From assembly GCA_039566865.1 (NCBI GenBank), contig CM076948.1:14829001-14893000 (forward strand): a DNA stretch of 64,000 nucleotides, in the 5' to 3' direction. The position numbers were made by a program, and so were the translations under genes. This document shows, piece after piece, positions 1-64,000 of the stretch (the first letter of the stretch is position 1; every line of letters starts with the position of its first letter). Source of the DNA: Aurelia coerulea (Eukaryota > Cnidaria > Scyphozoa > Semaeostomeae > Ulmaridae). The notes under the pieces were generated by a model. That model was not told the origin of the DNA. It made no database searches and saw nothing but the letters and a program-made list of their open reading frames with translations.

Positions 1-2186
1 AAAAGTCGTGGTTGTAATTTTGTAGCGTTGGCCATATCGTTGACATAGATTGTGAAGAGTATAGGGCCTAAGACAGACCCCTGCGGGACACCTGTGTGGA
101 TTGTGCCAAGTCTAGAGCGGTGGCCGTTTACGTAAGTAAATTGTTTTCGATTTGAAAGGTAGCTAGTAAACCATTTGCTTGAAAGTCCACGAAGACCGTA
201 ATGTTCTAGCTTTTTTACTAAGATGTTGTGGTCAATTGTATCAAAGGCTTTCTTGAGGTCGAGGAAAACCCCGAGTACAAAGTTCCCTTCATTAAGGCTA
301 GTGTATATTGCATTTAAGGCTTCAGTTAGTGCCAAAGCAGTAGAGTGGTTTTCTCGGAAACCAAATTGCAGCTTGTATAGAATTTTGTGTTTTTTTAAGA
401 AGTCTAATAAACGTTTGCACATTAGTCTCTCAAGGATTTTTTCAAAACAAGAGTGAAGAGAAATTGGGCGATAGTTATCTTCATCTGCTCTTTCTCCTTT
501 TTTGAAGATGGGGATCACTTTAGCAATTTTCCAGATATCTGGGAAGACGCCGGTTTGGAATGAAAGGTTATACAAATGTGTGAGGGGGTCAACCAAAGTT
601 TCAGCGCATTCTTTGATGATGTCAGGTTTTATGCCATCATTCCCTGCTGCTTTACCAGGCTTTAAGCGATTTATTTCGTTGAGGATCTCTTGTTTAGTAA
701 CCTCGGTGATAAAGAAGGAATTTTCATTCTGGTTTTCTAGGAACTTGGAGAAGTGGGTACTTGTAGTAGCTACTTTACTACTAATTATGCTACCAATACT
801 GCAAAAAAAGGTGTTAAGTCGGTTGGCAATATCTGCGTCTGTTTTAAGGGTGCGTTTTTCTTTATTGACTAGTTTAGCGATGCTAGATACCGTTTTGCTC
901 TTTTTTGGATTTAGCATTGGACCAAGGAAGGCCCACATTCTGAAAACAGCGTTTGCCTTGTCACTTAAGATGTCATTGAAGTAATTAGCTTCTGCTTGCC
1001 TTAAGCATTTTGTTAGAATGTTTTTGTACTTCTTGTATTTCTCAGTTGAGATTTGATCTTTTCGAGAAAGAAAAAGTTTATAGAGCTTGTTTTTCTTGCG
1101 TATGCACTTTCTCAGGTTCTTTGTCATCCATGGTTTGTCTTTGAGGCGTTTTTTTGGCAATGTTTTAAGTGGGAAGCAGTCATTGAAGCACTTCGATAAC
1201 TTTTCATTGAAAAATTCGGACCCGGTGTTAGCATCCTGACATGCGTAAAGCTCGTTCCAGTCGAGTTTTAGGAGCATTTCTTTAAACTTAGCACGATTCT
1301 TTTTGCTATAAAAGCGTACTTTAGGCAAAGCAGAATTTTTCACGATTTTCTGTCTGAGCATTAAGACCGAGGCAAAATGGTCGCTAATGTCGGTTATTAG
1401 ATTGCCTGCAATAATTTGGTCACTTGGTCGTTGCTGGTACATAAAAATATGATCGATAAGGGTTGCACTGCTACTAGAGATTCTAGAAGGTAACACAGTT
1501 TGAGGCAGGAATCCATGGCTAACAAGGAGTTCCAAATAGGTTTTCACGTTCTTGTGTTTACTATCATTATACTTTAGTAAGTTTATGTTCAGGTCACCAA
1601 TAATGATAGCTTGGCTATATTTATGCTGGGCTATTTTTTCAAGAGTTGGCTCCAGTTTTTCGCAAAATTCGTTAATGTTACCATCTGGGTGCCTATAAAT
1701 AAGGCCTAAAATGGATTCTGTGTTATTTTTGGAAAGGGTAAACCATAGGTTTTCGCATGGGCTCTCGCAGGTGAATGTGAAATCATTGATTATGTTGAAT
1801 TTTATATCAGATTTTACGTAAATGCAAATACCACCAACATTGCCTCTTTGTGATGGGATTGGGTGAAAAATGTAGCCATTCAAAAGGGAAGCAAAATGAT
1901 CCAAGTTAGTATTATGGACCTCAGTTAGGCATATGCAATCAAAAGATAATTCAATGGAACTTAAAAGGCTAACTAGCTCATCAGCATGTTTATTTAGGCT
2001 CCTAACATTTAAATGGAAAGTTGAAAAGCATGTTCTATCTTTACTAAATTGATTAATTTTATCAACAGTTAGGTACCTGCCATTCTCAGTGGCTGGGTCA
2101 AATTGGTCTATGAAATCAATAAAATCACTACTTGTAGAAGCAAATCCTAGGTCATCGTCACAAACAGGGGGGAGATTTCCCACCAT
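1..2186 (-). CDS. Non-LTR retrotransposon ORF2: endonuclease plus reverse transcriptase, 3' part outside window
   Basis: On the minus strand an ATG at 2186, with an in-frame TAG four codons upstream, opens a frame with no stop to the window edge (about 728 codons). An AP-type endonuclease comes first: LTEVH near 1915, IYRHPDG near 1700, GDLNINL near 1600 and SDHFASV near 1370. A linker follows, then reverse transcriptase blocks AGNDGIKPD (near 630), NYRPISL (near 465), FLDLKKAFDT (near 245) and GVPQGSVLGP (near 80). The catalytic FADD block would lie beyond the edge. The order EN then RT fits the CR1/L2/Jockey superclade. The protein makes and integrates a DNA copy of its own RNA. Nothing visible is broken, unlike the other LINEs in this window, so this copy may be young. 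Family placement is inference from motif wording. Confidence 0.88.
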   Translation of the reverse strand, partial: MVGNLPPVCDDDLGFASTSSDFIDFIDQFDPATENGRYLTVDKINQFSKDRTCFSTFHLNVRSLNKHADELVSLLSSIELSFDCICLTEVHNTNLDHFASLLNGYIFHPIPSQRGNVGGICIYVKSDIKFNIINDFTFTCESPCENLWFTLSKNNTESILGLIYRHPDGNINEFCEKLEPTLEKIAQHKYSQAIIIGDLNINLLKYNDSKHKNVKTYLELLVSHGFLPQTVLPSRISSSSATLIDHIFMYQQRPSDQIIAGNLITDISDHFASVLMLRQKIVKNSALPKVRFYSKKNRAKFKEMLLKLDWNELYACQDANTGSEFFNEKLSKCFNDCFPLKTLPKKRLKDKPWMTKNLRKCIRKKNKLYKLFLSRKDQISTEKYKKYKNILTKCLRQAEANYFNDILSDKANAVFRMWAFLGPMLNPKKSKTVSSIAKLVNKEKRTLKTDADIANRLNTFFCSIGSIISSKVATTSTHFSKFLENQNENSFFITEVTKQEILNEINRLKPGKAAGNDGIKPDIIKECAETLVDPLTHLYNLSFQTGVFPDIWKIAKVIPIFKKGERADEDNYRPISLHSCFEKILERLMCKRLLDFLKKHKILYKLQFGFRENHSTALALTEALNAIYTSLNEGNFVLGVFLDLKKAFDTIDHNILVKKLEHYGLRGLSSKWFTSYLSNRKQFTYVNGHRSRLGTIHTGVPQGSVLGPILFTIYVNDMANATKLQPRL

Positions 2187-2267
2187 AGCTGTGCCAATCT
2201 AAGATCAAGTGGTAAGGCGTAACCCCGGACCCAAAAACGCACAAAGTAGATTATAATTTAAGGGGAT

Positions 2268-2711
2268 TTAAAAGACTGGGACAGGCATACCAAATTGCCT
2301 TGGTTGAAAAGTATAAGGACTAGGCATATTGTTGAACTGATACCATGGGTTTGTGTAAGTTCCATTTTGCGGGTAAGATGGGCTCCGGGTGGCTTGCATC
2401 GATATCAAAGGCCATTGAGCTGGGTACTGTTGTAGGGGAGCTGGAGTTCCTGGGAATCCTTTGGTGACATCACTATGCTGATTATAGTACATGGGAAATG
2501 AACTTTGCATCGAAGGTACAGAGGGCACTTCAGGATCTTTTCCATGTGTTTGACTTATTTCGGAATGTTGGCAACTGCTTTCTTTGCGGTTGTTTCGATT
2601 AATATTGCCAAAACGAGGGGCATGGTAGTTTCTTTGGGGCAGGAAAGCATCTTTGAAATGTTTTACATACTTTTGCAGAAGATCGTTGTAAATTAATAGA
2701 AGTTTATTGAC
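2268..2711 (-). CDS. Possible LINE ORF1 C-terminal part, Pro/Gln/Tyr-rich
   Basis: An open frame with no stop runs on the minus strand from 2711 to a TAA at 2268, ending 81 bases before the ORF2 ATG at 2186. An in-frame TAA lies at 2712-2714 and no ATG opens the frame, so it is either a 5'-damaged ORF1 or a fragment reached by a frameshift. The first part is basic and Asn-rich (INRNNRKES near 2580); the last 80 residues are rich in Pro, Gln, Tyr and Met. Position just before an EN-RT ORF is what a LINE ORF1 (RNA-binding chaperone) would show. No zinc knuckle or RRM is visible, so the assignment rests on context. Confidence 0.4.
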   Translation of the reverse strand, partial: VNKLLLIYNDLLQKYVKHFKDAFLPQRNYHAPRFGNINRNNRKESSCQHSEISQTHGKDPEVPSVPSMQSSFPMYYNQHSDVTKGFPGTPAPLQQYPAQWPLISMQATRSPSYPQNGTYTNPWYQFNNMPSPYTFQPRQFGMPVPVF

Positions 2712-2714
2712 TTA

Positions 2715-4704
2715 AACCAAGAAGTGGTTCGATGTTGCATCATGCAGAGAATAGTTGACAGTGAAAGTATCATCGAATGCAATGATGAGATTCGTGTTTT
2801 ATACACTCTTTATACATCATTGGCCTTATTTCAAAGTGAGGCTTGGTATGAATGTGAAGCAAAAGTCTGCATTTTGTGTCTGAAACTCAGCGCTCCTCAT
2901 TTGCTTTAGTAACATCATCTTTAACCATCATATCATACATACATACTTTAGCTCAAAAAGAGGTTTTAAGATTTTCTTCGAAAACGAGGTTTAAAACTGA
3001 AATAGAGGCTAAACGCCGCCACACCCTTTGGTTTGGTGGTATAACTTGTTGGAGAGATGAACTGCAAAACCTTTTGTTTCAAAACAATAACGGCTAACCA
3101 ATAATCTGCGATACCTTGGAGGCGCATGCGAACTAACCTGTTATTCTAACCAATCAGAATGGATCTTTCTATGCTCCCTCACAGCTACGAGCAGCAGCAA
3201 CAACAATAACACAGATTTCCCGCTAAAATCGACTTGGAGAGAAGATGAGCGGTTGGAAGGCCAGCCAGGCAGGGAAACGTTCATAGAGCCCTGAAGAGTA
3301 CTTGTTTCTAGGCTTCAGTTGTTTTCGTTTTTGTGGTTAGAAGGCCGTGGCCAAGTTGTTCGATCGTTATATTCTTGCTCTTGCATTAACTTTTATGACA
3401 CAGTTGAATAGAACCACAGGCAAAGACGAACACAAGCAGGGGTACACTCATTTTTTGTAAGAAACTGGAAGTTTCGTAAATTATAGGACTCATGCAGCCA
3501 AAAGTTTCTGACGAGTTTCTTGCATATTTTGAAACTGGAAGTGTAGAGTTAATCTGTTTTGTCAGTAGGGCATCAAGTTACTTGCTAACACCCCAAAACC
3601 AGTAATCACATAATTGACACTCGAACAATCTATATACATATTCGTTGCAGTCGGATGTGGCGTCATTCCCTTTGTCCCTCTCACGAACGTTCTCATTGTC
3701 TAGACAGTTCGATTGGCAGAACCGCAACATGGGCGAAGTCAAACCACAGGTGAACATAAGATCCTTTTGGATGATTACAAAGTCTGTCCTGAGCTAAACA
3801 AGCATAAGGATATCTGAATATTGATTTCTTCATAACCCCAAATGATCGTAAATGCTGTTTTTAGCTACAGTCAGAGAGATGAGTCTTGCTGCTAAAGTCT
3901 CCTTCAATAGAAAATCAAGCCCCTTGTATAAGGACAAGAATCGCCTCAAAGGCACTATTTTGGTCTTTATGTCAAACGAGAATGATACGCAAAAATCAAA
4001 AGTCATTACCCCTAGTTTGCTTAGTTCGTGCACGAAACTATTGGTGCATCTGTGTCAAATGAGATGTCATGTGAGATTTACGATAACGCAAAAATACTTA
4101 TGCAGAACCCTACAGAACGTTTCAATTTTTGCTATTCGCGGGCATCTAATTTGAGACAAGCAGTCACGAAGATAACCTCTGTGCAGAATGATGTGCATGA
4201 AGATGTTTTGGTTCAGTGTGATCTCGTGCCTTCCCCCAGTCAATGGCGCCATTGTTTGCTGGGATTCTGCACCTTTCTGTAGCTGTGTAGGAGGGGGATC
4301 CTTCTATCTTCGGTGATGCTGCGAATGCTAGCCTCTGTGCAGGCCACCAGTTACATCATCCTCTAAAGTTGACTTATTTGCATAATGAGTACTATCAATA
4401 AGTGGCTAATGATTCGTTCGTTCTAGAAAACGATTGTTTTGACATAATTAAGCTGCTAATGAAGTCAAGAACGTGCCAATTCTGGGTAAATTTGTTGTTG
4501 TGCCAGGGTAAACATCATGGTAATTTATCCATCTTATGGTGTCAAATCTGTCTAACATGAAATAAGCCGACGTCAAATGTTGCTATAGGATCGCGGGAAA
4601 CTTCTGTCTTGTATGCGCTTTATGTGCGCTTTCTTTATTTCAGTGCCAATTAGCAGAGATAAAACGTTAATCAATCGCTTTAACGAGCGTGACGGAAGTG
4701 GGTT

Positions 4705-4735
<31 letters not shown>

Positions 4736-6315
4736 TTCTGACTGACATCGAAGCCCCTTCTTAGATTACAAAGTGGACTTTGTAATCAAAAACGTCGCCC
4801 AACATTCCGTTCCTCCTGGAAACGTCCTCTTTTTCCAGTCAACACTCTGGTCGAGGGGTTATTCGCCAAATTCCTCACCCCACTTTCGGCTTGCCAAGCC
4901 CTTTGTTTCCCTTTGTGTTGAGCTCGAAATCGTTTGTCATTCCATTGTTCTCGCGCTGCTCATGACGTCAAAAAATGGGTGCCCTTCAACACCCCATTGA
5001 GGGATTTTCTGATTTGTTAAACCTCCCAGTGGGATCTCTTTTCGCTTGATATGCATTGGGACGCATTTGGAGAGGGATTCAGGTCCGGGGATTTTTTAGG
5101 TGCTAGAGGGGGGTCGAGTGGAAATTGCACATTTCCTACCCTTCAAAGGCCATTTTCCCCAGTTTATTTGCTAAATGTTATCTTTTGACAGCCTTGCTAT
5201 ATTTAAGGGGTTTCTACCTCAAAATATGAGTTATTAGGAGAGGGGTTGGCGCTCCAGGGTGCCACAATTGCAACATTTTCTAATTTTTAGATGCCTTTTT
5301 AGCCCTTTCTCGGGGACTCCCCCTTCTCTCAAGAGAAACATCCCCTTTTATGTTTTCAACTACCATCTGAGTTGTCACGCAAAAAGGTTTTGACATTGTT
5401 GTGCAGCATGGAAAATTGCTTTCAAACTGTTGATAGTTTTTACAATAAAATAGTACTTGAATTGTTCCTTGAGAAAATTAACATTTACGATACTCTCGAC
5501 CAGCTTTTGGCAGCAAATGGCTACTGAACCTAGATTGGCTAAGTCTCTTATTAAAGAATAGGCCTTCATGAAATGAGAAGAGGGAAGGAAGAGTAAAATG
5601 GTGTGAAATATTGGACGATAACTGGAAGTAAGGGATCCGCAACGAATGCGTGCATTCTGTTTTTCACAGAAACCACATGTGCAGAAATTGAAGCTGAAGA
5701 AAATCCTTCAAAGAAGACAGGGGCCAGGTCTTGGGCCAACTCGAAATAAAGTTTAGCTATGGGAGTTTTTCAGACTCCTGTCGACTCTTGTGATTTCCTG
5801 CAGTCTTATTTTAGGAGTCTCCGTAAGTTTTATTTTTACCTGCTGTCTTTTTATGGTTTTATGAGCAATGACTAGGACTTGACTGCTATTTTACAAGGCA
5901 GTTTTACAAAGAAACCAGCGATTTGCACGTCGCCCTTTGCCTGATTAAAAACGTGAAACGAGTTGAGGGGTGTTATCACTATCCTCGGCTGAACATGATG
6001 GGTGATCTGAATTGAGAGGCCTAATGTTTACAACCTATTCTGTTTTCAGAGGTCATTGAAATTGAACAACAACACATTAAACATTACATTACAATTCTAT
6101 TTGTACTTTCTTCATTGGAAGGCAACACCGCTAATTGCCCTTCCATTCCAGACACATAACTGACGTCAATACTTTTCAAACCAGAACAATTGCTGGAAAG
6201 AACAATCAGAAAGTGATTTCAGAGCCTCTGTTTGGGATGAGAGGGCTAGAAAGCAGGGGGCGAGGGGGTAACTCCTATAGGGGGTCTGGTATATATGTAT
6301 CTTTGAGAATTCAGA
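2715..6315. other. Stretch without recognisable gene
   Basis: No coding region, RNA gene or bounded repeat could be supported here apart from the TTTC microsatellite at 4711-4739. Short open frames exist on both strands but show no domain, no composition bias and no partner. Parts (2900-3700) may be the 5' region of the LINE to the left. Confidence 0.5.
4711..4739. repeat. (TTTC)n microsatellite
   Basis: Seven tandem copies of TTTC, uninterrupted, followed by TG. A simple polymorphic repeat with no sign of function. Confidence 0.95.
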
Positions 6316-6353
6316 GTTAGGACCCGTAACCAGGGCAAAATTATAAAGTATGA

Positions 6354-6647
6354 CCATGGGTAGTTAGACACTGCTGGTGTGCTTCTATGGAGGAGCGCTG
6401 GATGATATGTATCTGCGGGGGAAATTTTTTGTAGTACTGCGGAGGAGATATCGAAAGGACGAAAATATTAATTTATCTCCTCCGCAGTACTATAAAAATT
6501 TCCCCCACAGATATCTCCTCCGCAGTACTATAAAAAATTTCCCCCGCAGATATCTCCTCCGCAGTACTATAAAAAATGTCCCCCGCAGATACATATTATC
6601 CAGCTCTTCTCCATAGAAGCACACCAGCAGTGTCTAACTACCCATGG
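6354..6647. mobile_element. 294-bp palindromic MITE with 5-bp TSD TATGA
   Basis: The termini are CCATGGGTAGTTAGACACTG and its inverse, and the inverted match continues almost perfectly for over 100 bases, so single strands would fold into a hairpin. The right half holds three tandem units of about 37 bases containing CTCCTCCGCAGTACTATAAA. TATGA stands at 6349-6353 and again at 6648-6652. The sister unit near 8325 reads straight through with a single TATGA, which is an empty site. There is no coding capacity; a transposase must come from elsewhere. Superfamily not identified. Confidence 0.9.
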
Positions 6648-7139
6648 TATGACCCCATAAACCGGGAAAAATCTACCACAATAATCGTAACATACAGAGT
6701 AAATTGAGAATTTATAGAGCTATATTCCTTTTTATGAAAGTTGTTTGTAGAATCTTAGGAAAAACGGGTTATTTTTCTTCAGAAAATATTCCAACCCAAA
6801 AACAGTGAAATGCTGGCTGGTGGACTCGGGACCCTAAAATAAAAGTCAAAATTCACCTGGCCCAAGTTTCATACGCCAAGTTTTATGGAATTCTGCTGTT
6901 TTCCAACAAAGAGAAGAGATATCAGTACGTAATAAAGTGCCAAAATTCCAAACCTTTCTCTTAGAAACAGTGTTTGTACTGTACAGTTTACTTTAGGGCT
7001 CAGTGATACTCCTTTAAAGAGGGGTTACCTTCAAAATTTTCCATGATAAGGGGTTTTTTCATCAACTAGAATGTCAGAGAAAACGGTATCCTATGGAATG
7101 GTACGGACGAGCGTGATGTACCTTTTACCGTTGAATTGC

Positions 7140-7345
7140 ACCCACCGGGAGTGTGCAGTACAGTTGGGGATGTTCAGTACAGTGGGGAGGTATGTTTGAG
7201 TACAGTGGGGCAATTCAGTATAGCGGGGAGGCATCCGGAGTTCAGTGCGGGATACCTTGATTGCAGTGGGGGACGGGGGTGTTCAGTACAGTGGGGAGGC
7301 ATCTGGAGTACAGTGGGGGGGGATATCATGATGTGTGTGGTGTGT
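7140..7345. repeat. CAGTACAGTGGGGA minisatellite, copy 1
   Basis: Degenerate tandem units of roughly 14 to 35 bases built on CAGTACAGTGGGGAGGCATC. The same array recurs in the sister unit at 8455-8700. Open frames through it are artefacts of the repeat. Confidence 0.85.
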
Positions 7346-7790
7346 GGTGAGGCATCATCAGTATAGTAGGGGGATATTCAGAACAGAGAGGGGGTTGCCA
7401 GGGTAGTTACCAGGGGGCCCGGGGCCTCTGTGGGCCAGCAAGAAATAAGGTATGCGTTTCTCTTTGTTGTAGTTTTCTTTCAGGAACGTTTGCATGCCTG
7501 CAGGCCCACTGAGATTCTAAAAAAATCTAAAAGCAGTGTCTTACCAGTGCATAAAGGGGCGTGGCCCAAGGATAAAAGTGCATGCTGCCCGGCCTTTCTC
7601 TCGACGGCCCTGGCGGTAAACACTCATGTTGTTAAATGCTCCCTTGCGCAACTATGAACAGCAGCTTTGTAGATGTGTGTGGTGTGTGATGAGGCATCAT
7701 CAGTATAGTAGGGGGATATTCAGAACAGAGAGGGAGGTAGCCAGGGTAGTTACCAGGGGGCCCGGGGCCTCTGTGGGCCAGCAAGAAATA

Positions 7791-8189
7791 CAGTAGAAAC
7801 CCGCATAAAAGAACCTAGGTATTTTCTGGGCAACCTGAATAGGTTCTTAATTAAATGGCTGCTATTCTAAATTCCAGCCTGTAAGGTTCTTAAAAAGGTT
7901 CTTATATACAAGCAGGCCTTGCACACATTAACACTGTTTTCCAGCCCAAGAATTTTCGAGATTTCTTGAGAATTCTTGAGAACAAATCTTTTGTACCAAT
8001 GAAGAAGTCTGATCAGAATGTGAAGAATTCTAAAAATTCTGGTCATTTTCATAATTTACATGAAAGCTATCATATAAGAACCTTTCCCAGTTTCAGCCTC
8101 TTAGAGGTTCTTATTTAGGGGGTTTAAAAGATTGAATTTCAGCCTCTAGGTTCTTATAAAAACAGGTTCTTTTATGCGGGTTTCTACTG
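7791..8189 (+). mobile_element. 399-bp pogo/Tc1-like MITE, copy 1 (TA target)
   Basis: The ends are CAGTAGAAACCCGCATAAAA and its inverse, flanked by TA at 7789-7790 and 8190-8191. Neighbouring duplicate units near 7449 and 8812 lack the insert and read GAAATAAGG with one TA, so the boundaries are directly confirmed. A TA duplication with CAGT-type termini is what pogo/Tc1-mariner non-autonomous elements show. No transposase ORF is present. A second copy in reverse orientation lies at 16491-16888. Confidence 0.93.
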
Positions 8190-8454
8190 TAAGGTATGTA
8201 TTTTTCTTTGTTGTAGTTTTCTTTCAGGAACGTTTTCAGGCCTGCAGGCCCACTGAGATTCTAACAAAAATCTAAAAGCAGTGTCTTATTAGGACCCGTA
8301 ACCAGGGCAAAATTTTAAAATATGACCCCATAAACCGGGAAACATTTACCACAATAATCGTAACATACAGAGTCAATTGAGCTATAAAAGGGTATCCAAT
8401 GGAATGGTATGGACGAGTGTGGTAGACCTTTTACTGTTGAATTTTGCACACACC

Positions 8455-8700
8455 GGGAGTCGTGCAGTACAGTTGGGGATGTTCAGTACAGTGGGGAGGT
8501 ATGTTTGAGTACAGTGGGGAAATTCAGTATAGTGGGGAGGCATCCGGAGTTCAGTGGGGGGATACCTTCAGTGCAATGGGGGACGGGGGTGCTCAGTACA
8601 GTGGGGAGGCTTCTGGAGTTCAGTTGGGGATGCCTTAAGTACAGTGGGGGACGGGGGTGTTCAGTACAGTGGGGAGGCATCTGGAGTACAGTGGGAGGAT
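8455..8700. repeat. CAGTACAGTGGGGA minisatellite, copy 2
   Basis: Same repeat as 7140-7345 in the third unit of the segmental duplication, with units of CAGTACAGTGGGGAGGCATC and a GGGGGACGGGGGTG spacer. Unit number differs from copy 1. Confidence 0.85.
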
Positions 8701-9035
8701 ACCATGATGTGTGTGGTGAGGCATCATCTGTATAGTAGGGGGATATTCAGAACAGAGAGGGGAGTAGCCAGGGTAGTTACCAGGGGGCCTCTGTGGGCCA
8801 GCAAGAAATAAGGTATGTCTTTTTCTTTGTTGTAGTTTTCTTTCAGGAACGTTTTCAGGCCTGCGGGCCCACTGAGATTCTAAAAAAAATCTAAAAGCAG
8901 GGTCTTACCAGTGCATAGGGGGGCGTGGCCCAAGGATAAAAGGGCGTGGTGACCGGCCTCTCCCTCGACGGCCCTGGGGTTAAACGCTCATTTTGTTAAA
9001 TGCTCCTTTGCGCAACTATGAACAGCAGCTTTGTA

Positions 9036-9820
9036 GAATGTAGAATTAACCTACGCCGAAATTTTTGTCACATAAAGTGATAACAGAAAACAACGTCAAG
9101 AGGCAACAAATTCTTTCCCAAGCAATCACTCAGTACGACGGCGGGCCAGGTCGGCGCCGCAGGCGCCGACCGGCAAGCCTAGTGTCAAAATATTTGTTAT
9201 CAGTATCGAAACATTTTTGAATGATCTCAGAAAATTAAAGCTGCAAATTATAAAAATTTCTTAGTTTTATCAATTCAGGTAGAAAAGTTTCTTTTTTTTC
9301 CAAACATTGAGCCCACCATTTCTCATGAGCTGTTCCTTATAATAAAGTGAGTCTATTATATCCTTCACTCAAGTAAAGACATTAAGAAATATTACATGCC
9401 CATAAAAAATATACAACGAAAAGGAGAGCAAACTATCTGTTAAAAGCAAGAACTTCAACCAGCCAGTCACTATACTTGTGATCTATGCAACCTTGCAATT
9501 CAGGTATTCAATGAGAAATGATTTGAGCTCTCACACGTTTTCAAACCTTCAAGATAAATAACTTCTTTTGCAAAAAGCTTGCAGTACTGTAGGTCTGGAG
9601 CTGGTAGCAAGGTTCTTAACTTCTAGGAAATTTTTGCAACCAAAAATGTCTTACCTTTTCCTTGAATTTGAAATGTTCTAAACGTATAACTGATCTATGT
9701 TAAGGTATCATAGCCAGTATTAACAGAAGTGAAGCTTTAAAAGATGCCAAAACACTGTCAGTCCTGTATACTGTAAAACAATATTTGAATGACCTTGAAA
9801 AACCAATCATACGATTGCCA
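9036..9820. other. Stretch without gene; one GC-rich palindrome
   Basis: AT-rich sequence with no supported gene. A short GC palindrome GTCGGCGCCGCAGGCGCCGAC stands at about 9150-9171, out of keeping with its surroundings; it may be a relic of a transposon terminus. Confidence 0.5.
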
Positions 9821-10115
9821 CCCGGGGGGGCTACTTAGTATATTTTGCTGACGGGATGTGCACTCCTTTCCGGGTATCGTTTTCGCCTCTTTTTTCTAAC
9901 GTCGGGTATCAAAAGAAGGCAATCTTTCTAAAGCCGGATGTCAAAAGTGTTATTTAATTGTTTTTCGACGAAATTTTACGTTTTGGGGTATGCTTTTCGC
10001 CGATTTTCTCTAAAGCCGGCTATCATTTCAAGGGAAAATTTCTAGAGCCGGGTGAAAATTCTTTTTCTTGGAGTGCACATCCCCGTACAATTGAAATTCA
10101 AGTACACCCCCCGGG
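9821..10115. mobile_element. 295-bp hAT-like MITE with 8-bp TSD GATTGCCA
   Basis: Starts CCCGGGGGGGCTACTT and ends AAGTACACCCCCCGGG, an inverted pair. GATTGCCA stands at 9813-9820 and 10116-10123. Repeated inside are GGGTATC and AAAGCCGG motifs. An 8-bp duplication is typical of hAT transposases; there is no coding capacity. It shares its termini with the copies at 11479 and 45187. Confidence 0.92.
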
Positions 10116-10123
10116 GATTGCCA

Positions 10124-11478
10124 AAATTTTTTAGCTCTTCTAGGTAGGACTGCTAATTTTTGAAGCAAATGTGCCTGCAGTTTCTTAGTTGTTTCTCATA
10201 AAACAATAGAAAGTATAATAAAGAAATGATTTACAGCAAAATAGCATTAAAGCAATACATCCAGCTGCCCTTTACTTTCCATGTCATCAGATGCTGTCAC
10301 TTTCTCAGATCCTAAGATTATAGATGACAATTGCTATTGCTATTGAAATGTTTCAGCATTCGCCATTTCTTCTTTGGGGTCAGAGTTTTGCTCAGATTCA
10401 TATCATGTTATTTCAAGAGTCCAACCCCTCTGTTGTTTTCAAAAAAATTTAAAGTCTTGTTGCTGCAGAAGCAGAAAATATATTTTCACAAGAAATGTCA
10501 TTTTCATCCCTTTTTCACATGGAAAGTAAACTGAGGATACCCCAAACACATTTTCTTTGTACCAAATAATAACACAATTGAGAGGCTAGACCCATCTTGA
10601 GGAAACATTTGGTACCGGTGGAGTTGGTGACCACTGGAGAGCTTTAAAATTTTGTGCACATTTTACACAGTTAACAAAGCTGCTGATTACAGAAATACTT
10701 TCTTTGCAAAAGACTCTCCAATCATTAAAAATCAAGAACGTCTTGCGTGTTTTTCTTCATTCTTACATGTTCCCTGTATCATATTGCTCGGAAAGTGCTT
10801 GAGTAGTGTGTAAACATCGGAAAGGCTTCAAAACACCTTCTTCAGGAGGGTGCAGATCTGATAGTTTTTAGAAACTTTCAGGATATACATTCACTAGATT
10901 CTTAGTTTCTTGCATATGATTTTTAGATTCTTAGTTTCTTACAGAATATATATATATGTGTATGCTTCAAATCTTCTTACAGGCAGGGTGATCTGAATGA
11001 CAGTTTATGAAAAGTTATTTGCACAAGAATAAAACTCTGTTGCCTGTAACTTTAGAAAACCTTCACAACACCAAATCATTGTTTTCAGAATTAGACCAAT
11101 TAAAGACAACTGTTCTATAGTTTAATGATATGCATTCACTTGTGAAGGTATCAATTAGATATGAATTCTTTAATGACATTGTAACAGATTTCTACCAGGA
11201 AAGACTGAGAGAATTTCATGGTCAGAATTGTCTATAGACGGACCTGCCTTTGTGCAGGAATGACCGGTCATCCCACTTAGAATCATATGCAGAACCGTTA
11301 GGCTATTGAAGCAACCCACCCTTTGAATAGGGTATACATGGGTAAAATGCTTGAGAAGATATGGCTATGTAAAGGAACTATTTAGACAAAGTATGTGACT
11401 GTCAAACATCATGATTCACAGATTTCATCTTGCTACAACTGGGTGTCCCAACTTCCATGATATTGTGAATGTTTACTT
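10124..11478. other. Stretch without gene; scattered TTTCTTA/AGAAAC repeats
   Basis: No gene recognised. Around 10860-10960 there are repeated TTCTTAGTTTCTT motifs resembling the AAGAAACT-containing repeat family bounded at 51540-52524, so this may be a decayed relative. Confidence 0.45.
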
Positions 11479-11853
11479 CCCAGGGGGGGGGGGTACTCTG
11501 GTATATATTCAAGATAGGTGTGCCCAGGTTACTTTTTTGGGTCTAAAATTTGGACAAGGGTTATTTTTTGGGTCAATCATTTGTACAGTTGTTTTTTGGG
11601 TTCCTGAAATTCTGGTTTACTTTCTTGGGTCTAAAATCAAAATATGTAAATATCTAAATACATTATGAGAAATATCATCCATTAGGGCACTTTTTTGCAG
11701 ATTTAGAATACTGACATCATAACTTTGGGTATGTAAGGCTGGACAAATTATTTTTGGGGTCTATTTTCATGGCAGAAATTATTTTTTTGGGTTGATGCGT
11801 TGTACCCCAGCCTGAGCACCCCTATCTTGAATATACGTGAGTACCCCCCTGGG
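11479..11853. mobile_element. 375-bp hAT-like MITE with 8-bp TSD GTTTACTT
   Basis: Terminal CCCAGGGGGG with inverse CCCCCCTGGG; the inverted match continues with interruptions for about 40 bases (ATATTCAAGATAGG on the left, CCTATCTTGAATAT on the right). GTTTACTT stands at 11471-11478 and 11854-11861. The interior repeats TTTTTTGGGTC-like motifs. Same family as 9821-10115 and 45187-45466. Confidence 0.92.
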
Positions 11854-11861
11854 GTTTACTT

Positions 11862-12189
11862 AGCACTCGACGAGATGTTTTTCACCCACCAACACTCTAT
11901 ATTAGCCCTGCTGACTGACCCAAGGAGAGTTATCTTAAAGATAGAATTTAAGCAAGCATGAACCTTCAGTGAACTTTGTAAAATACTGGGAAGGCTTTGG
12001 CATGGAGATCATTAAAGAATAAACCAATGCCCTTGGAATGCTTGGGTAAGGTTGGTGTTTTTCGTGGCAAAGATTTAGAGAAAAGGATTTCATGAAACTC
12101 ACATGCTCTTTGAAAATAGGCAAAACAAAAATCAGTCAACTCAGTTTCAGAGCTTTCCTCATTTGTAAATAATTTTCGAGACTTACCAT
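11862..12189. other. Short unassigned stretch
   Basis: No gene or bounded repeat recognised between the hAT-like MITE and the start of the LINE homology. Confidence 0.4.
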
Positions 12190-12200
12190 ATCATTATCTT

Positions 12201-14871
12201 TTGTTGGGGATACGTGCAAGCTCAAGTCTTACAGCTAACAAAAGGGATGATCTCTCTTTTAGTAATGATGACTTTGAGACAACCTGGATTGAAATAGAAA
12301 ACTCTAAGGCAAAAAATATTCTGTGCTGCTGTGCTTATCGTCATCCTAGCACTGATATATCAAGATTTTGTGACCATCTGCAGGCGAAGCTTTCTGTGAT
12401 AGAAAATGAAAATAAACTCATCTTTGTAGTGGGAGATTTCAATATTGACTTGATGAATTATGAAAATCATACACCAACAAATGATTTTGTTAACATGATA
12501 TTTTCTCAACATCTCCAGCCTTCAGTTCTTCATCCTACTCGTGTTACTGATACAACTTCTACGCTTATTGACAACATCTTTGTAAATAATGCCTTAGGTT
12601 CCAACATTCAAAGTGGAAATATCTTATCTCTAATTTCAGATCATCTACCACAGTTTTGTATCATAAATGACTGCACGTTTGATTACAAAACTTCATCTCA
12701 TTTTTCTTATGATTATAGCCAGTTTGATGCTGATAAGTTTCTTGCTGATTATGCAAAAATTGACATTTCTTTTCTTACTGATCAAAGTATTGGTCTGAAT
12801 GGAAAATTTGATAATTTCCTGCTTAGTCTTCATTGCCTTATTAATAAACATTGCCCCCAAAAGAAGTTGAATAAGAAAAGATTAAAATTAAGAAGTAAAC
12901 CCTGGATTAACTCACGCATTCAAAAAATGATGAGGATCAGAGATAGGTTATTTCAACAATTTAAAGCCAACAATTCTGAAGCTGATTTAAGGGCTTTCAA
13001 ACTGTTTCGTAATCGTGTTGTTAATGAGCTAAAAGAATGCAAGAGAAACTACTATCATAGGTATTTTGATGAAAACAAGATTAATATGAAGATGCTTTGG
13101 AAAGGCATAAAAGATATTGTCAGTTTAAAATCCAGCAATCTAGACACAATTTCACATTTAACTGACAAAAAATGGCTCCCAAATCAAGGATCCAGCGAAA
13201 ATAGCTAATGAATTCAATCATTTCTTCACCAATGTTGCAAATGACATCACAAAAAAGATCCCAAGAAACCCAAAGTCTCCATTAACTTACTTATCTAATC
13301 CCAATTTGAATTCTTTCTTCATTTCCCCTTGTACTTCTGATGAAGTATCATCTGTTATTCAGTCTCTAAAGAATGGTAAATCATGTGGTCCTAACAGTAT
13401 CCCAATTAAGTTATTAAAGATCTTAGATTCTCACATTTCTGTTGATCTATCCACCTTAATCAATCAATCTTTCGAAACAGGTTTTTTCCCTGACAAGCTT
13501 AAAATAGCTAAAGTTATCCCAGTGTTCAAGAAAGGTCTCACTACCAAAAAATCAAATTATAGACCAATTTCCCTGCTCTCCATTTTCAGTAAGATATTTG
13601 AAAAAATAATGTATAAACGTCTCTATAGTTTCCTTGAGGTATGTGAATTGTTGTTCAACATGCAATTTGGTTTTCGTAGTGGTCACTCAACTGACCATGC
13701 ACTAGTCAGTTTAACTGAGAATATAAAGTCTTCTTTGGACAAAAATAGATTTGGTTGTGGAATATTTATTGATTTCCAAAAAGCTTTTGATACTGTTCAC
13801 CATAATATTCTTTTAAGTAAACTGGAACATTATGGAATTAGGGGAACTGCTCTGAATTGGTTTAAGTCATATTTAAGTGATCGCAAGCAATTTGTTTCAG
13901 TTAATGGTCATTCATCTTCAACGTGTGACATAACATGTGGTGTTCCTCAGGGATCAGTTCTGGGTCCTCTGCTATTCCTAATTTATATAAATGACTTACC
14001 AAACTCTTCTAAGCTATTATCTTTCTTCTTATTTGCTGATGACACCAATATTTATTTTGAATCTGATGATCTCGCAAGATTGACCAAAAAAGTCAATAAG
14101 GAACTAAATAAAGTCAAATCCTGGCTTGATTGTAACAAACTTGCACTAAATATTGACAAAACAAATTTTGTATTCTTCCATTCACCTAGAAAGAAGTTGC
14201 CAGACTTAATAAACCTCAGATTTGGCAAGAAAAGTATTAAAAGGACTAAATATGTCAAGTTCTTGGGTGTACTTGTTGATGAGCATCTCTCCTGGAAACA
14301 CCACATCAGTGAACTTCGTAAAAAACTTTCCAGAACAAGTGGACTTTTCTTCAAACTTAGACATTATGTTCCATTGCCTACTCTTGTCTGCTTGTATAAT
14401 TCACTTTTTTCATCTTTTCTTAACTATGGTATTACCGTCTGGGGTCTTACTTTGGACACTTACCTTCATCCATTATTTCTTCTCCAAAAGAAAATTCTGA
14501 GATGCATAAGATTCCAACCATTTACTGCCCCATCTGCACCTTTATTTCATTCATTAAAGATATTAAAACTTGAAGATATGATTCACTTAAATATTCTAAT
14601 ATTTGTCTTTAAAGCCATCAATAAACTGTCACCAATCTACTTCCATAACTATTTCACTCCAAACTCTTCTACCCATAGGTTTGGAACTCGTCAGGCCACC
14701 AGAGGTGATCTATTCCTTTCTCTAAAAAGGACCACACTCTATGGACTCAAAACAGTTCAATATTTTGGCTCTAAATTATGGAATACTCTTCCACTTTTCA
14801 TTCGTGTTGCTGGTTCTATTTCAAGTTTTCGCTCTAAACTAAAAGCTCATTTCATTGACTCATATGTCTAA
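12201..14871 (+). pseudogene. LINE endonuclease/reverse transcriptase with one frameshift
   Basis: The first open frame (to 13208) holds the C-terminal half of the AP-type endonuclease: YRHPSTD, GDFNIDL and ISDHLPQ. At about 13180 the homology shifts frame and continues to 14871 with NGKSCGPNSIP, NYRPISLLS, FIDFQKAFDT, GVPQGSVLGPLLF and an intact FADDTNIY catalytic block, then the thumb and C-terminal region (FGSKLWNTLP). Apart from the missing N-terminus and the single frameshift the sequence is well preserved, so the copy is moderately young. The frame at 13306 begins at TTG and is not a real start. The product would be an EN-RT like the one at 1-2186 but of another lineage. Confidence 0.88.
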
Positions 14872-14997
14872 TTTGAAAAATTGTTGAGGTTCATCTGGTT
14901 TTGTTTTATTTATAATTGTTTTTAGTTTCTTTGTTTTTATGGGGGGGCTCTCTCTCGATTAGTTTACCTATTTAGAGAGCTCCTCCTTAGTCGGTCT

Positions 14998-15106
14998 ATC
15001 CTACATACAATCATTTAATGTAGTCTTTGTATTGTTAAAAATGTAGTTTTAGTAGTGTATTCGTATTTAATTGTATTGTAATTGCTTAGAATTGTATGTA
15101 GGATAG
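14998..15106 (+). other. Inverted repeat in LINE 3' UTR
   Basis: ATCCTACATACAAT at about 14998-15012 pairs with ATTGTATGTAGGAT at about 15092-15106, giving a potential stem with an 80-base loop in the RNA just before the 3' tail. LINE 3' UTR stems are often recognised by the element's own reverse transcriptase; that role here is inference. Confidence 0.55.
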
Positions 15107-15167
15107 ATTGATAATCAAATGAAACTGAAAAACTGAAACAAGTTGACGAGGACGTGGATATCCCCTC

Positions 15168-15789
15168 GGGGACTATGAACGCATGCGTAGTGTGTAAATT
15201 TTTGCTGATTCGATTACGTAATGCCACTATTTTCATCACGAACTTTTAGTCATTTGAAAGGAAACTGGAAGTCAGACATTGAAACGAAACCACATCCGCC
15301 ACAGAACAATCAATTTTTGATGAGAGAACAATGGGTGAAAAGTTTTAATCAGAATCGCTCGCGATAGCGTTTCATGGAAGTTTGGCAAAGAAATGTATTT
15401 ATCTGGTTAAGAAATAATATTCATATGCCAACTTAAATTTGCTTAGTTTGCTTCAAATGGCCTCCTTGAAATTTAACGGGGCTTTCCATAGCACGGAGGC
15501 TATCTTGTTTTGCCTAGGCCAATTTATCAACGCAAGACCAAAACCGTTCAACATTTACTTCTGTGCCAAGCTTCCAGAAAGGTCCATCATGAAATCTTTG
15601 TTTGCAGTTTCTTGTGGGCATATATCAAACATAACTGCAGTTAAGAATTGATAAAATATATGCTAAGTTTCCCGCATATCGAGCTGCGAATCTTCCCCGA
15701 CTGCTTGCTGTCACTGCAACTTTCTTCGCAACGGCTGCAGATATTTGAATGATTGAATTATGTCCACAGCGCATGCGTTCATAGTCCCC
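15168..15789. repeat. Pair of 20-bp inverted repeats
   Basis: GGGGACTATGAACGCATGCG at 15168-15187 is exactly inverted at 15770-15789, enclosing about 580 bases with no supported gene. It could be a non-autonomous TIR element, but no TSD is visible next to either copy. Confidence 0.6.
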
Positions 15790-16463
15790 GTGCTGATTGG
15801 CTGTCAAGTTGACCAAAAAACAATGCTGAAAAACAATACGGGGAGTACCATGTATCCCCAACAACTTGTCATCAGAATACACAAGAAAATCATCGAAAGC
15901 GGTCTTGATTTCAAAACAATCCTAGGCCGCCACTTCCTTGTTGTTTTTCAAAGAAATTTGCGCCGATGTGAAAATATGAGCAACACCTAGACTGATTATA
16001 TGTTCGTAGGTTATCGCTATTGATAGGCTGATGGACGCTATAACTACGACTCATGGACTTACACTTCTAGAAACGGACATGGCCTAAATTACCTGCTATC
16101 TTTTCTCGAAACTACCGACCCTAAATGCCGCAAAAAGTGGTTATCCTGGAGTGCTACACTGCAAAACAAACTATCAGTACAAGGCAAAAAAGTCTTACCT
16201 GTAAGTGCTTTTTTGGTTATTTTGGGGCGCAAAAGATCTCGTAAATTCGCTCGTTACTTTGAGATTTTGATCGTTGCAGCAGTTCAGTCGAACGCGTTGC
16301 TCGAACGCTGTTGTCTGCCTTTGGCGGGAAGTTTGAATTGAAGAAGAATCAGCCAATCCCATCAAGTTATTCCAAATCTGGCATCCTGATTGGTCCAGGA
16401 ACAAATTTGTTCCTGGCGAGAATTTGTTTGCCGTTTTGAGAAGAGTTAGTCCATAAGGCCCGT
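15790..16463. other. Stretch without recognisable gene
   Basis: No gene or bounded element could be supported. Short palindromic matches (for example TTTGTTCCTGG near 16404) are not enough for a call. Confidence 0.4.
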
Positions 16464-17215
16464 AATATACAGATGAGTGCGGAAGCGCTACAGTAGAAAC
16501 CTGCATAAAAGAACCTGTTTTTATAAGAACCTAGAGGCTGAAATTCAATCTTTAAAACCCCCTAAATAAGAACCCCTAAGAGGCTGAAACTGGGAAAGGT
16601 TCTTATATAATAGCTTTAATGTAAATTATTAGAATGACAAGAATTTTTAGAATTCTTCACATCCTGATCAGACTTCTTCATTGGTACAAAGATTTGTTCT
16701 CAAGAATTCTCAAGAAATCTCAAGAATCCTTGGGCTGGAAAACAGTGTTAATGTGTGCAAGGCCTGCTCGTATATAAGAACCTTTTTAAGAACCTTACAG
16801 GCTGGAATTTAGAATAGCAGCCATTTAATTAAGAACCAATTCAGGCTGCCCAGAAAAAACCTAGGTTCTTTTATGCGGGTTTCTACTGTATAGTAACAAA
16901 AGATAAAAGAGCAGTTGAATACATAAAATCAACAATAACAGGAAGATTAAGAAGTAGAAACCTTTTATGCAATGAAGACAAAACTGAACAACATATCGTA
17001 AATCGTGACAATCGATATGGCACATGGACCAAGTGTAAATATTTAGGGTCAAAGCTAGATACTGAAGAAGATAGGAAACACCGTACCATGCTAGCCACAA
17101 ATGCCATGAACAACCTGACAGAATTATGGACAAGCAATATAAACATAGAGAAAAAGATGGAAATTTTCAATGCATTCATAAGGAGTGTCTATATGTACAA
17201 CACATGCCTATGGAC
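16464..17215 (+). pseudogene. LINE reverse transcriptase C-terminal part, segment 1 (continues at 49404)
   Basis: Plus-strand coding homology resumes on both sides of a MITE (16491-16888). TDECGSAIV, probably a decayed YADD catalytic block, lies just before it. After it come VTKDKRAVEYIKS, KTEQHIVNRDNRYG, CKYLGSKLDTEEDRKH and FIRSVYMYNTCLW. The frame stops being LINE at 17215, where a 9-bp TSD and the terminus of a 32-kb insertion begin. Removing 17216-49403 restores the reading frame within a codon (CLW before, VTSKTRNK after). The LINE is 5'-truncated at about 16464. It is an independent lineage from the other LINEs here. Confidence 0.82.
16491..16888 (-). mobile_element. 398-bp pogo/Tc1-like MITE, copy 2 (TA target)
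   Basis: Reverse-orientation copy of the 7791-8189 element, about 90 percent or more alike by eye over its length. The ends are CAGTAGAAACCTGCATAAAA and CTACTG, flanked by TA at 16489-16490 and 16889-16890. It sits inside the LINE coding region. Open frames within it are not genes. Confidence 0.93.
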
Positions 17216-17745
17216 AACAAGGGGGAATTTCGTTTTCGACCAATCAGCGCATTTGTTGACATTTGGGGCCTCGACCAATCAGAATGCACCATGACGTCAC
17301 GTCAATGGCGGAAGCTGTGGGAAGCTGCGAGGAAAACATCTCCCCCAATATCGCTCGAGCTGACAACGGTTATCCAACTTTTGACCGATTTTATTGGTTT
17401 ACATCAAAGTTTGGTAAATTTTGGAACTTTCTGCCACTGCAATTTTCGATCAATCGTTTTCTTCAAGAGAAATCGTTTTTTAAATAACACTAAAATTCGA
17501 GGCTTTGATGAGAATACCATCTCCTTAGGCCCTTTTTCAAACCTGCGATCTTTCGCCTTCTCTTCCAAGAAAAGTCGAAGATTTCCTTAACTTTTCGTAG
17601 CCACGTCCCACAAATGAAAATTTTTCACAAAAATAATAGTCACCCGAGTCCCCTGGGATGGCGCGATTCTTTTTTTTGGCCAAAGTAAATCTCATTCATC
17701 AGTTTCCTCGGCAGCGTTCTTTTGATTCTCTTACTTGATTGGCTC
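17216..17745 (+). repeat. Left terminal inverted repeat of the 32-kb insertion
   Basis: It matches 48865-49394 in reverse, with only scattered differences (for example a single insertion near 17360). It contains two CGACCAATCAG-type motifs near the tip and a CACGTCAATGGCGG block. The match breaks at GATTGGCTC/T, exactly where the BEL LTR begins. Confidence 0.9.
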
Positions 17746-18001
17746 TGTAAAGAAAAGAGACTGGGGCGAGACATTTTATTGACGTTTTGTTTTTTTAGAG
17801 TCGGTAGATGTATCGTAGGATCATAGCGTAGAGAGCTTGAGAAGAGACATGAGAGTATAGTAGAGTTGAGACGTAGAGAGAAAATTGATAAGGTTGGCAT
17901 TTCACAGGAATAAAAGCGGACGGATAAGTAAAAAGTACTTCCCGTCAAATTATCGGCTGCGAATATATTATTCGCAGTAAATTCACTTTAAAAACACATC
18001 A
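17746..18001 (+). repeat. Probable 5' LTR of BEL/Pao retrotransposon
   Basis: A 256-bp segment beginning TGTAAAGAAAAG and ending ACACATCA interrupts the left TIR of the 32-kb element and stands directly before a BEL-type primer-binding region. TG…CA termini, an AATAAA at about 17910 and the interruption of an otherwise continuous inverted repeat support an LTR. No second copy (3' LTR) was found, so the right boundary is judged from the primer-binding site. Confidence 0.62.
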
Positions 18002-18019
18002 TGGTGCCGTGCAACCCGG
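18002..18019 (+). promoter_or_regulatory. Primer-binding site of BEL/Pao element
   Basis: TGGTGCCGTGCAACCCGGGA directly follows the LTR. BEL/Pao elements characteristically have TGGTGCCGTG-type sequence here, complementary to a tRNA 3' end that primes minus-strand synthesis. The exact tRNA was not determined. Confidence 0.6.
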
Positions 18020-18083
18020 GAGTTTAAAGAAGAAATTTGAGTACATAATTTTGAGTCTGGACGAGCCAGAAATTGTTGAGAAA

Positions 18084-19108
18084 ATGCCAACAGAGGAGAC
18101 AACGAGAAATGCAGAGATGGAAGCCGAGGCTAAAAGAAAGATGAAAGGACGAAATGTCATAAGACGATGTTTAAAGAAAATTATTGCTGAAACGGGAAAC
18201 TTGATACAGGAGAATGAGACGTCGCAAATTTCAGAAACTTTGTTGACGAACAAGGAATTGATTCGCGCGGAACTAGAAGGTCTGAAAAGAGCAGACAGCG
18301 AAATTATTGATTTGTTAATGGTTTTTGACGAGAAAGGAATGGAGAACGAAATTATGAGTACAAGGCCAGCTTACGCAGAAGCACAGCATTGCATAACGAA
18401 AATTGAGACGAAGCTAAAGAGTTTAGCAGAGAAAACAGCCGCAACGAGTAGACATGCGACGTCATCGAGCGCCCAGAAACCTAAAGTTACGAAATTGCCA
18501 CATTTGAAACTAAATTCCTTTTCGGGCAATACTACGGAGTGGATATCGTCTGGGAAACGTTTGCCGCAGCAATCGATTCAGATGAGACCATTGAAGATGT
18601 AATGAAGTTTAGTTATCTAAAAAGTTATTTGGAAGGTGCAGCCGCAGACGCGATAGCGGGATTGCAAGTGACGAATTCAGCGTACAAAGAAGCGGTAGAA
18701 ACATTGAAAAACAGATTTGGAGATCGACAGGTAATTGTTTCGAGTCATATCGACAAATTAATCGACTTAGAGCCTATTGCAACGATGCAAGATACGAGAA
18801 AGCTGAGAATAATGTACGACACTGTGGAAGCTAATGTAAGGAGTTTGAAGACGATGGGTGTGTCAGCAGACTGTTACGAGCAAGTTTTGATGCCCATGAT
18901 TCTCAAAAAAGTACCCAATGAGCTGAGATTAACGATAACTAGAAAGCTGAAAGATACTTGGAGTTTTGAGGCACTGCTTGAAGTATTTCACGAAGAATTG
19001 CAGATAAGAGAGAAATGTTCACTGAACGTAGTGAGCTCAGGGAGAATAAATCCTTCATCGTATTCCGCGGATAGCAGACCGCGCGAAAGAATCAATTTCC
19101 GCAACAAT
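18084..19108 (+). pseudogene. BEL/Pao Gag (DUF1759-like) with one frameshift
   Basis: The frame opens upstream of an ATG at 18084 (MPTEETTRNAEMEAEAKRK) and runs as a Lys/Glu-rich helical N-terminus to LPHLKLNSFSGNTTEW. That phrase is the start of the Gag capsid-like domain of BEL elements. At about 18545 one base is missing. Homology continues in the next frame with WETFAAAIDSDETIEDV, KFSYLKSYLEGAAADAI and LKNRFGDRQ, through the second half of the domain to about 19108. There a minus-strand LINE tail interrupts it. Gag forms the particle in which reverse transcription occurs. Domain naming is from remembered motif wording. Confidence 0.82.
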
Positions 19109-20766
19109 TTGATTTAATTTTGATTTAATCCATATTTAAAGTTGGTATTTACAATAGTAATCATAAAAGTACTAATTCAAACCAACTATTTACAAAGAAA
19201 TATACATTATACAAAAAACTAGCGGCATATTTTGCAGGTGCATTTATCACCAGCCCAGTCTTTGATCCTCTTTTTGAAAGCCGAAAGTGTTGGCTCATTT
19301 TTGACACTATCATCTAGGGTATTCCAGAGTAGACTCCCTCTAAATGACAGTGATTCTTGCCCATAGCCCTGTGTCTTTATTTGTGGCAGTTTGCAAAGAT
19401 TTTGTATCCTTAGATTATAACTTACATGTTTCTTTTCATGAAATTCCCCTTTAAGCGATGGGTTAAGATGATTCATGGACTTGTAGATTTCTGTCATTAA
19501 TTTCTGCAAGTTTCTAACATGTATGCAAAAACTGCCACTTCGAGTGAGCAATGTTTCAAAGGGACATTCGTATTCTTTATAGAGGATCCGAAGAGCACGT
19601 TTGTGTGTGCGATCAATCTCTTTGTATGCACCTTTGTTGCAGAATAGCCAGATCAAAGGGCAATAATTGAAGTTCGACAAGATAACCGCGTTTCAAATTG
19701 TTAATGCCTGTTCTCTAGAAATATACATATTAAGCCTAGAAAAGGCACTGATTTTTTTGTTGACTTTTGAGCATAACGTTTTGACGTGATTGCTAAACTT
19801 TAATTTGTTGTCAATTTCAATCCCTAGCAATTTAACATGATCTGTTGCAGATAATTTGTTCTCATTGATGTTAAGTCGTAGTCCTCTCTGCCCTTTCAAG
19901 CCAAGGAACATTAGCTGGAATTTTTTTGGGTTTGCAACCATTCCATTGTTTGTAAACCATTCGAGCAATCTGCTGAGATCACTTTCCAAATTGGTAACAA
20001 TCTCATGTAGGTCTAGTCCACATGAGTATATGGTGTTATCATCTGCAAAATTACAGATCTCAGAGTCTAATCTCATTAGACATAGATCATTGATGAATAT
20101 GTTAAAGAGCAAAGGACCTAGGACAGATCCCTGTGGTACTCCAATCTTTATTCTTTTTGCGGTACTTCTATGTGAACCAATCTTTACCCTTTGGTGGCGG
20201 CCATCCAGATAGCTGTACATAAGGCAAAGGCTATTTAAATCGAATCCATGTGCCTCCAGTTTTGCAATAAGGAGGTCATGAGGCAGACAGTCGTAGGCCT
20301 TGGATAAATCCATTAGAATTGTTCCTACTATACCTGATGCATCAAGACATTTCCTCCATTTTTCTATCAACCTTATCAAAGCATGTTGCGTACTATACCC
20401 CTCTCTGAAACCACACAACATTTCGGAGAGTTTGTCTTGAAAGTATGGGCATATTTGGTCTTTTAGAATTCTTTCAAATACTTTAGAGGCTGCAGGTAAG
20501 ACACTTATTGGCCTAAAGTTTCCCTTATAATTTGGATCATCATTTTTGAACAGAGGGCTGAGATCAGCTTCCTTTAGTTCGTTTGGAAACTTGCAATCAT
20601 AGATTGCAGAGTTGATGCAATCTGTTAGGTAGGGGCAAACTATTTCCCTCGTTGCCTTTAACATACCAGTTGGAATATTCCCACTGTTGGATTTATTCTT
20701 GTCAAGCAAGTCTATCTGCTTCATGACCTCATTTGGGCTTACATGAGAGAATCTAAAATCTATCAA
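19109..20766 (-). mobile_element. 5'-truncated LINE inserted in BEL gag
   Basis: The minus-strand LINE 3' end lies at about 19109 with an ATTAAATCAA-type repeated tail (seen on plus as GATTTAATTTTGATTTAATCC). The 5' end is about 20766, cutting into the RT domain. BEL coding sequence flanks it on both sides. No clear TSD. Confidence 0.8.
19219..20766 (-). pseudogene. LINE reverse transcriptase, one in-frame stop
   Basis: Reading from 20766 down: NKSNSGNIPTGML, NFRPISVLPAASKVFER, MDLSKAYDCLPHD, IGVPQGSVLGPLLFN and FADDNTIYS (intact catalytic Asp pair). The thumb follows, to REQALTI at 19696. A TGA at 19693-19695 is the only interruption; the same frame continues as LSNFNYCPLIW and ends with KCTCKICR at 19219. 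There is no endonuclease domain because of 5' truncation. The C-terminal wording (SNFNYCPLIW, HKRALRILY) fits CR1/Jockey-type LINEs. One nonsense change in an otherwise clean frame suggests modest age. Confidence 0.88.
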
Positions 20767-21781
20767 TCAAGCAAGTGCAGCAACGTTGTATTCGGAGAGC
20801 AGAACGGAAAATATAAGAGATATCAAATGCGTTTATTGTGATGGAAAACACAAATCACACCAGTGTAAAGTCGTAACGAACCACGTAACTCGAAGAAAGA
20901 TTCTCATGGAGAAAAACTGTTGTTTTATTTGTTTACGTGCAAATCATTTAGCCAGAAATTGTCGCACGAACATGAGATGTTTAAAATGTAATCGTCGCCA
21001 CCACTCGACTATTTGCGAGAGTTATGGAAATAAGGAGGAAAACGTTCAAGCTACAGGCAACAACCAACATGCACGTTAGCAACAAAAACTCAGTTTTACT
21101 ACAGACCGCTCGTGCGTTCGTGAGAGCCCCAAGAGTCGCCGCAAAGGAGCAGAATGTTCGTTTGATTTTCGATTCAGGAAGTCAAAAAAGCTACGTGACT
21201 GCTGATTTGAAGAGAGCTTTGAATTTGCCAGTTATTGCCAAAGAGAAATTGATGATTAAAGCGTTTGGTGACAGTGCACCGAAAGTAAGAGAATGTGAAA
21301 TTGTTCAAATTGGTATCAAATGTGTTGATGGAGTTGAAATGATCATGACCGCATACGTCGTACCTGTAATATGTACCCCCATCAGCAATCAAGTCATTTC
21401 AGGAGCCCTTGAAAGGCACCCCTATTTGCGAGATCTGGAGCTAGCTGATTTTTCAAGTGAAGACGAGTTAAACGCGGACAAAACAGTTCAAATTTTAGTA
21501 GGAGCTGATTTTTATTGGAGATTAGTTGACGGAGAAATTCATCGTGGAAGTTCGAGCGGGCCAGTTGCCATGAAAACGAGACTTGGATGGGTCTTATCAG
21601 GCCCAACTGAGATGGTAAGTGACAATTTAAGTCCCAATTCACATGTTTTAAATATTCAAGTCATGTCTTTGGGAGAGCACGAGTCGATTTCGAAAGAGCT
21701 CAAAAAATTTTGGGAGAACGAATCAATTGGAATCAAAGAGCAAAAAATTGAGCAAACCACCACTGAAAAATTTGAAGAATA
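20767..21781 (+). pseudogene. BEL/Pao zinc knuckles and aspartic protease (DUF1758-like)
   Basis: The first frame (20786-21079) carries three knuckle-like motifs: CVYCDGKHKSHQC, CCFICLRANHLARNC (a clean CX2CX4HX4C) and CLKCNRRHHSTIC, which bind template RNA. Near 21060 the reading frame shifts. The second frame (21024-21781) has the protease signature LIFDSGSQKSYV, then LVGADFYW and TRLGWVLSGP, all typical of the retropepsin-like region of BEL Pol. It ends in a Glu-rich linker cut by a minus-strand LINE at about 21782. The protease would cleave Gag-Pol. Confidence 0.84.
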
Positions 21782-22740
21782 AATAAATAAATAAATAATA
21801 ATAATTTTTATATAGCGCCAAAATCTATTAAATATATATTCTTTAGCGCTGTACAATACCTAAGACCTAAATTAAAGAAATAATGTCCATATTTACAAGT
21901 AAAAAAGTTCCAGAAACAAAAATCTACATTTGAAAAGCAATAGAAAATAAGAACGTTTTTAATCTAGATTTAAAAATATCAATGTTATGCGAGCTTCGAA
22001 TGTCATAAGGTAGACGATTCCATAATGTAGCAGCAGCGACTGGAAATGCTCTGTCTCCGCATGTTTTATATTTCGTTCTTGGAATGTTCAACTGCAAAGA
22101 TGCATTTGACCTGAGAGAGTATCTTGTTTGTGCTTGCAAAGAAAACATATTCGCTATGTAAGATGGAGCCATGTTATTCAACGCTTTGTATGTTAGCAGC
22201 AATATCTTGAATTCAATTCTTTGTTGCACAGGTAGCCAATGCAGCTCCTTTAATGCGGGAGTGATGTGATCATACTTTTTTATTCCAGTTACAATCCTTG
22301 CTGCAGCATTCTGTACGCGTAGCAGTTTTTGTATTTGGCATTCTGGCAGACCGTACAGTAAGCTATTGCAGTAATCGAGCTTATTTGTAATGAATGCATG
22401 AACCATTGTCTCTGTGGATTTCGAATCGAGATATTTTCTTATATGTCTGATATTTCTTATGTGGTAGAAAGCTGTGGAGCAGGTCTTCGTTATTTGATTT
22501 TCCATGGACAGGTTTTCATCGATCATGGCACCAAGGTTTCTCAAGGATGAGACTGGCTTTATTTCAGCATCACCAATCTTTATAGAATTTATGTTCAATT
22601 TGCTTAAGTTGTGCTTAGACCCTATTATCATAAATTCTGTCTTTCCATCATTGATTTTAAGCTTATTAGCAAGCATCCATTTTCTAACGTCACATATACA
22701 GGCCTGAATTGACTGGAGTGCGTCATCTTGTGAGACTTGA
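21782..22740 (-). mobile_element. 5'-truncated LINE inserted in BEL pol
   Basis: The 3' end carries an (ATTT)n tail (AAATAAATAAAT on plus at 21782-21799). The RT 3' region runs to about 22740, where BEL sequence resumes. Typical 3' LINE fragment of the CR1/L2 type. Confidence 0.82.
21924..22736 (-). pseudogene. LINE reverse transcriptase, C-terminal fragment
   Basis: The open frame begins inside the RT thumb (SIQACICDVRKWMLANKLKI) and runs to a stop at 21924. Recognisable phrases are NDGKTEFMIIGS, LRNLGAMIDENLSM, NKLDYCNSLLYGLP, LQKLLRVQNAAARIV-like wording, HWLPVQQRIEFK and FPVAAATLWNRLP. These belong to the post-RT region of CR1/L2-type LINEs. The catalytic block is absent through 5' truncation. 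No internal stop is visible. Confidence 0.86.
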
Positions 22741-23332
22741 TCGGTGGGTTTGAACGAAAGGTATTAGGTAAAGAAGAAATTAAATTTGTTGATGGAAAAT
22801 ATCAAGTAAAACTCCCAATTAAAGAAAGCCACCCCTTGCTCCCAGATAATTATGATCTTGCTAAACGTAGGCTTTTATCTCAATTAAGCAAGTTAAAACG
22901 AAATGATGAAGTAGCCAAACAGTACGATAATGTTATAAAGGAGCAATTAGATCAAGGTATCATTGAAAGAGTTGAGGGGGAGGCGAGCACTGAACTGGGG
23001 GGAGTAACCTATTTGCCTCACCGAGAAATTTTGAAGCCAGATAGAGAAACTACCAAAATCCGTGTGGTGTTTGATGCTTCAGCTAAATCAGGGGGTCCAA
23101 GCTTAAATGATTGTTTAGATACCGGACCGTCATTGTTGCCCTTATTGTATGACATTTTACTGAGGTTTCGATTAAACAAGGTTGCCTTAACAGGAGGCAT
23201 AGAGAAGGCTTTCCTTAACATTCGTGTAGCACCGGAACATAGAGATTTGTTAAGATTTTTATGGGTTGAGGATATCGAAGCTGAGAAACCGAAGATTGTG
23301 GTTTATAGGTTTGCCTCTGTTCTGTTTGCAAA
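22741..23332 (+). pseudogene. BEL/Pao reverse transcriptase, N-terminal half only
   Basis: The frame continues from the protease segment: GKYQVKLPIKESHPLLPDNY, LDQGIIERVEG, VTYLPHREIL and TTKIRVVFDASAKSGGPSLND. The RT fingers and palm start as LTGGIEKAFLNIRV and LRFLWVEDI, then VVYRFASVLFA. The GGIEKAF phrase is the BEL equivalent of the first catalytic Asp block, here GIEK where DIEK is expected, so a catalytic Asp may be lost. The YVDD block never appears: the segment ends at the terminus of a TIR element at 23335, and the next BEL segment (27869) starts far downstream in the protein. Confidence 0.84.
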
Positions 23333-24007
23333 TAGTTGGGTCGAAATCTACGGTCCCGTGACAACTTTTAGGAGACCTTGTTTTGAAAGTTTCTTTTGGT
23401 ATTTTAAAGTATGCTCTACAAAATGGGCCTGGGTACATTTTTATTTTCGATGGGCGTTGGCCGGAAATGACGTCATAAGATTGGCACATAGAAAGTCCTT
23501 TTTACGGTCATAACTCGGGACAGATTAGTCGAATTCATCCAAGTAATGCACCATTCGACTCCTCGTGAGACAAGCTTTCGATTGATATACACTAAATCCT
23601 TTTTTGATTATATCAGTAATTTGTGTTATGACGTCACTGAGTGTTGATGACGTCACAAAAAAGACACAAAGCATGCGGTTCTGACATCACTGAGATCGAA
23701 CACATTTCAAATTTGATTATTGTTTTGCAATATTTATGTCTGTCTTTTAATACAAACTTATAAACTTTCCATGTTAAAAATTGGAATTATCATATCATGT
23801 GCTGAAGTCACTGCCTTAACAGAAATAACTACGTATCATTATAACAAATATTTGTGAACTGTCTGAAATATAAAGCGGGATGATGATGTGAAGAAACATG
23901 CAGTTCTTCACATCCTGTCAAGTAGTCAATCCATGATTAGTTATCAAAAATATTAATTGCACCATCTGGTTCTGAGCTGCTGTCTGAAAGCATCTCATAT
24001 TAGACTC

Positions 24008-24128
24008 TAGCCTGCGTGCAGACTCTACTGATTCCCTGAAGAGAAGTGAGGTTCCTCCTCCAGTAGAACATACTGGAGGAGGAACCTCACTTTTCTTTAG
24101 GGAATCAATAGAGTCTGCACGCAGGCTA
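24008..24128. mobile_element. 121-bp palindromic MITE with 9-bp TSD ATTAGACTC
   Basis: Ends TAGCCTGCGTGCAGACTC and inverse; nearly a perfect hairpin with a GTTCCTCCTCCAGTA centre. ATTAGACTC stands at 23999-24007 and 24129-24137. The partner TIR of the host element near 27195-27215 lacks the insert and has one copy of the target (ATCAGACTC), giving an internal empty site. A 9-bp duplication suggests Mutator-like mobilisation. Confidence 0.92.
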
Positions 24129-24736
24129 ATTAGACTCTGGTTCGGATTCATAGTCAATGTTTTTAACATCTTCTTGTTCGTTGAAACCATTAACTCGTAG
24201 AGTTATCCCATCATCGGGAATTGCTCGCAGCTTGCAGTGTCGACAGAACTGGTTCTAACACAAAAGAATGGTGCCTTCTCTGGTTTCTGGTTGGTTGAAA
24301 TAGTAGTACATAAAGTTGCGACCAGGGTCGAAGCCACCGGGGGAGGAGCGCCCCCTGCAGACTATTTGTCGGAATTTTATTCTTTGGTCGGATTTTTTAT
24401 GATTTACAGGTCTACTTTTGGAAGATTTTGAAGGAGAAATGATGCAAAGAACATGATTTTTTAAACGTTAAAAGATCAAGTCTAGCAGGAATTATTGAAT
24501 TTGTGGCATGCAATTCATAAATCTTTATTAATTGTGTGAGTTGCAAGATTGGATTGCGAGGTAATGCTTGGCTCAGTCATATCACGCATGAATGCAACGT
24601 ATGTTCGTAAAACTGTTGTTGTTGCTGTTGTAATTAATGATTTTCTGTCGGAAAACTTTTGTTCTTTGCCCCTTATGCCGTCATGGCATGTATCGGGTCT
24701 TGTCGCGGCACCGAAACTGATGACCTAGAAAAAGAA

Positions 24737-24996
24737 GCGCGTGGCCGAGTGGTTAAGGCGAGTGACTCGTAAACCAAAGGTCAGAACGGCCGATGTTCGA
24801 ATCCCGCGCTGGACAGTTTGGTCGCTGTCCGTAACTCTAGCCTGGGTCGACCAGAGCCATGCGAGGGAAATCTGGTAGCTGCAGCGGGTTGATGGTAAAA
24901 CATCCGTGGCCCCTGCTGGAAATAAGTCTCTCTCAGACTTTCGCAGGCTAGCCACGTTAAATATGATTACCTACCTACCTACCTACCTACCTATGA
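24737..24996 (+). mobile_element. tRNA-derived SINE
   Basis: It begins with a tRNA-like head: a TGGCCGAGTGG A box at about 24746 and a TGTTCGAATCC B box about 45 bases on, with a CTCGTAAA loop between. These are the internal RNA polymerase III promoter. A tRNA-unrelated body follows (CTAGCCTGGGTCGACCAGAG …) and a (TACC)n tail at 24968-24993. A true tRNA gene would end near the B box; the body and simple-repeat tail make this a SINE. TSD not clear. Confidence 0.82.
24968..24993. repeat. (TACC)n SINE tail
   Basis: Six or more tandem TACC units ending the SINE, the usual simple-repeat tail used for priming by LINE machinery. Confidence 0.9.
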
Positions 24997-25299
24997 ACGA
25001 ATGAAATGGGAAATGAAAGGTGTGATCCTTTTGACGAGCAAGACAAGCACCTTCAATCACTTGAATCTGGATTACTTGCATCCCCAAGTCTTGTTGAAGA
25101 GATCTCAAGTGCATACAAAGAAGGTGAAAAGCGGGTCCAGTCATTTTTAAGGAAGATTTTTCTCATCAAAGAGGCCAATATCAGACAATAAAGAAAACGG
25201 TTGTTACAATTTCTTCACACAAGAGAAACCAATAAAGCACAGCCAGTGCAAACCAAATGAAAGCCAGTGTCCCAGAGGAGCACTCAATACATGCGCATA

Positions 25300-26080
25300 C
25301 GGGGTCAGTTTGAGAAATTTTCAGGAAACCCAAAAATATCAGTTTAGTCTCATTGCAACCAAAAAATATCAGCTCCTTTTTTTAATTTTATTTCTTTACG
25401 CGAACATAAGATATCCCGACACAATGCAAGTTAGAAAGTCGGAATTGCCTCTAAAGAACCCAAAAATATCATTTTCGCAACATTTGATGCCAAAAACTAT
25501 CATGGCCATAATTTCAGCTTATTTGGACCCAAAAATACATCAATTTTGGCAATATTATTTTGCATAATGCTGTGCGTTATTTAAATGCTAGACATCCAAT
25601 TCAAGTGATTGTTTCAGATGTTTGCTTCTTTCTGGAACGGATCCAGACTTTTGAATCTGGCTCATCGTACTGCTGCCGCGGGTGCATCGGTTGGGGGGAG
25701 TCTATGATAAATTGGAAAGTCTTTTTCCCCTAGGGGTTGGATCCCTGAACCTTTGTTTCATTCTCCCTGCCGGTGCGCTCGTGGTTGTGGTTTGGTGGGT
25801 GGTGGGCTGTTTGTGCGGGTTTTGGGGGTACTTCAGTTTTGCCTTGGCCTTTACTTTGTCCCGATTTAGTGTGCATATGTATCTTATTTTTCTGTTTTTG
25901 TTTTTTGTGTTTCTATTATTAATTTATTGTTGATATTACTTAGAAAATTGTAAGTGGCATTTGTAGTGAGGACCCGGTGACCATGCGTCTTTCCTCGCTG
26001 CAAATGCCACAGTAACTTGCATTAACTTGTTGTTTTTAAGTTTTAGATTGATAAAAAAAAAAGAAAAAAAATCTGGTGTG
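25300..26080. other. Non-coding stretch with poly-A-like tract
   Basis: CCCAAAAATATC-type motifs recur at 25320-25545. An AAAAAAAAAAGAAAAAAAA tract at about 26053-26070 follows T-rich sequence and may be the 3' tail of an unidentified retroelement running from about 25600. No gene can be supported. Confidence 0.4.
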
Positions 26081-26394
26081 TGATATTCACAACGACAGCT
26101 TCTACACTGCCAAGCACAACGAAAGCAACTTCTTTAGCGTGTTTTAAATTCATGAAGGCTTTTTGTACAGTTGTTTAGTATCTGTAATGTTAGCTTTCAA
26201 TAGCAAGAAATACCCATTTTGATGGATTTCATTTGTAACATACTTTTGTGTCGGTTTTCGAGATATTTTCGCAAATGTCCGATTACCACCGCCGTCCGAT
26301 TACCACCGCCGACACCCTGAGGCTTTTCTTTCATGCCTCTAAAGTGCTCCTGCAATGCCGAAACCCGATCATAATCGACAGTGAAGATATGGAT

Positions 26395-26880
26395 CTTGGT
26401 GCAATTGCTGCGCAAGCTGCTCATGAGCTTCCTGGCCAAATGATCTTTTATGTATCGGAAAGGCTATCTGTTTGATTGGCCAAGCGTGTTCTTGCTTTCA
26501 CAGGTGCAGATGCAATCAACGGTTTATTTGGTCATGGACTAGTCTTTACGTTGGAGAAAGCGAAAAAAACCCCAGAGCTTGCAGTTTGATTTCTGATCTT
26601 GGATAAAAAACTGAACTATGTCCAGAGGTTGTGCAAAAGTTACCGAATTTGACCACCAAATGTGATTATCGTGATGTATCAAGCCAATCCTTGCAGACGT
26701 GACACAACTAAGATTCTTAGAATGACTTTCAATGAAGTGGTAGAGTACAGAGAGGCTTCTTCCTAACGAAGATTCATTGGCACAGCATTACCGAGGAGCC
26801 AATTACCAATGTAACATTTGGAGACGTTTTCATGAAGCAACTCCAACTCCAACTCCTTGACCGCATGGATGGAAGTTCAG
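26395..26880 (+). pseudogene. Decayed gene of an uncharacterised invertebrate family (tentative)
   Basis: Translating across stops and frame changes gives AAHELPGQMIFY, then ADAINGLFGHGLVFTLEKAK, FNEVVEYREASS, and at about 26777 an ordered block HYRGANYQCNIWRRFHEATP. The order resembles an uncharacterised family I recall from cnidarian and other invertebrate proteomes. In that family a D-rich block precedes an H(A)FTGCD…K-G-K segment and a C-terminal RANYQ..IWRR segment. Here the cysteines are lost and several stops are present. It may be a captured gene inside the 4.5-kb element. Function unknown. Confidence 0.35.
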
Positions 26881-27868
26881 TTCAGTAGGGCTGTTATAAC
26901 CAATAGACCTTTTATAGCTGTTCTAAAAAAATCAGAATCGATCGATATTTTACTACATCTTGTAGAATTTTCGAATGTGCACAATAATAATTGAAGCTCT
27001 ATCGCCACTCGATCGAACCTCGCGTATAAAAATGTATAAGAATAACGCTCGATACTGGCTCTTTTGTAGAATAGCTAAAGGTCTATTCTGTCAACACTCC
27101 CAGCTGTAAGCAATCCCCGATTATGTGATAGTTCCTCGGGTGAATCGTTTCAACAAACAAGATGCTAAGAACATTGACTATGAATCCGAACCAGAGTCTG
27201 ATATGAGATGCTTTCAGACAGCAACTCGGAACCAGATGGTGCAATTAATATTTTTGATAACTAATCATGGATTGACTACTTGACAGGATGTGTAGAACTG
27301 CATGTTTCTTCACATCAGCATCCCGCTTTATATTTCAGACAGTTCACAAACATTTGTTATAATGATACTTAGTTGCTTCTGTTAAGGCAGTGACTTCAGC
27401 ACATGATATGTTAATTCCAATTTTTAACATGGAAAGTTTATAAGTTTGTATTAAAAGACAGACATAAATATTGCAAAACAATAATCAAATTTGAAATGTG
27501 TTCGATCTCAGTGATGTCAGAATTGCATGCTTTGTATCTTGTTTGTGACGTCATCAACGCTCAGTGATGTCATAACACAAATTGCTGATATCATCAAAAT
27601 ATGATTTAGTGTACATCAATCGAAAGCTTGTCTCACAAGGAGTCGAATGGTGCATTACTTGGATGAATTCGACCAATCTGTCCCGAGTTATGACCGTAAA
27701 AAGGATTTTCTAGGTGCCAATCTTATGACGTCATTTCCGGCCAACGCCCATCGAAAATAAAAATGTACCCAGGCCCATTTTGTAGAGCATACTTTAAAAT
27801 ACCAAAAGAAACTTTCAAAACAAGGTCTCCTAAAAGTTGTCACGGGACCGTAGATTTCGACCCAACTA

Positions 27869-28369
27869 AATTGCTACCACAGCAAAACTATTCGACCCTG
27901 TTGGACTTATCAGTCCCATTGTTGTGCCGCTAAAACTTGTGTTTCAAAAACTGTGTAAACAAAATAAAGATTGGGACACGTCGGTTGATGAATCAATTTT
28001 GAAAGATTGGAATGACGCCCTAAAAGATATGAGAAACGTTGGTAACATTACTGTTGATCGACCATATTTGAATTCGGAAATTGATTTTGAAGATGTTGAC
28101 TTTTTGGAGTTACACGGGTTTTCGGAAGCCTCGAAAACCGCATACGGCGCTTGCGTCTACATTGTTTATCAGTTGAAGTCTGGGGAGAGAGTTTCATCTC
28201 TTGTCTCTTCCAAAACTAGAATTGCGCCAATATCAGGAGAAACAATCCCACGCCTCGAATTGTTAGCAGCATTAATTTTAGCGCGATTAATGAAATCAGT
28301 ACAGGAAGCTTTGAGCAAAAATGTCAAAATTTCGCAAATTTTCTGTTGGTCAGATTCACAAATTACTTT
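27869..28369 (+). pseudogene. BEL/Pao Pol: peptidase A17-type region and start of RNase H
   Basis: The frame opens with TTAKLFDPVGLISPIVVP, the standard phrase after the RT of BEL elements. It continues with KLCKQNKDWD, LHGFSEASKTAYGACVYI (first RNase H block), SKTRIAPISGETIPRLELLAAL and FCWSDSQIT, the last catalytic-Asp block before the segment is cut at 28370 by another TIR element. Sequence after WSDSQ that should lead to the H2C2 domain is missing. No internal stop over about 165 residues. Confidence 0.85.
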
Positions 28370-30400
28370 ACCCCGGCGGGTGCACTTCTATATAAAAGGT
28401 GATACACAAGCTTGTCTGAAGCTTTCCAAAATATACCCTTTTCACTGAGAAAAGTCTCAGCAGTTAGACCCTATTCACTGACATTTTATCGCAATGTTTT
28501 AGAAATTTATACCCCTATTTTGGAGAATCACTGACATGCCCTCCAGGCGGTTTCCTTTAAATGTCACTATATTTAGCCCTTAAATACTGGAAATACTACT
28601 AACTACTCAAAATGGAGCAGAAAATGTGTATATCTCCATTACACATCCATACACTGAAGCACAAATATGGTTTGAGCCATACAGTATGGTATGGTTTCAG
28701 TTATTAACTCTACAAACTTCAGCAAAACTTTGGTTTTCTGCAATCAAAGCTGCCCACAGATTCCTTGATTGATGTATTTCCTGCACTATGGAAACCATTC
28801 ACTATAAATTAATAAGATTTCATTTGGAACTCATTTTCATTACATTACATACATCCCATTTATTTACTTTGCATTTAGGATTTAGGATGTTATTGATATG
28901 ATGTTGTGTAAAAGTATGGTAAAACGCATTGAGTACATTGCATCTTTTTAAAAGCATTAAGAATTTTATTTATTTTCAAGGAAATTGTAAACAAATCTGC
29001 TGCCCTCTCTTGATCTGGACTGCTGATGACCACCAAAAAATCGAACTTTCAAATTTATAGGCCTAACCATCTTACCAATGGCACTATACCAAATTGCACT
29101 GAAACATGTAGCAGCGGCAAAAAATGACACGTTCCTCTGGCTTTCCCTCAGCAATTTTTGTTCATTAACATCATTAACTGCGTAAGGAACCTCATCAGCT
29201 TATCTTGGTCTCAAAATTACTTCAAATGAAATGTAGCAGCGATACATCCTCTTCCTTTTTCCCGCGTTTTTTCACAAAGCCTCGAATTGCAAAAGAGGCT
29301 GTTGCTTCCGGGTTGCTTCCATGAAAAGATGGCTGTGTGTCAGAAAGTAGAAAGGGCAGAGTCTGTTTATATCGTAACAACTTTCAAGTGAATACTGCAC
29401 TACCATGAAGTTACCTGTGGTAACATGTTTTAGTATGAAGATGCCTCTACCTATGCAACTCTGAGAAGATGTTTCCCATCAAACAAAACTGAAAATCTAC
29501 TGAATGAAAAGCTGATCAAAATAGATGAAAACTGACGACTGAGAGAGAAGCAAAAGAAAATAATCAAAGAGAGAGGCAACGTAGAACGCTTTTTCTACCT
29601 GAAACAGCAGTGATGCCAGTCAGAAATACAGACTTATTATCCATTTTGTCACCAAGGAAATCATAATATCGGTTTTGATACAACCATATACAATAATGTT
29701 ATTTTATGGAGCTGCAGATTGGAGCATTAGAGCACTTCTCGATATATTACATTTTCCAGATCAAAGTTGACTGACTTGCCGTTAGTTTAGGCCTGATCTG
29801 ATACATCAAGCACATGACTACTGCAAGTATCACCCACTGTACTAACATGGCTTTACCTAATGGAAAGGAAACACAACCAACACCATTTCAAGAATCTGCA
29901 TGTTAGCTACTACTTGCCTTTGAATATTGTTCAACAGTTGCTGGGTTTTATCCCCTTTTCTACACCTGAATACATAGAACTACTGATGACTTGCTATTAG
30001 TGAGAAAGCTATGCCTAGATTTTTATTAGACTTCAATTGAGGAATTTGATCTGGCCAAAACAAAGATAGTTACATCGTCCCCAAGTGTTTTGTATTCAAC
30101 ATTGTACAGAAAAAGTCTATTATAATTCATGACTTTGAAATCATTCAACATCAAGTTTATTGCACGTAATGACTAGTCAATTGTAACTCACAAGAGGAAA
30201 CCATCAACAACAACCTTATTCTTGAAATTAGTTGTTTTTTAATCAAGTATCTTTTTAAAATCTGCTGACCAAATTGTAAAATAACCCCCCTTTTTTCTAA
30301 ATCCTAGGTCCTAGGATTTGAAAATTTTTTCACCCTATCTCAGTGAATTTACAGACAAGCTTGCGTATCACCTTTTATATAGAAGTGCACCCGCCGGGGT
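28370..30400. mobile_element. 2.0-kb TIR element in BEL RNase H region
   Basis: Termini ACCCCGGCGGGTGCACTTCT and exact inverse; the TIR is about 48 bp (to GATACACAAGCTTGTCTG on the left). The interior has no supported ORF. No matching TSD was found and BEL coding is not continuous across it (about 200 residues absent), so a deletion or exchange has happened here. Confidence 0.78.
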
Positions 30401-30591
30401 GATAACTTGAAAACAAATTTGAACGTTTATGAAGATGAAAACAAGTTATTGCGTTGCCGAGGGAGGCTAGAAAATGCCCCTCTTGATTTTGAATCTCGCT
30501 GTCCAATTATTTTACCAAGGGAAGATCATATCACAGATCTTATTATTAGACAATGCCACGAACATGTAAAACATAACGGCGTAAAGGACAC
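30401..30591 (+). pseudogene. BEL/Pao integrase H2C2 zinc-binding domain, split
   Basis: DENKLLRCRGRLENAPL, CPIILPREDHITDLIIRQCH and EHVKHNGVKDT are the usual wording leading into the BEL integrase. The His residues of the zinc-binding domain are seen here. The two Cys come after the 10.5-kb insertion (CCVCKK at about 41153). The reading frame joins exactly to 41081 once the insert and one GACAC copy are removed. Confidence 0.86.
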
Positions 30592-30599
30592 GTACGATG

Positions 30600-30912
30600 G
30601 CCCAGAAGGCTCAGTTCAGTTTTGTTTTTTCGCAGTTCAGTATTGTTTTTTCGCAGTTCAGTATTGTTTTTTCGCAGTTCACTTTTGTTTTTGGGCAGTT
30701 CAGTTGTAGTTTTTTGGCAGTTCAGTATTGTTCTTTCGCAGTTCAGTTTTGTTTTTTGGCAGTTCAGTTTTGTTTTTGGGCAGTTCAGTTGTAGTTTTTT
30801 GGCAGTTCAGTTGTAGTTTTTTCGCAGTTCAGTTTTGTTTTTTCGCAGTTCAGTTGTAGCTTTTTCGCAGTTCAGTTGTAGTTTTTGCTTCGCAGTTCAG
30901 TTGTAGTTTTTG
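30600..30912 (+). repeat. Left subterminal tandem array of the 10.5-kb element
   Basis: About fourteen units of 18-24 bases built on GCAGTTCAGTTTTGTTTTTT, with ATTG/GTAG and CGC/GGC variants. The inverse array is at 40823-41064. Such arrays commonly bind the element's recombinase. Open frames through it (repeating VLFFRSS) are artefacts. Confidence 0.88.
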
Positions 30913-31007
30913 AACGAGGTTACAGCACATGCGTTATATTGTTGGCCCTAAACCATCCCAAACATAGTAGAAACATAGAGCAAGCCCAGTTGAGGCGAAG
31001 CAACAAG

Positions 31008-34000
31008 ATGCCTATGCCAGCATACCTACCATGCTTAGATTCAATTCGTACAGAGGAAGATGATATGATAGTAGGGTATTTTATTCAAGGCTACACAAAC
31101 CTTGAGATTGTGGCATTCATCAATGATGTACATGGCCAGAACATCAGCCTGTCTACCCTCAAAAGGAGGCTGAGAAATATTGGTTTAAAACGACGCTATG
31201 AAACTGTCCTTACAGACGACGAGTTACGGGAAGTACTATTAAAAGAGCTTGGAGGTAGTGGGTGCTTTGTTGGATATCGAAAGATATGGTCAAGGCTGCG
31301 AAGGAATGGAATCATCGTCAAGCGATCAAGGGTTATGATGCTTCTCAGAGAACTGGATCCTGAAGGTGTAGACTGTAGGAAAAACAAGCGGTTACGCAGA
31401 AGAGCTTACCAAACTAAAGGACCAAATTTCATTTGGCATATAGATGGCCATGACAAGTTGAAGCCCTTTGGGTTTAGTATCCATGCTTGCATTGATGGCT
31501 ATTCCAGAAGACTTATTTGGTTAGAAGTGTCCCCCTCAAATAAGAACCCCGAGGTCATAGGAAGGTTCTATTTGGATGCTGTAGAGCAGCTGGGTGGAGT
31601 TCCACGGAAGATGCGGTCCGATGATGGAACAGAGAATAGTATTGTAGAGGCGCTGCATTTGTTTCTAAGATCTACTCATGATGATGAGGATGTTGTAGTC
31701 CGGTAGCAGAAGGGGGGGTAGTACCACCAAACGAGGTAATTTGTGAGACCAAGTGATTTTGGTCAATTTTGGGGCGTAGAATTCGAATATCGATGTTCTT
31801 TTTGTGGGGGAGGGGCCGTTTTTGAGATATGGGGGTAAATGCCCCCAAAATTGAAGGAAAATGTGTTATTGTTAAGACTCTCAATGTACCCTTTAAAAGT
31901 TCATTTTTAGCTGTAGAACATTGTTAATGGCCCCATCTAGCTCATAAAAGGTACTTTCGAGGTTTCGGATCATTCTGGGGTAACCCTGCCCCCAAATGGG
32001 GGCAACAAAGCAAGATGATTCAAAATTCACTAAAAGTACCTTACCATACCAATTCAGGGGTGTAGAACCCGAATTTCGATGTTATTTTGATGGGAGAGTA
32101 ACTGTTTTTGAAATATAGGGGCAAATGCCCCAAACAGGGGTCAAAGGTCAAAATCTTTTGGTAAAGTTTGATGTTTGTCACCCTAATTAAATCACAAATC
32201 TTACTATCATATTCGTACTAAAATGCTGGTCCATAGCGCTGTTTAGGTTTAAAGTCATCATATTCCTCTCCGAGGCAATGCTGTCCTAAATGTGAGCAAC
32301 CAAGGAAGTCGATTGCTATTTCACTAACAACACATGATCTTATCAATTTAGAGTTATTCTTGGGTGTAGAATCTGAGTTTCGATGTTATGCAGCAATATC
32401 TCTTCCGGTAGAAATATTTTGCATTTTACCCTCACACCATTGATGAACTTGCCACTGGTCGAAAAACGGGAGGAGGAAAACAGGGAGACAAATCTTAAAT
32501 GCAGCCGGGACTTCACTGCTCAAGAGCGCGAAGAACATCTTATATTTTGGATATGGCTGCTAACATCAACGGTATCATGAGAACGCCAGACACATTTATA
32601 AAACAGTATTTCTTGTGACGAAGATAAATTTGGCATATGAACTCCCGATATTCGTATTCCTGCTGACATTAACAAATTTTTAGAAATAATGGAAGGAAAG
32701 AAATAATTTCAAGGCCGATGAAACATGTATGGCTTGAAACCAGTCATTAACTCATTGGACGCTCACTTTTATGGCATGAGATATGTCCTGTATAAAGGCC
32801 AAGAATGGAACATTGATTGATGTGTGAAAGAAATTGAGCATGATCACGAAAAAACAAATGCCACAGAAGCTTTCCTCCACGACGAAAAAGCATTTGACTC
32901 GTGAAATTGTCTGTTGACTCCACAGAATATGGGGCATAGGAACTAAAAAGCTATTGTTTATATCCTTGGCAAGGTGCATAACCCTCCCTTCTCTAACGAG
33001 CCCCCTCTCGGGTTTCCAAAATTACACAAGCCTCCCGTGTATTCTTTGCAAGAGCTTTTACGGTATTCTTCGTAAAGGAAAACAGTTTTGGTGGATACAT
33101 ATGAAAGGTACATTTCTTGTTCGCTGTTTAGGGAACAGTCAAGCAAGATATAATATCTGACCAGAGCTGGATGGATTGGCACTTCTTTTAGGTAGAAGTT
33201 TGAAAGAAAGCAGCAGTATTCATCAAACAAAGTGATGAAAAATATATTTAGGAGATTGAAAGAATATGAAAATGGCATTGACTTGTCTCTCCTTCCACCA
33301 TACCAGACAGCAAATTTTGTTACAAAATATGGTGAAATGCATCAAATCCTGATCGCAAGGTTATCCCTAGGCTGATTACCAGATATAATGATAAAATTGG
33401 ACAGAGGAAGTGTATTCAGAACAGATACATTGGCATTGGCATAAGAGTTGGGTGGCTGGGGTGTGCTGCATAGCCCCTCTAATCAGGCAAAAGTTATTTC
33501 ACTTCAGGCGCGATTCAAGCACTATTAAAGCAACGAAGCCATCATATTGGGCACTATCCATGAAATAAGCCAATCTAAACATTAGGCTGCACCTAAGTCC
33601 AGGAAAGGATAGCAGAGTTGCTGATTAATGCCAGCAATGGAAGAGATGGTCGAGAATAGTGACAATATCTTAAGTTCTGATTTGTTAGCCCATTGCTAGT
33701 TCCTTTGGATTTAGGATTTGCATCCGAATCTTTTGCTCACCGATCGGCAGGCAATTGCATCCGAATTTGACATGTAAGGAAGGATTCCAAACGGAAAAGT
33801 CTCAACGAAAGATGCAAATCACAATAATGCAGCCGAAAGTGCAAACGGGCACACCACCATTGTTATCCTTTACAAGAGAGCATCATGAATAGATTCGCGT
33901 AATTTCATTGGATGATTTAATGGTAAGCCATCGTCCTAATGTCTTTGAAGTGTGGATTTGGATGCGAATTCGAAGTGCAAGGGAACTGGAAATTGGCCAT

Positions 34001-35564
34001 AAATGTAAAAAATAGAGTAACATGAACTTGCGGTAATTACAGAATTTGTTTATTACTGAACTGGTCTATTAACGATCCATTCAACATGTTGCAACTGAGC
34101 CTCTTTATAGGATCATGGCTCAGGGCACCATCCAATGTTTCCCTTGATTGAAAGGAACCATAGGTAGGTATGAAGTTTGAACCGTAAACACAGTAGGACC
34201 AAACAAGGCTCTCTGTTGCAATGTTACTGTCGGAAATTCATAGGATGAGGCACTTCGACCATGAAGTGGACACAGATAATCTCTCTCATTGCCCCCAAAT
34301 TCGGGGTAACATTTCGGGGTTAGAAGAAGGTAACAACCTGAAAAAATAGATTAAGCTATTGCTATTCATGAATTTACTGATCCCAAATTCCATTTCCCAT
34401 AGCTGAAGATCAAAATGTTTATGCTTTGAGTGAGGCGTTCAACAACAACAAACTTTACCCCATTTTTAAGGCAGTCGCCGCTATATTTGAAAAGCTCCCT
34501 TTTCCTGTTAAAATAACATCTTTCTATGAGAATCATTACAAGATTTGAAATGACAAGCACCAAAGGTTACCAAAAGAGTTTGACCTTTGACCCCTATTTG
34601 GGGGCATTTGCCCCTATATTTCATAAACTGTTCCTCTCCCATCAAAATAACATCGAAATTCGGGTTCTACACCCCTGAATTGGTATGGTAAGGTACTTTT
34701 AGTGAATTTTGAATCATCTTGCTTTGTTGCCCCCATTTGGGGGCAGGGTTACCCCAGAATGATCCGAATCCTCGAAAATACCTTTTATGAGCTAGATGGG
34801 GCCATTATCAATGTTCTAAAGCTAAAAATGAACTTTTAAAGGGGTACATCGAGAGTCTTAATAATAACACATTTTCCTTCAATTTTGGGGGCATTTACCC
34901 CCATATCTCAAAAACGGCCCCTCCCCCACAAAAAGAACATCGATATTCGAATTCTACGCCCCAAAATTGACCAAAATCACTTGGTCTCACAAATTACCTC
35001 GTTTGGTGGTACTACCCCCCCTTCTGCTACCGGACTATTGGCTTTGGATGCTTCTCTATCGGAAGATCTACTTCAAATCAGCGAATAGAAGCCTACTGGT
35101 CGCATCTGATAAAGGATAGCCCTGGGTGGTGGCGAAATTTCTTCACTGATCTACGTGATTTGAACTTATTCATTGATTCAGATCCTGTTCATTTGGAATG
35201 CATACGATTTTGTTTCATGGACTTGTTGCGAAAAGAACTTGACACCGTTGCTGATCTTTGGAATCAGCATATCATCTCTTCAAGTAAATATGGAAACAGC
35301 AGTGGCCCAAGAGGGCGTCCAGACTGTATGTTTTTTCTGCCTCATCTGTATGATACACATGACTATATGCAAGATATTACGGCTGTATTGGTTGATGAAT
35401 TCTATGGCGTTACAATTACGCAAAATGATTACAGCCAAGAATTTGAAGAATTTGTAAATATTGTCATGGGAGAAGAAATCGTTTGCAGACCAAGGGATGT
35501 TAAAGAGGGGCTTGAACTTTACCTGAGGCTTCTAACAGAAATAGAAGCATCAAAACAAACATAG
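31008..35564 (+). pseudogene. DDE integrase-like transposase gene, split by a 3.3-kb insertion
   Basis: ATG at 31008 (MPMPAYLPCLDSIRTEEDD). The N-terminal 120 residues look like two helix-turn-helix units (GYTNLEIVAFIND; STLKRRLRNIGLKRR). The catalytic core follows: FIWHIDGHDKLKPFGF (first Asp), SIHACIDGYSRRLIWLEV, and PRKMRSDDGTENSIVEALHLF (second Asp). Codon 230 is then cut at 31697. Coding resumes at about 35040 with STSNQRIEAYWSHLIK (Glu) and ends at 35564, giving about 404 residues in all. This D,D,E order is that of integrase-core (rve-like) proteins common in fish and invertebrate genomes; whether it is Repbase IS3EU or another group I cannot settle. Removing the insert leaves a frame offset of two bases, so the gene is doubly broken. 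Confidence 0.8.
31698..35035. mobile_element. 3.3-kb element with about 470-bp inverted termini, TA target
   Basis: GTCCGGTAGCAGAAGGGGGG at the left is inverted at the right. The two arms (31698 to about 32170 and about 34565-35035) match almost base for base, including a GGGGGCA/TGCCCCC-rich stretch. TA flanks at 31696-31697 and 35036-35037 fit a TA duplication. The interior (32170-34565) has no open frame of note. Phrases such as VINSLDAHFYGMRYVLYKG and EYENGIDLSLLPPYQT can be read between stops near 32740-33300 and may be a dead transposase that I do not recognise. High arm identity suggests recent insertion. Confidence 0.85.
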
Positions 35565-36721
35565 ACTTTCTCTAACCGTAGTGGGATATTTCCCCGATAT
35601 TTCATTCAAAGTGCTGGTCAGAAAATTAAAATACTATATGACCAATATTTTTTCTACCGCTTCATCTCTTCCAACATACGTCATACAGTACTAGTGCCAG
35701 ATGAAATACAGTACGGGTCTCGCATATAAGAAGCAACCTTTTCAATTTCAGGTCTGACATGTTTCTTATAAATTATAGAGTGAGGTAAAATTCAAATCAG
35801 AGCAAAGTTTCTTATTAGAAAAATCATTCACTATCGATCAACTACTCAGACCCAAGCGTTATGATTGTCATGATAAGTGTATCATTTGATTTGCACTGTA
35901 AATCTTCACTTCCAGGAAATGCTATAATTATTCCAGGGAGGTGTTTTGTGCTTTGTTTTTTAAAATAAGAAACACATTTTTTTAGACCTGTACTAGTTTC
36001 TTATAAAATGGGATATTATTTTGAAAATCAGGGTCTGACTCAACAGTTGTCTGTTTTTCGATATTACCACCTCAGCCTCATTCCATAACGACCCTGAGTT
36101 ACATCGCATTGTTGTTGTTGTTGTCACTGCACGGAGGTACTTGTTGCCATAGAAACAGTGCTACCACTCGTAGGGGAATTCCCCTACAGAGGGGGACATA
36201 TGCTTTGGTAGGTTGTAGGGGAAACCTACGGGGAAAATGAGGGTTTGTAGGGGGATTTTGTTCAATAAGGCCAGTTTTCAACAACTTTGGAAAATAGCAA
36301 TAGAAACAGGTAACAGAACAATAGGATGAGGATTGGTCCATATGTCAACAATCGTCAGATTTTCTTCCATGCTCTTGGGATCTCAAGATTGAATGAGGCT
36401 CTCTGAAATCGTTATAGTCCAAAATGAATCTTCTGAGATCGACAAGTGCTAATTGTGTCATTATCAACTCAAAATCACGGCTTTTGTGTACGAAAACTGG
36501 TGAAAATGTAGGGGAATTTGCAACAATGTAGGGAAATGTAGGGGAAATAGATAAATTTAGCGTGGGGGGCTGTAGGGGAAAATCGCATGCGCAGTAGGTG
36601 GAAATTGCAAGGTAGTAGACGATTAAGCATTTCAGTTAAATTTGAGTTCTGGTTGCCTTTTTGGGTTACTTTGCTGGACAAAGGTAGAACCACTTGGGTG
36701 GACTTTGCAATCTAATGTACT
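35565..36721. other. Unassigned interior of the 10.5-kb element
   Basis: No gene supported. GTAGGGGAA-type motifs recur at 36170-36600, including a GTAGGGGAATTCCCCTAC palindrome near 36171-36188. TTTCTTATA/AGAAAC repeats recur at 35760-36005. Confidence 0.45.
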
Positions 36722-36848
36722 CAGGGGCGGTGCCAGGCCTGAAAAAGTGGGATGGACACGTTACAAAATTGTATGCCAAAAGAAATTGTATGACCTCATT
36801 TTTGTTTAAGAACAACAACGGTATTTCCACCCCCTGGTGCCGCCCTTG
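36722..36848. mobile_element. 127-bp hAT-like MITE with 8-bp TSD AATGTACT
   Basis: Ends CAGGGGCGGTGCCAGG and CCTGGTGCCGCCCTTG. AATGTACT stands at 36714-36721 and 36849-36856. CAGGG-type ends with an 8-bp TSD indicate hAT mobilisation. No coding capacity. Confidence 0.92.
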
Positions 36849-37051
36849 AATGTACTCCTTGTGGGCCCTGTCAATGTGGAGAAGTATGATCACAGATTAT
36901 CATCAGATAAAGTCGGTTTAGGTACTGAATGTCAAATCAAACATTACAAGCGAACTAATTTCCAGTGTGACATAAATCTTATGGTAGTAACCAACTCAGA
37001 AGGGGGGGGGGGGCACTTGGTAGGCTTTTCCTTCACAAGGTCAGTTTGATA

Positions 37052-37470
37052 TACCGTAAAAGCTCTGGGGGCTTACTTAATTTTGGCCACTTTTTAGTCA
37101 TTTTTGCGCAACATTTTGCGGTTTAAACATACAATTTTACAAGTTAAATACACAAATTTGACAAAGTCTTACTTGAAAACCAGTGGCGGACACTTTGCTA
37201 AATATTGGGGGGGGGGGGGGCAAAGCTATTTGGTTAAAAAGCATTGTTTGTTTCTATTGTTTTTGAACAAAAGATCTTTGTCCTAGCCAACATTGGGGGG
37301 GGGTGATCACACCCCCTTGCCCCCCAGGTGTCCGCCACTGCTCAAAACACATCAAAATTAACATGCAAACTTATTCAGCTCAATAAATGGAGAATCTTTG
37401 GTAACATCTGGAGTTTGAAATAAGTGGGGGCACTTAATAGAGAGAGGGGCTTAACAGAGCTTTTACCGTA
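37052..37470. mobile_element. 419-bp TIR element with 6-bp TSD TTGATA
   Basis: Ends TACCGTAAAAGCTCTG and CAGAGCTTTTACCGTA; TTGATA stands at 37046-37051 and 37471-37476. GCACTTAATAGA and GGGGGCTTA motifs near both ends are also inverted. It carries a nested hAT MITE (37181-37340). Confidence 0.85.
37181..37340. mobile_element. 160-bp hAT-like MITE nested in 37052-37470
   Basis: Ends CAGTGGCGGACAC and GTGTCCGCCACTG, with a poly-G run inside. The flanks TTGAAAAC and CTCAAAAC match at six of eight positions, a worn 8-bp TSD. Confidence 0.82.
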
Positions 37471-37476
37471 TTGATA

Positions 37477-38654
37477 AGCATATTTCAGACTATGAAAGTT
37501 TCAGGAAATTATTAAAAAACAGTGAAGATTTGCTCAGCAACCTCTTGTCCTCTCATAGAACATACATTGAATAACTTCACACTGCATATTGCAGCAAGAT
37601 TAGATGATACCATGATTTGTTGCTAATATTTGTGGCAATAACTGGTACATTTTGGTCAGTTAAAAATCTTTTGGACTGAACCTATGCAAAAAGCTTCTGA
37701 TGCCCCCTCCCTGAGATATAATGGTTGAAAACATGAACAAAACTAGATGCATCATGCACAACAACAAAATACAGCTGAAAACAAAACAATTCATACAAGA
37801 ATGGAAATTAATCTGAACCTAATCTCTCTGGGAGCTCTAAGAATAGCAATTCTTTAAATAAAAAAAAAATGCTGATGTGGCAACATTAACTTGCACGCTA
37901 CTCTTGTTTTTATCTACTAGGTCCTAATGTTGACTTCACCCACAGTGAAACAGTTTAATAGAACAATCTCTGAGTTATATAACAATTTATTAAGGTATTT
38001 TCAAGTAAGGAATTATCTGTGGCCCAAAGTTTCTGTTAAAGGTGGATAAAACCTTCATCAATTTCAGGAAACAAAAAGCATTTGATAAAGCCAGAACGCT
38101 AGATCCTATCATAAGGGAATCTTTTATTCCTTGGAGTAAAAATGTGTGGAGATATCCTGTGTCAAATCTATGAAGTTCTCTTGACTAAAGTTTCCTGCAA
38201 ATATGAGACAATCACAAGCAAATCTCCCATGGCAGTAAGATTCTCCAGAATATCTAAATGTAGTCTTTACATTAAAGATTTTGAGATTTTGATGCCTTTT
38301 CCTCCAATATTCTCACATATATAGAATGGAGTAGGTCAACTGGGGGGGGGGCTAAAAATGGGTAAGCTATGGTAAAATGGGGCAGATGAACAATGTGAAT
38401 GAGTTATTTTCAAACCCTATTTCACAGAAGATTTTCAACAGCTACAACTGCTTGAACTACCCTCTTTGACCTATTTAATGTTAATTTATCAAGTTTACCA
38501 TTTTCTGAGGCCAATAATCCCCATTTTACTGCAGTCTGTACACATTTTACCCATGCAGACCCTCCCAATTCCTGGGTAATTTGAAAACGATACATATATA
38601 TCTTAATCATTTTACTGTCTAGTGAGTCAATACCTGTGGGATGAGATAAGAATT
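37477..38654. other. Unassigned interior, 3' side of the HECT gene
   Basis: AT-rich sequence with a G11 run at about 38341. On the minus strand it lies downstream of the HECT stop at 38655 and would hold its 3' UTR; AATAAA-like signals on minus (TTTATT on plus near 38124) are present but weak. No other gene seen. Confidence 0.45.
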
Positions 38655-40505
38655 TCACAGAATGTCCATTTCCCATCCGTTCTCCTTGTTCAGAATGTTT
38701 GTAAATTCTTCTCGCAGCTCTACATAATTGCTATAAGTGGAAGGAAGTTCTAAAACCGGTCCACATGTGTGTGCAATTGGCCTGGAACTGAGACCTTCAT
38801 TCCTTGTGAAAATTACCTCCAATTTATCTTCCATCATAACATCTGTTGCAGTTGTGAAGAGCAAAAACTTGACAAGTTTTCCTGCATCTAAGCCTCTCAC
38901 AAATCGTTGAAGATACTTGTAAGCATCCCTTTCACCATCATTCTGAGGTGTGGCGGTCATGTTGCTGAGGACTTTCTTTACAGTTGGTCTTAGCTTTTCA
39001 TAAAATGATTGCAGAGCTCCAATACTGCTGAATTCAGCACTGGACTTCAGTTCTTGGACAATATCCTGCCATGCACCTATCATCAAATGTGGCTTAGAAA
39101 TCAATTCCTGCTTTGCTATTTCCAAAATAACTTTATTCACATTATCCTTTGTGACCATGGTATACACATTGAACCTTTCAAGGAATTCATCTAGCTCTTC
39201 TTCACTCTCTGCAATATTGTCTGATCTCAATACCTTATCAATCAGCTCCTCTTCCATGGGTGATAGGTATCTTTTTAATGACTGTAACAGCATTTCATCT
39301 GGAACCTGATTGCCAAATAAAGTAAAGCAAAGATATGCTTGTGACAGGAAGAGTGGAAAATAAGAAGCTGTCTTAAATCCAACCACAAGAATTCTGGCAA
39401 TTGATTCATACTCGGAAATAAAGTGATCATGCCTGACAAATGGCACTCTTTCCCGTTCTCCTATGGTCATAGAATTTGAGAACTCAAGCCAGAAGTAACT
39501 GAACACTTCTCTATAAACTCCATCACCTGCTCCTTGCTCTGGATTTCCCCTCTTGTCAATGATGCTAAATATCAAGTGAGATGTCAAAACTGATGGATCT
39601 TTGAAATGTTCAATCATATCCGATTTTATTCTGGAGCGATGAACTGTCAAAAGCTTAATGGGCTGCCTTTGCTGCAGATTACTTTCAGATGTTGACATTG
39701 ATTGTGTTGCTGATCCGGTAGGCTCTTCAGCCAATTGCCTTACATTTGTCTGACTTTGGGATATTTCAGTTTCTTCGTTTGTTGATATGATTGGTTCTGC
39801 AGATGTTTGAATCCCATTGAAGGTGTTATCTGCTTCAGAAGTTGGTTGACTCCCATAAGAGATGTTCTCTGCCTCAATTGTGGAGTCAACAATTTTTTCC
39901 AATGTTTCTGTAGCTCCAAACACCTCTATGCGTCTAGCACGAACGTCTTGCAGATTGAGAGCAGCAGCTGCAGGTTGGGGGGATGTAGGGGGTACACTTA
40001 GAATGTCTGCTTGAAGTGACTTCTGAAATTCTTCATCCTGCCAGCACCTTAAACAGAAACTTCCCTGTTCATAGGAGCAGCTGCAAACTTGACAAATCAG
40101 CAAAGTATTAGTGGGAAATGAGCTTGAGGATGGGGCAACAACTGTGTGCTGAGAGGAAGCAGCTTCTTCCAGATCCACTACATTATTGGGTTGTTTGATG
40201 GCTGCTTGAAGTGGTTGAAGTGTAGCTGATGTGGCAGTGCTAGCATTGGCTGAAGACCGTAGTCCCTCACACAAGGACCATGGCTTTGATCTTAAGTATA
40301 GATATGTAGTGGATGGATAGAGACCATTTGCATCGAGGTACTTATGCAATGTTCCATCATCAGGAAAGTGATCAATTTCTTTCTGTGTTGCATCACAGAC
40401 CTCTAATCTCATGTCCAAAACATTTCCGGCAAAGCCACTCTCTCCACCTGGGAAAAATATGTCAGAAGCTTTTCGTAGGACATCCTCTATGGTTAATGGA
40501 TCCAT
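38655..40505 (-). CDS. HECT-type E3 ubiquitin ligase-like protein, transposon-borne
   Basis: One uninterrupted 616-codon frame from ATG at 40505 to a stop at 38655. Residues 1-76 (MDPLTIEDVL… YLYLRSKPW) read like a small ubiquitin-like fold. Residues 138-154 form a Cys cluster (CQVCSCSYEQGSFCLRC), followed by DEEFQKSLQADI, similar to a ubiquitin-interacting motif. A Ser/Thr/Gln-rich linker leads to a HECT domain from about residue 284 (HRSRIKSDMIEHF, DKRGNPEQGAGDGVYREVF). It ends with RPIAHTCGPVLELP, so Cys581 is the predicted thioester cysteine in the usual HTC context. HECT enzymes take ubiquitin from an E2 and pass it to substrates; the nearest named relatives are probably G2E3-like. It converges on the integrase-like gene, and its 5' end is about 300 bases from the right subterminal array. 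Intact frame among broken neighbours is notable. Confidence 0.85.
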   Translation of the reverse strand: MDPLTIEDVLRKASDIFFPGGESGFAGNVLDMRLEVCDATQKEIDHFPDDGTLHKYLDANGLYPSTTYLYLRSKPWSLCEGLRSSANASTATSATLQPLQAAIKQPNNVVDLEEAASSQHTVVAPSSSSFPTNTLLICQVCSCSYEQGSFCLRCWQDEEFQKSLQADILSVPPTSPQPAAAALNLQDVRARRIEVFGATETLEKIVDSTIEAENISYGSQPTSEADNTFNGIQTSAEPIISTNEETEISQSQTNVRQLAEEPTGSATQSMSTSESNLQQRQPIKLLTVHRSRIKSDMIEHFKDPSVLTSHLIFSIIDKRGNPEQGAGDGVYREVFSYFWLEFSNSMTIGERERVPFVRHDHFISEYESIARILVVGFKTASYFPLFLSQAYLCFTLFGNQVPDEMLLQSLKRYLSPMEEELIDKVLRSDNIAESEEELDEFLERFNVYTMVTKDNVNKVILEIAKQELISKPHLMIGAWQDIVQELKSSAEFSSIGALQSFYEKLRPTVKKVLSNMTATPQNDGERDAYKYLQRFVRGLDAGKLVKFLLFTTATDVMMEDKLEVIFTRNEGLSSRPIAHTCGPVLELPSTYSNYVELREEFTNILNKENGWEMDIL

Positions 40506-40822
40506 ATCACTATACTGTATGAAACGATTACCGCCGCCATTCTTATTTCTTCTGCCGAACAGGCTCGGATCTCCCTTTTATCCAGTTGAAGTGTATTCAT
40601 CGTATCTGGATCCTGTGATCTTTCCCTCCCTTTTTCCTTTTCTTGCCTCTTTCGTTCTTTCTTATTCTGTCAAGAAGTCCAGATAATCGATTGACTGATC
40701 TGGATTGCTGTGTTTGATTTTGGACAGTTCTTGCTCGCTGTAGAATGGCATCTATCTTGATGTTTCGCGCCAAGATGGAAGGAGAGGCATGTGCTTTGAC
40801 CTCGTTCAGAATCAAAAGCAAA

Positions 40823-41064
40823 ACTACAACTGAACTGCGAAGCAAAAACAATACTGAACTGCCAAAAAGCAAAACTGAACTGCGCTGCCAAAAACCAAAA
40901 CTGAACTGCCAAAAAACTACAACTGAACTGCCAAAAAACAAAACTGAACTGCGAAAAAACAATACTGAACTGCGAAAAAACAATACTGAACTGCGAAAAA
41001 ACAATACTGAACTGCGAAAAAACAATACTGAACTGCGAAAAAACAATACTGAACTGAGCCTTCT
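40823..41064 (-). repeat. Right subterminal tandem array of the 10.5-kb element
   Basis: Eleven or so units of AAAAAACAATACTGAACTGC with variants, the inverse of the array at 30600-30912. The last five units next to the tip are identical. It lies upstream of the HECT ORF and could also hold its promoter; that is inference. Confidence 0.88.
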
Positions 41065-41075
41065 GGGCCATCGTA

Positions 41076-41972
41076 GACACTTTAACAGAATTGCGTACCA
41101 ATTATTGGATCGTACGGGGCAGACAAAAGGTTAAAAAGTTCATTGCAAAATGTTGCGTTTGTAAGAAAGTTGAAGGGAGAAGTTATACTGCTCCTCCACA
41201 GCCACCTTTACCCAATTTTATTAGACTAGATATCGGACATGCGTTTACAAAGGTTGGAATTGACTTCGCAGGACCAGTTTATGTGAAAAACATGTACGGA
41301 ACTGATGCAAATATGTATAAAGCTTACATACTGCTAATCACTTGCGCTTCTAGTCGAGCTATACACTTGAAGCTTGTACCGAGTTTACACGTCGAACCGT
41401 TGATTCGTGGTCTGAAACGCTTTCAGTCGCGAAGAGGAATTCCATCGTTTATAATCAGTGACAACGGTAAAACTTTCAAAGATTCGAAATTACGTGCGTT
41501 TTTACTCGACAATAGGACGATTTGGAACTTTATTGTAGAGAGAGGAGCCTGGGTCGGAGGTTTTTACGAGCGTTTAGTGCAGTCGACGAAGAGATGTTTG
41601 AAAAAGATTTTGAAAAACGCGAAATTAACGTACGAAGAAATGTTAACCCATTTGATCGAAGTTGAAGGAGTTCTTAATTCTAGGCCCTTGACTTATGTAT
41701 ACGATGAAATCGGAGAAGCTTTGACACCTTCTCATCTTATTTGCGGGCGCAGATTGTTAGACAGACCAAAACTGAATCCAAATGCGCAAATTGTGGAAGT
41801 CGAAAACAAAGTGGAATTGTCGAAGCGTGCAAACTATTTGCAGCAATTGTTGGAGCATTTTAGAAATCGTTTTCGGCGGGAATACTTAACAAGTCTGAGA
41901 GAGTTTCATACATCTAAATCGCCCAGCGGAAATAGAATTATTAAAGAAGGACACATCGTGACAGTTCTATGA
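41076..41972 (+). pseudogene. BEL/Pao integrase, C-terminally truncated
   Basis: The frame resumes with LTELRTNYWIVRGRQKVKKF, the CC.CKK zinc-binding Cys pair and PPLPNFIRLDIGHAFTKVGI. The core carries VGIDFAGP (Asp), SRAIHLKL, SFIISDNGKTF (Asp) and VERGAWVGGFYERLVQSTKR (Glu), the complete D,D,E set, then LNSRPLTYV and LTPSHLICGRRL. It stops at 41972 after GHIVTVL. The DUF5641-like tail and 3' LTR normally found next are absent; unrelated repetitive sequence follows. Integrase would insert the retrotransposon DNA into chromosomes. Confidence 0.88.
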
Positions 41973-43142
41973 AGTGTGATTGAGGCCAAAAGTACAATTT
42001 GATCATTGTAAAGAAAAGTTGATAGTCTAAGATACAAGTTGATCAAGATGACTGTATTTGATACTGCATTTGTACAATGCTACCTTGCTGGTCTCACACA
42101 CAAGCCAGTGAGCTAAACTGCAATTTGACAAGAGTGTTTGCAAGTCGAATCCTGCAAAGGCAAGTTGATTATTGCACATGCAATTCGATAGGCGAAGCGA
42201 ACACGAACTGGGCGGATTCACACTGGTGCTTGCGGTGCTTGAGCACCAGTCAGATTTTCAACTCCTTTCTAACTTTGAATGTATAAGGTTTGAAATTGAT
42301 AATTGAAAAGATCCTGTTTTTCTGAGTTTCTTAAATGGTTGATTCTATCGAAATAATAAAAACTTGAATTACTTTCAACAATCCCTATCAAGACGAAGAA
42401 CACTGCGAAGCGATATTTTCCATTGCGAGATTTTGACAGCGGATAGTCTGCGACAGTGACCCCCTGTTTTCAAAAAGCTTCCCAGCCAATCACGTGGACA
42501 TTCAAAGTAAAGCAAACAAAGGAGAAAGAGCGAAGACAACCCCCTGTTTGATTGGACTCGACTTCATTCGGAGGCCTTTTGTGCGTCGTTGCATTCACTT
42601 GGTTTTCGCGGGAGCGCCAGTCACATTTGAAATTGTTTATGCTAGCCAATCTGCGTTCGTGTTGAGAAGAGCATTTTAGGCGGGAGCCCCAGTCAGTTTT
42701 GAAAAATATCATCCTAACCAATGGATGATCGAGACGACTGGGGCTCAATTTTGGCGGGAGCCCTAGTCAGATTCAAAATCATATGTGGTAGCATAATCAT
42801 GGTACTGTGATAGTTTACGGGGGGTGCATTCAGACTTTCGAAGGTTTTTGGGCGGGAATTACAATCGTTGCTCGCCATGGCCTAAGTTGGTCTCTGCAAT
42901 CGCTCCGTCCAAAGGAATGTCCAACGTGAATTATCGAGTCGAATTAGAAATAATATTCAGTAACACATTATCGAAGAAGGAAAAGGCTGTTGTAGAATTG
43001 AGAGAGAAGGCTGCAAAGGACCTAGAATCACAGAGAAGGGAGAAGAGTTGTGGAACGGAGTAAGCAAGATGTAACTTCGCGTCACTGCAATTTCCTGAGA
43101 GTCAGAGGGGGAGAGCAAATGATTTGCAGCCGGTTCGGTGAG
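41973..43142. other. Repetitive non-coding stretch after the BEL integrase
   Basis: 41973-42190 is built of loosely repeated CAAGTTGAT/GATGCAA motifs that recur at 45788-45965, suggesting one sequence split by later insertions. GAGCACCAGTCAGATTTTC near 42240 also recurs near 45755. Phrases like GGCGGGAGCCCCAGTCAG repeat at 42677, 42755 and 42615. No gene seen. Confidence 0.5.
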
Positions 43143-44498
43143 CAGGGGCGGATCCAGCCCAAAATCAGATGTACGCACGAACGAGCGCGAAGCGCGAGGA
43201 AAATGGGGGTCCGGGGGCGTAGCCCCCGGAAAATTTTTTGGGGCCACGCCCTTCAGACTCTCAGACAACGCCCCTTTTTTCAATTTTTCGCTGAAACGCC
43301 CTATCAGATAAAGAGGGAGTTTCTTACACACAGAAGGAAGCTAGTTTTCTAAATTCCTTGTCTCGTAAATCCTATTGTCAAGTCAGCTCAAAACAACATC
43401 ATAGACTACAACAGACTTTTGTCTCCCATACATAACTTCTTTGAAATGGGCCTATTATGTCTGCAACACAACGTTTTTTATTTTGTTTGAAATTCAATGA
43501 ATTAAATTACTGGTGACGTTAAAACAACGTGGAAATGTCTAAACAAAATAACTGCTTACCAAAAACAAGAAATTCATCCTGGTGAACTTTTTGATGGGAT
43601 TTTCATTCAGTCAAAAGAGCAGAGGGAACATATCATCGGTTCTTGCTTGCTATTTGCAAATCATATTAATATGCCTTGTGCTGTCAAGATGAGCAGTTTC
43701 GTGGAGCTCTTGCAAATAAAGAACAACCGTCTCTCCTTGGTTTCCAACCTGGTTTCCATCATCATGCGATTAAAACAACAACACTTCTTTTTCATCAGCC
43801 AGTATTATGCTTGTTTATATCTTCATGATCAAATTCGTCATTTAGGCCATGCACGAGACATGAAAGAAACTTTCTCCTAGAACGAGGTTAGCCCTTTAGT
43901 GGGTGGTCGTGTGACAGGGACTTCATATAATATTGGCCATTCCCAGGACGTGCTTCCACATTTTCGCCGTCAAGCTTTTCCTATTCATTTCTATTGCGTT
44001 GCTAAAAAGCATCGGTCGCCTCATATGCTTACAAAAATCATCCCTGAAAAGTTGGTACTGCTTTTCCATTCATCTCATATGTCCGCGCAGTTTCTTAATT
44101 CATTCGAGGTCGCACGCAATTTATGCACAGAGTCGCCTTTGTTGAAGTAATTTATTCGGAACTTGATGCTCCCTACGAATTTATGCAGACACAAAGTTTT
44201 AGAAGCGAGGTTTGTGGAGGTGTGGCTCTCCACCGCAGTGCCTTTCAATATCCTCCATGAAGCAATTCGCGTTAGGAACTGAGCGGAACTGAGGGACTCG
44301 ACCGACTGAAGGATTGAGTTGGCGAAATAGAAATGTCGAGCATAAATGTTCTGAGAATTTGCTGAGGATTTCATTAAACTGAAAGAAATAGGTTCGCCGC
44401 CATTTATAAAGTTCTCATAGAATTTCTTTCTTCAAACTTGAACTAGCAAAAGAGACATGCTTACGCAAGCACAGTGCGAACGTCTGGATCCGCCCCTG
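43143..44498. mobile_element. 1.36-kb hAT-like non-autonomous element, TSD CGGTGAG
   Basis: Ends CAGGGGCGGATCCAG and CTGGATCCGCCCCTG; CGGTGAG stands at 43136-43142 and 44499-44505 (the eighth base differs). Inside, a GGGGGCGTAGCCCCC palindrome is followed by GGGGCCACGCCCTTCAGACT, a phrase shared with the elements at 54576 and 55966. Open frames are short and unrecognised, so no transposase. Confidence 0.88.
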
Positions 44499-44619
44499 CG
44501 GTGAGTCTCCAATCCAATTGAAAAAGTTTCGAATTTGATACGCCGCGAAACTCAAAGAATATGTTTTGTTAATTCATTTGTTTGGCTGGTTTCTGCTGGT
44601 TTAAGAATATCACCCTCAT

Positions 44620-45178
44620 TCACTTCACTTCTGTCTTCCTAAACCTTTCAAGATATCCTTCACATTCATTTGATATATTGAAAATATTGAAATCGTGATA
44701 AATAGTTTTAAAGCTAGAAGGACCCCTGGGTGTTTTGTGTGATTTTTCATGCAGTGCAGAGAGGAAATCAAATTTGCAGGAGGGAGGAAACGAGGGAGGA
44801 AACACAAAAGCTCCACAATCATTTAGATGTAATCAAATTTCATCAATTATTCCAGCTGTCACTCAATTGCATTATTCCGTTGTACCATAGTAAAGTAATT
44901 GGACCATAGCAAGAATGTGAAATATTGTAAAGGAGAACATTTCACAAAAGCCCAGAAACACCAGCAATACAAGTTCTTAAAGTTTCCTAATTTCTCATGA
45001 AATTTCCACCTTTTGATATCAAAAGTTTCTTTTGTCTTCTTGGCTTTTAGCTGCATGAAATGTGTTGCAGTTTCTACCACAGCCACTTATTTGTTTCTTG
45101 ACATACATCACATTATTTTGGAAGGAAAGAGTCTCATAGTGCTCAAGAAATGTTGCTCAAGAGTAAAGGTTTAAATAA
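44620..45178. other. Stretch without recognisable gene
   Basis: AT-rich; no domain or bounded repeat seen before the TSD of the next MITE. Confidence 0.4.
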
Positions 45179-45186
45179 CAACAACT

Positions 45187-45466
45187 CCCGGGGGGGGGGT
45201 ACTTGACCAGGTTTTGGTCGGGGACGTGCCATCGAAGCTTCCAAAACATCACACCAATTTTGCGAAAAAGTATACCTTATACCAATTTTCCCAAAAAAGT
45301 ATACCAAAATCGTTCTTTAAACCAAAATCGCGAAAATCGATACCGTTCCTTATACCAAAATCGTGAAAATCGATACCGTTCCTTATACCAAAATCGCGAA
45401 AAACGATACCCTTCCCGATGGCACGTCCCCGTACCCAAAATATGTGAAGTAACCCCCCCCCTTTGC
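45187..45466. mobile_element. 280-bp hAT-like MITE with 8-bp TSD CAACAACT
   Basis: Starts CCCGGGGGGGGGGTACTT; the right end AAGTAACCCCCCCCCTTTGC has lost the outer match. CAACAACT stands at 45179-45186 and 45467-45474. It contains CGGGGACGTGCCATCG near the left and its inverse near the right, and three tandem TACCAAAATCG-type units. Same family as 9821 and 11479. Confidence 0.88.
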
Positions 45467-45563
45467 CAACAACTTTGCCAAGAGGTGGATTAATTTTTTT
45501 TTTGAGACTGATAGGCAATCAGATATCTCCATACTTCGTAGCGTTTAACGCTTGTAAAAATAC

Positions 45564-45781
45564 AGGAAACTCCTAATAAAAAAGGAGTTTCCTTAGCCCT
45601 AAAACGGGCGTTTCTTACGATTTAAATGGGCGTTTCCCATCGAAAAAAGGGCGTGACCCCAAACAATTTTCCGGGGGCTCCGCCCCCGGAGCCCCCCTTT
45701 TCCGGGGGCTCCGCCCCCGGACCCCCTCCACCGCCGCGCTTCGCGCGACTAGAGCACCAGTCAGAATTTACGCTGGATCCG
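45564..45781. repeat. Hairpin and GC-palindrome region, part of a CAGGGGCGGATCC-type element
   Basis: AGGAAACTCC…GGAGTTTCCT forms a hairpin at 45564-45595. GGGGGCTCCGCCCCC occurs twice at 45672-45721. GCTGGATCCGCCCCTG at 45767-45782 is a right terminus identical to that of the 43143-44498 element. The matching left terminus is unclear (a worn CTGGGCGGATTCAC near 42209 is a candidate, which would make a 3.6-kb element enclosing 43143-45466). Confidence 0.6.
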
Positions 45782-46332
45782 CCCCTGCGCGAACGCATGC
45801 AAGTTGATAAGCAAACATGCCATTTGATAAACGCAATGAACCACTAAGTGATGCTTCGAAAGTCGATACTAATTAGCGAACAATGCGTGCAATAGACCTC
45901 TAACCGATGCAAATTAGTGTGTGATGAACCTCTAAGTGATGCTACTTTGGTCAATGGACCGTGGATAGATAGACCTTCCGATTAAAGATGACAAACTCTC
46001 CTGCCAGCAAATCATCACAGCAGCAATGGAGCGGGAAATGAATCCTTTCCAAAACAGATAATGCTGTTTGAATAGACCCTTGTGCAAGGGAACGATGCGT
46101 ATAATGCAGGGGGTTGCCTCATCCAAATATTTCACATGCATTGTCTCTGCTATTGTTTTTCTTTCTTTAGAACTGAATAGCGTTACCTCTGGTACAAAAT
46201 AAAAACACAACTTTTCCTTACACGCCGACAGATTTTCCCCCATGTTTTACCCCCATCACATAAGTACGATTGCAATTTAAAAGGCATTGAGGCATTTAGG
46301 CATTTTGAGGCAGTGAGAATATTCTTTTCAGA

Positions 46333-47288
46333 ATGGATCAACGCGACAGGGGGTTCGCTGAAGCATCTCGCCTCTTAAATAATCTTGTACAGTTTTTTGG
46401 TACACCCCACTCCGAGTCTAGCACAAGAACACAAGGGCGCCGGAGCCACGGGGGCAGCGGGGGCAGCTGCCCCCGTTGCCCTAGCGGTACGGGGGCAGCG
46501 CAGGGGCAGCAAAGTGCCCTTTCCAAAATTTATTTCAGAGAGCTATTAATTAATCGCGTCTGTTAGACATTGGAAGCGAGTTGTTTCTCGTCCGCAGTCA
46601 CAATAATAGAACGATTCCTTCCCCTCTCAAGATGAGAGTGTGTTCAAGTCGCCACGTGGTGGTCTGGGGTGGAAATGTCCCTGTCCACCCCAGTTTTCAC
46701 AGAGATCGATCTTAATTTCTCGAAATCAAAAAAAAGATTGGGGAAGGTAGATTTTGATTTACTTGAAACTTGAATCATATCTTTTCCTTCCTCGTAAATG
46801 ATGTACTTTCTGTTTCGATTTTTGTTGCGCAAAAATGCTCGCTGTTATAGAAAGTACTGCTTGAGATGGTTGCTTTTCCAGAATTATCAACTAATAGATC
46901 GAAATAATAAAAAAGGGCATTTCCACGTTTTCCGAGTGTCTCACAGGCGTTTCCCACGTTCTCTGAGGGTTTGAAGGGCGTAACCAGGAGAATTTTTCTG
47001 GGGGCTTTGCCCCCAGACCCCCATATATCTTTCCATTCCGGCTTTTTGGGCTGGCGACACCCGTCTCGAAATAGATGTTTAGCACAATATCCTAAACGAC
47101 GATTCCCGAGCCGCCCGATTATTTTCAACGGCAAACTTTGACACCCCAAGGTGCCCTTTCTGCGATTCCTGCCCCCGCCGTATCATGAAGCTTCCGGCGC
47201 CTCTGCAAGAACATCAGCATCTGCTGCTACCTCAACAGTTACATCAGTTTCTGCTCCTGCAACCAGAGCTTTTTTTAAGGAATTTTAA
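46333..47288 (+). pseudogene. Small coding exon split by a hAT-like insertion (tentative)
   Basis: ATG at 46333 opens MDQRDRGFAEASRLLNNLVQ, which runs in frame to the end of the TSD at 46431. Skipping the insertion and one TSD copy, the same frame continues from 47214 with a Ser/Ala/Thr-rich stretch to a TAA at about 47288. The restored frame of about 60 codons suggests a real exon or small protein. The M-D-x-R-D start plus a Ser/Thr/Ala linker reminds me of N-termini of transposon-linked HECT proteins, but no domain proves it. Confidence 0.35.
46432..47205. mobile_element. 774-bp hAT-like element with 8-bp TSD CAAGAACA
   Basis: Ends CAAGGGCGCCGGAGCC and CTTCCGGCGCCTCTG; CAAGAACA stands at 46424-46431 and 47206-47213. 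The interior has a GGGGGCAGCTGCCCCC palindrome near the left end and GGGGGCTTTGCCCCC near 47000. No transposase. Confidence 0.88.
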
Positions 47289-47289
47289 G

Positions 47290-48864
47290 TGGGGAGGCAA
47301 ATCCTAAAAAGGGGATATGGATATGTTATTGGTCTAAATGGCTAGAAAAGCAAGCTAAAAAACAGGCCCGTAAGAGCGTTTTTCAAATGGGGGGGGGGGG
47401 TGGGGCACTAATTCGTGCCGAAGGCGTAAGGTGTTCGGGGGTCCCAAATTTTTTTTGGTCAATGCCTTCTTTCTTTTGGCAACGCCCTTCTGTGCATTGC
47501 TGATGAAAGGGCATTTTATGCTCGGAGGTCCTGGAGAAAAATAGACAAATTTCGAAATGCCTTCGCCCCATACAGCAGTCCGGCGTACCAGTTCAACCGA
47601 TTTGGTAGAGGGGGGAGTGCCTCCTCCTATTAAGCTCCTCCTATTTCAGCTGACGACAGACGCACGATGCTTCGAGAAGGGGGAGTTGGTTTGGTACTTG
47701 ATTGAGAATCATCTTATTTGTTCTTTAAGATAAAATTTCTTTGCAGTGACGATTTGCTTGCATTTCATCAGTAAATTTAAATTTCATAATACTTCAACAT
47801 CTAGTTGACTTTTCCACCTTGATATTTGTTTCTCATCTTTCCATAAGCAAGATTTCTTCAGATCCTATTTATGAATAAAATAAAAGGTTTTGGGCTTCTT
47901 TACTCTCTCCATATATCTTAATAATGTTTAAACTTTAAGAAAATGCATCTTTTGGATTTTTTGTACCTAAGTTTCTTGTAAAAATGAATGTGTGAATTAT
48001 GAAATTTACTGAATTTAAAATACATCCCAGAGTAATGCTTCGATAAATGCAAAAGCAAAGAGTTGAACTCTCCTTGCTATAAGAAATTGAGAAAACAGCC
48101 TGCATTGAAATCTCTTTACACGTATTTTTCATAAGAAACTAAGAATTTTGGCCAATACTGAATTTCTAGAAATTATCACATTTTTAGTTCTCAGAATTGT
48201 TCCATAACAATCTTCACGTTCCTGTGCCTTCGTGAATTTTTCAGAACGTTTCTTGAAGCTTTTCCAATGTTTACATATTACCGAAGTACTTCGCGAGTAG
48301 AACAGGAAACAAGTGAGAATGAACTAAAAATGTGACGAGGATTTGATTTCCTTTATTAAAATGAATGGTTTCTCAGGTTATATTTTCCCAGTACTGGAGT
48401 TACTTTATCTTTTCGTGATCCGATAGCTGAGTTTCTTATAGGCAGTTTCTTATTAAAAGATAAATACATGAACTCCATTCCATAAGAAGGTTTCTTAGAT
48501 TATATCTACCTGTTTTATTATTCTCAATCTATGCGATGCACGTATATATCGAGCCAGTCGGGTTTGAAACTTTCTTCGGGCATGATGTGCAAACATTCTC
48601 TACTTCTCTGTACAACTTATCTCCACTCTTTTCTTCCTCCCTCCTCAATCAAAGATCGAATTAAAACAAGGAAACAAACCAACAATCAATCCCTCAGCTT
48701 TCAATTTCACAAGCATAGAATGTTCTGTATTGTTTGACCAACTCTGTGCGGAAGGGATTTCCACAAGTTTTCTTAAACTTCGGCATATTTGTTTACTGAA
48801 TAAACTTAGCACCTGACATTTCCTTCTTCCAGTCACCGAGCTTTTTCCCGCCAAATCTCTCAAA
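47290..48864. other. Stretch without recognisable gene
   Basis: A G10 run at about 47391 and an ACACGTATTTTTCATAAGAAACT motif at 48119, which matches the terminus of the 51540-52524 element, are the only features. That suggests a further decayed copy around 47930-48500. Confidence 0.45.
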
Positions 48865-49394
48865 AGAGCCAATCAAGTAAGAGAATCAAAAGAACGCTGC
48901 CGAGGAAACTGATGAATGAGATTTACTTTGGCCAAAACAAAGAATCGCGCCATCCCAGGGGACTCGGGTGACTATTATTTTTGTGAAAAATTTTCATTTG
49001 TGGGACGTGGCTACGAAAAGTTAAGGAAATCTTCGACTTTTCTTGGAAGAGAAGGCGAAAGAACGCAGGTTTGAAAAAGGGCCTAAGGAGATGGTATTCT
49101 CATCAAAGCCTCGAATTTTAGTGTTATTTAAAAAACGATTTCTCTTGAAGAAAACGATTGATCGAAAATTGCAGTGGCAGAAAGTTCCAAAATTTACCAA
49201 ACTTTGATGTAAACCAATAAAATCAGTCAAAAGTTGGATAACCGTTATTGCTCGAGCGATATTGGGGGAGATGTTTTCCTCGCAGCTTCCCACAGCTTCC
49301 GCCATTGACGTGACGTCATGGTGCATTCTGATTGGTCGAGGCCCCAAATGTCAACAAATGCGCTGATTGGTCGAAAACGAAATTCCCCCTTGTT
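48865..49394 (-). repeat. Right terminal inverted repeat of the 32-kb insertion
   Basis: Inverse of 17216-17745, followed immediately by the second CCTATGGAC. It is uninterrupted, so it shows what the left arm looked like before the BEL LTR entered. Confidence 0.9.
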
Positions 49395-49403
49395 CCTATG
49401 GAC

Positions 49404-50060
49404 AGTTACCAGTAAAACTAGAAACAAAATTGATGCAACACAAAGAAAATTACTAAGAAAAGCACTTAACATAAAATGGCCAACAAAGATATCAAACGAA
49501 AATTTAATGAAGTTGACAAAACAAGAAATATGGTCAAAAATCATACAAAAACAGCGAATTAGGTGGTTTGGACATGCACTACGCCTCCCTGAAAATACAC
49601 CATGCAAGCAAGCAATAAACGAATTCAAACGAGCAGTAACAAGACCAAAAGGCCATCCCATCACAACATGGTACAGTCAAGTTTTAAGTGAACTCAAAGA
49701 TAAAAACGTTGAGATAAACAACCTCGAAGAAATCGCGAGTGACAGAAGAAAAATGAGAGAAATTGTAACAAAATTTAACTAACAGTAATGTAGTGATACG
49801 TAAAACAGGTAGAAAAATTAAGGCCCTCAACTGGAGCGACAACAACAACATTAACTCACTTCAATTAGATGAGCGTAATTTGAGGGTCCTTATGTAGTGA
49901 GGCTAAGCAACACCAACAACTATTTTAGCCTAAGCCTACTACGCTTGCGCAGACAAGGTACGGTACCAGACCTCATTAGCCCGGCCGAAGATGGCACTCA
50001 ACTCATCTCTCCAACAATAACCATGAGTGGTAGGACACAATTGGTGTGGATTGGAATAAA
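49404..50060 (+). pseudogene. LINE reverse transcriptase C-terminal part, segment 2, with 3' UTR
   Basis: It continues the frame of 16464-17215: VTSKTRNKIDATQRKLLRKA, WPTKISNENLMKLT, RIRWFGHALRLPENTPCKQA and GHPITTWYSQVL, to a TAA at 49780-49782. RIRWFGHALRLPE is characteristic of the end of many LINE ORF2 proteins. A 3' UTR follows with ACAACAACAACATT and AATAAA near 50060. The clean join across 32 kb supports the insertion call. Confidence 0.85.
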
Positions 50061-50208
50061 TTAGGTTCTTTACCTACCTCAGAATGCCATAAATATCCTT
50101 TCCTTGACTTTGGCAGCCTTTCTCAGCCATATTTTATTGTTTTGACGTCTTGGGTTCTCCGCTATCATTGTCCTGCATGTTTTTAGGGCCTGGTGTACAA
50201 CCACTTAC

Positions 50209-50508
50209 CACCGACCACACCGACCACATACCACCGACCACACTTACCACCGTCCACTTACCACACTTACCACCGACCATGATAGCCACCGACCACCGAC
50301 CACCGACCGAGAAAACCACTTACCACCGACCAATAAACCACTTACCACCGACCAATAAACCACTTACCACCGACCAAAAAGGCCACCGACCACCGACCAA
50401 GAAAGCCACTTACCACTTACCACTTACCAACGACCAAGAAGACCACTTACCACTTACCACCGACCACCGACCAAGAAAACCACTTATCACCGACCACCGA
50501 CCAAAATT
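50209..50508 (+). repeat. CCACTTACCACCGACC minisatellite, left arm
   Basis: Mixed tandem units ACCGACC and ACTTACC with occasional AAGAAAACC/AATAAACC spacers. Unit order is irregular. Not CRISPR: no constant spacer length and no unique spacers. Confidence 0.9.
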
Positions 50509-51539
50509 TTATAGAGTAAAATTTTAAAAATAATTTTAATGAGTTTCTTCTTAAAAAGTTGTAGGCTGCCCTGGAAATCCCGTATCCCTATCCAATATCT
50601 AATATTTGTCTGTTCTAGTTGATATAAATACTTTTTGTTTTAATTGATTTTCTGATTAAATAGATTTTCATTTTCTGAAGTGATGCGTTTGGAGTATATA
50701 GACCAGGAAGAGTTTATCTTCGTTTGACGTGAAGTAAATATGATTTTCTGTTCATCCGTTGGTTTACAATTGAAATTGGAGACTGATAATTAAAATCGGG
50801 GCAGAGACTTTGCGTTTTATCTACCGGGTGTCTCAAAAAAATACCCGCTTAAATTGGGTATAGTAACAAAACGATAAGATATCGGGACTTTCCGAAGACA
50901 AAGCTACATTTGTTTATCTTCAACTTGAATGCACATACCTTGCATTTTAGAATCGTCTACCAAAGCTCGCAAAGTCGAAATTTAGAGTACACCTAAAAAC
51001 GGCCTAACCATATTTGAGAAACGGCCTAGCCATATGATCAGATATCACCGGCAATGTGCAAAAGAATTTGAAATTGTGCTCAAATTTCGATTTTTAGGTT
51101 TTACTTTTGAAAAGAATTATACTTTGAGATGCTTCAATTGTTTATGATATTGTTTTTCTTTTGAGGAATCGATCCTTGCGCTGCATTCCATTGAACACGC
51201 TATTCTTATCAAAGAAAAATAAAAGGGGTACATGCACGCTTATTTTTGAGATGTGGCACGAGTTTATCATTCATATCACATTTTTATTCTATTCGCTTAG
51301 TTAGAGTCGTGGTCACGCGTCCATAATTTTTTTCAAAATAAAGACTGAAAAAATAAAGTTTGCAGGTGCTTTGTAAAATGCCCATGATATCAAATCATGG
51401 CTAGGCCCTTTTTCGAAACTTCACGCAGTCATACGGCCGGTTTTTTATGTGTCTGTTTTGTGTCTCAATGCTTACATTTGATTTTTAAGCATATGATTTG
51501 TATCACATTTTATCATTGGCGGAAACCTTAGAATGTTCA

Positions 51540-52524
51540 CTACACGTATTTTTTATAAGAAACTGCTTATAAGAAACTGAACTCTCAGATCGCCAAAAAA
51601 TTAAGAAACTCCAGTACTGGGAGAATATAAGAATCTTAACGCTATCTCACCTGGGGGGGGGTGGATTCCACCCCCCCCCCCCAACCAATCTGTTATTCGC
51701 CTATGCTATAATATGCAATGCAGGAAGCCAAGACTCCGCTACTTTGACTTTATATCTATACTGTATCAAATGATGAAAATTTCAAGATGCTAAATATAGC
51801 CTCGTAACCATGGCAACCAATGTTTTACTGTGTAGTCAACAAAATTTGTATACTTTTTTTTTAATTGTTGCAAATTTTAATCTCAAATATATGCAAAATT
51901 ATACTTACACATGTATTTGATGATATCCAACTCAATTTGAAACAAAAAATTTCAATTTAGTGCCTCATTTCATTGTTTCAATCATGTTGGTAACAATCAT
52001 GATAATCATAACTTAAATTCTTCTTATTGTCATAGCAACGGCGGGAACAATAGAGATAATTTGATTCAATCATGTGATTTTGATTGTTTGCATCAAAGTA
52101 TATATATATTTACCAATTTTAAAGATTGTAGCTACTACAACAGCAAAGAAAAAGAGGGGGGGGGGTGGAATCCACCCCCCCCCCTCAGGTATTGACCGCT
52201 TCAAAACGCCCAGGTGAGATAGGGTTAAGAATCTTAAGAATCTATTTACTTTGATGAAGGAAATCCTTGACCTTTTTCACTTTACTTTCATTTGTTTCCA
52301 GTATCATATTACTCGTTAAGGTACTTCAGTAATGTCTAAACATTGGAAAGGCTCAAACAATTTTGTTTTGAAGTGTTCACGTGAGCACGGGTAGTGAACA
52401 TGAAGATTGTTATGGTACCTCTAAGAAACTCGTAAGAAACTCTGAGTACTCAAAATCTGATAATTTTAAGAAACTTTCAGTGCTGGTCCAAATTCCTAGT
52501 TTCTTATGAAAGAAATACGTGTAC
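51540..52524. mobile_element. 985-bp TIR element, TSD ATGTTCA
   Basis: Ends CTACACGTATTTTTTATAAG and inverse ACACGTATTTCTTTCATAAG (right end at 52524). ATGTTCA stands at 51533-51539 and 52525-52531. AAGAAACT motifs fill the interior. A TTAA-flanked element (51640-52224) is nested inside. Similar AAGAAACT sequence is scattered through the window (10860-11240, 35700-36000, 47930-48500, 53160-53320). Confidence 0.75.
51640..52224. mobile_element. 585-bp TTAA-flanked MITE (piggyBac/Kolobok-like)
   Basis: Ends CGCTATCTCACCTGGG and CCCAGGTGAGATAGGG, flanked by TTAA at 51636-51639 and 52225-52228. Near each end is a poly-G/poly-C palindrome around GTGGAATCCAC. The right end CCC next to TTAA fits piggyBac. 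No transposase. Confidence 0.86.
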
Positions 52525-52778
52525 ATGTTCAGTTATGCGCGCTTTGTCAACGTTCGTTCACCGAGCCCATTTTAAGGATTTGCAGCTGCAATGCAACGTA
52601 AATGAACAAAACTTCCTCCAGGAGTTCTGCATTTAGAAGGCTACATATACTGTAGCTCCAAGCAGCTCCCAGCGCAAAGCTTCCTGCGCCTATGCCTGTG
52701 TCAGAACACACAAATCTGTGCCATTTCATTCCCATTCCTTTATCGGAAAGTCTATACGTCCCGGTTTGGGTAAAATTA

Positions 52779-52815
<37 letters not shown>

Positions 52816-52837
52816 ATTGTTGTTATTGTTGCTGTTG
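52779..52837. repeat. (TTG)n microsatellite
   Basis: About nineteen TTG/TTA units; encodes a meaningless poly-Cys frame on plus. Confidence 0.95.
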
Positions 52838-53371
52838 TGATGCGATAACTGGGACTATCATAGAGTCTATTAAAACGGAGTAATGATGGTGCGGCAGATA
52901 AAAGCAAGTTCTTAGGGGAACAGTGAAAAATAACAAAAAATTGTATGAAGATCACCCAAATTTAGATGCAGGTATTACCATATGACTTCCCGTGAAGTAC
53001 GTAGTTAATGCAACAGATGTGGATTAAGTTAATTGAAAGGGGGAAACAGATTGGTTTATTATTTCATTACAGGATCAGAGCCTTACCACAAACCACCACC
53101 GGAAAAAGATCATTGAAGACGGGAGAAACCAAAATGCAGATTATGCGTTATTTTTATTAGACTGGTAGGCAGTTTCTTAAATTTTTGGGCCATTAGTTTC
53201 GGAGTTAATTTGAAACTATAATTCAGCTTTAACAAAAAATGTCAAAACAAAAATTTTGCTTTTCAAATTCAGCTTTCGAAAAATTGAGCCTACTATTTCT
53301 TATAAGCGGTTTCTTATGCAACTGGAAAATTTTTCAAAAAAAGGTCACAATGTCCACAAGATAATCGGTTG

Positions 53372-53797
53372 TTTGCTGGTCGGTGGCAAGTGGTTTCCTT
53401 GGTCGGTGGTCGGTGGTCGGTGGTAAGTGGTTTTCTTGGTCGGTGGTCGGTGGTAAGTGGTTTTCTTGGTCGGTGGTAAGTGGTAAGTGGTTTTCTTGGT
53501 CGGTGGTAAGTGGTAAGTGGTTTTCTTGGTCGGTGGTAAGTGGTAAGTGGTTTCCTTGGTCGGTGGTAAGTGGTAAGTGGTTTTCTTGGTCGGTGGTAAG
53601 TGGTAAGTGGATTGTTGGTCGGTGGTCGGTGATAAGTATGGTCGGTGGTCGGTGGTTTTCGTGGTCGGTGGTCGGTTTTGTTGGTCAGTGGTCGGTGGTG
53701 CTGGTCGGTGGTCGGTGGTCGGTCTGGTCGGTGTTCGGTGCGGTCGGTGGTATGTGGTCGGTGCACTGGTCGGTGTGGTCGGTGGTAAGTGGTTGTA
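53372..53797 (-). repeat. GGTCGGTGGTAAGTGG minisatellite, right arm
   Basis: Inverse of the left-arm array. 53440-53600 contains about five nearly identical 38-base higher-order units ending TGGTTTTCTTGGTC. Longer open frames on both strands here are products of the repeat. Confidence 0.9.
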
Positions 53798-54575
53798 CAC
53801 CACGCCTGTTTTTAGGCCCATAACCTTGGAAATGACCACCTTAACTCTCCTGCGCATTATTTGACGCAAATAATGCAAATTATCTCCTGCACAAATAATG
53901 ACCACCTTAACTCCTGCGCCCCTTAAGCCCGACTCTTTTCAACCTTTATATAAATGACCTCATCAACGAGGTCGAGGAAATCAACCCTTCCCCCCTACAC
54001 CTACATCATGAGACTAACGTAAGCTGTCTTCTCTATGCTGACGATCTTATTTTGATGTCAAGAACCCAGCAAGGACTCCAAAGAATGCTCGATAAGCTAA
54101 CCGATTTCTGTGCTACATGGAATCTTTCGGTGAATACGAAGAAAACAAAATGCATTACCTTTCAGAAAAAAAGTAGGCTAAACAGAAAAGATTCTTTTTA
54201 TGTGAACAAAAATAAGATAGACAACGTCACTCAATACAGTTATTTAGGAATGGTCATAAACGCGGCGGGTTCCTTCCATATTATATTGCCATCGAAACAC
54301 TTTTGGTGGAAAAGCCAGGAGAGCCATTTATGCCCTAAACGGCAGGTACCAAATAAAACGACTCCCAATTAAGGCTGCACTTAAATTGTTTGACTCTGTG
54401 ATATCTCCTATCCTCCTCTATTGCTGTGAGGTTTGGGGAGCATTTCATTATACAGACTACGACAGGTGGGACAACAATATCATAGAAAAAATACACCTAT
54501 CTTTCTGCAAACATCTACTTGGGGTAAACAGGTTAACTACAAATATTCTGGTTCGTGGTGAATTAGGCCGCTTCC

Positions 54576-55033
54576 CAGGGCCGTCGAAAGCCAGCTCGGG
54601 CCCTGGACCGATTCATAGGATCGGGCCTAAGAGAAAGAACATTTTCTGGGACCACGCCCTTCAGACTCTCGGAGAATGAGGGAAACGCCCTTTTTAAGAA
54701 AGCTACTTTAGACAAAATTGTTTAGATATTCCATGAAAAAGTTATCAAGGAAGCGGTATTTACGGTAAACAATGAAAAGATTCGCTCTTACGAGGTGACT
54801 TTGCCAAAGTCACCTCGTAAGGTACGGACACAAAAACTCTTAAACATAACCACATAAGAAAACTATTTTCTTATGTCTATGTTTTAAGGCAGGTAGCTAG
54901 ATTGCTATAAAAGTTGCTGTAAGGAGATTTTACAGCAATAACTAATTTTTGTCGAACGATATTTTTACGGGCCCCTTCGAGGACCGGGCCCCGGACCTTT
55001 TACCCCCTCCAACCCCCCCTCTCGACGGTACTG
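54576..55033. mobile_element. 458-bp hAT-like MITE with 8-bp TSD CCGCTTCC
   Basis: Ends CAGGGCCGTCGA and TCGACGGTACTG; CCGCTTCC stands at 54568-54575 and 55034-55041. The flanking LINE wording (GELGRFP | RFPLKN) duplicates exactly the TSD codons. It contains GGACCACGCCCTTCAGACTC, shared with 43143-44498, and a 35-base hairpin at 54787-54821. Confidence 0.92.
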
Positions 55034-55754
55034 CCGCTTCCCTTTAAAAAACACGATAGACAGCAGATTTTCTGCGACACATAGAGCAATCTCCGCAAAA
55101 TAGTCTGGTGCATCTATCCTTACTTGCAAATAAGGACCTACCCTCTTATCTCAACTTTAAAACTCACATTGATAACATAGAAATTTTACAAATACACCTA
55201 ACATTCTTGAAATGAATAAGAATAAGGTTAAAATTAGCCTACAAACGTCATACAAAACATTATGGAATTCACAACTTCAGTACTCCAAAAAGGGGAAATT
55301 CCTACGTGATATGGACAAAGAATTTAAATACGAACCATATCTCCTATTACATAATTATAATTTCAGGCAAGAACGAGTTTTTACAGCAAAATTGCGCACA
55401 AGTGACCACGTTCTGGCAGTTGAATCCGGTAGACGAACCACACCAAAGATTAAATTTGAAAATAGATTGTGTAAACTTTGCAGTGCAGGAATTGTTGAAG
55501 ATGAAATGCACTTTATCTCAGAATGCCCCCTTTACAACCACTCCAGAAGAGATTTCTTAGAAAAGTGTTACAACTTATTCCCAAATATAAGGCTTCTGAA
55601 GAGGGTACCCAATAGACCCCCTGATTCCCGAATTCCCGCTACGTTTTTAGCCCAGTTCCCGATTCCCGACCATCGTTTTTAACGAATTCCCGCTTTTCGT
55701 CTGAACATGGTCTGAAAGTGTATCGAAGCCAAAGTTAATCATTTTCACGACTTA

Positions 55755-55915
55755 AGGCTAATTTCCAGTCAGTGGAATTTCCCGAGCGGGCGGAATTTTA
55801 GACAATAAAAGGTCGCTCAGCCGTAACTTTCTATTCAATGCCAGAGTGACATTTTCTCTCGAATACAATAGAAATTCCGCCCGCTCGGAAAATTCCACTG
55901 ACTGGAAATCAGCCT
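55755..55915. mobile_element. 161-bp palindromic MITE, TSD TTA
   Basis: Arms AGGCTAATTTCCAGTCAGTG and CACTGACTGGAAATCAGCCT, with the inverted match continuing through CCGAGCGGGCGGAATTT. TTA flanks both ends (55752-55754, 55916-55918). A 3-bp TTA/TAA target suggests the Harbinger group. Confidence 0.85.
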
Positions 55916-55965
55916 TTATGGCGAAGAGCAGAGGCCTGCGCTCCATTTATTATGCCTCGAATGAT

Positions 55966-56909
55966 CAGGGGCGGAAATGCAAATTTTTTGAGGGGGGTGT
56001 GTTCAAAGGACCGAGTTTCTGCCACACAGACCGATTTTTGCGAAATGAATGTTGTTGCAAATGTATGAAAAAATATTGTTTTCTTTTCTGCCATAATTTG
56101 CTGAAAATACACTATAACAGGCATGATGTTTTCCCAGAAATCGAAATGGAATTAAACAAACAGTTTTGGCATCAAGTTGTCTCTGGCTAGCATCTTAGCC
56201 ATCTGCCCTGAATGCCCTGAATGATCCAGTCAAAGCATCACAGAATAGCCACGTTTTTAGGCATGCAAGCTTGCTCATATGGAATCAATTACTGGCGTGG
56301 CCTGGGTAAATTAAGGGAGGCATGGAAATGCAGGAGCCTGGGGGTCAGGGAAAAAAATTTTTTGGGGCCACACCCTTTACTTTGGCTTAGAATGCATCTC
56401 CCAATAGCATGCTTGCCATTGGCATTGAGGAAACCTTGATAGCTTTGTGACAGTTATCCTATAAATCGGAGTGCGAAGAAAATTTTCGAAGAAACATTCT
56501 TTATTTTGGCTTAGAATGCATCTCCCAATATCATGCTTGCCATTAACAGCGAGGAAACCTTGATAGTTTTGGGACAGTTATCCTATAAATTGGAGCACGA
56601 AGAAAACTTTTGAAGAAATATCCTCTACTTTGGCTCAGAAGGCATCGATCCCTTACCCGACTTATACCCAGCCATTTTCTCTTCGGTTTTAAAGGGATCT
56701 CGAGGATTTCTTTCCTGTAAACTTAGTTTCTGCGATAAAACAAAAGACAGCTAACACATAAATCTTTGCCTTACGTCCTGAAAAATTCAGGTTCAAGTTC
56801 ATAGAGCCGAATCGGGACAAACTTTATCACTATAAAATAGCGATTGGGACCAAGTTATGAAATTATTGGGGGGTTTCACACCCCGCACACCCCCTCATTT
56901 GCGCCCCTG
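55966..56909. mobile_element. 944-bp hAT-like element with 8-bp TSD CGAATGAT
   Basis: Ends CAGGGGCGGAAATG and CATTTGCGCCCCTG; CGAATGAT stands at 55958-55965 and 56910-56917. Inside, a roughly 110-base unit (TTTGGCTTAGAATGCATCTC … TTATCCTATAAAT) is tandemly repeated two to three times at about 56380-56640. No transposase. Confidence 0.92.
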
Positions 56910-58124
56910 CGAATGATACTGTATTTGTTTTAACTTCCTATTTGGGTTCCTTACAGCAGAGATCAGTGTAAACGTAGGGCTTGTTGTGATCTTATAATTC
57001 TCTCCTCACTGCACTCGATGGGTGCAGTGCAATGTTAATGAAGATATGATATCACGCTCATTCGTGATTTTGCTGAAAAGGGGGTACATTTGAAGCAAAG
57101 TCTTATGACCTACAATCTAAAAAATGGGGTATTCTATTGTTTTCTCCAAACTTTTCCTTGTGGTGAAAGTTGGTGCCACTCTGTCTCTGTCCCTTCCCAT
57201 AGTAAATTGCCACAAAGTTGATGATATGGTATTTCATGGCTGTGGCTGACTTCATTTTCCATGCGTCTACTTACTAGACTTATGACCTGGAGTCCTTTGT
57301 TTCCCTGACAAAATGGCCTAAGAGAGCGGGAATTCTCGTACAGTCCACAAAATCACTTCAACTCTGGTCTAAAGAGCTTGAACATTAAAAAACAAACTGA
57401 TACAGAGAATGGTGTTTTCCTGACCTAGTAATCGCAAAATATATACCTTTCAAGCAGCAACCTTCCTCTGTATAAATAAAATAGATCCGTCGCAGATACT
57501 AGAACTCTAGGCCATGTCAACCATTTTTGTATGCATCAACAACAACTGTCAAAATAGCGTCCCCTTATTGGTTTAAAATTAAATCCTAGCAATTTGATTG
57601 GTGAGTTCTGAACCACTCTGCGAGGGCTTAAAGTGTGCCCACTTTTTCGGAGTAATGGTATGAGTCCCTTTTGACCAAGTGATATCAACAAATCAATGAA
57701 CGCACGGAAACAAGGGACGAAAAGGCATAAGTCTAGGTAAATCCCGCTTCCCGAAAGCTGCTGCCAATTCCCGAATCCCGCTCACAGAAAATTGACGATT
57801 CCCGATTCCAAAAAATGGCGATTCCCGCTCCCCGAAAAACATATTGGGTACCCTCTCTGAACATGAATGACAAGTTTAGATTTCTTTTCTCCATCCCAGA
57901 ACCGGTTGTCATGAAAGAAATAATTTCGTATTTATATAACCTGTCAAAAATTCGATCGGAATAGCTAATTGTTGCACCCCCTTTGTAAATTAGTCACCTT
58001 TAACAGTATTTGATTTGTTTCTATTATGCTCGTTTTGTTTTGTTACTCTTCTTAAACTTTGTTAGTAGGTTTTTACCTATACATGTATGTTTAGAAGATT
58101 TATAAAAAAAAAAATTATTGCCCT

Positions 58125-58220
58125 ACGCATATTCGGAATCAGCGCCCCCAAATTGACCAAATCCACCTTGTCTGGCAAAGTTCCTCCAACTTTGACGATA
58201 CCCCCTTCTGTCGCCTAGTC
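58125..58220. mobile_element. Diverged terminus related to the 3.3-kb TA element
   Basis: AGCGCCCCCAAATTGACCAAATCCACCTTGTCTG…CCCCCTTCTG…GCCTAGTCTA aligns, with substitutions, to the right terminus of the 31698-35035 element (CGCCCCAAAATTGACC … CCTTCTGCTACCGGACTA). Only this end is seen, directly after the LINE A-run. A second, older member of that family. Confidence 0.55.
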
Positions 58221-58631
58221 TATTGAAATCTTCACTGTGAGTCAGCTATTTCTCTTCTCTCCTCCGCTTTGAAATGCGAGGGAACAAGCGCTTGTGCAAC
58301 AGGTAGTAGATGAAAAATTAATTTAGATTCCGCTAATTTTGGTAGCGTCGCGTCTGGTTGTCGTCCTATCAACATCGAAGATCCCCCAAACGATTGCAAG
58401 AAGATAAGCAAAGAGATCGCTGCTGAATTGCAGAAGTGTTCCATCACCAAATGAAGTTAAGTCAACAGCTGAAGTAAGGATAGTACAGGTTAGTGTGAGC
58501 TGTGAGTTAGTGTATTTCTGCCCTGCTATTCTCTCAACAGTGCTTTTTAGGCCATTTGTCTTTCTCAGCCATACAGTTTCCAGCCAACCAAGAAGGTGTG
58601 TACTTGCAAGGTCTTGACGCTTGAAAAAGCA
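58221..58631. other. Stretch without recognisable gene
   Basis: No supported gene or bounded element. Confidence 0.4.
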
Positions 58632-58847
58632 CAGAGATGGCGCCAGGGAAGAAATGCTAGGGGGGCAAATACTGTACTGTCAGAGTGCCGACAGTGAAAA
58701 ATTTTTTATGAACGAGTTCAATTGTAACCCAGCAAAGAAATCTGGAGGTGCAGGTTATGAAAATGCCGACAGTGGTGCCGATGGGGGGCCTGAATGAAAT
58801 TTTGGGGGGCTCCTGCCCCCTAGGCCCCCCTGCTGGCGCCATCCCTG
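58632..58847. mobile_element. 216-bp hAT-like MITE with 8-bp TSD AAAAAGCA
   Basis: Ends CAGAGATGGCGCCAG and CTGGCGCCATCCCTG; AAAAAGCA stands at 58624-58631 and 58848-58855. It contains a GTGCCGACAGTG motif in inverted copies (58687 and 58767) and a GGGGGCTCCTGCCCCC palindrome. Confidence 0.93.
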
Positions 58848-58855
58848 AAAAAGCA

Positions 58856-59511
58856 TGCCCGAGAGTGTCCCAGAATCTACCCTGGCAAGGAATCTATGCC
58901 CATCGTCATGTTTCCGGAAAACTCTTCATTTACAACAAGTTCTATTAAGAATACTTTAAGAATTAATCGTTGCTGAGCTACAAGTATTAACAGTGTTGTT
59001 GAACACTGTGACTTTGAGGTCCACTGAGGTACAAGGCCAAGCATGAGCTTTGTACAATTTTGGCCTCAAATTAGGACTTAGATTATTCATCGAAACAAGA
59101 AAACTGTCAGGGGTCTGCTATTAAGTTTAATGCAGATTTGTGATGATACATTTGATATTTACAGATTATTGCTGCGTTTGGGTGGATGATTTGTCTAGTT
59201 GCAAAATATGACAAATAAAAAATTCCAGAAACTTCCATGCACAAAACAGAAAAGGCGTCAGCAACTAGATCTTTAGGTGGGGGGGGGGAGAATGGGGTGC
59301 TGATAAAATTATAAGTGGAAGCTTTTTAATGTGTACTTTTGTATTAAACCAGCACATTTGATAATTTGATCTTATATAACATGCAACTACTGGTTGACCC
59401 AAAAAGATGTAAGACCTATTTTGTGTTCATTGCAGCCATGTTTATGATGGAAAATAAAACTAAAATGGATGTTTCCCATTTTCCAAGTTTTTGAAGGGTC
59501 ATCACTGACGA
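58856..59511. other. Stretch without recognisable gene
   Basis: AT-rich with a G11 run near 59278; nothing else recognised. Confidence 0.4.
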
Positions 59512-59892
59512 TATGTATGTATGTATGCATGTATCATTTTGCCACAATAATTACAATTATTTACAAGTTATAGAATATAAAAATAGATACAATACAATAA
59601 ATAATGTTAAAAACGTAAAGGAAAAACACCCCTAATTACGGGCAAGTGTAAAACGCAGGTTTGCAGGTTGGTAAAACGCAGACTTGCAGGTCGGTAAAAC
59701 GCAGGTTTCAAGCCGAAGGGCTGTGGCTAGAGGCAAGGTGCCTACTATTTTAAACTTCAGGTGTTATTAAACATTCTTATTCTAAAGGCATAATATTGGA
59801 ATGAATGATAGAAACCAAGGACTTTTTCTGGCAGATCGACTCATATTGATTTGTTTGAATGAAAATAAGGTAATGTTACTAGAATGCATTAA

Positions 59893-61854
59893 AGGCCTTA
59901 TGCAGCCAAATTTTCGACATTGATTTTTCAATCTTTTCAAATAACTTATAATGTTATAAACATTTTGTGAAAGTTTCAAATCGAAATTATCAGTTGAAGT
60001 ACTGAAAATTGTGTGTCAGAGTTGAGTAGTTTTGCAAGTTTAGCGCGACATTGACTTGGCCTATGTGACGTCACAATTATGACGCACGAAACTGCGTGCT
60101 TTGAACACACGGTACGAGCATGGCGACTGCATCAACGAGAAAGGGAGGGACCCGTATGAAAAAAGCTTTGAAAATCTTGGGAGTTCTTGAAGAAAAGGCT
60201 GGTATTTTTACCATGATATCCATGAAATCAAGGAGCTTGGAATCAGGGTGAAAAACTCTAAGCGTCACCGTCATTAAGGGCGATGTTGTGATGCTCTACA
60301 GTGCGGCCTAATGAAGTTCAATTGGTTCCTACATCAAATTGCCTGGTCGTCTAAATCAAACTCTTCTATGACGATGTTTTGGAGTAACGATACCTTTATA
60401 AGTGCTTGCTTCACTCCTCTTGGATGAATCAGAAATTTCAGGGCCGAATCCTGTCCTCGGTTAACGCTGAAGCGCTCAATGAAGTTACTACCCTACGATC
60501 CACTGTAGTTGTTTCTTTGAAGGGACCTAGTTGCTATTGAAAGCTTCCCCGCCATGCGTTCTTGCTTTCAAATAGAAAATTTGTTAAAGCCAAGCAACTG
60601 AATGTTTTCAAGACACTAAATAGCTGTTTGTTTACATATCAGACTTACCGAATGACCCTCTCTCTTGTTTTGTAATTATGCCTCGATGTCTTTCATTGCC
60701 TCTGCCCACTTCAGGGTCATAAATTAGGCCTATGTTTGACTAGAGTATATATCCCTTGTAATTCGTTATCATTTTGCATTCAGTGTCCTAATTTCTTGAC
60801 CTTTCTCCAAGCAACGACCAGGAATCGCAGAACAGAGACGATCGTAGTAATTACTGACATGCAAGATAAACACCAAGTCAAACTTTCTGGTGGCTCGCAC
60901 CACATATGAAATCCAGTCTACAAAATAAATGTTTTTGCGCATTGGGAAAACTCTTTTCTTATGTAAAACCGAAAGATATTTCTTTCACTCTCCGTAATAA
61001 AAGGAGCTCACACCATTAAACACTCCCGTGAGAATATTACAATGACTCAATCTACGACAAAATCAACAATAACTTTAGAACGAGCATTCCTAAAGCTTGG
61101 TTCCAGTTACTGGGATGTTACAGGGAAGGCTTGACCTTCCAGACAATTCTTGTTTTTCCAGGCTTTCAGCTAGGCTTCACTTGTACGGGGACTTCGTGAA
61201 GTGCTGATACATCAGTCTCTAAAATTATTTTCAAGAAACCTCGAATGATCTTTGTTCTTTCAGGCTAATTCAGGTAAACTTGGACCCTGAACTCTATTTC
61301 CAGCCTTCTGTCGGCCTTTTTCAAGCCTCTGGTATCGCGGCTATCGCTGAGTAATTGCATTACACTTCACTTTCCATCCTAGCCTGGAATCGAAGTCCAA
61401 GCTTTCGTGGCTAGTCAGGAAAATTTCCAGCCACTAGGCTCGCAGAACAGGCACCACACCAACCCTGTCGAGTCCGGCTCACTGTTCCCTTGACTGTTCC
61501 CGCCTGTTTAGCTTATTCTAGCCCTAGAAGGGTGGGAAGGCTGGAACTCCCAGATATTTCCTATTTTTCCAGACTTTCAGCAAGGCTTCACTTGTACGGG
61601 GACTTCGTGAAGGTTCGTGAAGCTCTATTCGCATTGGGGTTTACGTGACAAAACTTGTGCGTTGTGTTTGTGGTCATAATTGTGACGTCACGCGCGAAGG
61701 TCAAATGTCGCGCTGAGTAGCAATTTTCAAAACGGAATTTCACACCCTAACCGCAATGATGTTGAGTAAAATTTGGTATCAATGAAATCAGTAAAGTTTG
61801 AATATTTCGAAAATCGAAAAAAATCAATGTCGAAAATTTGGCTGCATAAGGCCT
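59893..61854. mobile_element. 1.96-kb TTAA-flanked element (Kolobok-like)
   Basis: Ends AGGCCTTATGCAGCCAAATTTTCGACATTG and exact inverse (abridged here to the outer 20 matching bases each), with TTAA at 59889-59892 and 61855-61858. A second inner inverted block surrounds TGACGTCACAATTATGACG (left) and its inverse (right). TTAA with purine-starting ends fits Kolobok better than piggyBac. The interior duplicates AGGCTTCACTTGTACGGGGA at 61167 and 61583. No transposase. Confidence 0.85.
60120..60251 (+). CDS. Small ORF inside the TTAA element (hypothetical)
   Basis: ATG at 60120 opens a 43-codon frame, basic at the start (MATASTRKGGTRMKKALKIL), ending with TGA at 60249-60251. It directly follows the inverted block with TGACGTCA, where a promoter could sit. 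It may be a first exon captured by the element. No relatives recognised; weak call. Confidence 0.2.
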   Translation: MATASTRKGGTRMKKALKILGVLEEKAGIFTMISMKSRSLESG

Positions 61855-62944
61855 TTAAGTGGTGTCTTCACAAAAGTGGCATGATCTCATAAGACGTTGT
61901 TGTGCAATATTTAAAAGGTCAACATAGTAAACAATGCAAATTTCTGAAACTCCTTGGAACTTGTTCCGAAACTTTGAGCATTAAAATAGCAAAAATTTAA
62001 ATGCATGACGCAATTAACTTAAGGTTAGCCGCCATTATTGCTTGCATCAGCATTTTCCTTTGTGTGGTCAAGAATAGTGGCAAAATCAGTCAAAATAAGA
62101 AAAAATGCGATAAAATTTAATTTGGAGCATAACTTTCATCCAAACATAAACATTATGATAGATAACATCAATGAGCACTACCCTGCACAATATCTTTGCA
62201 AAATATTGTAATTTTGCTGCTTTTTTCGCGAAAATTAATATTTGAAAATTGGCGATTTTGACAGAGTCAGGTCCGGAAAATTGTCTCCCTCCCCCTCATT
62301 TGTCAAAATATTTTCATGAAACTTCTTGAGTTGTTGCATAATAAGTAGTAACGAAAAGTCAGAAAGTTTCAGGGCTGTAATTGTTCTCCTGGCAGAGTTA
62401 TAACAAAAAGTCTACTAGGGGGGGGGGGCAAATTTGCCCCCCCAACCAAAATAGGGTTAAGAAACCCAACTTTAGGCTTTTGTAGCACTACTTTTAGTTT
62501 TGTACCCACTTCTTATATTATAATTTTCCTGTCAAGCATGATTGTTTTTCAGTTTGAATAATCTACAGTCGCCCTATTTATTACAGAGGGCATCTGCATG
62601 GGTTCAGTATCGTCTGTTGTTCTAGAAAACCCAATTAAATGATTAATCACCAATGGCAGGCCCCTTGCCTCTAGCCACAGCCCTTTGGCCTGAAACCTGC
62701 GTTTTACCAACCTGCAAGCCTGCGTTTTACCAACCTGCAAACCTGCGTTTTACACTTGCCGCCTAATTACAGTGGTAGGGATAGCATTAAAAGGTCAAGA
62801 TGACCTTAATTCCATAATGGTCCCCTTAGAGGTGCAGGTACGACGAAAAACGTAAGAAAAAATATATAGTAAACTGTATTTTGTTTTCGGTATAAAACAT
62901 GGTTAATAAGACCATACCATGATCGGGAGAGATGATGACAAGTC

Positions 62945-63307
62945 TTAATAGAAGACATATATGTCATCTTCCTCTTTTTGTATGTTTTGGAAAAAATTTT
63001 CTTTGATCTTATGTTTGAATGTGTCGATATTGTTTGTTGATTTAATCTCTGATGAAAGACTATTCCATGTTTTGGGCCCTAGATAAGATAGACATTTTTG
63101 TCCAGCAGTAGTTTTGTGAAATGGAATATCCAATTTGAACTTGGACCTTCGTGTTGTCCGGCCCTGGTTGACTGGACGGAATATCTCAGCATTGTATGCT
63201 GGGGCAGTTTCTAATTTTGTGGGTTTGGGCGTTACACTCCAGACCCCATCACTCAGCAAGTGCTGTCTGGTTGGTTCATGGTTGGATCTGATAGTCTCAG
63301 CTAACAT
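62945..63307 (-). pseudogene. LINE reverse transcriptase C-terminal fragment
   Basis: A 120-residue open frame with QHLLSDGVWSVTPKPTKLE, FDIPFHKT-like wording (KLDIPFHKTTAGQKCLSYLG), PKTWNSLSSEIKSTNNIDTF and an acidic tail ending at 62945. The LGPKTWNSL…FKHKIK pattern is the usual C-terminus of CR1/Jockey-type ORF2. Truncated upstream. Confidence 0.78.
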
Positions 63308-63364
63308 CCCAACAGAGAATTCAATTAACCAGGCTTCAATAGGGAATTACACAATTTGAATGGA

Positions 63365-63480
63365 ATTAGAGGAAATGTACTTCAATGGATCAATATTATA
63401 ATAACTGTTTCCAATAGTCGGGCCTCTGATGTCCATGATTTCAACAGTCAGAGGCCAAAAGGTTTAAAGGGAATAGACAT
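63365..63480. repeat. Short inverted repeat GGGCCTCTGA / TCAGAGGCC
   Basis: CGGGCCTCTGATGTCCATGATTTCAACAGTCAGAGGCC around 63419-63456 forms a small hairpin. A related CAACAATCAGTGGCC occurs at 63910. Possibly a MITE remnant. Confidence 0.4.
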
Positions 63481-63548
63481 AGCTTATACCTCGTAGCCGC
63501 CATAAATAGGTTGAAGAAACGCTTACTTACAATGACTTACAGCATTAT

Positions 63549-63806
63549 ATGCCAAATCAATTCACCTTTGGTTCCAATAGCCTTCAATCATCGGGACCTC
63601 AGATCTGGAATACACTGCCAAATGAAATGAAATCCACCGAAAACCTAAACAGTTTTAAAAATATGATAAAGAAGTGGGATGGCCCAGACTGTAAATGTAG
63701 TGCCTGTCAGTATGTATTTATGAACTATAGTTTTCTTTATTTAGTTAGATTATCAAAATACTGTAAAAATATTTATTTATGTAATTATATATATCCATCG
63801 ATTTAG
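63549..63806 (+). pseudogene. LINE reverse transcriptase C-terminal fragment, plus strand
   Basis: An 85-residue frame: MPNQFTFGSNSLQSSGPQIW, NTLPNEMKSTENLNSFKNMI, KKWDGPDCKCSACQY and a hydrophobic tail to 63806. The GPQIWNTLP…FK..IKKW…C.C..C pattern is the LINE C-terminus, close in style to the one ending at 19219 (CTCKICR). It is preceded by non-LINE sequence, so heavily 5'-truncated, and followed by an AT-rich 3' region. Confidence 0.76.
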
Positions 63807-64000
63807 ATTAGTTTACTTTGTACATTTGTACATAGTAAGCTAGAGTATGTACATAATCAATGTAAATAATTTGACAAGTGAGCCCCAAAGTTTCTCCCAC
63901 TGTTGAAAATGTCAACAATCAGTGGCCAAACTTGATTTCTTGACTAAATGCATAAAGTATGGAAAAAAAAAGATTTCCGTTCATTTTAGACGATTAAGGT

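Follow-up and report, generated by a model that had tools for sequence, protein, structure and literature searches.

A transposon of Aurelia coerulea carrying convergent genes for an integrase-like transposase and a predicted HECT ubiquitin ligase

Integrase-type transposases with a D,D,E triad are found in Ginger1/2, Polinton and IS481EU elements, as they are in the element described here. Polintons differ in their greater size and in encoding a DNA polymerase, and Gingers in the kind of ends they have. For IS481EU the accessible part of the description gives duplications of 4, 15 or 25 bp (PMC10045372), as against 6 bp here. The same excerpts describe IS3EU/GingerRoot elements, which have in common with the present element TA..TA termini, 6-bp duplications and a D,D,E core with no HHCC motif ahead of it; in those excerpts a HECT or ubiquitin gene is nowhere mentioned, whereas here a HECT ligase gene lies convergent to the transposase gene (PMC10045372). 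In fungal IS3EU elements, according to the portions of the account consulted, the transposase is accompanied by a TET/JBP dioxygenase and by an alpha-kinase of opposite orientation; the termini have the form TAYGG..CCRTA, and partner genes have been exchanged between lineages (PMC12730594). To judge from those portions, enzyme genes as companions of a transposase are a feature shared with the present element, but in the present case the element resides in an animal genome and its companion gene is predicted to encode a HECT ligase (PMC12730594). G2E3 and other animal HECT ligases have, like the protein described here, a HECT domain with a catalytic cysteine (available text of PMC2837046 and PMC12920882), and G2E3 is described in the available text as ubiquitinating histone H3K14 in mammalian heterochromatin (PMC12920882). 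In contrast to these ligases the gene studied here lies inside transposons and is present in many copies. No paper treating IS3EU and HECT together was found in the literature searched and a HECT gene in such a transposon was not reported there, although most subscription journals fell outside its coverage and absence is therefore unproven.

The stretch of DNA analysed, referred to as the window, comprises 64,000 nucleotides of Aurelia coerulea (assembly GCA_039566865.1, contig CM076948.1, positions 14,829,001 to 14,893,000), and the features of the transposon within it are listed in Table 1. As had been predicted originally from the letters alone, the ends are inverted and carry inverted subterminal arrays, with 21-bp units at both ends (30612-30911 and ~40820-41056) running in opposite directions. 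The expectation that removal of the element would restore the frame of the BEL retroelement was also borne out, the pol frame being open once the flanks are joined. An exact 5-bp GACAC duplication was not upheld: GACAC is the matching portion of a 6-bp flank pair, GACACG/GACACT, and the best reading is a 6-bp duplication with one mismatch, because other copies have 6 bp and both tips then start with TA. It is this reading that places the start of the element at 30593.

Table 1. Features of the transposon and its insertion site (positions in the window)
Feature	Position	Strand	Details
Whole transposon	30593..41075	.	10,483 bp; termini TACGATGG..CCATCGTA
Left target-site duplication	30587..30592	.	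GACACG; 6 bp, one mismatch to right copy
Right target-site duplication	41076..41081	.	GACACT
Left terminal inverted repeat and subterminal tandem array	30593..30911	+	21-bp units, ~14 units
Right subterminal tandem array and terminal inverted repeat	40820..41075	-	
BEL retroelement pol, left of insertion	30383..30586	+	
BEL retroelement pol, right of insertion	41082..41972	+	rve core
Integrase-like transposase, first piece	31008..31694	+	HTH-like N-terminus, D149 and D208
Integrase-like transposase, second piece	35037..35561	+	E249, C-terminus
Nested TIR element	31696..35037	.	3,342 bp; TAGTCCGG..CCGGACTA; long inverted repeats, TTG either side
HECT-like ORF	38655..40577	-	640 codons open, 616 from first Met; AHTCGP catalytic-type motif near C-terminus
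HECT N-terminus remnant	40549..40764	-	MDAILQ-like start lost, in-frame stop, frame differs from main ORF

Other repeats were recorded elsewhere in the window. An inverted-repeat insertion in the same BEL element region (23333-27868) has 676-nt arms that are 96% complementary, and long inverted repeats built on TACAGTAGAAACCCGCATAAAAGAACCT lie at 7788-8191 and 16489-16891. Two further pairs of inverted and partly tandem repeats, at 50199-50503 with 53365-53786 and at 59641-59749 with 62652-62760, resemble the ends of other elements.

The identification of one gene as encoding a D,D,E integrase-like protein was confirmed by a Pfam rva_4 match and by conservation of the triad, although the window gene itself is split by the nested element. 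The domain is of the rva_4/rve type, and in the alignment D149 is kept in 37/38 relatives, D208 in 38/38 and E249 in 37/38. Comparison of folds showed a resemblance to IstA and to the PFV integrase, while inspection of P0062 by eye did not find an HHCC zinc motif. Homology and the predicted fold together suggest that the transposase would act by D,D,E cut-and-insert chemistry. An integrase of the same class with a CxxC-type N-terminus was seen at locus L025 (3897-5234), where a HECT gene was not found in the 9 kb fetched.

The second gene had been described as an intact 616-residue HECT protein with an HTC active-site context. The HECT-like frame and the HTC context stood, but the gene is not intact: both P0003 (689 aa) and the copy on C7 (697 aa from Met) begin ~80 codons upstream of the start of the 616-residue ORF, and the window stretch corresponding to those ~80 residues is without the start Met, contains an in-frame stop and is in another frame. 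As both genes are broken, the window copy is dead. The Pfam HECT scores of the window protein (18.9 bits) and the C7 copy (19.4) lie under the cut-off of 23.9, so that assignment of the window protein to HECT rests on its relatives and predicted fold; the cut-off is passed by the proteins of L022 (37.5 bits), L024 (25.3) and L031 (61). The catalytic cysteine in the C-terminal lobe is present in 47/48 of the relatives that reach that column and in 16/16 in A3, across very divergent families. The predicted structure has the bilobed HECT fold, with pLDDT < 50 at 645-665 around the cysteine. A HECT fold with a catalytic cysteine is supported for the predicted ligase by alignment and model, and by homology the invariant cysteine would be expected to perform HECT thioester chemistry. 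When PDB sequences were searched, the window protein by itself produced no more than weak matches to UBE3A (E 0.11 at best) and the HECT profile yielded nothing useful; a Pfam search of the N-terminus, the putative substrate-binding part, returned nothing above chance. Among near copies of the gene nonsynonymous changes were fewer than neutral. A 791-residue HECT-like protein at L035 (160-2532), ~24% identical to that of the window in HECT, has the same N-terminal GGG..LFFPNGKS domain. Scans of viral contigs with the HECT and integrase sequences confirmed no relatives.

When two mismatches were allowed, the 22-bp tip of the element had 16 matches across the 574 Mb of the genome (12 exact, four with one mismatch), compared with none for the reversed tip, and these resolved into five pairs and six single tips. 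Duplications at the five paired-tip copies were an exact 6 bp in one and 6 bp with one mismatch in four. Both genes lie between paired ends in two copies, the window copy and a 7,156-bp pair on C7 in which the integrase (402 aa from Met) and the HECT gene are both open. Same-tip copies without a HECT gene, which the original prediction had named as counting against a stable accessory, do occur in 3/5 paired-tip copies, but the pairs concerned, on C2, C3 and C16, hold no integrase either and for that reason look like non-autonomous derivatives; an integrase without HECT was found in none of the copies seen of this family. A single tip on C5 adjoins a HECT N-terminal fragment, and at the other five an internal match was not found in the 7-8 kb fetched for each. 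The loci L015 (C5:8.01 Mb) and L021 (C22:9.23 Mb) have the same HECT N-terminal fragment, each 94.9% identical to the C7 copy, and are likely one deletion derivative present twice.

A second family is bounded by the tips TATGGCGCGCC..GGCGCGCCATA, which enclose both genes in all seven copies (10.1-15.3 kb). A search with these tips gave 28 matches, 14 of which are accounted for by the seven copies. Compared with the C7 copy, the second family (C22 row) is ~34% identical in HECT and ~23% in integrase. The integrase frame is stop-free in 7/7 copies; the HECT frame is unbroken in four, has one stop in one and is split in two. Duplications were exact and 6 bp long in both copies checked (TGGTTC and TGGCAC). 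Two of the copies on C5 may be one segmental duplication, and more generally some element copies may be segmental duplicates rather than separate insertions. TA..TA termini are common to the two families, the second reading TATGGCG..CGCCATA. As far as the accessible account of the fungal elements goes, TATGG..CCATA of the second family matches their TAYGG..CCRTA, whereas the window family differs at the fifth base (TACGA) (PMC12730594). On the basis of termini, duplication length and type of transposase the element likely belongs to the IS3EU superfamily. Terminal inverted repeats were not found at the C8 locus L022, and at L023, on C13, the inverted arrays are long but the ends show no matching duplication.

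Pairing of the two genes was then counted across the genome. With the window HECT query, to which the C8 HECT query contributed three additional places, and two integrase queries, 21 of 49 HECT loci were within 8 kb of a listed integrase, every one of them convergent; uniform placement would give 0.34 (within 10 kb). A wider count, which added a G2E3-like HECT query, gave at least 56 of 123 HECT loci with a listed integrase no more than 10 kb away, against a mean of 4.0 and a maximum of 15 in 1000 circular shifts. The nearest neighbour was convergent at 52 of these 56 loci, tandem at two and divergent at two, and a convergent integrase lay within 10 kb at 53. The complements, up to 67/123 HECT loci without a listed integrase within 10 kb and up to 143/199 integrase loci without a listed HECT, are upper bounds because only 102/586 and 116/542 integrase candidates were scored. 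Four of the unpaired HECT loci were fetched and an integrase was not found in 5-5.5 kb downstream. The one-off capture of a single host locus, which would have been the contrary outcome, was not seen, 56/123 HECT loci being near a listed integrase; a host-gene capture reading was dropped in view of this recurrent pairing and the 7/7 copies of the second family. The original proposal, in which the transposon family has the ligase as a stable accessory, holds, with support from the C7 copy in which both genes are open and from the second family. The suggested origin of G2E3-like genes from elements of this kind becomes more credible, since the G2E3-like query gave 37/76 loci paired with listed integrases (33 convergent) and P0193, a relative of the L031 ligase, is annotated as 'G2/M phase-specific E3 ubiquitin-protein ligase-like'.

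Protein records suggest that the same HECT-integrase neighbours are present in the octocoral Dendronephthya gigantea, where LOC114515611 (HECT) and LOC114515612 (integrase) are numbered consecutively and lie on contigs of the same size. The contigs of P0034 and P0111 are likewise of one size (17,235). Trees built from 11 pairs placed the window lineage together with the Dendronephthya and P0034/P0111 pairs for both genes (support 0.993 and 0.976). Distances of HECT and integrase over the 11 pairs were weakly correlated, with a Mantel r of 0.33 (p 0.016) and a Spearman coefficient of 0.10 (p 0.47). The proposed check for co-divergence had a divided outcome, in that the trees agree near the window lineage and the deep families disagree: the C17 HECT groups with that of C22 (50% identical), while their integrases are ~17% identical. 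Among the deep families a strict co-divergence was discarded, as the trees disagree outside the window lineage, and this disagreement points to a likely exchange of HECT and integrase partners between lineages. Such exchange parallels that of the TET/JBP genes in fungal IS3EU, in so far as the latter is covered by the available text (PMC12730594).

We favour, with a probability of about 0.5, the interpretation that this is an IS3EU-like transposon whose two convergent genes encode a D,D,E integrase-like transposase and a HECT ligase, both predicted, and that the ligase aids it by attaching ubiquitin to chromatin proteins of the host. Those proteins would otherwise silence the element, and relief from silencing would help it. 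An anti-silencing role through a chromatin target is our best guess, by analogy with the companions of fungal IS3EU and with G2E3, and chromatin was chosen because those companions are TET/JBP and alpha-kinase and because G2E3 acts on H3K14. The main rival is that the ligase acts on its own transposase or transpososome, either removing the integrase complex after strand transfer or limiting the amount of transposase, which would let insertion run to completion and restrain copy number. There is a precedent in phage Mu, where a stable strand-transfer complex is removed by a host unfoldase, and both the strict, convergent pairing within the same element and the agreement of the paired trees in the window's lineage would fit. 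The C17 and C22 pairs, in which similar ligases accompany very different integrases, are however hard to accommodate for a strict enzyme-substrate pair, and turnover of the transposase, mildly disfavoured by partner exchange, is possible but on the whole unlikely.

HECT ligases in general also have repair, checkpoint and antiviral substrates, and the sequence is compatible with removal of such a non-chromatin host factor in a way that favours insertion; the N-terminus has no Pfam match above chance, and we regard this reading as rather unlikely. The unpaired loci of both genes, within the bounds given above, could be taken to mean that the HECT gene is a chance-captured passenger of no benefit to the element. 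Against this stand the convergent pairing, which recurs far more often than in the control, and the presence of both genes in every copy of the second family, as do the invariance of the cysteine across very divergent families and the deficit of nonsynonymous changes among near copies, and a passenger seems highly improbable. Going beyond the anti-silencing interpretation, it is conceivable, if quite unlikely, that the HECT ligase is a second core gene of animal IS3EU-class transposons, needed against host silencing, and that such elements are the main source of both the invertebrate G2E3-like expansions and vertebrate G2E3.

With this element, ubiquitin ligases would join the few host-modifying enzymes that transposons carry. 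It would also explain why many HECT and 'G2E3-like' genes in such genomes are multicopy, many of those in this genome being placed next to a transposase in a constant convergent arrangement, and those annotating genes should bear in mind that such genes are likely mobile. The elements offer a testable system for asking how ubiquitin may serve a transposon in acting on the chromatin of its host or on the transposase it encodes.
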